The notes under the pieces are model-generated. The model did no database searches. It saw nothing but the letters and a program-made list of their open reading frames with translations, and was not told where the DNA came from. 64,000 nucleotides of DNA. Source: Apostichopus japonicus. Taxonomy: Eukaryota > Echinodermata > Holothuroidea > Aspidochirotida > Stichopodidae. Location of the stretch: NCBI RefSeq assembly GCF_037975245.1, contig NC_092573.1, forward strand, positions 26,379,265 to 26,443,264, written 5' to 3'. The number at the start of each line of letters is the position of its first letter. Within the stretch, counting starts at the first letter, position 1. Positions 1 to 64,000 of this stretch are shown here, in pieces. The translations under genes were made by a program, and so were the position numbers.

Positions 1-127
1 CTTGCGATCACTTCAACTTACTGTTCAAACAATTGCATTCTTGCACTCACTATTAGGTTGCTAATCTGTACACAACAAGTTTTTTGTTGAATGAAGCTGT
101 GTATTGTTAAACTCAATGACCTTGGAC

Positions 128-180
128 ATAGTGGGTTCAATTCCTGGCTGATCAAAGGTGGGTTTTCATCCATGAGAAGT
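128..180 (+). repeat. Degraded tRNA-derived SINE fragment
   Basis: A B-box-like stretch (GTGGGTTCAATTCCTGGC) is followed by GGTGGG-TTTCATCCATGAG. The same pairing occurs in the SINE head on the minus strand near 40960-41075. No A box and no tail are recognisable, so this looks like an old fragment of that family. Confidence 0.35.
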
Positions 181-997
181 TTATCACTTTCCATTCTGTA
201 GCACTTGGTTTCCAAATTGTAAAAAATGTAAACTGAGCTAAAATTGTACTAATTTGGATAGCTGCCAGAGGTGAAATGTAAGATACAGCCATTCAGCTGC
301 TAATGTACAACATGAATGTGTGGCTGTTTAGCATCATAAATTACAGTCAATGCCTCCCAGGCTGATTAATGGTCTTTTTTTAGTTTTTGACATTTTGTCC
401 CAGAACAACAGCATCTTTGTGATCACTAAGATTGAGCAACATTCCAAATGAGACATTCATCAAAGTTTTACTGCTACAGTTATCATGACCTATTAGCTGA
501 CCTTAATGACAGGTTTCTCTTAGATAAAAGGTGGTTCTACCTTCAACTTTGGTGTTAGTTTATCAAGTATGAAGTTCAACCATTCAGTAAACTTTTCATT
601 CATCATGATTACATGCCAACACACAACATGCATATGCTTACCACTGCATATATTCCTTACACACTTGGCAATGATTCAAAAATAGAAAGGTACTGTTAGT
701 TTAAATTTAAAATGAATCATTGTAGGCAAGAACAGAGAGTCAGAGAAGTGATGCCACGTTCCCAAAATTCAGTGAAACCTCCTTGAAATGGTTACATGTT
801 GACTGTGATAGATTTAGATGTATTCCCAGAACTTTCCATATCAATTGCATCTTGTATATTTTGGTTCTGTTATTCCAAGCCCCTTCCACTTCACATCTTA
901 CTCATGATATCATAGATACCTTGACCCACTACCATAGTTTCTTCTGTTATATCTGTTATACAGTAACTACACACCATTGCTAAAGGTTCCAACCTAC

Positions 998-1745
998 CCA
1001 CTTTGAGATGTGTAACTCCTTCTCCGATAGCAGACACAATACCACTTGATTCATGGCCTAGGATCATTGGTTTCCGTACAATGAAGTCTCCTATTTCTCC
1101 ATGTGTCCAGTAATGTACATCAGAGCCACAAATACCTACAGCTTGCATCTGTAGTTGTACTTCTGAAAAGACAAACCAGTAAATCATAATTTGTGAGTGT
1201 TTCATGTCAACACATCACAATGAAACACAAAGATTGTAAGGACATGGCTAGTCTCCTGGTGAGGGTTTCCTTCTCTACCGCACATGGTGCAGACAATGGT
1301 TGTGATCTTAATAATAATACAGTCTGCTGTATATTAGTATTTCATTTCATTGATACTTCATTGACACATTTAACAAGAAATTGTTGAGATCACAACAGTA
1401 AATTAGCTCCCCTAACTTTCACTTCATCAAGCACACAAACTATGTATCTCTTTTGACCTTAAGATAAAGTAAAACTTTATCCCCCATCATCTAATGACCA
1501 CAATGACCATGAAAATCAAACAAAGCCAGAGGAATAGGGTATCTCACTGTCTGACCTCTTTACGACCACAAATGACCTTTGAATCTTTCCCCATAATGTT
1601 TCAATATCCAAGAAGAACATTCTTCTTATGTGAAATATAGACACATACAGTAGATGTGTGAGCAAATGGACATTTTCTTGTACCAATTTTGTACCAACCT
1701 ACTAGGCTTACCATTTTTTCCTGGTTGTGGGGTAGGAGTGTCCTC
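998..1745 (-). CDS. SORD: Sorbitol dehydrogenase, two internal exons (partial gene)
   Basis: Zinc-dependent medium-chain dehydrogenase that oxidises sorbitol to fructose with NAD+ in the cytosol (polyol pathway). Two exons are visible on the minus strand. A 34-nt exon (1745-1712) reads [11 protein letters not shown], and a 165-nt exon (1162-998) reads on through [11 protein letters not shown] and [11 protein letters not shown] to HLKVG. Joined, they match the N-terminal quarter of animal SORD, including the catalytic-zinc Cys of GICGSD and the His-Glu of GHE. Both exons have AG acceptors and GT donors (GTAAGC and GTAGGT), and the phase-1 junction rebuilds a Glu codon. The start exon is not recognised upstream, and later exons, expected below 998, are not visible. 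General alcohol dehydrogenases are a less likely alternative because the HYW and FIVRKPM signatures are SORD-like. Confidence 0.9.
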
Positions 1746-3105
1746 CTGTAAAATAAAGATAAAAGCATTTATGGGAAAGAAATAACATCTGAGTGACTAG
1801 CTTGCTCATTGTCTTATGTTAGCTGAACAGTTCATGGTCAAACGTTTCATCAAACTTGAAATCCTCGCCATACTATTCTTAATATGCACAATGATGTCCT
1901 CAGAGCTATAAGTTCAGTGAATATCATTGCATGGATTGACCAGACTTTGAGTTACTATTTAATAGTAGTCAACATTTCCACGAGCTGTTGCTTAGTCATC
2001 AACTAGAATCAAATCGATTGTGATAAAGTACACTTCATGAGATTATAGGAGGAGCTATTATTTTGTTCTTACTCTTACTCTTCCAGAATTTGACAATGCA
2101 ACATTCCAAGTAATTAAGAGGATTCATCTAGTGAAGAACATAAAGAGAAAAAACAGGAATTTCAAAAACCTTCAAAATAGTAAGTTACATTTAGTGTAGT
2201 ACTTATATATTGTTTCATTACTTCTAAGTTAGTAGCAAACGGGCTGTATTGGATAAACTTAAAACAGTTAAATAATTATGCAATTGCAAAGCCACACAAA
2301 TCTCTTAGGGAAACAGCTATCTGAAAGTTCCCTGGTCTTGATTCTGACTTTTCTATTGACATGAAATGACCACTGAATGCCATTACAAACACTAAAGCCT
2401 TGGTACAAAAATCAGATCAACAAATTCTTTAACCTTCGGGAAATATTGTGTTTAGAAAGGCTTGCAGACTTTGACCTCTGCATATCCCAAACAAAAGGGT
2501 TCATTACAGTAACTCAAGTCTCAATAAACGTGATCATATACATACCTCATATAAGAGATATTGTGATTGGTTTTCAGACCTCAACATCTGATGACCTTTC
2601 ACCTGCAATAAACCAATAGGGTTCCTCTACTCCACATATGAGATACATCCAAGAATCGATTCTGTTTTTCAGCCTCAAATTGCCCTTGACGACCATAAGC
2701 ATTTAGGTTTCTTGAACTCAATACTCTCATTTCCATACAAAGTATGAGATCCATCCCAGCTCTCCCATAATATTGAATTCACAATTAAGGCACTCATATT
2801 TTGACATCTCATGAACACAAATAACCTCTGACCTTCACCATAAACAATAGGATTCTTGAATATCCATAATATCCAAACTTCACTTTAATAGATAAAGTGT
2901 TAACAAGGAAAGTGTCCCACACACACATTAACAAAAACAAAGTACACACACATGTCATAGTGATTGCAAAACTTACAAATCCATCTCAATTATTTTTCAC
3001 TCCAGAGTTTCCTATTTCAGTTTAAACAATGCAGCTTCAAACATAACCATTACAGCTTTTCAACAAACCAGCTGACATTCAAAATTTTCATATCAATTAC
3101 CGTGC
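1746..3105. other. Intergenic or SORD intron, no gene recognised
   Basis: No conserved coding segment is seen. Several short direct echoes (TGACCTTT, ACAATAGG-like strings) suggest an old interspersed repeat around 2450-2900. The missing first SORD exon should lie somewhere upstream of 1745 on the minus strand but could not be identified. Confidence 0.4.
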
Positions 3106-3112
3106 ATTTAGA

Positions 3113-3503
3113 GAGGGCGTTGTGGTCAAGTGGTTTTAGGCAGTGGACTTGTGATATAAGGATTACAGGTTCGAGCCCTGGCCAGATCATTGCGTTGTGT
3201 CCTTGGGCAAGGCGCTTTATCTTCATTGCCTCTCTTCACCCAGGTGTGTAAATGGGGACTTACGAGGTTACTTGTAAATATAGTTGCGTGCGCCATTTTG
3301 TGGCTGCACCCTATGGGAAGTCCCCCAGGGGACACGTGGCTGTGGTGCACTGTGGTGCCCCAGGAGAGATTGTTTGAATTGTGTACACTTTGGTGTGTAG
3401 GTGTGACAAGTTACCAATGACCAAGGTGTTAAGTACAAGCGCATAGAACTTTCGGATTATGCGCTATATAAATTATGGGGTAATAATAATAATAATAATA
3501 ATA
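3113..3503 (+). mobile_element. tRNA-derived SINE with (TAA)n tail and target-site duplication
   Basis: A 391-bp element. It has an A-box-like TGGTCAAGTGG near its start, a B box GGTTCGAGCCC near 3169, a tRNA-unrelated body, and a 3' end CGCTATATAAATTATGGGG followed by (TAA)n. It is flanked by the 7-bp direct repeat ATTTAGA (3106-3112 and 3504-3510), as expected for target-primed reverse transcription. Reading frames inside it are not genes. Confidence 0.85.
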
Positions 3504-3725
3504 ATTTAGAACGTATGGTAACACATGCATGGAAACTGCTTAAAGTGGCCATGACACGAAAATTTCAAAGTCCTATATTTTTGGGATCCATCAAAGAATG
3601 TTCTCTAGAACATGTATCAACCATTCTGCCAGTTTAAAACTTGATTTTTCAAGTCGAAAATTGAGAATGAATTTACCCTTTTCGGCGTTTGAAACTTTGT
3701 TTACTCGAAAATTTTCCGATTCGCA

Positions 3726-3743
3726 TGACGTCATGTGACGTCA
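3726..3743. promoter_or_regulatory. Tandem CRE palindromes near the left end of the TTAA element
   Basis: Two perfect TGACGTCA octamers (3726-3733 and 3736-3743) are spaced 10 bp centre to centre, about 130 bp before the ATG at 3874. CREB/ATF proteins bind this palindrome. A promoter role for the inner gene is inferred. Confidence 0.5.
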
Positions 3744-3873
3744 CGTTTTGAACACATTTACGATCCTCCGAATATACCATTCACGTACACAGTAGACAAG
3801 TACACATACCACTAGTAGTTACTAAACAAAACACCGATCACAAGTGCGATATCAAATCAAAATTTCCTGTGAA

Positions 3874-4740
3874 ATGGCGGATCCAGAACCAATTGCGGCA
3901 ACCGAAGTTCAAAGTGATAATGGTTCTTCACTAGGCAGTGAAATTGGGCTATAATTAGAGTGCCCTTTCTCATATTCGAAGCAGAGAGTGAAGGCGATGA
4001 TCATTCCAATATTGAACCGAACGTTGAGGGTGGAGCGGAGGTGTTAGAACCGTATCAGTTCGAGCCTGTTAAACGAGCCGAAATTGAAGCTCCACAACAT
4101 ATCGAAGAAGAAATCCGTTCGAAACCATTGCAAGGAACATACAACGTGGTAAGAATTTTTTAACGAAGCATTTAAAAACAAAATCCAGTCCATTTTGTGC
4201 ATGTGTTGTTGGTATTCGCGGAACACCCTAAACCGTATTGTGCGTTGTGTTACGGTAACTTACAACCCATATGTAGAGTGTGTAGTACTAGTAGGGTTGG
4301 TTGCATACTGAAAGTTTGGCTCGGGGATGTAAGTTGCATTATGCAGCCATGCTAGGTAGGCATATGTGTTATTTCATACTCATTATTACTTGGCTAGTAC
4401 TTTGGCCTGGAGTTTTGCAAATCAATTTTCTGAAACAAAAGAATGTTTCATGATACACGGAAGGTGTAAAATCACAACAAATGTAACCATAACTGTACAT
4501 TGTATGCCTGCTTGTTATTGTGGACATCATGGCCAACATTAATACATTTTGAACTTTCATAAATTTTTTCCCAGGCAGTACAGATACATAGCCTACGGTC
4601 AACAGGTTCAATGATACTTGGGGTTCCTAGCAAGACACGTCAGGGTTGTGCTACCATCATGTGCAGTCCAAAGGATCAGAAGTGATTTTCCAGCCAATGG
4701 TCATTACACTGGATTCAAGTTGCCAGGAGAAAACTCATTG
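3874..4740 (+). pseudogene. P2X7 intracellular-domain-like gene remnant inside the transposon
   Basis: Exon 1 starts with ATG at 3874 (MADPEPIAATEVQSD...). It hits a stop after GSEIGL, then continues two bases out of frame as an acidic segment containing LEPYQFEPV, and ends at a good donor (4148|GTAAGA). A later exon begins after TTTTTTCCCAG at 4575. It reads YRYIAY, an in-frame TGA where the family usually has Trp, then ARHVRVVLPSCAVQRIRSD and GHYTGFKLP. From memory, these are typical of the N- and C-terminal parts of invertebrate proteins annotated P2X7-like (zinc-binding intracellular domain without the channel). The cysteine-rich middle exons are missing. With a frameshift, a stop and missing exons it cannot encode the full protein. 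Confidence 0.65.
4150..4574. other. Internal spacer of the TTAA element, middle exons missing
   Basis: Between the two P2X7-like exon remnants there is no recognisable cysteine-rich coding sequence. This is consistent with an internal deletion. Confidence 0.4.
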
Positions 4741-6135
4741 TATAGGAAGCCTTGGTTGAGAAATTCCTCCAGGAACACCTTTTCTAAACTACAATTGTAT
4801 TGGATTATCAATCCGTCAGGGTTCCCTCAGTGTGATATATTGAAATTCAAGACTTTTAATTCAGGATGAAAAGGTTACTTTCCAGACCCAACATCAACAA
4901 TGAAAGAAAAGGCATGTTTTGAAGCATTTGGACACAAGTATTGGCATGACCGTGATGTCATATAATATGTGCATAAGGGAACGGGCATTGACCTTTTTAG
5001 GGGCATTTACCTCCCAGACGTTTGATTCGTACCTTTAATCTGGAAGCCAAAATATCCATATCACCAATGATATTTGACAGAAAAGTCATAATAAAGACCA
5101 ATGGAGGCAGCAGAACTCTTGAATGTTTAGACTTTGTTTCTTCAGCAGCAGTTGGCTTGTTTTGTAGTCTTTCTTCAAAAACTCAGCAGTACACCCTGTT
5201 AATGGTCTTCGATTGTTTTAATGCGTGTGATGCTGTGTTTCACATTGCCCATCAGTGTTGTACGTGTCGTCGTGTTTGTGTAACATTTTTGCATGTGAGT
5301 TACTTTGTGCAGTGTTTCTTGGTTTAAATAACCCTTTATTGTATTTGATTCTGGATTATTCTAATTAATTTGTCACAACAACGATTGATAGCGATGGACA
5401 TGCAACTGCTTTGTAGGCTTAAAGCAAAAAAATTCATGTAAGTTGTTTTCTTTTAACCTCCTTTGATGTCACAAATCACATTAGTGTAATTTAAGAATGA
5501 TAATGTTTATGGAAAGTACAGTTTTACTTTTATGTCATATAATACAATGATTGTTGTTAATGTTAGTTCAGATTGTCCAGAATGACTGTCTAGAACTGAT
5601 ATTGAATAAATTTTGTTCAATGATTTAACACTTGAACTATGTTGTGTGAATTTTTGGCTCTGTGACTTTAAAATAAATCGCTTTGAGATTTAATTAAACA
5701 CCCTTTGGAATAAAATCTTTTTACCTACCTATTTTGACCCATCCCCATTACCCCCACTCCCTCCACAACATAAAAAATGGTTTTCCTGGAATAGGAATAA
5801 GAAATTATTGCTATAACTAACTGATCCAGCATATTCCAGAAATAAATTGGGGCACTGAGATTTGTTCACAAGAAGATGTAACCCATTGCTTCTGAAGCTA
5901 ACCTCATAGCTTATTAGTATACAACAGAGCAATGAAGGGGGTGTTAATTTAGATGATACAGTAAAATCTCTTCGTCTATTGCGACTTCAGTGTAGTAACG
6001 CTAATACTATAGTACTACTAGTGCTCGGCGCGCTACCTCCTAAGGATCGCCAATTGCCCCATTGGAGGTTTCCTGTTCCCCGATCTGGTCTTCAGAGTAG
6101 TTTTTTGTGGATTACTTGACAGAAGAATGACTCTT
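4741..6135. other. Non-coding interior of the TTAA element
   Basis: No domain is recognised. Open frames here (for example near 5022-5327) show no family signature and are probably decayed transposon or 3' UTR sequence. Confidence 0.4.
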
Positions 6136-6381
6136 TTATGTCGAACCGTTAAAGTCCATTTGTTTTATTTCATAACAAAAAGGAGGGATCGTAGTATGCT
6201 TCCGTGAAGTGTTCGCTTCATTCGGAGCTGCATACTGGCTAGGCCCAGTGAAATCGGCGCTGGTGTTGTGCACTAACTTGGTCATAATCGCCGTGTTTTT
6301 TTCGTCCTTCAGCCATGGATGAAGGCTAATTGCATGGGTAATGATATTTATGCAGCCCCCAACAACACAACGGACCGGCAT
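6136..6381 (-). pseudogene. THAP-domain remnant (frameshifted)
   Basis: The 81-residue frame starts MPVRCVVGGC and continues ISLHPW-LKDEK and SADFTGPS. This is the N-terminal half of a THAP C2CH zinc-finger DNA-binding domain, with the first Cys pair present. The second half (Cys, then SEHFTEAYYDPSF) is found in another frame from about 6240 down and contains stops. The domain therefore needs a frameshift and is broken. THAP domains are found in Kolobok and P-element transposases. It faces the P2X7-like remnant. Confidence 0.7.
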
Positions 6382-6543
6382 TTCTCTCGGATAGTTTACA
6401 ACAGTTGTAAAACAAACTTGAAATTTCTAACGATATAGCGTAATACAGTGGTTGTTCTCTCAGTGTAAATGTGCGTGTATATGGAACGGTATGATCGTCG
6501 CGTATCCGATACATGCCTGGGCTTTGCACGTGTGTTCCTAACA

Positions 6544-6551
6544 TGACGTCA
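6544..6551. promoter_or_regulatory. CRE palindrome near the right end of the TTAA element
   Basis: A perfect TGACGTCA lies about 160 bp upstream of the minus-strand THAP ATG. It mirrors the pair at the left end. Confidence 0.45.
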
Positions 6552-6737
6552 TCATTGTCTTGTTGTGAAATCGCATTCTCAGATATCTATTTTCGGATGC
6601 GAATATTAAAACGTTAATTACTAATTAGTCCTTGTGGTTTTCAAGGTGTTGAGGATAGTTTTGAACATAGATTTTCTCATAGATTCAGAGGAAGTTACTC
6701 TCGATGAGTTGGATTTTTCGTGTCATGGCCTCTTTAA

Positions 6738-8752
6738 TTAATGAGAAATAAATTAGTGTGAAACATTGTAACATGCTAACTGTTGATGGATTGCTATGGT
6801 CAACACTAGCTGGCACAACATCAGACAAATCTTTTTTCGATTTTATGTTTATTGTTAAGCTGCTTAATAGCTGGTTTCTGACAAAACTCGGTGAAGTATC
6901 AGATAAATTTTGGGAACTGATTTAGGTTGAAATACACGCTTAGTGATCAAGGCAGTGAGGAGACACCCCTGGCAAAACAGCAAATAGATTGTTATAGGAA
7001 CATTCAATTGTGTAGGCAGAAAACTGTGAACTTTAAAGTCCAGTCTCAGATATCCCCAATTTTGTAGTCTGAAGTGGAGGCCCACCCAAATGAGAACTGA
7101 AACAAATTTTACCTAGACCTACCAAGACATCAGAAGAATCCTTTGTTAGTCTATGTTTCTTTGAGTGAGAAATAGTATGTAAACTACCATATATATTCAT
7201 GACTTAGGCATTACAGTCATTGGCTCTAAACCAAGGCCTAGCTTAATTAGACCTTGATAGACATTACATATTGAGTTGAATGAAGACGATGTGACTTGCA
7301 AACTCTTGATCAATCATATTCTCGGCTCACGAGCACCGCTGTTAAACGATAGCCTTGACTTTCGGCTAGTCCTAAGTTAGGCTACCTTCATAAACAATGT
7401 TGTCCTAGGCCTAACTAAGTTAGGCCTACGCGCTGAAACAACTAGTTTCACGTTATTCTATATCTGCCTAGCCTATGCTACTGAAGTCCTAGGCCTAGCG
7501 TAAGTTAGGTCTAACTTAGGCTACAATTATCGTTTATAGCCTGAGTTATATACCAATACAAGCTCATCTTTCTTCTTCAAAACAGCGGATAAATTTCCAT
7601 CTACTGGAGCCATTGTCCGTTACTGTTATTTTCCCTGAATATACGAGGTAATTTCTTGTAGCCTACACACCAGAAACAACGGTCTGCTAATTAATACCCC
7701 TGTGACAGTGAGCAGGTTCACAAATGGATACCTTCTAAACAGACAACTGTTACGCAGGTCGGAAGAGCCTGAAACATGGATACTTGAACGCGTATTCATT
7801 CAAACACGATTTCCGATTTCATCAACTAATATTCATATTACTAAGTGCTGCCTAATATTATAATATCAAAATTGATAAAAATTGTTTCATTTACTTATAA
7901 TTAAGGATTTTTAGTGTTTTTTTTGTATCTGCGTGTCATGTTTTTTGTATCGGTGTATAAATTTATCTATCTCGTTTCTTTCGACTGCTCCGTATTACGT
8001 AATAATGATACGCCCCTGGATCAGAATGTAAACATTACATCAGTTATGTACACTGTGGTTGGCACAGCAAAATAAAAACCATGATAGCACAATCTGATGC
8101 ATTTAAAGTACGTTAATAAATTTGGCTAATAAATAGTTTGTCTGGGGTGGAAAGAATGGGGAATGTACACTCGTATATTGGGGTCAGTTCTTCCCCGGCT
8201 TAAAGCAAAACAATACCCGACTGAACCAATTTTCCACGCATGACGATCGGAGGTGTGGGGAGGTGGAAGGGTATGGCTACCCATAGCGCGCCACTGATTA
8301 CCAATTATATATCCAAGTAATAGAGCGTCCCGTCCCGGGGCCTTTGAAATACATTTTTGTCGTCGAGATATCAAGTTATCGTTAACCGGTAACTCGACAA
8401 AACTCAAATGTTTGTCCTCCTTTTCGAGTTACCGTAAATCAGTAAGTCCACAAAATCAAACGTTAGTCCTGCTGCCGAGTTACTGTAAGTCTGTAACTTG
8501 GCCAAAAACGTATTTTTGTCGAGATATCATGGTACGCATTCTAACACGATATCTCGGCATCTCGCATGTCCCCTTACAGCTTCCGTACTAACTTCCCAGG
8601 TCGTGCTCCCTGCCTGCACTTACAAACTAAAGTCCACAGGTCGCATACCAGACAACTTCAGGGCATTATACAATAATCAGGTACCTGTCAGATAGGAAAG
8701 TCGAGGCGCACAGCTACTTACGTTCGGATCTGCGAAACAACCGTCTGTAACA
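6738..8752. other. Intergenic; TAGGCCTA-rich and short-repeat stretch
   Basis: No coding domain is found. The interval 7200-7530 is dense in TAGGCCTA and AAGTTAGGC strings. The interval 8345-8560 contains diverged copies of GAGTTACCGTAA and GTCGAGATATCA. The last 100-150 bp would be the promoter and 5' UTR of the SnoaL-like gene that starts at 8753. Confidence 0.4.
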
Positions 8753-11700
8753 ATGTCAAGTAAGCATGGCGTATCTAAGCATAAACTTATGTATAATTAA
8801 CATATAAGAGTGGGAGGGGGAAGGTTGCTTGAGGACAGAGTAACTTCCTGTCTGGCCAATGTTTGGTCATTGCCAAAAGTATTTAAGTTGTAAATTTCAT
8901 CTATTTCAAGTCGGTTAAGAAGAAGTAGCAGATTGGCCGTAGTCCAAAGCAATATGTAGTTGGTTGAATTAGGGTGTTACTAAAACGAATGACAATTGCG
9001 TTACACATAACGAATGACAATATGTTGTACACACTAAAATATTGCGTTGACTAAAACGAATGACAGTAATGACAGCACGGACATTTGCTTCAAATGGATA
9101 TCACAGTTCAGACTTCGTGGGTATCTAGATCTAGTAAAATACGGACAAGATAAAAACGCACCTTATAGTAAGCGAAATTGTAAGTCTGATTTTAAAAAGT
9201 AAATTTAACGTCATTTTCTTCCGATATTAATTGTTAGAAACTAACAATACTATATAATCTTGAAACGGCTTCAGTTATCTTTTAATATAAATCTACAGAG
9301 GTAAAAAGCACAGCACTCAAGCGCAATGTGGTTTCTATCCGTAAATTACACCAAAACCCTGCAACCACGTGATGCGATTTTCCTCAAATCATTTTTTCGC
9401 AGAAAATCAATAACCGCATTTACTCCACTCCGTTAATCATTCATTCTCCACTCAACACTGTCCTTCGTTGTCATTCGCTGTCATTCGCTGTCATTCGCTG
9501 TCATTCGCTGTCATTCGCAAATGATAATTAACCCTGTACAAAGTCAATTGTCATTCGGTCATTCGCTGTCATTCGTTTTAGTTTGTCCCGTTGAATTATA
9601 TAGTTTTGCAGCAGTTTTAGAGTAGCTTGTACCATCATGTAGCAGTTAGCAGTTAGTGTAAAGTAGCTTGCCACAAACTTCAATGAATCACAAAGTCACC
9701 AACTTTAAATATATATATATGTATAGATGCATCTCCAATTCGTGTGTCTTTATTTGTTCACATATCACTGTGACAAATCAATGGATCGAGGAGTGCTATG
9801 ATTTCCACATATAACAGATTAAAGATAACAGATACTGTAAATGTGGCACCAAGTTTTATAACCATGGATGCTTGAGAAGGCAGGGAATAATATACTTTTC
9901 AAACTTTGTGTGCTGAATAGTTTTGGAGGCTCTAAATTTGTTCTCTTATAAAACAGACTGCAGGTTCCTGTGTACAAAAAATGCTATAGATATATCATCT
10001 TTGCACTTATAAATGGCAATTTACCAGTTTTCATATTGTGCTTTGCGATGTCATACAAAAGTTTCCCTCAAAGACTTATTTGTGTCTTTGTAATGAGGTT
10101 GAACTCAGTTTACTGGCTTCATATTCAATGAGCTGGAACTCACAACTGGCTGTGTATAAACAAGACTAATGAATAATATATATGCTTGAGCAGTAGAGTG
10201 TAGCAAAACAAACACTTGCAAATATCTTACCTTTCAGAGGTCAAATCCTCATATTCTGTAATACATGAGGCTCACCTTTGAATGTGGGTGCTGATATAGC
10301 AGGCTATCACAATAAGGAGGGTCAGGTCAGCTCCTCCAGTCAGGACTATGCATAACTGTATGGCAGGCCATCAGTCTCAAATCGTGGGAGATCGACTTAT
10401 ACCGCTTTAAATCGACATATACAAACTTCCTTGGACTTATACCAGTTTCCAGTAGATTAGATTGACTTCTACCGATTTAAATCGACCTATACCAGTTTAA
10501 TTCTACATATCATCGATTTAAATCGACATATACCAGTTTAATTCGACATACTGTATCATCGATTTAAATCGACTTATACCAATTTCAATCGATGATAAGT
10601 AAAATAAATCGGTATATGTCGATTTAAATCGACATATACCAGTTTAAATCGATGATATGTCGAATTAAATCGGTATACGTCAATTTAAATCGACATATAC
10701 CAATTTAATTCGACTTATACCAGTTTAAATCGAAATATACCGATTTAAATCGACATATACCAATTTAAATCGATGATATGTAAAATAAATCGATGATATG
10801 TCAATTTAATTCGACATTTACCAGTTTAAATCGATGATATGTCGAATTAAATCGGTAGAAGTAAATTTCCGTGGACTTCGCTGTTTTTCCACCATAAGGT
10901 AGTAATAAAGAAGTCCTTATATCATGTAGAGTAGGGATTAATTTATAGCCATTTGTTGAGCATTAACAGGTTAGTTCATCTTATTTTGTTTTCCCACCAT
11001 AAGGTACTATCAAAGAAGAGATTGAGGCTGCAGACCGTAAGTTGGAGAACTGTTTTGGATCTGCAGACTTTGTTGGTTTGAGTAATCTCTACACTGAAGA
11101 CTGCAAGGTGCTGGCTACTGGCTCTCCCATGTTAGAAGGACATGAAGGTAAAATAAAGTCATTGAATGTCATTGAATTACACCAAATTGCTGTTTGGTAT
11201 TTTATGTACAACAGCTTACAGTATACTGTATCGTGTTTGTCAATGTCATTGGATTGCTCCAAATTGCTGTTTGGTATTTTATGTACAATCTTACAGTATA
11301 TTTTGTATGTCAATGTCATTGGATTGATCCTAATTGTTGTTTGTTATTTTATGTACAACAGCTTACAGTATACTGTATCGTGTTTGTCAATGTCATTGGA
11401 TTGCTCCAAATTGCTGTTTGGTATTTTATGTACAATCTTACAGTATATTTTGTATGTCAATGTCATTGGATTGCTCGAATTGCTGTTTGGTATTTTATGT
11501 ACAACAGCTATTATATCTCGTATATCAATGTCATTGGATTGCTCCAAATTGCTGTTGGTATTTTATGTACAACAGCTTAGGTATATCTTGTATGTCAATG
11601 TCATTGGATTGCTCCAAATTGCTGTTTGGTATTTTATGTACAATCTTACAGTATATTTTGTATGTCAATGTCATTGGATTGCTCCAAATTGCTGTTTGGT

Positions 11701-13927
11701 ATTTTATGTACAACAGCTTACAGTATATTTTGTATGTCAATGTCATTGGATTGCTTCAAATTGCTGTTGGTATTTTATGTACAACAGCTAGTATATCTCG
11801 TACAGTATGTCAATGTCATTGGATTGCTCCAAATTGCTGTTTGGTATTTTATGTACAACAGCTTACAGTATATTTTGTATATGTCATTGGATTGCTCCAA
11901 ATTGCTGTTGGTATTTTATGTACAACAGCTAGTATATCTCGTACAGTATGTCAATGTCATTGGATTGCTCCAAATTGCTGTTTGGTATTTTATGTACAAC
12001 AGCTTACAGTTTATCTTGTATGTCAATGTCATTGGATTGCTCCAAATTGCTGTTTGGTATTTTATGTACAATCTTACAGTATATTTTGTATGTCAATGTC
12101 ATTGGATTGCTCCAAATTGCTGTTGGTATTTTATGTACAACAGCTTACAGTATATTTTGTATGTCAATGTCATTGGATTGCTCCAAATTGCTGTTGGTAC
12201 AGTATTTTATGTACAACAGCTAGTATATCTCGTACAGTATGTCAATGTCATTGGATTGCTCCAAATTGCTGTTTGGTATTTTATGTACAACATTTTACAG
12301 TATATCATGTATGTCAATGTCTTCTTCAAATTCAACTTCTGCTCCATTTCAGGAGTTGCAAAATTGTTTAAGGGAGTCTACGATTCTGGTCCAAAGTCTG
12401 TAAAACTAGTCGAAGAAGAGATTGGCACTGCTGGAGGTGATGTGATTTACTCTAGAGGATTGTACACATTCTTCCTTGCTGATGGTAGTGTTGCAGATGA
12501 AGGGAAGTAAGTACACATAACAGGAATCAATTTACCCATTACCCAGTAGCACAATGAGGTGATGTGATTTACTCTAGAGTAATTTACTTCACTCCTCTCT
12601 TACCTGTCTCCTACAACACTAACGCACATTTCCTAGTCTACCTAGACGCCACTGGTATAATTTTAGCACTGCGCCCCCGGTGACCTCTCCCCCAGGTCAC
12701 AGCGCACTCTCTCTTCCTTCCGAATTTACCATTCCGAAGGAAAACGTGTGTTTTTAAGAGCTCCGTTTTCACTTTCGCCAAACTGACGTGATTTACTCTA
12801 GAGGATTGTACACATTCTTCTCTGGTTATCACCCCGGAATGTATTATAAGGAAGAGTCCACTATCAATGTTCTTGAAGCAACACATATTTGCTGTCTCAT
12901 ATTTGTAAGGAATAAAGACGTAGGGAGTCATTATGGTTAAGTCATTGCCAGTGGTTTCTCTCACTGGGGTCACGTCATTAACTCAATTCTCTGTATAAGT
13001 CTCTGGAAAAACTTCACAACCCCCTAAAGAGGTTTTACTTCAAATTTTAATGACTCGAGTCGTATATGACTCTTTGCAACGCTGTTGTGCAATCGTATAT
13101 ACATCAACGGCGTAGCTGGCCATCCTCCATTCCCCACTCTGTGTTCCCTGTCCTACCACCAAGTAAAGAATGTTTACTTTTAATCAAGATGGATGCATCT
13201 TACCTTGGTTTCCTTTCATTAGTCCCTTCATATGGAGGATGTGTAATAGACATTCTGCATGTATTGCTATATGATTGTTTGTACTCCTTTGGTTGTAAGT
13301 AATAAATAGTTTTAAGGTGATCTGCCAAACTATGGATAGCTCAAAAAGATAATAATTCTACCTGGTTGAAATGATGACATGGCATCACTTAAAGTTTAAC
13401 ATTATCCTGTATGTGGCAGATTCACCCTTATTCCAATCACTAACATGTGCCTAATATTGCTGTTAACTGCCTATTTGTATAGATACTGTATTGAGGAAGA
13501 GCAAAGAATTCTGGAATTTAATAGGGGGTGGGGTCTAATTAAGGTTCATGAATTTGCCAGAATGAATATGTTTGCCACAGTGAGTGGGCCAGAATATTGG
13601 CAGAAGATTATGTTTTTTTCTGGATGAGTATCTGAGCTGACCTTGTCAAATTTAATGGTGCCCTACCATATATCAGGGTCCATTTATATGTTGTCTACTT
13701 ATATATCTTTTCATACGTGCTGTATAAATATAAAAGTTTGATTTAACGCTTAAATGTTAAACATGACAGTAAACATTTGGTGCTAGTAATATGTTGAAAT
13801 TGAGCAGTTATTGTCTGAAAGTTTCATTAGTTTTTTCCTACTTGCCTGCAGGTTTGTGGTCCTGTGGAAACGAGTCAATGGACAGATGTACTTGTACACT
13901 GATATCATTAACACCAACAAGTCGTAA
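8753..13927 (+). CDS. SnoaL-like / DUF4440 (NTF2-fold) small protein, four exons
   Basis: Proposed exons are 8753-8759, 11004-11147, 12353-12506 and 13852-13927; total 381 nt, 126 residues. The first coding exon is only ATG-TCA-A followed by donor GTAAGC, and it joins in phase to the next exon as MSSTIKEEIEAADRK. The body reads ADFVGLSNLYTEDC, ATGSPMLEGHEG, VAKLFKGVYDSG, YTFFLADGSVADEGK and FVVLWKRVNGQMYLYTDIIN. That pattern is typical of single-domain DUF4440/SnoaL-like proteins of invertebrates (cone-shaped alpha+beta barrel). The biochemical role is unknown. Donors GTAAAA and GTAAGT and acceptors TTTCAG and CTGCAG frame the later exons cleanly. The two-codon first exon is the least certain part; the other exons are firm. 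Confidence 0.85.
8972..9589. mobile_element. MULE-like MITE (618 bp) with 9-bp target duplication
   Basis: Ends begin GGG and share ACTAAAACGAATGAC on both arms. The element is flanked by the perfect 9-bp duplication GTTGAATTA (8963-8971 and 9590-9598). The arms are built from tandem GAATGACA(GC) units, clearest as the GTCATTCGCT run at 9468-9520. GGG ends and a 9-bp duplication point to the Mutator-like group. It has no coding capacity and lies in intron 1 of the SnoaL-like gene. Confidence 0.75.
9600..10378. other. Intron 1 of the SnoaL-like gene, unique sequence
   Basis: AT-rich sequence without a recognised gene or named repeat, apart from a short TA run near 9708-9722. Confidence 0.4.
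10379..10862. repeat. Palindromic array of TTTAAATCGA-type units
   Basis: About 480 bp made of short units such as GATTTAAATCGACATATACC in both orientations, with ATCGATGATATGTCGA linkers. Since TTTAAA and ATCGAT are self-complementary and the units alternate orientation, either strand can fold into many hairpins. It lies in intron 1 of the SnoaL-like gene. Confidence 0.8.
11160..12345 (+). repeat. 71-bp tandem repeat filling intron 2
   Basis: About 16 copies of a roughly 71-bp unit. Each carries GTCATTGGATTGCTCC, AAATTGCTGTTTGGTATTTT and ATGTACAACAGC. Differences are single bases, small deletions and one or two CAGTA insertions. The last degenerate copy runs up to the acceptor at 12352. Long open frames in several phases are a by-product of the repeat, which lacks stops in those phases. 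Confidence 0.9.
12556..12820 (+). repeat. Two intronic echoes of the preceding exon
   Basis: Positions 12556-12579 repeat exon bases 12434-12457 exactly (24 bp). Positions 12788-12820 repeat exon bases 12442-12474 exactly (33 bp). Both lie in intron 3 of the SnoaL-like gene and are too short to be complete duplicate exons. Confidence 0.75.
12821..13851. other. Rest of intron 3 of the SnoaL-like gene
   Basis: No exon or mobile element is recognised. Short open frames here have no domain similarity that I can see. Confidence 0.4.
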
Positions 13928-14763
13928 TAAGTTACTGCAAATGTGACCATCGCTCAAGTACTCCGTTGAGAGATTATCTTTGCCATTCTTTGGTCGACTG
14001 GAGCATATCTTTATATTTATGCATGTAAAAGTTATAATCATGTTAGCAGCTCTGATGTACCATTAGTATACTCTTATCATATTCTATTAACTTTCATAAA
14101 AATTCTGCGTGTGTTTGCAAATATGTCAGTGGTGTGATTCAGGGATTACTTTTGCAGTCATCATGAATGCAGTGCATGAATGTATGATACCTTGACTTGT
14201 AAACTTAACTCACCATGCATAGCTTGCATTGGTGGAGATTGAAGGTCATTTAAGGTCACCACTGATCAAAATCTGAGAACATTGTCAACATGTTTTCTTA
14301 AAATGTCCACTGTTGGTTGATATTGTGTTTGTTGAAGGTAAAGGTTATTTGAGGTCAGCATTGTGAAAACCTGAGGGTTAAATGGGTTATCTGATCAAGG
14401 AAACAACTACTCAGCAGGGTTCTTCCAAATATTGGCAGTTATTGAAATAACACCACAGTTTTCATTAATTGATAACAATCATGTTTATGACAGAATTGAT
14501 TTTGATAGAAAGGTTCATATCCATGCTGTGTCAAGGATGCGTCTATGTGACATCTTCCTGGCACACAGAAGGCTTCTCTTGTTGAGTATTTAAAGTGTTG
14601 CCATGGAGAAATAAATCTGATAATGTCCTTATCTTAGTGTCTTTAAGTATAGTTCATGTCCCATAAGTGAGTGAGACTTTCAGATACTTCTCCACCAAAT
14701 CTCTGATGTTGTAGCAATTATGACTTAATTCTGTAACATGTTTTAAACCAAGGGTGCACCCAC

Positions 14764-14815
14764 CAAACAAGGCTTCTGACTTGATTTGACCAAACCAAGT
14801 CAGAAGCCTTGTTTG
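14764..14815. repeat. Perfect 20-bp inverted repeat (hairpin)
   Basis: The arm CAAACAAGGCTTCTGACTTG is exactly complementary to 14796-14815, with a 12-nt loop. The stem is too short for a standard animal pre-miRNA, and a MITE tip or a local palindrome is equally possible. Confidence 0.7.
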
Positions 14816-15574
14816 TCATTTCCTTTCCTGCCAAATTTTACATCAACATTTCTAGTATTTGTTGATGTTTACGGTGTTAATTGAGTTTACGATCTCAGGA
14901 TCCGTTAGAGATACCAGTATTAAAATGCAGAAACCATTGTGTGAAATATTTAATGATATGAACTACTCTCGATATTGTTTAACATCAAGTCCCTATAGAT
15001 TAATTAGTGCCAATATTCTAAATGCCTCTCTACAGTACTATGTCGAAGGTTACATGTTTGGTCAGATATTAGCAATAGCACCTGGATCAACCCTGTATGT
15101 CTTTTGAAATTATTCTGTTCACTCCCAATGTCATTCTACTTGTAAACTGTGTTAAGATGAATTAATATAAGACTCATATTTTCACATGATTATCTTCCTG
15201 TTTGTTTTCTTTCAGCTGTTCACAGGCATTTTCCTGTCGCTAGTTCTTTTGGTGCACGATTTTATAGAATGTTCAAAAATAGCTAATACTGCAGTAACAA
15301 GCCGTTATGTGCTTTACGCACAAATACATAACTGTTTAAACACCGTGGGGGAAGGAAGCAAGGTATAGGGTAGCTGCCCTAGGCAATTTTAAAATTGGAA
15401 TGGGGGGGGGGGGGGCATGCAGAAGTATGTCTCCCAAGTTTGTAACCAGAGGTGCAATCCAAGCCTTTGCTACTTCATCAAACTGCATGGATCCTTTTGT
15501 TTAGTAAAAACATTTCTGGCAAAGAAATAATCCATATTTGTTTCAGGTACCTTACAAACCTCAGAGTACATGCA

Positions 15575-15640
15575 ACGGAGCGCCACCATAGGTTGGCGCG
15601 GAGCGTACAGAAATTTTTTTGAGTAAAGATACTCCCTAAA
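15575..15640 (+). repeat. Partial copy of the hAT-like MITE core
   Basis: GGAGCGCCACC, GGTTGGCGCGGAGCGTAC and TTTGAGTAAAGATACT match the core of the elements at 40078-40466 and 46128-46467. No terminal repeats are seen here. Confidence 0.6.
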
Positions 15641-16073
15641 TATGTAAGGAAGTTACACACCAACAGTAATATCAGTAGCACCCAGTAGTATGTAAGGATG
15701 TTACAAACCAACAGACAGTTAGGAAATAAGTGCGAAACGGTAATTTTCGGATTGTTACCATTATATACGGTCAATAATTTGCTCGTCAAAACGGTGTTTC
15801 AGTTTTTCGACCTTATTATACTCAAATTAACTCAACCAATGTTTTGGACGTGGCCGTCACTCTTGTCACATCAACAGCTTTCTATTTTGACGTTTTACTA
15901 TAGTGAACATGACAGCTTACATTGCTTTCATTAATAGTTCATATATAACAGTGGAACAGTACACCATCTCATTTTAATTAGTTTTTAATTATTATCAAAG
16001 ATATGTACATAATACTGGGAGCCTACAAGACGAATATTTATATATAGATAGGTTTATTACCTAACTCAATTAA

Positions 16074-16175
<102 letters not shown>

Positions 16176-16323
16176 GTTTATTACCTAACTCAACGGGATT
16201 CGCAATACCCAGATTCAGTCAAGAACTTAGAGTACTGACGAAAGATCAAAGTTCTATAATGTAGCTGCAAACAGTCTATTCTTAGGAAATAAGTCTCTGG
16301 TCAGAAACTACCTATTCAGATGT

Positions 16324-19300
16324 TTACTTAACATCAGTAAATACTATTTCTGCGTCAACTTCGACTTGTTTCTTTGGCTTCTTGTTCACCTTTGCATATT
16401 TTGGTTTGGTTAATTCTAACTGTTTTGGGGTATTGCGATTGTCATCGCTATCACGTTGTTGTACTTCAGCATATAAGGGTGATGCTGGAGCACCCTTAGC
16501 ATCAATCATATCTCCATCCCCAGAAAGATTAAAATCTGGCTTAGCGTAGCCGGCACTATTTTCTCTATTTCTCGTCGGATCCACGTCTTCATACCGCGCC
16601 ATTCCATTTGATTTGACTCCTCTTTCAAATATTTCGCCTTCCTCTAACTCGGTAACGTTTCTACGGTTTTGGTCGTTAGTGTCCGTTTCTTCAAACTGTG
16701 GTTTTGCGTAGCCATCGTTGCCTTCTTTGCTCTCTATGATGTTTTCACCATGTATCGATTGCGCGAAGAATTCCCTTCCTTTCCCCTCACTTAAAACTAC
16801 GTTCATGTCAGGTTCGGCGTACACCTGTTCAGACATTTTGTCGTTAATTTGTATTTCCTTGTTGACTTTTTCATACTTCGTGATTTCTTTCTTATCTCTT
16901 CCGTCATCAAGCAGATCCGGACTTGCATAAACATCGTCGTCAATCACGTGATTTTCAGTCATCGTTATTTCTCTGACTTTAGGGTAGTCAGGTCTGGTAT
17001 CTGTTATAGATGAATTCAATTGATCTTTCGTTTTCGATTTCCGATGTTTTTTGTCTACCACTGTGTATGCATATTGACTTTGTCTATGGCCTTCGAACTC
17101 TGATTTGCTCCCTTTTTTAACCTCGGCATAAACGGGCAAAATGTTGTCCTCATTATGATTGCTAGCTTGGTTTTCTGAAATATGATGTTTTAGGTTCTCT
17201 TTCGATGGTTTCATTTGTTCATAATTGCTCGTTACACCGTTTCCTTCATTATTGTCAATTTCCACATCCTTATGTACTTGGTCATATGTCACCTGCTTGT
17301 TGTTTAGAGTTTCATCATGTTTCTGATATCTTACAGTTTCAGCATACTCCAAGGCATCTACTTGCCGGTCTGCATTCTGTTTCGAAGCATCATCATAATC
17401 AGTAACACTGCCTGGTTTTTCATGATCGGAAGGATCGTTTTTGTGAAAGACATTTCTTCGCTTAATAAGAACAAAAATTACGATAATTACCACAAGTAAT
17501 GCTAAACAGGCAGCTACTATTATTCCAGCCATAGCACCAAGACCACCAGTTGTTTTGAAATTTTCATCCTTTTGGATATTCCTGTCACCCGTACCATCCC
17601 GTTTCGAGTTAGTTTCGACAAGTAACGTCGCTTTAACACTTTCTTCAGCACCAGTACTCGCTTGAACGATGCACACCAGAGTTGTGTTGTTGTCTGTTGC
17701 CTTTAAATTAGTAATCACCAACTCTGTTTGGTTAAGTCCATGCCGCCCTGAAATAGAACCATATGAACATTTATAAGTTTTCATGTCTGATACCATAGAC
17801 CAATTACTTCATTTCAAACAATAACATATTGCAAAGATGGACTATTAACATAAGTGCTTGCACGTATAACATAAGACTTAGCCAACATAAGTTAAGCTGT
17901 ATACAGAATTGTGAAATTATTGTTAACTGACTTATACATTTTGGTTGTATACGGGCTGAAATGCTATCATTTGAGATTTTCTTCTGGTATATTCCTTCCT
18001 TTCATTTTCTGCCATTTGTGTCACAAAAATTAAATAATGAGCATAGATTAACTTCCGGTTATTAGAAAGCCCAAAACCTTTACAATACGGTGAAAGTATA
18101 AACAGTTACCTTGAAACTGAAGTAGCGTCTTATCGTCCCATGTAATTCTGACATCACCATTTTTCACAGAACCAGTACATGTGAAAGTGACATTTTCTCC
18201 AAGCATCCTTCTTGCTGTCAACGGGGTAATGTTAGCATTAGGTTTACTCGGGAAAGGAATCACGGAACAGGAGGGAAGAGAGGCAACATCACCAGTTCCT
18301 ATAACGCACGTGTATCGTATATCTTTGTCCTCTGGTTTTAAGGTGGTCTCGATCCGTAGATCATTGCGTTGATTTTCTGAAGCCAGTTCGGTTTCGTTCC
18401 CCTCTTTAAACCAACGTATCAATGGATAGTTATTTTTAACGCCGGACTCGCAAGCTAGGATTATATTCTGACTTTCCTGTAACAAAGAAATATATTTTTA
18501 ATAGCATGCATATTCAAATTCATTTCCATAAGTTTGTCAAAACTGAACGCCTTACAACAGTAGCCTACATAGGCCTAAACAGTAGTGAAAACCCACTAAC
18601 CACATATAGGACATAATGTATATAGGCCACCATGTATAGAGGCCACCATGTATATAGGCCACCATGTATATAGGCCACCATGTTTATAGGCCACTATGTA
18701 AATATGCCAACATGAATATAGGCCACCATGTATATTGGCCACCATGTAGGCCTATATAGGCCACCTTATATATAGTAGATAACTTTTCGTATAAAACTTC
18801 GAAATCTCGAAATGAAACGTCACAATTTCGTGATAAGGCATTAATGTTTCGATATTAAACGATATGAAAGTTTGTAGACATATAACTTGTTAAAATATTG
18901 AGATGACTATGATCAGGGTAGGCCTATAATTAAGTGTTCAAAATTCCTGGACTTGCAGTTTTATCATTTTGCATAGCATTTTGCGATGAAATACTGGATA
19001 AGTTATTCTTTGACGACGATCGATACGTGAAACGTCAAAATGATGTAATAAAACATCAAATTTACGACATAAACGTCGAAAATTTCAAGATGTAATATCT
19101 AGTACTTGATAAGTGAGTGAGTGAGTGAAACTTTATTGATCCCAAAGGGAAATTCAGGCACTCGCTCATAAAACAATGAAAATGTTACAAAAATAGATGT
19201 GTATATTGTACAATAAAACAGTAAGAATAATAAGAAAAAGTCACTATATGAGAGTCAACTTAACAAAACCTCATTGAAAAGCTTAATTGCACGGGGTATG

Positions 19301-20017
19301 AAAGAATCTCTGTATCTATTGGTTTTGAGACACGGAAGTCGCAACATGCCACTGCCTCTGGACATCTGACTAATATGAAGTAGCTCATAGAGGGGGTGGG
19401 TATGGTCCTTCCATACCACGTCCAGTTTGGACTCGAGAAGGCTGTGGTAAACCGAGTCAATGGAAGGCAAGGATTCCCCGACTACTCTCTCCGCTTTCTT
19501 AATGATGCTGTTAATACGATCTTTTTCATGTTTGTTGACATTCCCACCCCAGCAAATCAAGCAATAACGCCAAACCCCGCTAAAACCTTAAAAACGCCAA
19601 AACCCTGATAAAACTTTGAGACAAATTTCTGTGCAAGGGTCCCACCACTGGCTTATGGGCCCTTCGTTTTTCATATTGGTATGGCCATATGAGCAGATGA
19701 AAAATGATCCTATGTGTATCAACAAACCAGAATAACTGTTTTCATGAATACACTCTAGTCTACAAATTCACATGTGCTCTTGTGTAACCAAATCCGCCAC
19801 GGAACTAACAACCAGAAATGGGAGGGGAAAAAACGCTCAATATTATATTTTTACCTAAAAACTGTTAGTGGTCCAGAGTTCGTATGAACGGCAAATTGTC
19901 ACTGCAAATATAGTACTTGGTCTTACGAACATGATTAATGCATTTGACTGTGTCCAGAAATAAGAATGCTCTGATATTACCAATCTTAGACGATATATCT
20001 GTCTGTCTGTCTATCTG

Positions 20018-20063
<46 letters not shown>

Positions 20064-21107
20064 CGACAGCCTGGATGGATCATCGCCCTGATGAAATTTT
20101 ACATGAGTTTTGGGGGTCTGGAATGTAATGTACATCCCCATAGTGACGTCACTGGGTTGTCTCTAGCTTACTATTTTTTCTATTGTTTTTGCAATGATTC
20201 ACCTATTTATGACTTGATGGTGAATCCATCAAAGTGTATGAGGAGACTTTATCTCGATATCGTCAACATTCATGTCCTAAGCATGAGAGCCTCACATTTA
20301 TGAGAATGCAATATGTAGGCTAGTAATCGCAAGCTACATTGTCGACGTAACATGTTGTTGACATACTTATAGAAGTTTATATCATTCGCGTTTATGGTGT
20401 ATAGATTGTGTATGCTTTAATGTAATACGTTTTCTGTATGGTAAAAAACGTGTAACCACAATGTAAGATTCACTTCCGGGTCGGTAGAAACAGCCTCATT
20501 CACTTATACTTTGTACATTTGTGTTAGTTTAATGACACTATAGGATACTATAGCATATTAACTTATGGGTTTTCAATCTTTGTTCATGGATATTAATGTT
20601 ATAAGAATAAAGAAATGAATTGCTTACAACATGTATGGGTTAATGTTCACACATACAAACCTTTCCTATTTGTAAAGGACCTTGCACTAAGTCTTGGGAC
20701 CAAACAGAACAGTTTGGTGACCAGACTGGTAAAACATGCAGAACCGTAGATGATATGTGTCTGCTCTCATAGGCACATTTATAAATACCCGTGTCAGATT
20801 CACGAACTTGTAAAATAGCTATACCGTAAACTGTGGAATTGTAAAGAACGAAAAAGCGGCCCTGGAAGCGAGATTCTACGAAAATGCCACGTGACACAAC
20901 GTCACCAACATTATCAAATACATTTGTGTAGTATCTCCATGTCATAGCTGCTCCCTCGTAGTCACAGAGTAAGATAGTTGAGTCATTCTGTCGTATTGTA
21001 GTGTCTGAGATAACCAGACAATCTCCTTCAGACACGGTAAGCTGAATCACAACAAACACGAACCTTAAATATCTCATACTTGTCAGGACTCTTCGTAATT
21101 GATTCAT
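16324..21107 (-). CDS. Transmembrane Ig-domain receptor with long tyrosine-rich tail (three exons)
   Basis: Exons on the minus strand are 21107-20661, 18476-18110 and 17747-16324; 745 residues; junction phases 0 and 1 close in frame. Domain order: signal peptide (about residues 1-30; the Met at 21077 or 21155 are alternative starts); V-type Ig (LLCDY, TWRYY, SDTGIYKC); C2-type Ig (IILACES, IRWFKE, IRYTCV); a third Ig split by the second intron (VTFTCTG, VRITWDD, TTLVCIV); a membrane span at about 343-366; and a 380-residue tail. The tail has 17 tyrosines, eight in YxxV (YAEV, YEKV, YDQV), four in YAxP and one in YxxM. One VTYDQV fits the ITIM pattern and one TKYEKV the ITSM pattern. A cell-surface signalling receptor is inferred; the ligand is unknown. 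I do not recognise an orthologue by name. Confidence 0.85.
18612..18764 (+). repeat. 16-bp minisatellite ATGTATATAGGCCACC
   Basis: About nine imperfect copies within the first intron of the Ig receptor gene. Confidence 0.8.
19106..19560 (-). mobile_element. 3' end of a non-LTR retrotransposon (LINE)
   Basis: The minus-strand frame 19560-19255 (CWGGNVNKHEKDRINSIIKK, then HPLYELLHISQ and RYRDSFIPRAIKLFN) resembles the extreme C-terminus of LINE reverse transcriptases. It is followed by a 3' UTR ending GGGATCAATAAAGTTTCAC and a (TCAC)n tail at 19106-19122. The 5' part is missing, as in a typical 5'-truncated insertion. It lies in an intron of the Ig receptor gene. Confidence 0.75.
19998..20063 (+). 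repeat. (ATCT)n microsatellite
   Basis: A run of CTGT units passing into about 12 ATCT units. Confidence 0.9.
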
Positions 21108-22661
21108 TTTCCTTCCAACTAATGAAATACTTGTAATTAAAAATATAGCAAACAATCCATGAAAAAAATCACATTTTTGGGGGTATCGATAACTTATGTC
21201 TTTAAGATATATATAGAGTTATAGAGTTAAATGCGAACACAATATTATCCAGAGTAAACCATAACGTCGTTTGAACGTGACGATCTAGCAACGGTAAATA
21301 CAGACAGAATCATTCGCAGATTCGTTCGCTGATCGGGAATCATCTGCCCTTAACTTTACTTCTAAGGTGGATGTAGTAATGTAGTAGATAACTTAGTCAT
21401 CCGCACACATACTGCAATAATTATTAATCCGATTTCTCCGATGAAACAATAATGCACGTTTATGGAAGTCAGATCAGGTGGTATAATAATGGGCACATAT
21501 ACACCGTGTGAAATCACGTAAATTTAGATAAGTTTTATAGTCTTTAGCATCTTCGCTTTAACATGCTTATCTCTAACACTGACCGTTAACCTTATATACC
21601 ACTGCAATACGTCCGGTCAACTTCCGACACGATTGAAAGGCCTTGTCTCTATTTTTTTTTTTTTTTTACAGAAATTGATTAATTGTTTGTACAGATAACA
21701 AAACGTTCCATAAATAACGGAAAAAAAGTCTAACAGTAGCCTATCTTGCTAGATGAATTAGTTGTGCGAAGATTCACACCTTACTGCCGTAAAGAAGATA
21801 TAAATACTCGAATACTATTAGATGAATAATTCTATTGTTATCTGTGTTTCATTTCGACGAAGAAATCGACATATCTGACCAGAATGAGGGAGCATCCCCT
21901 AGCTATTTCCTGTCCAATTAGCAAATAATAATCACGAAGTCATTCGGTCGAAGAGTTGCATGTAAAATAGACTACGGGCTACACATAGTCATCTCTGGTT
22001 CCAAATAAAGTTGACATCTCAGCGATGAAAGAAATTAATCATGAATTCTTGATAATGTAGTTACTTTTGAACTACTACAATGACTCACACTAAAGACCAT
22101 TGTCATATCTTCGTAACCTCACTTCCTACTTATCAAATATTTGAGTTCAAGATTTTCCTGTCAGGAAACTATTTACCAGAGTCACAGCGTAGCCCTCATT
22201 TCCTCTAGGTTGATCAATACTGATAGAGGAATGCATGAACCAAGATCTACCCTATGCCACTGGTTATCTATATAATAGGTCAGTTCTGACATCGAATACA
22301 ACAATGCTAAGTCACCATATCATTATGTTTATATATACGATTGCAATAATAACATTGTTTATATGTGTATCTAGCATCACGTTGAAGCAGGAATCATGGT
22401 AATTGAACACGCATTAACAGTGAGAGTCGTAAAGCGATACACTATTAATGTTCCAATCACACACAACTTTTGTAACAATAGTGAATTTGGAACAATGGTC
22501 GAGCACGTCTGTTTGCTTCTTTGCTATTATTTTCTTTTGTTGGACCACTAAAAGTTGCAAACCTTGATGCTTTGACAAAAAAACACATCTGAAGTCAAAT
22601 GAAAGACACCAATGATATTATGATATTATATCTGAAGAATAATGCATAATGATGTTGATAT
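21108..22661. other. Upstream of the Ig receptor first exon, no gene seen
   Basis: AT-rich unique sequence. It would hold the promoter of the exon at 21107-20661 if that exon is a transcription start, or intron if the exon at 24476 is used instead. Confidence 0.4.
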
Positions 22662-23018
22662 CAGTGGCGTAGAAAGGTACTTTTGAGTGGGGGGGGGAGG
22701 CTGAAGACTGATGGCCGGCCTGGGGGAGGGGTCTAAGGGGAGGGGGAATTTTTGGAATTTTTTGAATTTCCAGGTAGCCTCAGATGCAATTTGGTGCAAT
22801 ATAGCACACTTCAACACCCACTCCATTTTGTAAATAATTTTGCATTTTCCCCTGGCCTTAGATGCAATTTGGTGCTCCAAACGAGATTTTTTTCTCATTT
22901 GGAAATGAAAAAGGGGCTTTCTGACTTGCGAAGCGGGGGGCGGAAGGTACTTCGGCCCCCATATTTTTCACGGGGGGGGGGGGCTGGCGCCCCCAGCCCC
23001 CCGGTTCCTACGCCCTTG
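22662..23018. mobile_element. hAT-like MITE (357 bp)
   Basis: It starts CAGTGGCGTAGAAAGG and ends GGTTCCTACGCCCTTG, and is flanked by the perfect 8-bp duplication GTTGATAT (22654-22661 and 23019-23026). CA...TG ends with an 8-bp duplication are hAT features. G runs lie near the left end (22689-22698) and the right end (22975-22984). No coding capacity. Confidence 0.8.
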
Positions 23019-23026
23019 GTTGATAT

Positions 23027-24056
23027 TGTTGGAATTTGAGGAATCAAACCTTAATTTATCATCAGTAGAAAACCTTCAGTGTAAACTTTCATTTCTATGA
23101 GTACATTTGTATTGTGGAGTGTTAACATGTGATCTACTGAGTTTGTACTAGTATAAGTAAGTGTATATATCTCACCGTGTATGAAGTAATTTGTACTTAT
23201 ACAGAAGAAAATAACTTATAGTTATTAAAACATGCAGCGTTTGCGACCATACCGAGGCTGATAGGACACTGGCATTGTAGCGATGATCAACTTCTAAAGC
23301 ACAAAATATTTTCATGATCAATGTTCTGTCAGAAAGCTAACGTAATTAATAAATAATTCAATACAGTTCATAATGATTGTGCAAAGAAGGCGGTGAACTG
23401 ACTTCAGCAAAGAACTAAACATTTGTTCCAAAAGCTTACTACTCTGACTTCGAACACGAGAAGTGTCATACAATGCAGAATCTTGAAGAATCAGACAATA
23501 TATTTAATAAAATAAAAATTAAAATTAGGGAGTTGAACGCTGTCAGGTGTCAATTGAAGAATAAGAGTCAGTTTCAATTGGCGGTGTACATTTTTATCAT
23601 TGGGAGTTTATATCATTGTAACCTATAGCGTATATATTGTACTTTTCAACTTAAAGCGGCCTTACCTTGTTCACATCGAATATCAGTTCTGTGACCCAGA
23701 TTTCAAAAGTATAGTAGTTTATCTTTGTTTATTAAGACATAATGTAGGATGACACTCTGATGTCTCTTAACATTGACGCAGATATATGCGCCACTTTCTC
23801 ATTTCACACAATATAATAGGAATGCCCTGACAACGATGAACATTTTATAGTGAACAAAAGGCAGAATGTACAGACTTGCAGATTTTGTGTGGATTACTTG
23901 AAACATCTACTTTCAGAGTAGGCTGTATTACAGTACCATTGTTATACCCTCTTGGTAGCGGGGATGGACAATGAAGGCTTGACCCAGCCGAATATTCAGC
24001 ATTGTTTGCCCGTGCCTATCAACATTGTCATTCTATAAATTTATTTAAAATCTCAC
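23027..24056. other. Downstream of the second V-domain exon, no exon seen
   Basis: No C2-type Ig, membrane or tail exon is found here, so the exon at 24476-24057 has no private downstream exons nearby. Confidence 0.45.
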
Positions 24057-24476
24057 CATATTTTGATCCATCGGCTCGCTGCTACAGAGCGGGTACTCAT
24101 GAGGATAAACGTACAGTTTGTACTCAGTTAACCGATTAGACATCTCTGAACATATGTAGACTCCGGTATCAGTGATGTGGAGGTCTCTTATCGTTAGTTT
24201 GTACGAAACCGATTCAGTTAATATGATGTCGAATCGGTCTTTTGCCGGATAATTGGAAGTAATCTTCTCCTTTGAGGCTATGATGTCAGCCATAATATCA
24301 CTATCGGAAACGTAATACCGCCAAACTTCATGTTGCACAAGAGGTGATAACAGACAGGTGAATGTAACATTTTGTCCAACCTCCATGAATACTTCAGAGC
24401 TCCATACGGAGAAAATAGGAACGCACAACAGAGTCCATAGACCATATACGGTTAGTGTTTTAACAGTGTAACCCAT
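24057..24476 (-). CDS. Second signal-peptide plus V-type Ig exon (alternative first exon or partial gene)
   Basis: A 140-codon exon begins with ATG at 24476. Signal peptide MGYTVKTLTVYGLWTLLCVP leads to about residue 27. A V-type Ig domain follows with VTFTCLL, EVWRYYV, LTIRDLHI and DTGVYICSEM, then YPLCSSEPMDQNM. The exon ends in phase 0 at donor ATG|GTGAGA. The C2 exon at 18476 also starts in phase 0, and joining gives the spacing PLCSSEP(5 residues)ESQNIILAC. That equals the spacing at the same place in the intronless receptor (PICTSHP...VTISC). It may therefore be an alternative first exon for the same receptor gene; a truncated neighbouring gene is the other reading. Confidence 0.75.
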
Positions 24477-26734
24477 TGTGTTACGTTAATAATCGTTATA
24501 ACATATTTGCTTTTCAATTTCTATCACTGCATCAAAGGGTTTTACCGTACTCAAAGCAAATCAATCGAATCTACACACCGATGCGTCAATACTGTATGTA
24601 TCTTCTCGTAAAATACTACATACCAGAATATAAACATTGATTTGGTATTGGTGTATACTGCTTGTAAACCAATATTTCAATGTCATCATCTTCCTTGTTT
24701 CAAGTATTAATAAATCAGACAAGGACACTGTGAATATCCGGCATTGATTTTTTAGGTATGTTCTTGCAAACCCTTTAGCCTTTGACAATCAAAACAAAGA
24801 ACTGGAGTATTTCCTTCCTCATATACGATAAACTAGGCCTAAATTAGGTATGATCTCATCGCTAACGTGTTTAATATATGTTAAACAGATCATGTGGTCA
24901 GAATAAAATGCCAAAGGTCAATGTTGATTTCAATTGTTTATAACTTTGTTAGTATTCCAACAGTAACATAAAGACGGACTAAACTACGGTTATATGCTCT
25001 TACTGACCATGTATTTTGAACGGATAGTGCGTAACCTCTTAATTAATTGATTTCGGGTTTTAAACGTATATTTAACTTAAAAGTTGAAGTGGCAAGCATG
25101 CATGATACACGGCACGTGAATATCCCTGTCATCTATTGTATATACAATTTTTACAAGAGATCTTTCAAAACCTGTGTAAAATACAATAGACGTAGATAGC
25201 TAAAGCAAATGACATATTATTTATCTAGGCCTACTTCGAAGATTTTTGCCTGTGTAGACAGAAATTAATATGTCCTCCACCAGTCAAATTTTAAAGCAAA
25301 AATAAATTTGCAATCCATTATAAACTTATTTCTCTACAATTCTTCTGGAAGAAATTACATACAAGAAAAACGTAGTTTTCATCAAAGGAAAATATGTTTC
25401 ATGCAAGTATTTTCACCAGATTTTAAACTTTTGCCCTATTTTGAGCAACGTTCTTGATTAGGCTAAGGTTAATCAGTTTGTAAAATCTTGTACCATATAT
25501 TGACACTATGCATGAATAAAGAATTATTTAAAGGTGTGACTTGTTAACTTATTTTCGGTATATACATGATAAATGATTTATTTTCTTTATATTTAAGTAA
25601 AATGACGTCATATGAAACAGAACTTAGATTGTAAGTATAACTAACACTAGATTTGTAGACTCACTTGCCGATGCACAGGGGAGGGTGGGGGCGGGGATGA
25701 GGTCTGAAGTTGATGGGGACACTATAATTACCTGGTATGCAGGGTGCTACCACGAGACAAAACGTCCGCATATAGAGCGAGAGGCCTGTGTTCGAATCAC
25801 TGTTCTAGCAATTTCATCTCATTGTAATTTCAAATATATATGTACAATATTAATTTGCCTTGGTCGTTAATTTCCATTTTATTTCACAGAGTCTGTTCAA
25901 TGTATCTCTTTCGAGATCCGGCTTTAGGATTCACAAATGATTTCGAGTTGATTAACATCATGTTTGATCTCTAGAGTAAGGCAAAATATGTCACCAAAAC
26001 AGAAGTAGCATAGTTCGATACAGGTGACAAAAGCCTACAGTGGAATGACGTATTCCCCCACTTTCTCTTCTTTACCTTAAATTGTATAGATCATTACAGC
26101 AGTATCAATATTTTAGAATTCACTTACTATGATGGATTATATATAACTTCCATTGAAAGCACCGCATATACCGCTTTGAGTCTAAAATGTCATGCTTGTG
26201 TCGTCGTCGTTCATTCTGGTTTGTAAGGCACCACAGGGAGAAAGACAATCCCTACCAACAGTGTGGTCCATGTGATAGTGATGATAGGTTCTGATTTCAT
26301 TTGAGAGATATCGCTATTTTAATGTTCCTTCACGAACAAGACAATATGCAAAAACAAGTCTAAATTTGACATAATTGAGCCGAGTTTTCTTAAATTTATA
26401 TTAATACTTCCATTTTGTGTTAGAGATGGATTTTGCAAATGCTGATTCTAAACTCTTTTAATTTACAAATATTGCTGACTAAATATTGGCTTGGTTCAGC
26501 CAGAGGCTCAACCACGTATACTCTAGGGACGGCTTTATACCTCCAGACAAATAGTCAGGGACAGGTAGAATATTACAAAATATGAAGAATACATAAATAT
26601 AACGTATATGGGGTAAAACGTACACATTTCAGCTTTGTTTCACACTTGGAAAATACAGCACCCTTTTGCAACTTAGAACCTTCCATTTTAAAAAAAAACA
26701 ACAAATGAAAGGGGGAGGGGACAGCACTCCTCTT
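24477..26734. other. Intergenic, no gene recognised
   Basis: AT-rich sequence. Open frames near 24561-24788 and 25685-25870 lack recognisable domains. A purine-rich stretch (GGGGGAGGGG) at 26709-26720 precedes the minisatellite. Confidence 0.4.
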
Positions 26735-29516
26735 ACACTCCTTCCCTACACGACGTTACACCTTAACCCCTCTCCCCTACACGGCGCTACACATTAACCC
26801 CTCTCCCTACACGACGTAACACCTTAACCCCTCTCCCCTACACGACGCTACACATTAACCCCTCTCCCCTACACGACGTTACACCTTAACCCCTCTCCCC
26901 TACACGACGTGACACCTTAACCCCTCTCCCCTACACGACGTGACACCTTAACCCCTCTCGCTTACACAACGCTACACATTAACCCCTCTCCCCTACACGA
27001 CGTTACACCTAAACCTCTCTCCCCAACACGACGTTACACCTTAATAACCTCTCCCCTACACGACGTTACACCTTAGGCCCTCTCCCATGCACGACGTTAC
27101 ACCTTAACCCCTCTCATCCACACGACGTTATACCTTAACCTCTCTCCACTACACGACGTTACACCTTAACCCCTCTCCCATGCACGACGTGACACCTTAA
27201 CCCCTCTCCCCTACACGACGTAACACCTTAACCTCTCTCCTCTACACGACGTTACACCTTAACCCTTCTCCCATGCACGACGTGACACCTTAACCTCTCT
27301 CCACTACACGACGTTACACCTTAACCACTTTCCCATGCACGACGTTACACCTTAACCCCTCTCACCCACACGACGTTACACCTTAACCCCTCTCGCTTAC
27401 ACGACGCTACACATTAACCCCTCTCCCCTATACACGACGTGACACCTTAACCTCTCTCCCCTACACGACGTTACACCTTAACACCTCTCGCTTACACGAC
27501 GTTACACCTTAACACCTCTCCCCTACACGACGTTACACCTTAACCTCTCTCCCCAACACGACGTTACACCTTAATAACCTCTCCCCTACACGACGTTACA
27601 CCTTAGGCCCTCTCCCATGCACGACGTTACACCTTAACCCCTCTCATCCACACGACGTTACACCTTAACCTCTCTCCACTACACGACGTTACACCTTAAC
27701 CCCTCTCCCATGCACGACGTGACACCTTAACCCCTCTCCCCTACACGACGTAACACCTTAACCTCTCTCCTCTACACGACGTTACACCTTAACGACTTTC
27801 CCATGCACGACGTTACACCTTAACCCCTCTCACCCACACGACGTTACACCTTAACCCCTCTCGCTTACACGACGCTACACATTAACCCCTCTCCCCTATA
27901 CACGACGTGACACCTTAACCTCTCTCCCCTACACGACGTTACACCTTAACACCTCTCGCTTACACGACGTTACACCTTAACACCTCTCCCATACACGACG
28001 TTACACCTTAGGCCCTCTCCCATGCACGACGTTACACCTTAACCCCCTCCCCTACACGACGCTACACCTTAACTCCTCTCGCCCACACGACGTTACACCT
28101 TAAACCCTCTCCCTTACACGACGTGACACCTTAACACCTCTCCCCTACACGACGCTACACCTTAACTCCTCTCCCCCACACGACGTTACACCTTAAACCA
28201 TCTCCCTTACACGACGCTACACCTTAACACCTCTCCCCCACACGACGTTACCCCTTAGGCCCTCTCCCTACACGACGTTACACCTTAGGCCCTCTCCCAT
28301 GCACGACATTACACCTTAACACCTCTCCCCTACACGACGCTACACCTTAACTCCTCTCCCCCACACGACGTTACACCTTAAACCCTCTCCCTTACACGAC
28401 GTTACACCTTAGCACCTCTCCCCTACACGACGCTACACCTTAGGTCCTCTCCCCTACACGACGTTACACCTTAAACCCTCTCCCTTACACGACGTTACAC
28501 CTTAACTCCTCTCCCCCACACGACGTTACACCTTAAACCCTCTCCCTTATACGCCGTTACACCTTAAACCCTCTCCCCCTACACGGCGCTACACCTTAAC
28601 ACCTCTCCCCTACACGACGTTACACCTTAGGCCCTCTCCCATGCACGACGTGACACCTTAAGCCCTCTCCGCTACACGACGCTACACCTTAACTCCTCTC
28701 CCTCACACGACGTTACACCTTAAACCCTCTCCCTTACACGACGTGACACCTTAACACCTCTCCCATACACGACGTTACACCTTAACCCCTCTCCCATATA
28801 CGACTTTACACCTTAACCCCTTTCCCCTACTTGACGGTACACCTTAACCCCTCTCCCCTACACGACGCTACACCTAAACTCCTTTCCCCTACACGACGTT
28901 ACACCTTAAACCCTCTCCCTTACACGACGTTACACCTTAACACCTCTCCCCTTCACGACGCTGCACCTTAATTCCTCTCCCCCACACGACGTTACACCTT
29001 AAACCTTCTCCCTTACACGACGTTACACCTTAACACCTCTCCCCTGCACGACGCTACACCTTAACTCCTTTCCCCTACGCGAGGTTACACCTTAAACCCT
29101 CTCCCTTACACGACGTTACACCTTAACCCCTCTCCCCTACTTGATGTACACCTTAACCCCTCTCCCCTATACACGACGTAACACCTTAACCTTTCTCCCC
29201 TACACGACGTTACACCTTAACCCCTCTGCCATGCACGACGTTACACCTTAACCCCTCTCCCCTATACACGACGTGACACCTTAACTCCTCTCCCCTACAC
29301 GACGTTACACCTTAACCACTCTCCCCTACACGACGTGACACCTAAACCTCTCTCCCCAACACGACGTTACACCTTAACCTCTCTCATCTACACGACGTCA
29401 CACCTTAACCTCTCTCCACTACACGACGTTACACCTTAACCCCTCTCCCATGCACGACGTGACACCTTAACCTCTCTCCCCTACACGACGTTACACCTTA
29501 ACCCCTCTCATTGCAT
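26735..29516 (+). repeat. 31-bp minisatellite, about 90 units
   Basis: The unit is CCTCTCCCCT, then ACACGACGTT, then ACACCTTAACC. Variants include CATGC, CCCAC or CTTAC before ACGACG, and TTAGGCCC for TTAACCCC. The block from 27001 to about 27480 recurs with a 530-bp offset to about 27955 and carries the same private variants, so large blocks have been duplicated. TTAA in each unit puts stops in several frames, and nothing is coded. The strand is strongly C-rich. Confidence 0.95.
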
Positions 29517-31261
29517 TACTGACAAACAATAAACAAAGGCAGTCTTGATGGGTTGAAATTATCATTGCGCAATACACTTATCAGTATTAAGTGAATGTGT
29601 TGGAAAATACAGCTATAATGCTATTAATGGAACAAGACGCGCGCTCCTTATTATTATGTTTTAGATTTCGTTCTTCGTTTAACATAAGTTCAGCTTCTGG
29701 GGCTTTCAAAACTCTTAAACCGACCAATCGCAGACAAGCAGATATTTCCCAAAAGTAGTGTCTATAGTTTTGTCCCCTGTATAGTATATCTTTCTTTTTC
29801 ACTTCTTTATTTTCCACTTCCTCTCTTTTCTTTGTTGTTCGCCTCTTAGTAACGTTCACAGAGTTAGTGACCCTGTGTACATTACCCATAGTGTTTGCTT
29901 GACTTATTCCTGCTAAGAGGAGCACGTCGGCTCCCTTGTGCCCTTTGGCGGGCTACCACAAGCCCTATTAAGCCTAGTGTGTTACTCATTACGTTATCGT
30001 TAGTATTCGGTGTTTATTATAACATTATAGTGTTTTCCACTTCGAATCCAATACTAATTGGCCAGGCTTTGTTTTTTTCTCCTTTAAGTGTAAGAGTTAT
30101 GTCATGCTCTCTGTAATCTCTGGTAGAATGAGTTAAATATGTGGGAAGAAAGTTTGTCTACTTCCTGGAGGATGGGTGGCCAAGTCTAAGTAAAATCTTG
30201 TCTGGTAGGGTGGGATTGCAACTTTCTGTAATATTTACTCTTTTTCTAAAAATTGCTTAAAGAACCCCAGGTTTACAAGCAATTCTATCCCATTCACCAT
30301 GAAACTTCAAGCTTCCGTACACCTGCAGTAGAGACAAGCTGTACAAGATCATTACCAATTAACTGTATTCATTTCCACACATTATTTAGGTTATGTTGAT
30401 GTAGTCGACATCTTACTGAAGGACTGGTCGATGTTTACACTGACGAGGGAACGGATTCGATGCCCCCCCCCCCCAACTTTTAGAAGTATTCGTAGACTGA
30501 GGGACCGTTCTAAATGGATGAGATGGGCGTGCCATTTGCATTAGTAGATAAGTAGATTAGTAGACCATCACTGTTAAATTATAATGACTCCCATTTATTA
30601 ATCTTGTTTTACGTATGCATATGGTAATCCATCATTACTTTATGGTGAATAGTATTTACCCTATGAACTACAAGGGAATATTGTGTGCTTGTATTCATTT
30701 TAATATACTTGTGTGTAATATCATCGTAAAGGTAGTTTAACCCCGCTTCCCTTGACTTATGTGTCTTGTGGTTGCGTTACCAGCATAGCTTATAGTCCTT
30801 AAACTATGTGCTTCACAGGGTTTCTATTATAATGGTCTCATGCGGTGTTAAAGCAGGTATTCGTTCCAAGTGATACCTTTTTTCCCCTTCTTTTTCGTGA
30901 TCCATCTGTTGTACACTATTGCTCAATCCCCAATTTAGCAAGTCTATACGATACAGTATATCGGACGCAATAAGAAATCTTGTTACATTTCAGTTATGTA
31001 CAACCAACGTGTAGCACTATATAAGTGCATAGTTATGTACAACCAACGTATAACACTATATAAGTGCATGCGTAACCGGGTACTCTCATTCTTAGTTCAT
31101 CGCAATTGTCAACTGACGGCATTAGAAACGTGAAGCTCTTTTTTTTTGAAATCTTCAAAATAAAGACAGGGCGAAAAGATGTAACATGGTTTTCTTCTTT
31201 ATTAAATAGGTGGAACATGTTATGCTCTCTCTCTCATTCAGTAATGAAGTTATAACCAATA
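29517..31261. other. Intergenic, no gene recognised
   Basis: Positions 30992-31030 and 31031-31069 are a tandem pair of a 39-bp unit (TTATGTACAACCAACG...CACTATATAAGTGCAT). A C run lies near 30464. No coding domain is seen. Confidence 0.4.
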
Positions 31262-31615
31262 GTTCGTGTAAAGTATATCAATTCGTTTGAAAGTATATAA
31301 AATATATATACAACAGTTAAATTCGTTTGAAAGTATATACAATATAGATACAACAGTTAAATTCGTTTGAAAGTATATAAACAATATAGCTACAAAAATT
31401 CAAGTCGTTTGAAAGTATATAAAATAGATACAATAGTTAAAATCGTTGAAAGTATATATATATAATAAGGACACAACAGTTAAATTCGTTTGAAAGTATA
31501 TACAATATATATACAACAGTTCAAGTCATTTGAAAGTATATTAAAATAAATACAAAAGTTACATTCTTTTCAAAGTATATACAATATAGAAACAACAGTT
31601 AAATTTGTTTGTTCC
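31262..31615 (+). repeat. About 41-bp tandem repeat downstream of the intronless receptor
   Basis: About nine diverged copies of AATTCGTTTGAAAGTATATA followed by CAATATAGATACAACAGTTA. Confidence 0.85.
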
Positions 31616-31956
31616 TATGTTGGTAAACATACAAATTGATTTAATTTGAAATAATACATCAAACGATGCACATATCATTTATAATGCCATTGGTAGTAAA
31701 GTGTAATAAATGGAAATAAAGTGAAGAGATATCGAAAGCTTTTCTTCATGTACCTTTGTGTAACTATGAAAACTATAACACGGTTGTACCGTAAAGTTAG
31801 CTATCCATGTACCAGACTGTAAGTTTACAAAAGATATTTAGATAACATAGACAAACCTTATAACATTCTAACAAAGCAATTAGTAGAACATTTGTTTCAA
31901 ATGTACAATTTACAATGTAGCTATGAATACAATTCTCCGCTCAACCTGCATGAGCA

Positions 31957-33492
31957 TCATTCAGGTTGGTCACTACTGGTTACTGATGATCGCATTTCTA
32001 CATAATCTTCAACTGTTTGAGACCGTGGGACTTCATATTCACCAGGTGAAGAAGATGGGACCTGATGATAAACATCATCAGTAAAGCTTAAAGTCCCGGC
32101 TGAGTAAGTGTCAATGTCTCTGACGGTCGGTGTAATTCCAAGCGCATTATTAGCGGTGTCGTATCTGTGAAGACTTTTGTAGAGATGATCGTTGTTTCTC
32201 TGTAGGCCTACACCAACAGAATCGGACACTGCCTCTTCAGTTCGTCTCCGAACTCCTGCCTCCAGTGATGGCATACCTTCATCTTTCGGTTTCCTCATTC
32301 TATTTGCAACTTTATGAATCACATACACAACAGCAATGAAAAGTATTTGTCCAACAACTATCGCTACTATCAAAATAACAATAATCAAAGAATTAGACTT
32401 TGACGATGCGCTACCTCCAAACTCGACAGTTTTTGAATCGGGAAAGATCGTAGTCAAATTTCCAAAGTCTTCTTCTGTAATGTTCACGTTAAACGTTGAC
32501 TGTGTGGTATCTTCTGTAGTGTTCACGATAAACGTTGACTGTGTGGTAAGGTTGATAACTCTTATAACGGCAGTAGCAGAAGAAATCCCATCAGAATTAC
32601 GAGCAACACAACGGACGGAAACACCATTATCCTCAAATAATAAATTGCTTATCATTAAAACACGTCCCTCTGCTGCTATTTTCATTCTACGATTATCCAA
32701 GTTAACGGGATGATTAGCAAAGAACCACGAATATTCAAATTCAGTAATTGATCCACGGGAGGGTATGCATGTGAAGTTCACTGCGCTACCAACGAAACCT
32801 CGAAAAAGAGCTGGTTCTATATTGATCTCCGGTGGTGGTCGGAAAGGAACGATCGAACATGACCTACTCTGGGTAAATGTTGGATGAGATGACGAGCACG
32901 TAAATTCAATGCCATTGTGTCCACCTTCGACGATGAACGTGTATGTCAACACAGACGAAGATGAAGGTCCAGCTACCACTGCATGTCTGTTCTGGAACCA
33001 AGTCAAATGTGGAGGAGGAACGCCTCCTTCAGATGAACAGGAAATGGTGACAACTTGACCCACCTTGACATTTTCTCGAGGATGTGACGTACAAATTGGA
33101 GAGTGAGGTGATTGGAGTCTAACCATCAGGTTAACCGGTTTGAATAATGTTCCTTTTCCCGGTACGGGTTCGATCACACAGTGATACTGTCCCGCATCCT
33201 GAGTGTTCACGTTAGCAATACGCAAGTTGTAGAAACCCAGGTGATGATTACCAACTATGGTGAAACGAGGATTAACTGCCTCTGGATAGAAGGTCGTATC
33301 ACGTGATAAATAACGACTCTGAGCAACACTCCACCAATAAACGGAGAAGGATCCTCTGTTTATTACTTGGCATTGAAGTGTTGCAGTCTGTCCACTGTTT
33401 ACCGTGACGTCAGGAGGATCTATTGCAAACCTAATGGACGTCACAAGACGCACCGTGAAGATGAAGAACACTCCTGTCAAAAACAGTCTCAT
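31957..33492 (-). CDS. Intronless transmembrane receptor with three Ig domains
   Basis: One uninterrupted frame of 511 residues from ATG at 33492. Signal peptide is about 1-19 (MRLFLTGVFFIFTVRLVTS). Ig1 has C41, W54 and DAGQYHC105. Ig2 has C152, W165 and C199. Ig3 has C242, W256 and C295. A Thr-rich, N-glycosylation-rich stalk with a duplicated TTQSTF segment spans 316-341. The membrane span is about 369-391, and the tail is about 120 residues. The tail has YHQV, YEVP and YVEM near its end (SH2-docking type; YVEM fits the PI3-kinase YxxM pattern). Its layout parallels the three-exon receptor at 16324-21107, which has introns at the V/C2 border and inside the third Ig domain. It may be a retrocopy that kept function. 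A signalling role is inferred; no specific orthologue is recognised. Confidence 0.9.
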   Translation of the reverse strand: MRLFLTGVFFIFTVRLVTSIRFAIDPPDVTVNSGQTATLQCQVINRGSFSVYWWSVAQSRYLSRDTTFYPEAVNPRFTIVGNHHLGFYNLRIANVNTQDAGQYHCVIEPVPGKGTLFKPVNLMVRLQSPHSPICTSHPRENVKVGQVVTISCSSEGGVPPPHLTWFQNRHAVVAGPSSSSVLTYTFIVEGGHNGIEFTCSSSHPTFTQSRSCSIVPFRPPPEINIEPALFRGFVGSAVNFTCIPSRGSITEFEYSWFFANHPVNLDNRRMKIAAEGRVLMISNLLFEDNGVSVRCVARNSDGISSATAVIRVINLTTQSTFIVNTTEDTTQSTFNVNITEEDFGNLTTIFPDSKTVEFGGSASSKSNSLIIVILIVAIVVGQILFIAVVYVIHKVANRMRKPKDEGMPSLEAGVRRRTEEAVSDSVGVGLQRNNDHLYKSLHRYDTANNALGITPTVRDIDTYSAGTLSFTDDVYHQVPSSSPGEYEVPRSQTVEDYVEMRSSVTSSDQPE

Positions 33493-34506
33493 TTTGGCGC
33501 AAAAAACTAAGCGATCTGAAGAAAGTCACTGAAACTAGATTCTTTGCAATGAATAAATTTCAAACTAGGACACCATCGGTGAACGTGATAGCTCTGTTCA
33601 TCAAACGTGATATCCACTTGTTCTTATGCAGTTACAAAAAGACAGGCCGTGTGCAAAACCTGATCCTTGGTATTATGATTCACCAATTCACTACTGACTT
33701 GCAAATTTAAGTCCTTGTTTGTACAACGCAATAACAGCGAACACCTAGCGACGAATTTCTTGACATAGTCGTCATTGAGTTGACCTAGTATGGACTTAAT
33801 CGTTTTGACGTCAGTAATTGTCCTTCTCTTCACCCATTGAAGGGGTCACTCTTACCACCGATAAGCAATTACTTTGTAATTAAATAAGGTGGATTGTTTT
33901 CATTATTAACCTTGTTTTTGTGATGTAGATTCAAAACACTTTGGCGCACATATTTGTCACCCACAATAGGGAACTTTACACATACATTTGGTTTATTTGG
34001 TATATCTGGTTGTAGTTTTCTATACCTCCATCTGTTGTTCTGTTTTCCTTTAGTTTCCAATTCTGAAGGGGTTGTGCTTCTCCAAGAATATAACTTCTCT
34101 GAATATACGAGTACAGACCCATTAGAACCAATGTGAGCAGGCAAGGTGAAATGAGCACAAGTACGAAAATGTAAGTGTAAACCACCAACGATCGATGGAC
34201 ATAGTCACCCTTCCTATAGGTCAAAATTATGAGGTACACAAGGTATTTAACTTAAGGAGTATTCCTTACTATGAGTATATACAGATTCCTTACTAGGAGT
34301 ATATGCAGCTCTTGTACTCCACGTTTGGTGTTGACCTGAAAGGCCCAGAGATCCATCAATAGATTTATTGGACTTAAATGTCAGAACAAGGAACGAAAAT
34401 GTCAAATGATTTTAGCATTCCTTGTGCACCCTAGCGCTACAATTCACCAATTGTCTTGGTATTTTATTACAGCCGAACATCAATTCGTTAAATATATATA
34501 TATATA

Positions 34507-34563
<57 letters not shown>

Positions 34564-36721
34564 CTTTACGAGCAGAACGTTGGATCAATAATGTTGCATA
34601 TTATAGATATTGGCTATTATCGATATTTTCGATACATATTACAAAAAACAAAAGAATTACCTCAAATTAGTTCTTTTTGTGTAATCTATAGCATTTTATG
34701 TAGGTATAATGGTATAATTAGTTACGTCATGAATCATATAGACATACCGGAGAAATTAATGATGTGCATCAGTGAAGACCATTCACCTATAACTGCTGAA
34801 GAGGCATTGCAGTTAATTGTTAACAAATTTTAGGGTTGCTCAGCAGGGTCTTCCATATTGAGGGAAAGATAAGTCGTACCACTGTATCCGTATACCGTGA
34901 TGTGTTTGTGAAGAGACTTTGATGGGAATACCACAAAGTTTGAATTTCATTTCTTCTTGGTAGCCTTTAATGAATATTTGAGGTTGCCTCCCCTTAAATT
35001 TAGCCTAATTCATTAAACAGCTCAGTTACAGGGATATTGTCCTTGGCTAAAATGTAGGTTTGGAAATTGGTGGACTCCCTATATTAGTTATTAACAGGAT
35101 TATTTATCTTATTGTTATTAGGAACTGCAGAGACACCTTGTAAAGTGGAGCCAGATTATCTTTAAAAGTGTAATAACTGCACAGGACTCACTCTGGCTCA
35201 TTAATACGCCTTGGTGACTTTCAGGTTAAGAGCACCATTACACTGAGGAGCTCTAAAATATCCTCCAAATGCTTTAGGATTCGATGAGATTTTCCTCTAA
35301 ATTAGTTTTTTTTTACATGATACGCAGGAACAGTGACTTGCTGTCACTATAGTCCAAGTTTATATCATTTTCCGTCAATAATATGCCAAGGCAAGATATG
35401 ATATCAATATTACCAAATTAGGACCACAGAATGACAATCTTCTAACTTACAAGCTATACTAAAGACTAACGTGAATTAGCACATAGTTGATGAATCAGCC
35501 GACACAACTTCTGAGAATTTCCACGGTGACGACAATTGACTCAGGAAATGACACAAGCCCTGCTTCAGCTAAGGCTAGGTCAACTGACAGTCACTCCAGT
35601 CAACTACTGCAGGCCTGATCATTTCCTGACTTTCATAATGCTAGTTGTATTGTAGCTGGTAGTGGTTGCAAGACCAATGCATCAAAAATACTTAACGGTT
35701 TACGAGCGACGATAATAGCGAGTACTGCACAGTCACTGCGGCATCCTTTTACTGCAATATTGTTGTTTATTTTATGACTATTTGCAGTAAACAATTGTAA
35801 TAAATAGTTTAATAAATTATACATGTATTTCGTCCCTAATCGGTAAATTAAAATGACAATTAATTATTAAGTTATCTTTCTTTGAATCAGTTTATAGTCG
35901 ACAACCTGCAGCTTTGTCAGTCCGGCTTAGTTTTACAATACCATGCTGATAACTCCCAATATCTGTCTCCAATATATGTTTTACTCTATACCTATGCATC
36001 CTTCAAGCGATGTTCCGATAAGTCGATTTAAAACTATTTATTTGAGTTAAAATGTCCCTGGTGGGTATTGAAGTTTTTTGTTAGTGTGAAGTCTGGTTAC
36101 TTAGAAATATATTTAATTTATTTGAAGGATGAATAAAAGACATATTTTATTTGACTTTTGTATTTTGAAGTTCTAAATGTAAACGTCTATAATATCTTTA
36201 AATCGATTTGAAGATATATTGGAAATCGTTCTCTGTATTGGGAATTGTCAAAGCATAAATCACTAGACACTTCTACATTACTACACCTTTAACACTTCCT
36301 CAATCGTTATAACAGCAGATAAATTCAAATCGAATGTTGAGGATATCTTCAGATAAATCTAACGATAATTTTTAAAGAAGCGATCAGTGTTATAGCGGAC
36401 ACACTGCTAGAGATTGTTTCAATAAATTAGGGCTAGTCAGCAATCAGTGATACATGACATTTCTTTTGCAATCCCCACCGTTTCTTTGCTTGTTAGCGTT
36501 AGAGACATTCGAAAGACTTTCAACTTTCAGTCATTAGAAATGAAAGTTCACTGGTCAAGCTAAACCTTCAATGTTTTTTGTAATATGGGACATTTATCGG
36601 ATAGGCAAACATCATTTAGAGCAAGTTAAAACCAACTTATTTTGAATTAATGCTATTTTTTGATAAATCTTAAGTGATATAATAAAGCAAATAAGGCTGA
36701 CAATGCTAATGATTGCAGAGC
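33493..36721. other. Upstream of the intronless receptor, no confirmed gene
   Basis: The minus-strand frame 34239-33976 (87 codons) contains a hydrophobic stretch (IFVLVLISPCLLTLVLMGLY) and a short tyrosine-bearing end. There is no supporting family match, so it is left unannotated. The rest is unique AT-rich sequence and the TA microsatellite. Confidence 0.35.
34492..34560. repeat. (TA)n microsatellite
   Basis: About 33 TA units with one C interruption. It generates false Tyr-Ile reading frames. Confidence 0.95.
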
Positions 36722-36874
36722 TAACATGACATATTGTTGGTTTACTAACATATCCAGTACAATAATGCAGGATAAACTGTTGGTTTACTAACATTACAAT
36801 AACGCATGACATACTGATGGTTTTATATATCCAGTACAATAATGCAGGACATACTGTTGGTTTACTAACATATC

Positions 36875-37941
36875 CAAGGGCGGCGGAACTGGGGGGCACA
36901 GGGGGCACGTGCCCCCACTTTTCCTCAGGTTAAAAATGTGCCCTTTTTCTACATAAAAATTTCTAAATAAAAAAAGAGTTCACAAAGCGAAACCACGTCG
37001 AATGAAATATTTCGGGAAGTTATTAATGATTACTACCATAGGCGTAGGAGCCCAATTTGATTTGGGGGGGGGGTGTAACGATTTGCCCGAAAATACTACC
37101 AAAACTTTTCGCGCGCTCCGCCCGAGTTCAACATATTAAGGTGCATATCATATAGGCATGCGTCGGTTATTACATCGCATGCCAATAACATACAATCATT
37201 TGCCGTGTTATTACCCTTCCATATTGGTTAGAATTATTGGGAAAGTCGTTACAATAATAATGATCATAATAATATCAGTTTAACCATTGAAAAACACATA
37301 GCAAAGTATTTTTCTTTCAGTAGGTGCCCGAAAAATCTCAGCATATTGCCCGAATTTTCACAAAAACATTTGGTTGCCCCCCCCCCGCCTCCTACGCCTA
37401 TGTTTACTACCTGAAAGCTTACATTCTGGTGAGTGCCATTATGCATATTCAATTTGCCAAAAAAATCCTAATGCATTTCCAAAAATGCATTGCTATATTA
37501 CATTGTGAGAATTTGTGACTTTGTAATAAGCAGAAGCCATTCATAGCCTACTATGAATAATGAGTATAGTTTTAATATCCCATAACCTACCCCATCCTTT
37601 CGTATTTTGACATATATATTTCATTTGCTTTCATGCATGTATCGATCGCGTACGTGTGCAGGGACTTGGACTTTATGATTTCACCTCATTTTGTCTCGAA
37701 AGAAATTTGTTCCTTGTTTCCCAATTTGCACATTGGATTTTGCAGTGCTAGTATGCATTTTTTCCTTGAGGGGGGGGGGGGGGGGGGGGGGGTGATGGAG
37801 TGATGTGCATACGCAAATAAGATAATACAATAAGAGTTATAAAGGGTACTAAATATCAGGCTGCATCAGTCCAATCGAATTTCTGCAAAGTGCCCTTCGA
37901 CGTTGGTGCCCCCCACAATAAAAGTGCTTCCGCCGCACTTG
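36875..37941. mobile_element. hAT-like element (1067 bp) inserted in the minisatellite
   Basis: Ends are CAAGGGCGGCGGAA and TTCCGCCGCACTTG, with the perfect 8-bp duplication AACATATC (36867-36874 and 37942-37949). The insertion point lies inside a 43-bp repeat unit, so the array is older than the element. It carries another element at 37037-37402 and a long G run at 37770-37792. No transposase is recognised. Confidence 0.8.
37037..37402. mobile_element. hAT-like MITE (366 bp) nested in the previous element
   Basis: Ends are CATAGGCGTAGGAG and CTCCTACGCCTATG, with flanks ATTACTAC and TTTACTAC (7 of 8 identical). A G run lies near the left end and a C run near the right end. Confidence 0.7.
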
Positions 37942-38908
37942 AACATATCCAGTACAATAATGCGGGACATACTGTTGGTTTACCAATATATCCAGAACAA
38001 TAAATGTGGACATATTGTTGGTTAACTAATATATCCAGTACAATAATGCAGGACTTGTTGTTGGTTTACTAACATATCCAGTACAATAATGCGGGACATA
38101 TTTTTGGTTTACTAACATATCCAGTAAAATAGAGCAGGATATACTGTTGGTTTATTAGCATATCCAGTACAATAATACAGGACATATTGTTGGTTTACCA
38201 ATATATCCAGTACAATAATTGTGGACATACTGTTGGTTAACTAATATATCCAGTACAATAATGCAGGACTTATTGTTGGTTTACTAACATCTCCAGTACA
38301 ATAATGCGGGACATACTATTGGTCTACTAACATACCAGTACAATAACGCATGACGGACTGTTGGTTTACTAACATCTCCAGTACAATAATGCAGGACATA
38401 CTGTTGGTTTACTAACATCTCCAGTACGATAATGCAGGACATACTTTTGGTTTACTAACAAATCAAGTACAATTATGCAGGACATACTGTAGGTTTACTA
38501 ACATATCCAGTACAATAATGCAGGACATACTATTGGTTTACTAACATCTCCAGTACAATAACGCAGGACATACTGTTGGTTTACTAACATCTCCAGTACA
38601 ATAGTGCAGGAAATACTGTTGGTTTACTAACATATCCAGTACAATAACGCAGGACATACTGTTGGTTTACTAACATCTCCAGTACAACAATGCATGACAT
38701 ACTTTTGGTTTACTAACATATCCAGTACAATAATGAGGACATACTATTGGTTTACTAACATATCCCGTACAATAATGAGGACATAGTGTTGGTTTACTAA
38801 CATCTCCAGAACCATAATGCAGGACATACTTTTGGTTTAGTAACATATCCAGTACAATAGTGCAGGACTTATTGTTGGTTTACTAACATATCCCGTACGA
38901 TAATGCAG

Positions 38909-39752
38909 GTACAATGATCAATTTGTGTATCCTCTGCTTGTAATTACGGAGCTTTAAAGGTGACATTCAGTTATTGATTTACTAAGAGATAAATGCCCTT
39001 GATTTTTTTTAATACTCACTAATTAAGATTTTCAGAATTTTTTCCTGAAATGTCCATATCTGAATGAAAACTTACATTTAGAATATTTTCTTCGTTTGCC
39101 AGTGTATTACGCCGACATATAGAATTAAATATGAAGATCTTAATTCTTCATCCCAATGGAGTGCGCTCTTGAAATTCGCGAAATGTTTCTTCTTTCTCAA
39201 CCAGTGTACCTCAAGTTGAGTACAGTAGGGGTTTCAACGGACGAGTGAATGTCGGTCAGGTAATTTGGGATTTTTTTTTCGGAAAGGATTAGTTTGGGTA
39301 TCCCCCCTTTTCGTTCTTTTGTATTGCTTTATTAGGCGTACGTTTTTTAACTGTTCTGAGAATGAAACAAAAATCATCAACAAACGAGTTGAATTTTACA
39401 ACTTTTTAAAATATTTCAACTTCTTCTTCACGTCTTGTTTTAATATTTTTCTTGCGACCATCCAAACGTTTTTGGCGACCCTTAAAGGCCCAGGACCCCC
39501 ACATTGAATAATATTATATGCTTTTATATTAATTTGGGGCAACTACACAGTAAATGTCCATTAATAAATAATCCAAGTATTCCTCCTTGAGAAATAGTGT
39601 TTACAAGCAAACTGACTGCGTCACATAAACTTTTTACTTTCAGACTGAGGAGCCCATTGTTTTTTTCATTGTTCGAATGCGAGTGCTCTAACCTTAACCA
39701 TACACCTAAATAATAATAATTATGATCAGCAATTACATTTACGACGCTAACG
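38909..39752. other. Intergenic, no gene recognised
   Basis: AT-rich sequence without recognisable coding domains. A frame at 39265-39507 has no family features. Confidence 0.4.
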
Positions 39753-40802
39753 CAGGCGCGGCGGAACGGAAAAATTATTGGGGGGGCTAATGTGTGGCAG
39801 TGTGGAGACTATCTAAGCGGAGCGCCACCATCGGTTGGCGCGGAGCGTACAAGAAAATTTTGGGTTTTTTCAAATCCCCAGATGGCCGGAAACGGCACTT
39901 TCCGAGTGTTTTATGCTGCGAATACCCAGCCCTAAAATATGGGTCTCAAGCCTGCAATTTCTCAGATTGCACGTAAAAGTCTGTAAAAACATTGTAATTT
40001 GTATATTCGATGGTTTTTTAAGAGAGTAGCTATTACTCGTAGTGTTCTCGCAAAGATGTTTTTGAGTGTAGTAAGGGCAGTGGCGGAGCTAGAGTATTGG
40101 TCAGGGAGGGCAAGAATGGTCTGTAGGGGCGCTTTCGACACTATCTAAGCGGAGCGCCACCACAGGTTGGCGCGGAGCGTACAGAAAATTTTTGAGTAAA
40201 GATACTTCCTAGATTGCAGGAAATGACCCTTTCCGGGGCCTTGCTAATTTGCAGATAAACGGAGAATAAATAGGTGTCGTCGCCATTTGTCGGAAAATTA
40301 AACCAACAGAATATGACAAATGTCAATAGGTATATGAGAGCGCAATAAAATAGTCAAAAATCGCGAATAAGTAAAAAGTAGTGAAAAGCTGAAAAGGGCG
40401 CCAGCAGTCCGTCAGGGGGGGGGGAGCATCCGCCCCCTGACTGTATATATGGACGCTCCGTCACTAAGTAAGGGGATGTTGGAGAACTGGCTGAAATGAG
40501 GCAAGTCATTGCCTAAGACGAAGTTGTGTTACGCTTACCGGTACTCACACTCACTGCTTTCACTTTTCACTGCTTCCCAACCGCGTGAAGACGCGGTTGG
40601 GGTGACAATGTGGTCTATAGCCAGGGGACGGGCCGAGGGTCCCCCAGCAATTACTAAAATTATTACACCTATAGAGCATACGTGTGCATCGGACAGATCG
40701 ACAAGTATGCATTGAAAAATGGGCAGATGCACGTATCGGTAAATATTGGGGGGGGGGGGGGGGGCTTATCATGCATTTGCCCCCCCGGTTCCGCCGCCAC
40801 TG
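39753..40802. mobile_element. hAT-like element (1050 bp) carrying a nested MITE
   Basis: Ends are CAGGCGCGGCGGAAC and GTTCCGCCGCCACTG, with the perfect 8-bp duplication CGCTAACG (39745-39752 and 40803-40810). The ends resemble those of the element at 36875-37941. Inside are a copy of the GGAGCGCCACC-GGTTGGCGCGGAGCG core (39818-39850) and the complete nested MITE 40078-40466. No transposase is seen. Confidence 0.8.
40078..40466 (+). mobile_element. hAT-like MITE (389 bp), nested copy
   Basis: Ends are CAGTGGCGGAGCTAG and GACGCTCCGTCACTA, with the perfect 8-bp duplication AGTAAGGG (40070-40077 and 40467-40474). The whole element matches 46128-46467 in the opposite orientation. Confidence 0.85.
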
Positions 40803-40959
40803 CGCTAACGTGACCACAATTGTGGAAATAACCGGCAAGGACTTAGTATGGATTACAACTTACACTTCGGGTGGCTTCCAATTCAACATTTGAACTAAAA
40901 TTTGGGATCTTTGCAATTTTGAAAGGCATTTCATATGGGAATACCGTAGATTGCTCATG

Positions 40960-41075
40960 GATGAAACCCACCTTACTATGACCCGGCCGGGAATCGAACC
41001 CCGAACCTTCCGAATGCTAAGCCTCATTGCTTCAAATGCCACCGCCTTTATCCACTCAGCCACAGCACCGAGAAT
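40960..41075 (-). mobile_element. tRNA-derived SINE head
   Basis: The minus strand reads TGGCTGAGTGGATAAAGG (A box) and GGTTCGGGGTTCGATTCCC (B box). Then comes CGGCCGGGTCATAGTAAGG and the tRNA-unrelated phrase GGGTTTCATCCATGAGCAAT. The 3' end is not defined and may extend toward 40890. Confidence 0.7.
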
Positions 41076-41079
41076 AGAA

Positions 41080-42737
41080 TTCTTTTGAATACGTAGTGAT
41101 TCTTCTCTTATAACATCTGAGGACTTGAAATTCCTCGATCTGAATGCAAAACAATTATGCTTATGTGCACTCAATACGTTTACGATTCTTATCGAAAATT
41201 TGTTGTCATTGGCACGAAACGAAATAATAGACAATAGCGAAATAATAGTTTTCAAATTGTTTATATTTACATAATACAGAGTTTAACTTCTTCTATGGAA
41301 CATGAAAAACGCAAATGACGTTTCATGTTGCCATTTCCACAAATTTAAAAATGTGTCGAATATTCCAAGTTTGATGCATAAATAGATAAAACAAGTTTGA
41401 GGTATTTACAATAATAATTTCATTATTTATTAACACGTTCAAGATTATGTTGTGAGAACAAGTTCTCATAACGTAGTTAATACAGTAATATAGAGTCAGG
41501 TAGCCATAAGTTCAATCGATTTTGGTCTTTTTATTCATTATATTTACAAATGACGAGAAATTGTGTCCTAATTTTACATAGAAGAAACCCATATCTTCTC
41601 TCTCCTTGCCATAATCACGAAGGCAAGAAGCACGATCGAATAAAATTTAATTGATATATCTCGCAACGCAATGAAAAGCCTTTTATGTAGCCCGGTAACT
41701 AGGGCCACATTGTGTCGTTCTACACCAAGCACCGAAAGAAACTCCGAAGGGAAAAGAAAACATTATTTTGATAGTGATGCAAACATACGTTAACTGCAAC
41801 GGTGGTTCATTCAGAATCAAGGAACCAACTTGAATCTGTTTGTAACATTTCTCCAGGATATAAACACTGAAATACAATACCAAACTCTAGTCGACAATTT
41901 CTAGACCCAATGGTTGCAACAGCAAAAGGAGGCGATTTAAGGGCACACCGTATGACGACGATTGTACAAGGAAATTCATCCAAGATAGAGAGAAAGACCA
42001 AACAACTTGATCTACTCTCAACACCAGTCTCCTTACAGAATCGAGACTAAAGTCATTTAATCGTATCGGTTATACCTCGTAGCTCCTTTATTTGAAGGGT
42101 TTTACAGTTTCATAGAGGCCGAAGTTTAGAAAGAAGGCATGTTTAATTCGTTCGGAGCAATAAAGGTTTACTTTCTTAAAAGCTAAGTGGTTGAAGTTGC
42201 TCTATCAAAATGCTGGACATTCACTTTAAGGAAAAGTTAAAGCGTAAGTGGCGTATTTTAATACGGTATTGCAACACTGGACATACACTAAAGGATTTGA
42301 CAATTCCCAACCACCTGACATGTTATTATTCAGACAAGGAAACAGGAACACGACAACACATGTTTATTTCAGAATAAGTAATTAACGCTTTAACTAGATT
42401 CATGCAGGGAACACATTTATCAAATCCGGTAACATTTACGAAGAAATGCTTGACTAATAGGAACATCATAGTAAAAAAGGAAGTCCAGAGTTCATAAATA
42501 CTCATTGGTTTGAAAGTAATGTACAATTCATTTTATACACACTAGTCAATTGTTTTAGTGAATACTTCCGCAAATGGTGATCTAATCACACGCAAAAGTC
42601 ACGGAGGTTGAACCCAGGGAAGCGAAGGGGAGTTGAAACGATGACATGCCAACAGTTTGTACCCCTCCCCTCTCACGATTGAACCCCCTTCCAATACGCA
42701 AATCGTAACGAGTTTCTTCATATCTAGAAGTATCGTT
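41080..42737. other. 3' flank of follistatin, likely including its 3' UTR
   Basis: No coding region is seen. On the minus strand a possible AATAAA polyadenylation signal occurs at about 42361-42366, some 370 bp after the follistatin stop codon. Confidence 0.35.
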
Positions 42738-45700
42738 TCACAAATTAGGAGATTCTTTTTGCACCATTTCCTCGGCTACTTCCTCCTCCTCCGGTTCTTC
42801 TTCGGTCTCTACACCAATCACGTCTTCCTCCTCTCCCTGATTTTCCTCTTCCGTCACTTGGTTGTTCTCATCATTAGTCGTATCGTCATTGTCCCCAGTA
42901 CGTGTCAGTGATTCTTCTGTGTTAGTTGTGAGTCTACGAATCAGTGCAGTGGTCGCAGGTTCAGAGACCTGTTCATGGTGGAAGAAACTTAAGTAATAAC
43001 GGAAATACGCTTCCCTATCTTGCGGTGGAATGTGGCTCATGTCTCCTGAAAAGAACGGTTATGTGCGTTAATATCTGCAATGATTTAATTGATTGTCTTC
43101 TACTGCTTAATGACATTAAATGATCACTGATATTATAGTTCAAGAAATATGGAGCATTTGAGTGGAAGCAATGATTCCCTAGCTGTTATGTTTTTCCAAA
43201 ATGTTCACTTTTCCAATATGCTAAATCTATAATGCTCCTTGTGGTTCTATAATGCTCCTTGTGGTTCTATAATGCTCCTTGTGGTTCTATAATGCTCCTT
43301 GTGGTTCTATAATGCTCCTTGTGGTTCTATAATGCTCCTTGTGGTTCTATAATGCTCCTTGTGGTTCTATAATGCTCCTTGTGGTTCTATAATGTTCCTT
43401 GTGGTTCTATAATGCTCCTTGTGGTTCTATAATGCTCCTTGTGGTTCTATAATGCTCCTTGTGGTTCTATAATGCTCCTTGTGGTTCTATAATGCTCCTT
43501 GTGGTTCTATAATGCTCCTTGTGGTTCTATAATGCTCCTTGTGGTTCTATAATGCTCCTTGTGGTTCTATAATGCTCCTTGTGGTTCTATAATGCTCCTT
43601 GTGGTTAAAGGGACGTCGGTTTCTCAGTGCTGGACTTATTGTTAATCAAGTGTTACATACATTCTGATAACACAACCAGAAGATTTTCTTTGAGCTTCAT
43701 ATGATCAACACATTACACTTGGATAAGATTTTAACATCATTTTCCCCTTGAGTTATATATACACAACATTTGAAGCCAGAAAAGTGTTATGATTTCCCAT
43801 TGAGTTTTGTGTTGCATCTGAGGAACTGATCTAGTGGGCTGTGGACTACATCATCCAGTCACTAACTGATGCTCTAACTCAAATCAAATCTTCTTTCAAT
43901 TGGAGGTATTGATACATCAACTTACTTGCACAAGGACCAAAGTGTTGCCTTTTTACATAAACTCGTGTGTCGCATATAGCTCTCTTCATTGCGCAGAGGT
44001 TGGCATATGTGACGTCATCAGATCCACACAGTGCTCTCAAGGCGTAACGCCCACATCCCGCTTGGGGACATGTTGAACAGTGAGGTTTAGTACCCATGGA
44101 GCAGATATTACCTTCCATGCACAGGAAAGAGCTACAGTTGGTTGAACCTGCAGCCAGATCAGACAATTATTTATAATCCAGACAATATTATTGGGTGGAC
44201 CACATGTCAGGGAAATGACCTACTTTCAAAACATTAATAATGCATGTTTAATTATCAGCCTCTTTAACCTCACATTATCCGAGCCTTGTCCCGTGCTTCA
44301 ATATTGCTAGCACGGAACAAAGTGTACCGTCAGTTCTTTCCGGCCGAATTTCCCCCTCCTTACCCTCAACACCAACCAAGAAAAGTTAAAGGGACTGACG
44401 GTCTTTAAAGCAAAAAGAAACATAGCTTAAATACCAAACGACGTTAGTGACGTTAGCCTCACTCAATCTACGAGAATTTTTTCATTTTTTTCAATTCTCG
44501 AGAAGCAGACCGCAGGGTCACTCTTAACTGGAGCATTGAATCTATACGATCTTCCCCACAACCGCGTCAGCAGGCACGTCTGGCCGTCACAATGGGATAT
44601 ACTGATTATACCTGAGAGGTAAGGCGTTTCTAATTCTGTAGCGTAACATTAGTTCCGACTGTGTTGGAGCTGCTTATGCTTCTTACTTACAATGAATTAC
44701 ATTTCGTTTATTTATTCTTGCGATATTCCATTAATTCATATAGAGCCATATTTGAAATGATCTTACAACCTTGCTTTCCGTTAGCATTATGCTGCATTTT
44801 CGTTTAGCTTTGTTTATTGGTAACAGTCAATATGATTTCAGTTGAGTCATTGTAGCATTACCGTGCACGGTAAGATCTTCCGAGAAAACCCGTTTCCGTT
44901 AATGATTAACTTTGACGTACTTACAATTACTCCAAATAATTGTATATCAATGTACTATGATGCGTCGTGCTATGTACCGTGATATCTGGGCACATATATG
45001 GTCCGCTTGATACGCCCCTCCCCCTCCCACACAACCCTACCCCACACTTGGTTGGGATGGGTCCCGAATCTAGTTTTCTTGCACGTTTTATTTTCTAAAC
45101 CATTGTTCGTCAAGCACAAGTATACGATTTAGATTCATTACGGTTACATTATCGTAAAAATAAAGAAATGTATTAGAATTTATGAATGAAATATCTTTAC
45201 CTACACATCGACCGTTGTGGTTCTTGATAATTGCTTTCCCGATATTACATGAAGTCAAACGTAAATGACATATTGATTCGTAGGTGTTTTTATCCGTTCC
45301 GCACACCGATCCCTGCACTTCTTTGTCTTTACACTCTGGCGAACAGTTTACACAATGCGGGACGCCCATCTGGTCAACTAAACAGGTACCATGTGCGCAG
45401 GTCACTGTATCGCAGGAATCTGTGATAGACAGTAACGAGAAATAACAGTATATTCGTTATAAGAACACAACTTCTGATGAAGTGGGCCGCATTACAAGTA
45501 AGTTATTCTATATCATATAGACCCCCGTGCTGGATTTTCCTACAACACTAAGTGGAAGAATAATGCTTGAATTAAATATTGAACTGAACCCAGATTTGAT
45601 GGACGTGAAGATCAGTCTTCTGATGAAGGTATAATGTATACGATGGCGTTTGTGCCATTGATGGAAATTAGATTGTTGTCATTGATGAGTAATAACGAGT

Positions 45701-48700
45701 GTTTGAGATACACATAGGCCTACTTACACTAACTAGAGTGGAGTCTTTAATCGACAATTTACCTTGGCATTGACCATAGTAGGCCAGTTCAACATCACGT
45801 CGTTCCTGACAACGATTCATCTTAAATGTGCACTCGTTGGTGTAAGTCTGCCTATCAGAACCACACACTGGCTGATCGAGATCAACATCGGAACAATCTG
45901 GATCACAGTTACACAATGGTTGTCCGTTACGAGCAACACAGACTTCATCACGATTGCAAGTAATTCCTTCGCAAACATCTGAATCGAAAAAGATTACACA
46001 TGGCTAATGAATTTAATGATTATTACCATAAATTCTGAGTGAAAAGATCGTGTAAATAAAACTCTCTCAATGTAAACCCCCACCCCCACCACACCCCACC
46101 AACACTACACAACACCACACCCACTACCATTGGCGGAGCGTCCATACAGTCATGGAGGCGGATGCCCCCCCCCCTCCCCTGACGGACTCAAATGGACTGC
46201 TGGCGCTCTTTTCAGCTTTTATCACTTTTTACTTATTCGCGATTATTGAATTTTTTATTGCGCTCTCATCCTATTGACATTTGTCACATTATCTGCAAAT
46301 AAGCAAGGCCCGGAAAAGGGTCATTTCCGGCGATCTAGGGAGTATCTTTACTCAAAAAATTTATGTTCGCTCCGTGGTAGCGCTCCGCTTAGATAGTGTC
46401 GAAAGCGCCCTACAGACCATTCTCGCCCCTCCCCCCCCCCGGACCAATACCCCTAGCTCCGCCACTGCCCACTACCACTCCAACCAATATACTCAAGTTT
46501 TTTGTTAAAGATAACAATCTTTTCTACAACATGTACATGGTTGCATGTGGTTAGTGAAATTGAGGTGGACGATGCCAGTTCCACTATATAACTGAAGCTA
46601 CTTTACGTGGGTGAAGCCTCCACACATTTCTCAGGAAAATCCCGAAAGACATCGCGACGGAAATCTGGCAGATTCAAGGAGTACGCTGATTTGTGAAACA
46701 CTTTGGGTAACTCGAATACCACGTTAGAACGTTTTGGTGTAGGATTTAACTCTTTTCTAGTTTTACATTGTGATCTCCGATATTTGTCACATATTATTTG
46801 ACAAAATTATATATTTGGTTGAGTGAAAATAAGACCATATTGGTGTTAGTTAAGCGAATTCTCATTTCCACTTTTTGCTATAGTAATGTGTTGGCCGTCT
46901 GCATTTTCTATGAACATGGCTGAAGTAGCACGAACATAATGAAATTATATGAATATGATGCACCGTAGTTCTTGAGTACACTTTTTCGCGCCTTAGGTAT
47001 GTATGGGTTGAGTCGTAGTTAGTGACGCGACAACCACATTAAGCTGAATTATATTCTACTTAAGTGAAATTGATTGACCAATAGTATTTCACCAAATGGA
47101 ATTGAACTTATAGAAACAGTATTCTATTTCAGTGAAATAGAATATGGCTTGAATCAAATTGTTTCTAAAATATACTTAGGCTAGATTCAATTAAGATTAA
47201 GTAGATTATCATTTTATTGCATTTCACCCAAGTGCAACGTAAATGAGATAACTTATGTAAATGACAAAGTAATGCTATAAAGGTAAGTTCATAGAGCACA
47301 TGACTTGTGTACGGTCACCGGTTCCGCGAATCCCGTTCTAGCTCTCTTAATTTCTAGCTCTTCTCAAGATTATGAACTGATTAGCCGATGACCGAAAACG
47401 AGCACTGTATATAGCGGCTTGTGCAGACCGTTCCACTATTCTCTACTCCATGATTGAATCTATGTTGGTGTAAATTTAAGGTTTCTGAAAATTCATCTTG
47501 TAAATTTTCAAGTTCTATAGTTTGGCGTTCGACGGTAAAAAAGTGTAACAAAGCCTTCATCTTTGCAACTTTCGAAACGGACATTTTGCACGATATTCAT
47601 TGAAGCAATCAACATATCATTTTCACTGCATGTAATTCGATTGGTCTATGGACTTCGTCAATGTTAAAAACCATTTAAAGTCATTTCGATACATGACGAC
47701 AGGTAACACATGAGTAGTTCAACTTAGGCCTATATGTGAAGACTCTTATTTTCTCAGAAACCCAATTGGACACAACTATAGCTGCTGTAACCAGGATAAC
47801 GTCTTGCGTGAATGCGTGTAAGCTTACTTGATTGTGCAAATATGTTACGGTTACAAAACTTGGCAACATTAATGTGACTATGGAGTGTCTTATAGGGCCC
47901 ATTACATGTTCTCGCTTCACTAATAATCCTTGGTATCCTGCAGGCTTAAGTTGAAGTCCACAATACAAGGGGGTCAATTCCGAACATTATGCGCTCGTTT
48001 AATTATATTCATTATATCACATGGACATGACATCCAGACTAAACATTTAAGAGCAATTATTTATTCATTATTAGACTGACTCGATGACTTATTGTTTGAC
48101 TTATCCGTTTTACAAGACAATATGACCTAGTTTAGTTAAAACTTTAAAAAAGGCCGAGATATAATAATTGCTATAAGAACTACCCCCTCTACTTATATAC
48201 GCACATGTGCACCGTACCTGCATTGTGCAAATATTTCTTACAACGAATTAGTGGCGCTATGTCGATAATCATTGCTTTACTTTTGTAAGGAAGCCTGTAA
48301 GTAAATAATATTTATTAGATTTTTGATAAAAAAGCGTAGATTGCGCGAGATATGATTTGTTGAAACAATGAAGAGTTTTGTAACTGTTTTTACGGTTTTT
48401 GGACTGGTGTTTGGCAATATTCCGATCAGAATTCAATGTCCAATTCTCTATAGCCCTGATCTTTTCAGGGTAGTTTTTTTCTATGTTCTACTTCTAGAAC
48501 ATTTATGGAGATCCCGGCCTGTTTCTAAGTGGAGCCTACATTTTTTGAAAATAAAAAGGTCAAAACGTAGAATTTTCACACTTCTTTTTTATCAAAACAA
48601 AGTTTGAACACACATTTTTGAAATAAATACCAAACGCACCCCCTAAAATAAAGGTATTTGTGAATAGATCTGCATTTCAGCTTTATTCTAACACTCAAAC

Positions 48701-51700
48701 CAAGTCTATAAGGCTTGGGAAGATGACAACATTTCGAAGTGTTAGGTTTTTGGGGGCATATTCCGCCCAGTAAAGTGTTTAAAAGTACAAAATTAGCCAG
48801 TCTTCATCTTTAAGTTTGCACCCAAAACAGAAAAGAAAAGATAAAGACAATGAAAGAAACAAACAAACGAACAAAAACACTGGGTACTTGTCATTGTATT
48901 CCAGGCACTTACACAGCTATTGTTTTCTATTACAAATACTGCCACCTCTTCAAAACAAATTTGATAACTGTGGTCTGTTGTTCTTTCGCTTGCACTATTT
49001 ACATTAGAACAGTGTGAAGAACACAGTTGGTACCACTTCTGCACATGTGTATTGCATGTATGCAATGAAGTCAAAATTTTTTGGGTTCCCTTAGTTTTCT
49101 GATATTATCTGGAGCCTCGTAATCTTATCGACTCATTCTAACCCAATCTACCATATTGTGTTATCCGAAGATATTCAACTATATATAATTTGGCATCTCT
49201 ATAGACGCACCAGCCTAGTTACGCCACTGCGCATGTATTTGAGGAGCGCATGGCTAAAAGAAGGGAACTTAGTCCGTTATTAGAAAACAAACCCGACTGT
49301 TTATAACATATAGTTCAGGCTCTTACTGAAATATACCAGCGGCAGTTTGAATACGTGCTTGGGAAATGAACATCAATAGCAACCCCCTAAAAAAAGGTAT
49401 TTGTGAATGTACTCATTAGAGGGACTTACATGCAAATTATGAAGTTAAACAAAGCTGCATTTTTTAATGCGTAATAACGACTTTTACCTGTGTTGACCAA
49501 CTCCAATTTCATTAAGGTGTTTTTCCTCACCAAATGGGATATATATACCAGGTACCATGATGGACTTGCTTAATTATTGTGCTTTAAAGCAGGGGTCTCA
49601 GAGCCTAACACACCTGCGCACATATACAAGACATCATCATCGCATATTGATTCATTTTACTTTAGGCAAGGAATAAGTAAATGTACGATCTAGTTCAATC
49701 TTCTGGAGATATGATGATGACTTGGAGCCCAACTCACTCGCATAGGCCTATACATGCAGCGACGCACGAATGCAATGCCAACTTTGACAGCTTTGACAAG
49801 TAACCAACTTCCCGACGTTTCTCTCCCCCCCCCCCTCCCCATTGTGTAAATTTGTAACAAAGTAATAAATTTATTTAGCCAATTAATTGTAAGTTACTTA
49901 AAGCCCCATCTATAAATTGTGCATCTATGCATTATAAACACGAACTAACCGATCCCTAACTCTACAATCGTTTTTAGTACTATTGTACTGGAAATAATCA
50001 CAAAATCATGACAATATACTTTTGCCAACAATTTTAGCCTATTCGCAAAGATCGACTGAGCGAAAAAATATCAAACTAACACCAAGCAGGAAGTTATAAC
50101 AACTCCCTGCACCAAGGTTCATTGTAACTGTTATCGTCGAAATGAAACGGGATCCGATTAATGTTTTCATCGGTTTTAAGGCTGGTGTCCATCCACTATC
50201 ATAACATGGATAGGGGTTTTAAGTAAGCTTCTGTAGGCTTCATAACCTTTGGAAAGAACTAGACCAAGTTTAATTATATCGCGACATAGGGAGATTATAT
50301 CACCCGATCTTCTACATGCTGAGTGGGGAGGGGCAATTATTTATTTGCATAAATTTATTTGAACCAGGCCGCCACCACTATAGGATTGAGGTTAGCATGA
50401 CATTCATTTTGAAAGAGATATACAAACCAGCATCACATTCACTTACGGAAATAAACTTACCTTTTCCAAACGATGAACATGGCAGACAGTCCGAAACCCC
50501 GCCATGCATTATAAGAGATCTGAAGATGTCCTCTGTTGACATGTCCCGCTCGATGAAGGAAAACCCACTGATACGGCAACAATCCTCGTACGAGACTCTC
50601 CGGTGAATTAGTGCAACGCATTGACCCGAAAGTGTGTCGTAGTTAGCCCAGCAAGATCCACCTAATGAGGAAATAACAAAACCGATGGATTCTTCGGCTC
50701 TTGTTAATTGTAAGTGCCCACCGTAGGATCAACACATGGGAACCATATACTGTATACGCTAGTTGTAAGTGCTCAACGTAGGATCAACACATGGGAACCA
50801 TATACTGTATATGCTAATTGTAAGTGCTCAACGTAGGATCAACATATAGGAACCATATACTGTATACGCTAATTGTAAGTGCTCAACGTAGGATCAACAC
50901 ATGGGAACCATATATGCTAATTGTAAGTGCTCACCATAAGATCAAACTCATATGAACCATATACTGTATACGTTGTAAGCACTCATCGTAGGATCAAACA
51001 CATGGGAACCATATACAGTATATGCTAATTGTAAGTGCTCACCATAAGATCAAACTCATATGAACCATATACTGTATACGTTGTAAGCACTCATCGTAGG
51101 ATCAAACACATGGGAACCATATACAGTATATGCTAATTGTAAGTGCCCACCGTAAGATCAAACTCATATGAACCATATACTGTATACGCTAATTGTAAGT
51201 GTTCAACGTAGGATCAACACATGGGAACCATATACTGTATACGTTAGTTGTAAGCGCTCATCGTAGGATCAAATACATGGGAACCATATACAGTATATGC
51301 TAATTGTAAGTGCTCACCGTAAGATCAAACTCATATGAACCATATACTGTATACGTTGTAAGCACTCATCGTAGGATCAAACACATGGGAACCATATACA
51401 GTATATGCTAATTGTAAGTGCTCACCGTAAGATCAAACTCATATGAACCATATATTGTATACGCTAATTGTAAGTGTTCAACGTAGGATCAACACATGGG
51501 AACCATATACTGTATACGCTAATTGTAAGTGCTCACCGTAGGATCAACACATGGGAACCATATATTGTATACGCTAATTGTAAGTGTTCAACGTAGGATC
51601 AACACATGGGAACCATATACTGTATACGTCAGTTGTAAGCGCTCATCGTAGGATCAAACACATGGGAACCATATACAGTATATGCTAATTGTAAGTGCTC

Positions 51701-54396
51701 ACCGTAAGATCAAACTCATATGAACCATATACTGTATACGTTGTAAGCACTCATCGTAGGATCAAACACATGGGAACCATATACAGTATATGCTAATTAT
51801 AAGTGTTCAACGTAGGATCAACACATGGGAACCATATACTGTATACGTCAGTTGTAAGCGCTCATCGTAGGATCAAACACATGGGAACCATATACAGTAT
51901 ATGCTAATTGTAAGTGCTCACCGTAAGATCAAACTCATATGGACCATATACTGTATACGTTGTAAGCACTCACCGTAGGATCAAACACATTGGAACCATA
52001 TACAGTATATGCTTACTTGTAATTGCTCACCGTAGGATCAACACATTGGAACCTTATACTGTATACGCTAATTGTTAGCGCTCACCGTAGGATCAAACAC
52101 GTAGGAACAGTATACTGTATACGCTAATTGTAAGTGCTCACCGTAGGATCAACACATGGGAACCATATACAGTATATGCTAATTGTAAGTGCTCACCGTA
52201 AGATCAAACTCATATGAACCATATACTGTATACGCTAATTGTAAGTGCTCACCGTAGGATCAAACACGTAGGAACCATATACTGTATACGCTATAGTACT
52301 GTAAACACTGACCGTATAGGATCAAAACACAAACGAACAATACTTGTGCAGCCTTCTGATGTAACCCGACAATGGATATTTCAGCTATTGTATACGCTTA
52401 TGTTAAGCGCTGCAGTAGGATCAAACACATAGGAACCATACTTGGGCAGCCAAGGTGTTACCCGACACTGTTAAAGAGTCAAATTATGGTATCACAGCCT
52501 TAACAGCACACATACTACGTATAACAGCTGGTGACAAATAAGCATAAAATAAAGGGGTATGTTTCTATCGACAATTTTCCTTTCTAAGCTCACATTGGAG
52601 TAACTATATAGATGGCTAAATCACCGACAAGAAAGTTTGTTCAATTAGTGTAATTAGTTACTACAAAAATGTCGAACTACTTATAACGTCACGGAGCATT
52701 AATCACTTTTATTTAATTCTATCAATCTTCCTGGATTATATCCGGATATGACCGGGAAAATCCGGACATATGCAGGCAACGGTAACCTATATCTGTGCTT
52801 CCTGGCAGGTACAGCATACCCTCCCTCCCCTGTATGTAGAATACATTCACATTGTTGTGCGTATTTTAAACATTAGTATACATGTGAACATTCAACTTTG
52901 ACATAATGATCCGAGGTTTCTCTCTTTTTCTATAAGATCGTAACAGAAAGCCTTGGGTTGGTTCATGAATGTATTATCCTATGAAATACTTCGGTATAAT
53001 TGGGTGTACAATGCATGGGAATGAGGGAGCCTCACATACACACTATAGTGAGGTTATACACATCGCACCGTGGCAATAAACACGTAAAGGCTGCCGCCCA
53101 TTTGTGATATGCTGCTTTATTGTACCAAACAGTTTGTTAATATGAGAAAAATAGATAATATTACATTGTTATAAAGCAGAATTATGAGTATATTTGAATC
53201 ACATGAGTATATTTGAATCACATTATAGGCTTCTTCGCGAGTTCTTGCTTGCAGGAGGATCTAATATACATATACATATACATACATACATGACTTTACT
53301 GCTGCTTGTTGACGGCTAGATTTCCGCAAACGTATAGGTAATAGCTTTTCTAGCTCAATTCAATTAAAAAAGTGACGTATAAATACCCTCTTTTTCTTTT
53401 AAATTTCCAATTTGCTGCAAAAGATCCCTGTCTTCGAAATATTTAGAATCGCATAGAACTCACCAAACTTATGTTGATTCACTTTCAAGTCCAGGCCGAT
53501 GTCCTAGTGTGATCGGTTAAAAGAATATGTTTTGAGTAGCCTTATACTCGCAGGGTTAGGAAAAACTACCGACCCAACTCAGTAAAATTATGGCTTTAAA
53601 TACCTATCAGCTGCAAGCTTTCGATGGTAACAAATACGATCGCACGCAATGCAGCTGGGTGACACTGCTGTGGGGGTAAGAGATCACAGAACATGTTGAG
53701 CAGTAAATTGTAATACTCAGCAACGCCACGTACTTCTCTGGTTTAGGGTTAGGGTGTTGATACTAGTATACTTTACTCGTTCAGTCGGATATGTCAAATT
53801 TAATTGTAACTGCATCCGCTTCTTAACAGATCCTTTGACGAACGTTTAGAAGCAAGCAGCAAGTGGAAGAAATATCTCATTGGTCCAGTACTAACGTATT
53901 TATCATGTTTACGTACTATATAAAGATGTACCCATGCACGGACCTAGTTTAGGCTTATTACATTTTAATCCAACCATGGGTGGCTACCAATCATTAACAG
54001 CGGGTTGCACCTGTTGATATCAATCACATTTAGGGCCATGATCGGCTTTGTCTTTTCTTCAAAAGTTTAAGGCTTTACTACTTTCTTGAACACCTGTATA
54101 ATGAACAAGAAAACACATTGATACTGCTACAATTAATCCGTTAGCAGTATAGGTAAACAAGGTCGTGCCGAGAGTTATGTACAATCGAGCATTTCAGTCA
54201 TAGTTTAGTAAGGCACATTATAACCTCCTACTCCCCACATAGTGTCGAACGGTGACAAACAAGTCTAGTGCCAGAATGCCAGTGAATTAGCAGAATAAAC
54301 GTCACTTATCTCCCCTTCCGTGTCTGATAAATTAGCGTGCCGTGTATATATAATCAACTACATCAGCATCTTTTTCACTCTTTTGTTTATCAACAG

Positions 54397-54469
<73 letters not shown>

Positions 54470-55616
54470 GCAGCATGCTATTTTATCAGACACGGAAGGG
54501 GCGATAGAGCAAAGATATGATCCAAGTCTTTGGCCCTTCTGACCTCCCCTCGACAGAAGAATAGCAAAAGCTCACCGATAGAGCCCAGTGCGTTATGATT
54601 GCTGGTATGCCTATATTTATAGAGCCCAGTGCCTATGATTGCTGGTATACCTATATTTATGTATGTATGTATGTATATTAGATCCTCCTGCAAGCAGGAA
54701 CTCGCGAAGAAGCCTAATTGGCTTATCAAAGCCGCAAGCTGACCGAAGTCAGTATCTCACATTCATATTTAACGTCCATGATTATGAACTGTTAATTGTC
54801 AACAACTCTGTAACTGGACGACATACATTAATCTGGGAGTGACTCGAACCGGGGACCGGGGATTTATAGAGCCCAATTCTTGATGATTGCTGGTATGCCT
54901 ATATTTATAGAGCCCAGTGCGTTATGATTGCTGGTATGCCTATATTTATAGAGCCCAATTCTTGATGATTGCTGGTATGCCTATATTTATAGAGCCCAGT
55001 GCTTTATGATTGCTGGTATGCCTATATTTATAGAGCCCAGTGCGTTATGATTGCTGGTATGCCTATATTTATAGAGCACAATTCTTGATGATTGCTGGTA
55101 TGCCTATATTTATAGAGCCCAGTGCTTTATGATTGCTGGCAGGACTATATTTACCTGTATACTGCATTTGTCACCTATTGTTTTAACAAAAGAACCTCAA
55201 CTTGGACATCGCTGTGGTTATTTCAGTTTTCAGGGACTGAAGCAGACAGAGTACCAAGCGCGGATATGTGGTCCTTCAAAAGCAGATATTAGGACAACCT
55301 TGCGTTAGACCTGTGGGAGGATGCTCCCAGACCCGTATAACGGGCGTCCCCTTCAACGACCCATAGGGGCACCATATAAAACCATGGATCCAACCAATTG
55401 ATAGAGCCGCATGGTACTAACCAACCTACTTCGCGGTAACCTACATAATTGTAAATTATCAACACTCAGTCAATGACAAATCAGCAAATATCAATACATC
55501 GAGAGAAAAAAGGTTGGACATAATGTAAGCTTACCTTCTGTTAACGGTAAAACGGAGCTTGTTCCCCACATCATCACAATCATGATAAACGGTGAAGAAT
55601 TCATAATGATCTTCAT
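42738..55616 (-). CDS. FST: Follistatin, complete six-exon gene
   Basis: A secreted antagonist of activin and related TGF-beta ligands. Exons on the minus strand are 55616-55535 (signal peptide, MKIIMNSSPFIMIVMMWG...), 50661-50461 (N-terminal follistatin domain: GSCW, GQC, EDCC, GGVSDCLPC), 45978-45763, 45419-45201 and 44147-43926 (three follistatin/Kazal domains with PVCGSDRQTYTNEC, SVCGTDKNTYESIC and ALCGSDDVTYANLC), and 43045-42738 (acidic Glu/Asp-rich C-terminus ending SPNL). The total is 1248 nt, 415 residues. All five introns are phase 1 with GT-AG borders. Exon content equals that of vertebrate follistatin: signal, N-domain, FS1, FS2, FS3, acidic tail. The acidic tail is longer than in mammals. 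FS1 (CNRDEVCVARNGQPLC) lacks the basic heparin-binding cluster of the human protein. Follistatin-like proteins are less likely because they have a different domain count. Confidence 0.95.
43227..43606 (+). repeat. 20-bp minisatellite, 19 nearly identical copies
   Basis: Exactly 19 tandem copies of CTATAATGCTCCTTGTGGTT. The only difference noticed is one C-to-T at 43395. It lies in the last intron of follistatin. The uniformity indicates very recent amplification. Confidence 0.95.
43607..43925. other. Follistatin intron 5 remainder
   Basis: Begins TTAAAGGGACGTCGG, a string that resembles the start of TTAA-flanked transposons. No matching opposite end was found. No exon. Confidence 0.3.
44148..45200. 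other. Follistatin intron 4
   Basis: No exon or clear mobile element. AGTTAAAGGGACTGACGG at 44386-44403 is a second TTAAAGGGAC string. Confidence 0.35.
45979..50460. other. Follistatin intron 2
   Basis: Contains the MITE at 46128-46467 and a repeated phrase CCCCCTAAAA...AGGTATTTGTGAAT (48638-48665 and 49383-49408). Otherwise AT-rich and without a recognised gene. Small open frames (for example 48368-48607) have no domain match. Confidence 0.45.
46128..46467 (-). mobile_element. hAT-like MITE (340 bp), second copy
   Basis: Reverse-oriented relative of 40078-40466. Ends are CATTGGCGGAGCGTCC and GCTCCGCCACTG, with the perfect 8-bp duplication CCCACTAC (46120-46127 and 46468-46475). C runs near both ends correspond to the G runs of the other copy. 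It lies in intron 2 of follistatin. Confidence 0.85.
50703..52440 (+). repeat. About 54-bp minisatellite in follistatin intron 1
   Basis: About 32 copies of GCTAATTGTAAGTGCTCACC followed by GTAGGATCAACACATGGGAA and CCATATACTGTATAC. Two or three variant types alternate (GTAAGATCAAACTCATATG; GTTGTAAGCACTCATCG), giving a higher-order pattern. TATACTGTATA and TATACAGTATA are palindromic. Confidence 0.9.
52441..54306. other. Follistatin intron 1, mostly unique sequence
   Basis: Contains the SINE 3' fragment at 53233-53292. No exon is recognised. Confidence 0.4.
53233..53292 (+). mobile_element. SINE 3' fragment with (CATA)n tail
   Basis: GGCTTCTTCGCGAGTTC and GCTTGCAGGAGGATCTAATA followed by a CATA-rich tail match the 3' half of the minus-strand copy at 54657-54862. 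It is 5' truncated. Confidence 0.6.
54307..54506. repeat. 25-bp inverted repeat enclosing a (TA)n microsatellite
   Basis: The arm at 54307-54331 (begins TATCTCCCCTTCCGTG) pairs with 54482-54506 at 24 of 25 positions. The interior includes about 34 TA units (54402-54470). The whole could form a cruciform, or it may be a small palindromic transposon. Confidence 0.75.
54589..55145 (+). repeat. 42-bp minisatellite split by a SINE
   Basis: The unit is TATAGAGCCCAGTGCGTTAT followed by GATTGCTGGTATGCCTATATTT. About two copies lie before and about seven after the SINE at 54657-54862. A CAATTCTTGATG variant alternates with CAGTGCGTTATG. Confidence 0.85.
54657..54862 (-). mobile_element. SINE-like element inserted in the 42-bp minisatellite
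   Basis: On the minus strand a B-box-like GGTTCGAGTCACTCCC lies at the head (near 54850). A body follows, then GCTTGCAGGAGGATCTAATA and a (CATA)n tail. The minisatellite phrase ATTTAT occurs at both borders and could be the target duplication. A second, truncated copy is at 53233-53292 on the other strand. Confidence 0.6.
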
Positions 55617-56611
55617 TCTTGTAGTGCGATGGCTTGTAATATCAATCTCTATTATGCTTGTCTGGTTTGTAGTGATGTGACAGCAGCTGACGTACCGACT
55701 GACTTACACATGAGGGTGATTCTATATTTAAAACTCACAAAGAGATTCACATGCGCAGGAGCCGAACAACACTATAACAAACAAATAAATAGACAATGAC
55801 ACTTGAACTCGTGCAATGGTCTTGCAGTTGTTTTGATTTTGGTGTTAAAAGCTCTCCTGTGTTATTCTTTTGTCACTGAGTGTGTGCTTTTCTTGTGGTT
55901 ATGAGGGACTAAAAGATCTTTCCACAAGGCAAACTAAGCCTGGCCAAAGTTTGGCAAATAGTAAATTAAAGTTAACGTACGCCTAATTGGTGTACCATGC
56001 ATATTGATTTGTATCATAAAATGAGAAGCTATGCTGTAGATGCTATTATGTAATGTACACACTTTTGTAATTATGAACATAAACATCACTACCAAGACCA
56101 ATTATTTGAACAGTAAAAAAAAACTTGTAGCAAAAGCATGGAAGATATGTGAACTGAGTTCATGATGATAACGACAACGACGAAGATGATAGTGATGGTG
56201 GTGGTGGAGGTGGTATAATCACTACCAGGACAGGTGACGATGATGATTATGAAAATGACAATGATGATCGTGGTGGTGACGATGATAGTAATGGTGATGA
56301 TGATACCGACAATAAAGAGTATGGCGAAAATGATAGTAATGGTGATGATATTAGGTAACAGTATATGTACATAGCGACACTAATGAAAGTATAGAAAATC
56401 ACTTACAATAAAAATATCAACACACCATATGATCTCGTACATTTCTGGCGACACTCGTCGCTCTCATTTAAGTCTCCTTAAGAATCTTGCATTTATTTCA
56501 TCATGACGTTGGATTTCCGTCAAGTCAAAGAGAGAGAGCCCGAAAGCTGCCAGCGGCTAAATTCAAAATGTTATTATTAACATGCTGAAGTTCATGAACC
56601 TCCCAAAATTA
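55617..56611. other. Follistatin upstream region and GAT-rich stretch
   Basis: On the minus strand TTTTAAATATAG at about 55721-55732 lies roughly 105 bp before the follistatin ATG and could serve as a TATA-like element (weak). Positions 56163-56350 are rich in GATGAT and GGTGGT triplets. No gene is seen. Confidence 0.35.
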
Positions 56612-57166
56612 AGTTGCTGCTACCGGGATGTCGAATCATTGTTGCTGCTACCGGGATGCCCGAATCATTGTTATTGCTACCGGGATGCCCGAATCATTGT
56701 TGCTGCTACCGGGATGCCCGAATCATTGTTGCTGCTACCGGGATGCCCGAATCATTGTTGCTGCTACCGGGATGCCCGAATCATTGTTACTGCTACCGGG
56801 ATGCCCGAATCATTGTTGCTGCTACCGGGATGCCCGAATCATTGTTGCTGCTACCGGGATGCCCGAATCATTGTTGCTGCTACCGGGATGCCCGAATCAT
56901 TGTTACTGCTACCGATATGCCCGAATCATTGTTGCTGCTACCCGGGATGCCCGAATCATTGTTGCTGCTACCCGGGATGCCCGAATCATTGTTACTGCTA
57001 CCGGGATGCTCGAATCATTGTTACTGCTATCGGGATGCCCGAATCATTGTTGCTGCTACCGGGATGCCCGAATCATTGTTGCTGCTACCGGGATGCCCGA
57101 ATCATTGCAATGTTAGGCTGCATTTGACAAAATTAAGTTGCTGCTATCGGGATGCCCGAATCATTG
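56612..57166 (+). repeat. 29-bp minisatellite
   Basis: About 17 tandem copies, plus one separate copy at about 57138-57166, of TTGCTGCTACC followed by GGGATGCCCGAATCATTG. Each unit holds the small palindrome CGGGATGCCCG. A 29-bp period cycles through all three frames, and the unit has no stop in any plus frame. This explains the three overlapping long open frames; it is not coding evidence. Confidence 0.95.
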
Positions 57167-59953
57167 CAATGTTAGGCTGCATTTGACAAATTGCTTTTTA
57201 TTCGGCACAGCTTGATATGGTGTGATGGCGCTTGAAATATGAGACAATCAGATGAGATCCGGAGTCTCAAGTGGTTATTGTCAAACTACATTTTAGTGCC
57301 AATTTAGATCCAATTATATAGCTAAATGTCGCTAAGAATATAGATCGAAATATTTTCATGGGTGCAGAGTGTAACATTAGTGCTTGCCAAGAAATCAAAA
57401 AGACATTAATCCATCTATAAGAGAACACAAAAGATAACTCCAAGTGTAACAATGTAACAACCTGCCAGAAATAGTGACCCGCCGACAATTATCTCAGCTA
57501 TGTAGAAGTTATTAATTCATAAAGAATGCTTATAGATTCGATGATTGTAAGCACTATACAATTATTGGCACGGTATCATCTACTTTTAAGGCGGATATGA
57601 CGCAAGATTGTTGGTACGCTGCCAAGTCACTAAGGTATCCCACGTTGCTTGCTTGTAAACAATGTGATGGGTCACCGAACTATTAGGAATAAAAACACGT
57701 TTCTAAAATGACGGAAAAATCCCGGACAACTGGTGCCAATTAGAGTGTATGCGGGTTTCATTGACATATTGATATTAACACTTCACATACTGTGATCAGC
57801 ACTGTATGTTTAAGCAGATCACTTCCCGGAGTAGCAATAGTAAGTATGTCACGGAGGAGACAAAATGGTTACGTAAGTGTGTAACTTATATTCATTACTT
57901 ATGTACATTTGCATGTTATTCTGGTCATGATTTCTCTACGTCTTTGTGCTAAAACCTTGGTCTATAAATATATCAAGCCGCTTGCTGCCGACAGTTTTCC
58001 ATGAGAAGTTACCACAAACCCACCCTAAATGAAAATCTTGATTGCTGCAGAATGCCGATTCAGTTTGACTCACAATGAATTTCGTGACATAATGCATTAC
58101 TTGGCAGTTCATATAGCTAGCTATACGGGTAAAACATTACGCTATAACATATGTTATATTTGTGAAAGGCTCTGTGATAACCATTGTGCGTTCGGGTGTG
58201 TATAGTTTTGAATGTGATGCCTACAAATTTTGGCTAAGTTGAAGTCATACGTGTATGTATTTCCGTTTTAATGATTAAAAATTCATCTTGTTTGGTGCAA
58301 GTTATATGATCACGTGATTTCAGGCCATGAAAAGCGTTTGACACCTTGTACACATGATCAGAACTACATCACATCTCCCCTCACTCTCGTATCTGGTGTG
58401 CAGATTAAAACAATGTTAGAAAAAGAACTGGTTAGCGTTGATGTCAAAGGGCCGTTTAATTTAACAGACGTTAAAAACGTCCCTAACTGGTGATTGCCAA
58501 TTGGTCCTATGTTTTGCTTGTTTCCCATCTTTCTACCATGCTCTCTGAGGGGGTTAATAAACAGGTCCCTTAAATTGAGATGGCTACACCTGATATCCTT
58601 TAAACACGGTGACATCTCAATTTATACTTGACAAGGTTTCTTACTTGGTTTGTATGGATGAATGAGTTCAACAGTATAGTAATTGAGAGCACCAAATAAT
58701 GGAAAATCATACGAATTACTTTTATAGTGTATTACACTAGCAGAGAGGAATAATCTTATAATCAAACAAGAGGACAAACATGTACGTAAGGCAAAGCTAG
58801 TTCCTATGAAGTCAGGCGTTAATTTTCTAAATACACGCTAGAAACCTCCTAATTAAATAACCATATATGGGAGTTCTTCCCCGCATATTACAATTGTGTG
58901 ACGATTGTTCTATCCAATTTTGAAGCCAAAAACAGTATTTATTTCACAGTTAAATGTGCCATGACAAAGGAGTTCCCTGTGACCTTTGTCTGAACTTTAA
59001 TTTCTATAGTTTCCGAGAGCAATAAGGAAATGTTTGGAATGTTGGCAAAGCTGGTGGTTGTTCAAACGGAAAAGTTCATGTAAACGTAACCTTTTACCAG
59101 CGATAAACGCCGAGTGGCTGGCTCTTGGGATGACAAATTCCACGCAACGAAGTAAGCATATGTAAATAAATATAACGGGGAGCAAAATTGCCATGGTAAC
59201 GATGCTATGTAAACAAACTTTATACGAATGCACAACTGGTCTTCTCGACGTGTTAAGATGACAATACCCCAACGTGGGAATAATTCCACCCTGGGCGGAT
59301 GGTTGCCATGGAAACTGAATGGATACATCGAATTGTGCGTTCTCGTGTATTTTAAAACGTTCCTTCGTTTTTGTCTTCGTCTCAAGTCGGAATTCCGGCA
59401 TTTTAGAATTCAAACAATGACAGGTGCTTCAGTTATATAAAAAAAATGTTATTGTTTCGTGGGGTATATTTGACATTCTTCGTTGTTTAAGATGTAAAGC
59501 AATCCCTTCCTCTATCCATGGCAGCAAAAAAAAAAACCACCTGCTGTCAACGTTAACGTTTTAAGGTTGAGTAGGCGAAACGGAGGGAAACAAGTACAGA
59601 GTAGTGATTTCACGTACAATACCATATATTTGTCCCACTGACTTTGGTACTATTAAGGAATACCATAGGTGGAAGTTAAGTCTTGAAATGTTATATCCTA
59701 AGTAACTCGAGTAACAGTAATGTTTCTACAGCTATTTTGGTTTCCAACATATGCTAAATTTAATTTGCTTAATGATGACGTCGGCTGGTCAGTGCATAAC
59801 TAAATGTTAATTTCCTCAATATTTGTTAATAACTCAACCAGTCATATAAACTACAAAAACATTTAAATGACATTCAGCAACACATGTCATTGACAAACTT
59901 GAAATGCATTATATACGTCATTTGAGGTTTGTGCTTCCTCTTGAGGACTGATC
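57167..59953. other. Intergenic, no gene recognised
   Basis: AT-rich. The only notable sites are two X-box-like motifs near 59187 and 59302. The overlapping minus frames at 58997-59413 lack family features. Confidence 0.4.
59187..59315. promoter_or_regulatory. Pair of X-box (RFX-type) palindromes
   Basis: ATTGCCATGGTAAC (59187-59200) and GTTGCCATGGAAAC (59302-59315) fit the RFX X-box pattern GTTNCC-ATGG-NAAC, the first with one end mismatch. RFX factors drive ciliary genes in animals. No adjacent gene was recognised. Confidence 0.4.
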
Positions 59954-60609
59954 CAACGAGGTAAATGAATCTGGAGGATTCATGTCAATTGGGTGCGCGC
60001 GTACCATGTATGGAGGGTCATGTGACGTGTTCCAGGGTGGTACTATACTGATATTTCTCTGTAGCAGTTCGAGAACAGTGTTAGTGACTTCGTGAAAGAT
60101 TGGTCGGTTCGGACATGGGAAATAACGGCATAAGAAGGTACTGGTACTTCAGGCCTACGAAATAGTGCTAATATGCTAACGTTCAACCTTATTCTCTTGA
60201 ATGAAGGCAGGCTTTCTACATAATCTTACTTATTAATACAGCTCTAGGGCAAGCTTTGTCTCATATGGCCTAACGTTATTAATACACGCTATAAGTTAAT
60301 GTAGAAATGGGAAATGTTTAGTTCAGTGCAACCACGGAATTCTCCATGGAACAGAGCCTAATGCTGCTCGACGGGAATATAGCTATCACGTTAGGCTACG
60401 GGCACGGTTATTGCTAGGTAACGGGTGTCGTCTGCTGCTCTAAGCACGCAAACACATTTACGTACTAGTTGGGTGAAATAATCATGCGTAATAGGGAGAG
60501 TAGTATATTAGTACCACCCTGGAACACATCACATGACCCTCCATACATGGTACGCGCGTACGCCCGTATTTACTGTGTGATAGTTTCTCCAGATTCATTT
60601 ACCTCGTTG
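59954..60609. mobile_element. hAT-like foldback MITE (656 bp)
   Basis: Perfect 23-bp terminal inverted repeats begin CAACGAGGTAAATGAATC. A second inner pair of inverted repeats (about 60000-60046 and 60509-60560, ACCATGTATGGAGGGTCATG) follows. The element is flanked by the perfect 8-bp duplication GACTGATC (59946-59953 and 60610-60617). No coding capacity. Confidence 0.85.
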
Positions 60610-60751
60610 GACTGATCTAATGGTTACTGTGTTAGACTAAGTGGTTCAGCCACTTTAATTGATGAACCTAATATGTTTGAAAGGGTCATATCTCAAAAAT
60701 TAAAATTGATGTAATAATACAACCTGAACGGATCATAGCATCGTCTTCCAC

Positions 60752-60915
60752 TGTTAGTTGTGTGCTCCCAAGTCACGTGTTTTTTGTTATGCTATTAACG
60801 TTGTAAATACACACGAGTTCGTTACACCATTCCCTCGTAGAAATGTTGTCTCTTATGTCGCTTCTAAAGCCATTAAAATCACCGCACTTTCAATACAACG
60901 ATGGCAGATCCAACA
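60752..60915 (+). mobile_element. 5' LTR of a Copia-type retrotransposon (164 bp)
   Basis: It begins TGTTAGTTGTG and ends GATCCAACA, so the ends are the inverted TGTT...AACA. The right border is fixed by the primer-binding site that starts at 60916. The left border is inferred from the TGTT end, as the 3' LTR is outside the window. The 5 bases before it (TCCAC) would be half of the target duplication. LTRs this short are usual in GalEa-type Copia elements. Confidence 0.7.
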
Positions 60916-63900
60916 GGTTATGGGCCCAGGCGTGATCCAGGAAGTCGATGGCAGAGACTTTGCTTCAACGGGGACGAAAATGAATACGAATTGTGGGAAA
61001 CGAAATTTCTCGGACATCTACGTATGATGAAACTGAAAGATACCATACTAGGTCTAGACGTACCGCCCGAAGGTGAGGCTGGCAGTGGACAGCCTAACGT
61101 TAATGATGTCGTAGGTAAGAACGAAGAATGCTATGCTGAACTGATACAGTTTTTAGATGATAAAAGCCTGTCGTTGGTAATGAGAGATGCTGCCGATGAT
61201 GGAAGGAAAGCCCTAAAGATACTGAGAGAACATTACTCGAACCAGGGAAAGCCCCGTATCATTACGCTGTATACTGAGCTAACATCTCTCAAGAAAGGAC
61301 CAAACGAGAGCATTACTGATTACATAATTAGGGCAGAAAAAGCCATCACAGCCCTACGTAATGCAAAAGAGACCCTAAGTGATGGGTTATTGATAGCAAT
61401 GATTTTAAAAGGATTGCCAGACTCTTTCAAACCCTTTGCTATTCACATCACACAGAGCAACGATGAGATTACTTTTACCAAATTCAAAAGCAAATTGAGA
61501 AGTTTTGAGGAGACTGAGAAATTCCGAGTCGAGTCGCATGACAAATCTGACAACGTCATGAAGGCAGGAAGTACAGGTACAGTACCCACTGGAAGTAGAA
61601 GAATTAAAGGGAGACTTACATGTTATCAGTGTGGAAATGAGGGACATATTGCTAGATTGTGCCCGTATAAGCTTCAAACAAGTAACAAGTCTCAAACCAA
61701 ATTGCCAAGATGGTGTAATTACCATAACAGTTCCACACACAGTGATGAAACTTGCAGAAGACATAATCGCAAGGACAAGGCAAAGCAAACAGCGGAACAG
61801 ACCGAAACTAGAGAAGAAGATCACACATTCTCATTCAAGGCTGGCAACAATACAAGCAACATACGTCAAAGAGGAGGGCCAGGAACCTTAATGGTAGATT
61901 GTGGAGCTACATCACATATAATCACAGATCTATCAAAATTTGTTTCTTTTGACAATATATTCCATCCAGAAAACCACTACATGGAGCTAGCTGATGGGAC
62001 AAGAGAAAATAATGTAGCGCTAAAACGTGGAAACGCTCAAGTTACCTTGCTAAGTACAGAAGGCAAGAATGTGGAATCTATGCTGGAAGCGGCACTGTAT
62101 ATCCCTTCCTACCCACAGGACATGTTTTCTGTTAAAGCTGCCACCAACAATGGAGCCACAGTGACCTTCAAGCAAGGATGCAACATACTTACCCACAAAG
62201 ATGGTACTACGTTCAACATTAAAGAACAAGGAAGATTGTACTACCTGAACGTTGTGGACGAAGAAATAGTAGGTGACAGAGTTAACGCTGTATATGATGT
62301 TCATACATGGCATGAAATCTTAGGACACTGTAATTTTGAAGATATTCTTAAATTACAAGATGTAGTCAAAGGTATGAAAATTAAAGGTGAAGTTGATAAG
62401 TCAACATTTAATTGTGACACATGCACTCAAGGAAAATTTGTAAACAGTAGGAGTAGAAAACTAGATGCTAAGGCCACCACACCCCTAGAGTTGGTTCACA
62501 CAGACCTAGCAGGACCTATTAACCCTGTAGCTAAGTATGGGTTCAAATATGCAGCAACATTCACCGATGATTATTCAGGAGCCATATTTGTTTATTTCAT
62601 TAGAAACAAGGGTGACACTGCATTAGTATTGGAAAAGTTTTTGGCAGATTGTGCACCTTATGGCAAAGTAAAGTGTATCAGGTCTGACAATGGTTCAGAA
62701 TTCACAGGAAATGCTTTTGAGTCAGTACTAAGGAAAATGGGCATAAGGCATGAAACCTCTTCACCGTACTCTCCCCACCAAAATGGTACCGCTGAAAGGC
62801 AGTGGAGAACTCTTTTTGAAATGGGGAGGTGTCTATTGATAGACAAGGGTTTGCCCAAGTTCTTGTGGACATACGCAGTCCAAACAGCTGCCCATATTAG
62901 AAACAGATGTTTCAACAACCGCATTAAGCAAACCCCTTATCACATGTTAACAGGGAACCAACCTGATCTATCCAAAATGGGGATATTTGGATCAGAGTGT
63001 TATGCGTATAAGCACGACCCAAAGAAACTAGATTCTAGGTGTGAGAAAGGAATTTTTGTTGGGTATGACAAGAATAGTCCTGCATACCTAGTGTATCATG
63101 CAAACAGTGGAAAGGTGTCTAAAAACAGGCTGGTGAAGTTCTGTAAGAAAAGAGGTATTGAGAAACAAACCCAAACTGATGTATTGGATGATGAAGTTGA
63201 GTTGTTTCCTCAACAATACACATGTGGGGAGTCTAGTGGTGATGTTCATGTTCCTGAAAACAATAATGGAAGTAAGACAAATGTGTCTCAAAGAGAAATA
63301 ACAAGAGAAAGTTTAAAGGAAAGTGGTTCAGAGGAAAACCACAGTGAAAGAATTAAGGGTGATGTAAGTCAAGGACGTTACTACCCCAAGAGGGAGAGAA
63401 AATCTCCCAAATACTTAGATGAGTATGTATCACATGTTGAAGATGGAGATTCTATTATGACTGGTATTGATTACTGTTATAAAGTATGTGGAATTCCCCA
63501 AACGTACAAGGAAGCAGTAAATTCACCTTATATATCCACATGGAAAAATGCCATGGAAGAAGAGCTAAATTCATTAAGGGAGAATGATACATTTGAGATA
63601 ACAACTTTACCTGAAGGTAAACATCCAGTAGGGGGAAAATGGGTGTATGCAATTAAAGAGGATTTTGAAGGTACAAGGAGATTTAAGGCAAGATATGTCG
63701 CCAAGGGTTACAATCAAGTGAAGGGGATAGATTACAAAGAAACATTTGCCCCGACAGCTAATATCACATCAATTAGGATTTTAATGCAACTGGTAGTGCA
63801 AAATGATCTGATTGTTCATCAGATGGATGTCAAAACTGCTTACCTGCATGCTCCTATTGCTGAAGAAATCTATTTAGAGCAACCAGAAGGCTTTGAAGTT

Positions 63901-64000
63901 TTATCAGACACAGGAGAAAAGTTGGTTTATAAGTTAAAGAAATCACTCTATGGGTTGAAACAGTCAGGTAGAAATTGGAATAAAGTATTACATGAGTACC
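60901..64000 (+). CDS. Copia/GalEa-type gag-pol polyprotein, intact to the window end (partial)
   Basis: One frame of 1033 codons without a stop, from ATG at 60901 to the window end. Domains in order: Gag (UBN2-like; YELWETKFLGHL, ILKGLPDSFKP); CCHC knuckle (C241, C244, H249, C254); protease active site VDCGATSH (D333); GAG-pre-integrase zinc region (HTWHEILGHC and CDTCTQGK); integrase core with D535, D596 and E632, the last two 35 residues apart; and the first part of reverse transcriptase (GGKWVYAIK, RFKARYVAKGYNQ, QMDVKTAYLHA with D976, SLYGLKQSGR). The protease-integrase-RT order defines the Copia group. The YVDD box, RNase H and 3' LTR lie beyond the end. Its intact frame suggests a young, perhaps active copy. 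Translation could instead begin at 61024, but Gag homology starts before that. Confidence 0.93.
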   Translation, partial: MADPTGYGPRRDPGSRWQRLCFNGDENEYELWETKFLGHLRMMKLKDTILGLDVPPEGEAGSGQPNVNDVVGKNEECYAELIQFLDDKSLSLVMRDAADDGRKALKILREHYSNQGKPRIITLYTELTSLKKGPNESITDYIIRAEKAITALRNAKETLSDGLLIAMILKGLPDSFKPFAIHITQSNDEITFTKFKSKLRSFEETEKFRVESHDKSDNVMKAGSTGTVPTGSRRIKGRLTCYQCGNEGHIARLCPYKLQTSNKSQTKLPRWCNYHNSSTHSDETCRRHNRKDKAKQTAEQTETREEDHTFSFKAGNNTSNIRQRGGPGTLMVDCGATSHIITDLSKFVSFDNIFHPENHYMELADGTRENNVALKRGNAQVTLLSTEGKNVESMLEAALYIPSYPQDMFSVKAATNNGATVTFKQGCNILTHKDGTTFNIKEQGRLYYLNVVDEEIVGDRVNAVYDVHTWHEILGHCNFEDILKLQDVVKGMKIKGEVDKSTFNCDTCTQGKFVNSRSRKLDAKATTPLELVHTDLAGPINPVAKYGFKYAATFTDDYSGAIFVYFIRNKGDTALVLEKFLADCAPYGKVKCIRSDNGSEFTGNAFESVLRKMGIRHETSSPYSPHQNGTAERQWRTLFEMGRCLLIDKGLPKFLWTYAVQTAAHIRNRCFNNRIKQTPYHMLTGNQPDLSKMGIFGSECYAYKHDPKKLDSRCEKGIFVGYDKNSPAYLVYHANSGKVSKNRLVKFCKKRGIEKQTQTDVLDDEVELFPQQYTCGESSGDVHVPENNNGSKTNVSQREITRESLKESGSEENHSERIKGDVSQGRYYPKRERKSPKYLDEYVSHVEDGDSIMTGIDYCYKVCGIPQTYKEAVNSPYISTWKNAMEEELNSLRENDTFEITTLPEGKHPVGGKWVYAIKEDFEGTRRFKARYVAKGYNQVKGIDYKETFAPTANITSIRILMQLVVQNDLIVHQMDVKTAYLHAPIAEEIYLEQPEGFEVLSDTGEKLVYKLKKSLYGLKQSGRNWNKVLHEY
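60916..60929 (+). other. Primer-binding site for initiator tRNA-Met half-molecule
   Basis: GGTTATGGGCCCAG is complementary over 14 bases to the anticodon-stem region of eukaryotic initiator tRNA-Met. This is the same priming mode as Drosophila copia. It abuts the LTR with no spacer. Confidence 0.85.

Follow-up and report, generated by a model that had tools for sequence, protein, structure and literature searches.

Two leader-bearing V-type exons ahead of one receptor body in Apostichopus japonicus: a candidate pair of alternative first exons

The systems closest to the arrangement described here are genes in which variable first exons are joined to common downstream exons. In the sDscam genes, tandem 5' cassettes coding for Ig domains precede one constant exon set; every cassette has an ATG of its own with an in-frame stop ahead of it, transcripts are thought to begin before each cassette, and splicing to the constant exon is reported to be possible also for cassettes that follow the first one (PMC4835542). 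The cassettes consist of 2 or generally 4 exons that code for one or two Dscam-type Ig domains (Ig7 or Ig7-8), and sDscam beta 6 has only 2 cassettes (PMC4835542). Variable first exons with their own promoters are likewise described for the clustered protocadherins, where they are joined onto common exons (PMC4835542), and for UGT1, where they share the common downstream exons (PMC3325998).

Here we describe a locus within a window of 64,000 nt of the Apostichopus japonicus genome (C13:26379265-26443264), in which two exons (A and B) lie in line with one body (exons C and D). From the exon structure and the cysteine frame, we consider it probable, with some reserve, that this is one receptor gene with A and B as two alternative first exons. 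Like the cassettes of chelicerate sDscam, A and B have their own ATG, a leader and an in-frame stop upstream, and are followed by one constant body. In contrast to sDscam, the cassette is a single exon that codes for the leader and a V-set domain, and the body has two Ig domains with no match to FN3 in exons C and D at E 1. UGT1 and the protocadherins have many more variable exons and code for unrelated proteins, whereas here there are two first exons and a shared promoter element was not found. The V-set fold and the V-C2 layout are those of vertebrate Ig receptors of the Nectin, PIGR and CD276 type, although the similarity is at the superfamily level only. Judged by titles and abstract openings, our literature searches found no paper that describes such a receptor with alternative first exons coding for V domains; sDscam is the nearest case. 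The terms "first exon" and "promoter" are absent from the main text of a review on invertebrate Ig proteins from 2025 (PMC11999971).

Exon anatomy and cysteine frame of the locus

The coordinates, frames and phases of the exons are exactly those first described, and all exons lie on the minus strand (Table 1). The earlier note had proposed that 24476-24057 and 21107-20661 both have a phase 0 end and code for a leader with a V-type Ig domain. The frames confirm this: followed by exons C and D, exon A (protein MGYTVK...MDQNM) gives an open reading of 737 aa and exon B (MNQLRR...LQIGK) one of 746 aa, with a common stop. The placing of both leader-bearing V exons ahead of a single body is further supported by splice sites and above all by cysteine accounting. 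In keeping with this, no second Ig/membrane body was found in the 64-kb window, the A-to-B interval included, except for the single-exon receptor at 31957. The leaders of A and B are hydrophobic. The intron position inside the A strand of Ig2 and its phase are identical for A and B. An in-frame stop lies at the fourth codon upstream of the ATG of exon A, and the frame of exon B is open from 21218, that is 37 codons upstream of its ATG.

Table 1. Features of the receptor locus and its neighbor, in window positions
Feature	Position	Strand	Length	Content
Candidate first exon A	24057..24476	-	420 nt	ATG, leader, V-type Ig (C41-C109), Ig2 A strand with C131
Exon A donor				ATG/GTGAGA, phase 0
A-to-B interval	21108..24056	-		AATAAA at 24045; four TATAWAWR matches
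Candidate first exon B	20661..21107	-	447 nt	ATG, leader, V-type Ig (C48-C111), extra C30, Ig2 A strand with C133
Exon B donor				AAG/GTTTGT, phase 0, weak
B-C intron	18477..20660	-		Contains presumed LINE-like 3' fragment 19587-19255
Shared exon C	18110..18476	-	367 nt	Remainder of Ig2 (C9, C57, extra C70) plus the initial half of Ig3; starts in phase 0
Shared exon D	16324..17747	-	1424 nt	Final half of Ig3, membrane span, cytoplasmic tail, stop
Single-exon receptor neighbor	31957..33492	-	511 aa	V-Ig2-Ig3-membrane-tail; eight-Cys frame as in A-C-D and B-C-D

The Pfam V-set model matches exon A with 31.2 bits (E 2.7e-7; cut-off 26) and exon B with 17.8 bits (E 0.0038), under the cut-off of 26. 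Exon B keeps the V hallmarks C, W and DxGxYxC and matches exon A with 31.9 bits, compared with 17.9 bits for the best of 177,635 PDB sequences; the best PDB sequence match of exon A is PIGR, with 27.5 bits. The AlphaFold2 model of A (mean pLDDT 61.2) shows, at low confidence, nine strands in a V-like order; V-set folds rank among its best PDB matches, which include sodium-channel beta4, nectin-1 and PIGR domain 2. That of B (mean pLDDT 51.9) is too poor for use; we give these predictions little weight. Of the 2100 frames in the window that run for 20 aa or more without a stop, only A, B and the receptor at 31957, the same sequences from which the V model was built, match that model, and the next frame scores 7.5 bits. 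Codon use is a weak sign of coding, with 8.7% (A) and 7.3% (B) of 3606 background windows scoring equally high. The fragment at 19587-19255 in the intron before exon C, which we take to be a LINE-like 3' piece, has no Pfam match at E 0.01.

Eight cysteines are in register, within 9 columns, in 19 of the 20 long-frame relatives described below. In their predicted pairing they form a V pair, an Ig2 pair, an Ig3 pair and an extra pair, which in these relatives would link the start of Ig2 (mostly as PxC) to its end. Exon C has three Ig2 cysteines, the two of the Ig2 pair and, of the extra pair, the late one. The early partner of this orphan cysteine is absent from exon C and must derive from the first exon. 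Such a cysteine is supplied near the exon end by both A (PLC, C131) and B (PNC, C133), and A-C-D and B-C-D each contain all eight cysteines of the frame. The additional C30 of B is predicted to be a free thiol or to link a dimer through a disulfide. This cysteine accounting is the strongest new evidence and argues that A and B both belong to a body like that of exon C.

The distance from the early extra cysteine to the next one is 17 residues in A-C, 24 in B-C and 17 in the receptor at 31957. The observation of the earlier note that the spacing of A equals that of the single-exon receptor and that of B is seven residues longer thus stands, whereas the preference for A that it implied does not, because the same spacing ranges from 16 to 25 across 21 family members including that receptor (at least 20 residues in 3 of the 21, and 17 in 8). 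We therefore rejected the spacing as a test that prefers A over B, and the seven additional residues of B are no warning sign. The Pfam scores of the joined Ig2 choose neither way, as joining adds little: Ig_3 gives 22.5 bits for exon C alone, 26.0 for A-C and 23.9 for B-C, and Ig_2 gives 25.9 bits for exon C alone and is unlisted at E 0.01 for A-C and B-C. An acceptor 9 nt inside exon C would, when joined to B, raise the values of exon C alone to 27.7 (Ig_2) and 25.5 bits (Ig_3), the acceptor itself being only at the 28.6 percentile.

The membrane span of exon D has a hydropathy of 3.65, and the tail contains 17 tyrosine sites, 13 of them of the form Yxx[VILMP]. The ITIM motif, [IVLS]xYxx[VIL], is matched by one of the 17 sites (QVTYDQV) and the 12 other Yxx[VILMP] sites do not fit it; we do not class the receptor as an inhibitory one. 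A search of prokaryote and viral contigs with the tail (exon D) found no relatives.

The receptor family and the relationships of the V domains

Relatives were sought in 671.6 Mb of genome (35 contigs) with exon A, exon C and the receptor at 31957 as queries. With a threshold of E 0.001, the last of these finds at least 26 places, its own among them, and seven of the 26 lie at C21:5.17-5.26 Mb. Twenty places consist of one long open frame, the commonest form of the family although not an essential one, whereas the window gene has introns after A or B and after C. At 19 of the 26 places a single open frame with one V domain is matched by the models of all three domains; these models cross-match, and their source sequences are the window gene plus five family genes. 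The 19 include L043, in which the membrane span is at residue 229, the eighth cysteine is lacking and Ig3 is probably absent. The remaining long frame (L047) has a V match alone. The other six places are split or partial (L036, L042, L045, L046, L048 and exon C of the window, L049). All 20 long frames contain a segment with a hydropathy of at least 2.7, followed by at least one Yxx[VILMP] in 18 of them. Exon C as a protein query finds five places, namely itself and four other genes at 27-32% identity. The window gene shares with the family the order V, Ig2, Ig3 and membrane span as well as the eight-cysteine frame, by which it is a member as judged from sequence, and like most of the family it has a tail with Tyr motifs. 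Unlike the family it has introns and two V exons. At the position of the intron between A or B and C the 20 long-frame relatives are uninterrupted, and a split body at C21:5182536 and the gene at C12:24.51 Mb appear broken at other positions.

The gene at C12:24.51 Mb has three V domains ahead of a single Ig2/Ig3 body. Its first two V exons are 327 and 321 nt long, both whole numbers of codons, and the third V domain is split over two exons. Acceptors scoring 2.9, 6.4 and 5.7 precede these V exons, and by this exon structure the V domains look like serial units of one protein. The second starts with a Met and a hydrophobic stretch and may also be used as a first exon. Among the places examined, with flanks of about 1.5 kb per side for most, we saw no further gene in which a pair of leader-bearing V exons stands ahead of a single body. 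At C15:22.03 Mb, an exon similar to A and the two frames that follow it have no Pfam match at E 0.01.

When the trimmed V domain of A is compared with 34 gathered V sequences (A and B included), B comes first with 30.9 bits and a member of the C12 array follows with 30.4; for the trimmed B, A is first with 32.2 bits and the next sequence has 20.8. With the whole of exon A as the query, the C12 member has 31.3 bits versus 30.9 for B, and in the genome search the values are 30.3 and 29.7. In a tree of the V sequences, A groups with the C12 array and the C15 exon (0.74), B groups with L043 (0.68), and all of these fall in one clade at 0.87. A and B are not sisters in this tree, which thus gives no support to a simple exon duplication; they may be old duplicates or else derive from different V lineages. 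The positions of A near the C12 array and of B near another family member are also the starting point of a bolder reading, which we regard as doubtful: within a sizeable and mostly single-exon family, promoter choice in one germline receptor would exchange the entire V domain over a constant signaling body, A and B would come from different V lineages, and a V exon would have been recruited from elsewhere in the genome instead of copied locally, as V-exon shuffling onto a fixed body in an invertebrate.

Exon A might instead be part of another gene, with its remaining exons elsewhere or lost. The distance of 5.6 kb between A and C would suit this, as would a V domain as similar to those of the C12 array as to B, but the receptor at 31957 apart no other Ig2, Ig3 or membrane exons were found in the window, and the phase and cysteine of A fit exon C. 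We consider this very improbable.

Splice sites, promoters and the proposed use of the two exons

Splice sites were scored with approximate frequency matrices, and percentiles refer to 4292 GT and 3669 AG on the strand. The donors of A, B and C lie at percentiles 99.0, 92.6 and 98.4, and the acceptors of C and D at 100.0 and 99.0. Three reference exons in the window, identified as Kazal exons by Pfam search, have donors at 98.4, 95.2 and 99.2 and acceptors at 98.7, 96.6 and 98.1 (best site on each side). The donor of A is comparable to these reference donors, and that of B is below all three. No strong acceptor would deliver a whole V domain in frame for either A or B: at the end of the B leader the in-frame acceptor 21041 has a score of 0.7 (92.3 percentile), the acceptor at 21004 (97.8 percentile) is out of frame for exon B, and that at 20861 (99.1 percentile) would halve its V domain. 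Strong acceptors are present upstream of A (for example 25249, at the 99.4 percentile), and there may thus be an additional 5' leader exon. The lack of a strong acceptor that delivers a V domain, together with the strong donor of A and the weak donor of B, fits first exons chosen by their promoters, as in UGT1, the protocadherins and sDscam. Features of variable-first-exon genes that are found here are two candidate first exons with their own ATG, the same donor phase, one body and, by these approximate matrices, the lack of a strong acceptor.

The same sites bear on two other ways in which exon A could be used. If A were spliced past the leader of B at 21041, a V-V-Ig-Ig protein would result, and the C12 relative, with its three V domains before one body, offers a parallel; the score of 0.7 is, however, lower than the values of the C12 V-exon acceptors, and C131 of A would be deprived of its partner, which leaves this the least probable of the alternatives. 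Exon A could also, or only, be an independent gene that is left unspliced and yields a short secreted V domain, a use we rate as quite improbable. Its open frame (24485-24045, ending ...DQNMVRF) has a stop three codons beyond the donor that is overlapped by the AATAAA, and intron-retained products have been reported after sDscam variable exons (PMC4835542). Against such a product are the high percentile of the A donor, C131, which would be left unpaired, and the frequency of AATAAA or ATTAAA in this region (13 between 25000 and 15500).

Under the preferred reading of two alternative first exons, a transcript that starts upstream of A would join the strong donor of A to the strong acceptor of exon C, and B would be removed as part of the intron, since no strong acceptor leads in frame to its complete V domain. 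With a start between A and B, the weaker donor of B would be the sole first-exon donor, without a competitor, and would join exon C. Either choice is predicted to give a type I membrane protein with a V domain, two Ig domains, a span and a long tail with Tyr motifs, whose tyrosines, if phosphorylated, would recruit SH2 proteins. The cysteine brought by each first exon would close the second disulfide of Ig2, allowing both products to fold in one frame. This reading implies two promoters. A motif shared by the 1 kb upstream of A and that upstream of B was not found above shuffled controls. TATAWAWR matches lie between A and B at 22337, 22335, 21598 and 21215 and there is no TATA-like site within 1.6 kb upstream of A, positions that say little because the pattern occurs about twice per kb on the strand.

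The alternative that we take most seriously, while judging it unlikely, is that a single first exon is live, the second being a copy that was recently silenced or does not function, with its frame still open. In its favor are the weak donor and sub-threshold V score of B, the failure to find a promoter signal for either exon, and the family rule of one V domain per body, seen at 19 of the 26 places. Yet neither frame is interrupted over its 420 or 447 nt, and both exons keep the leader, the phase, the hallmarks of a V domain and the partner cysteine. Moreover, A is better in Pfam score and donor and B lies nearest to the body, which makes neither an obvious relic.

Implications for V-domain diversification

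A role in immunity is suggested by the size of the family, its divergence and its Tyr-motif tails, and the V domains of A and B would then be putative recognition domains. If both first exons are used, one invertebrate signaling receptor could carry different V-type domains without rearrangement or large exon clusters, as a minimal two-exon version of the scheme reported for sDscam, the protocadherins and UGT1. With about 20 mostly single-exon V-type receptors, most of them Tyr-tailed, this genome is a good system for the study of V-domain diversification outside the vertebrates.

Repeats and signals in the window

The minisatellite, 89 copies of a 31-base unit, lies between exon A, the proposed alternative first exon encoding a leader and a V-type Ig domain, and the 31957 receptor, the neighbouring single-exon gene whose stalk contains a 39-base tandem duplication. 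GC skew is strong across this part of the window, and an AATAAA motif overlaps the stop codon that would be reached after exon A if it were unspliced. The LINE-like fragment, which we take to resemble the 3'-terminal part of a reverse transcriptase frame from a LINE, gave no match in a Pfam search and is followed by short CACT repeats. Several frames are open simultaneously in the two repetitive stretches.

Positions of features in the window and at related loci of the same genome
Feature	Position	Strand
ADH_N exon	891-1214	minus
Repetitive stretches	11003-12510; 56561-57186	
LINE-like fragment	19255-19587	
Strong GC skew	24001-32000	
AATAAA motif	24045	
Minisatellite	26744-29509	
Stalk duplication	32471-32548	
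Kazal-domain exons, neighbouring gene	43879-46003	minus
V exon resembling exon A	C15:22.03 Mb, L019 1489-1875	minus
Relative with introns	C12:24.51 Mb, L046 686-3202 + L042 1450-2348	
V-domain array	G000:C12:9881658-10242529 (L010, L012-L016, L018, L020)	all same
Receptor cluster	G000:C21:5166226-5261269 (L026, L030, L032, L035-L037, L040)	all same

Relatives with V exons

The relative with introns has one Ig2/Ig3 body (second and third Ig domains) after three V domains, the second V frame likewise starting with a leader-like stretch. The V exon on C15 ends in LPLLC and shares 40% identity with exon A across residues 80-138.

Receptor cluster and V-domain array

Seven V-Ig-Ig-membrane receptors are clustered on C21, six of them with a single long open frame. 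On C12, eight V-domain frames, much alike, extend over 360 kb and are a separate V-domain array of this genome.
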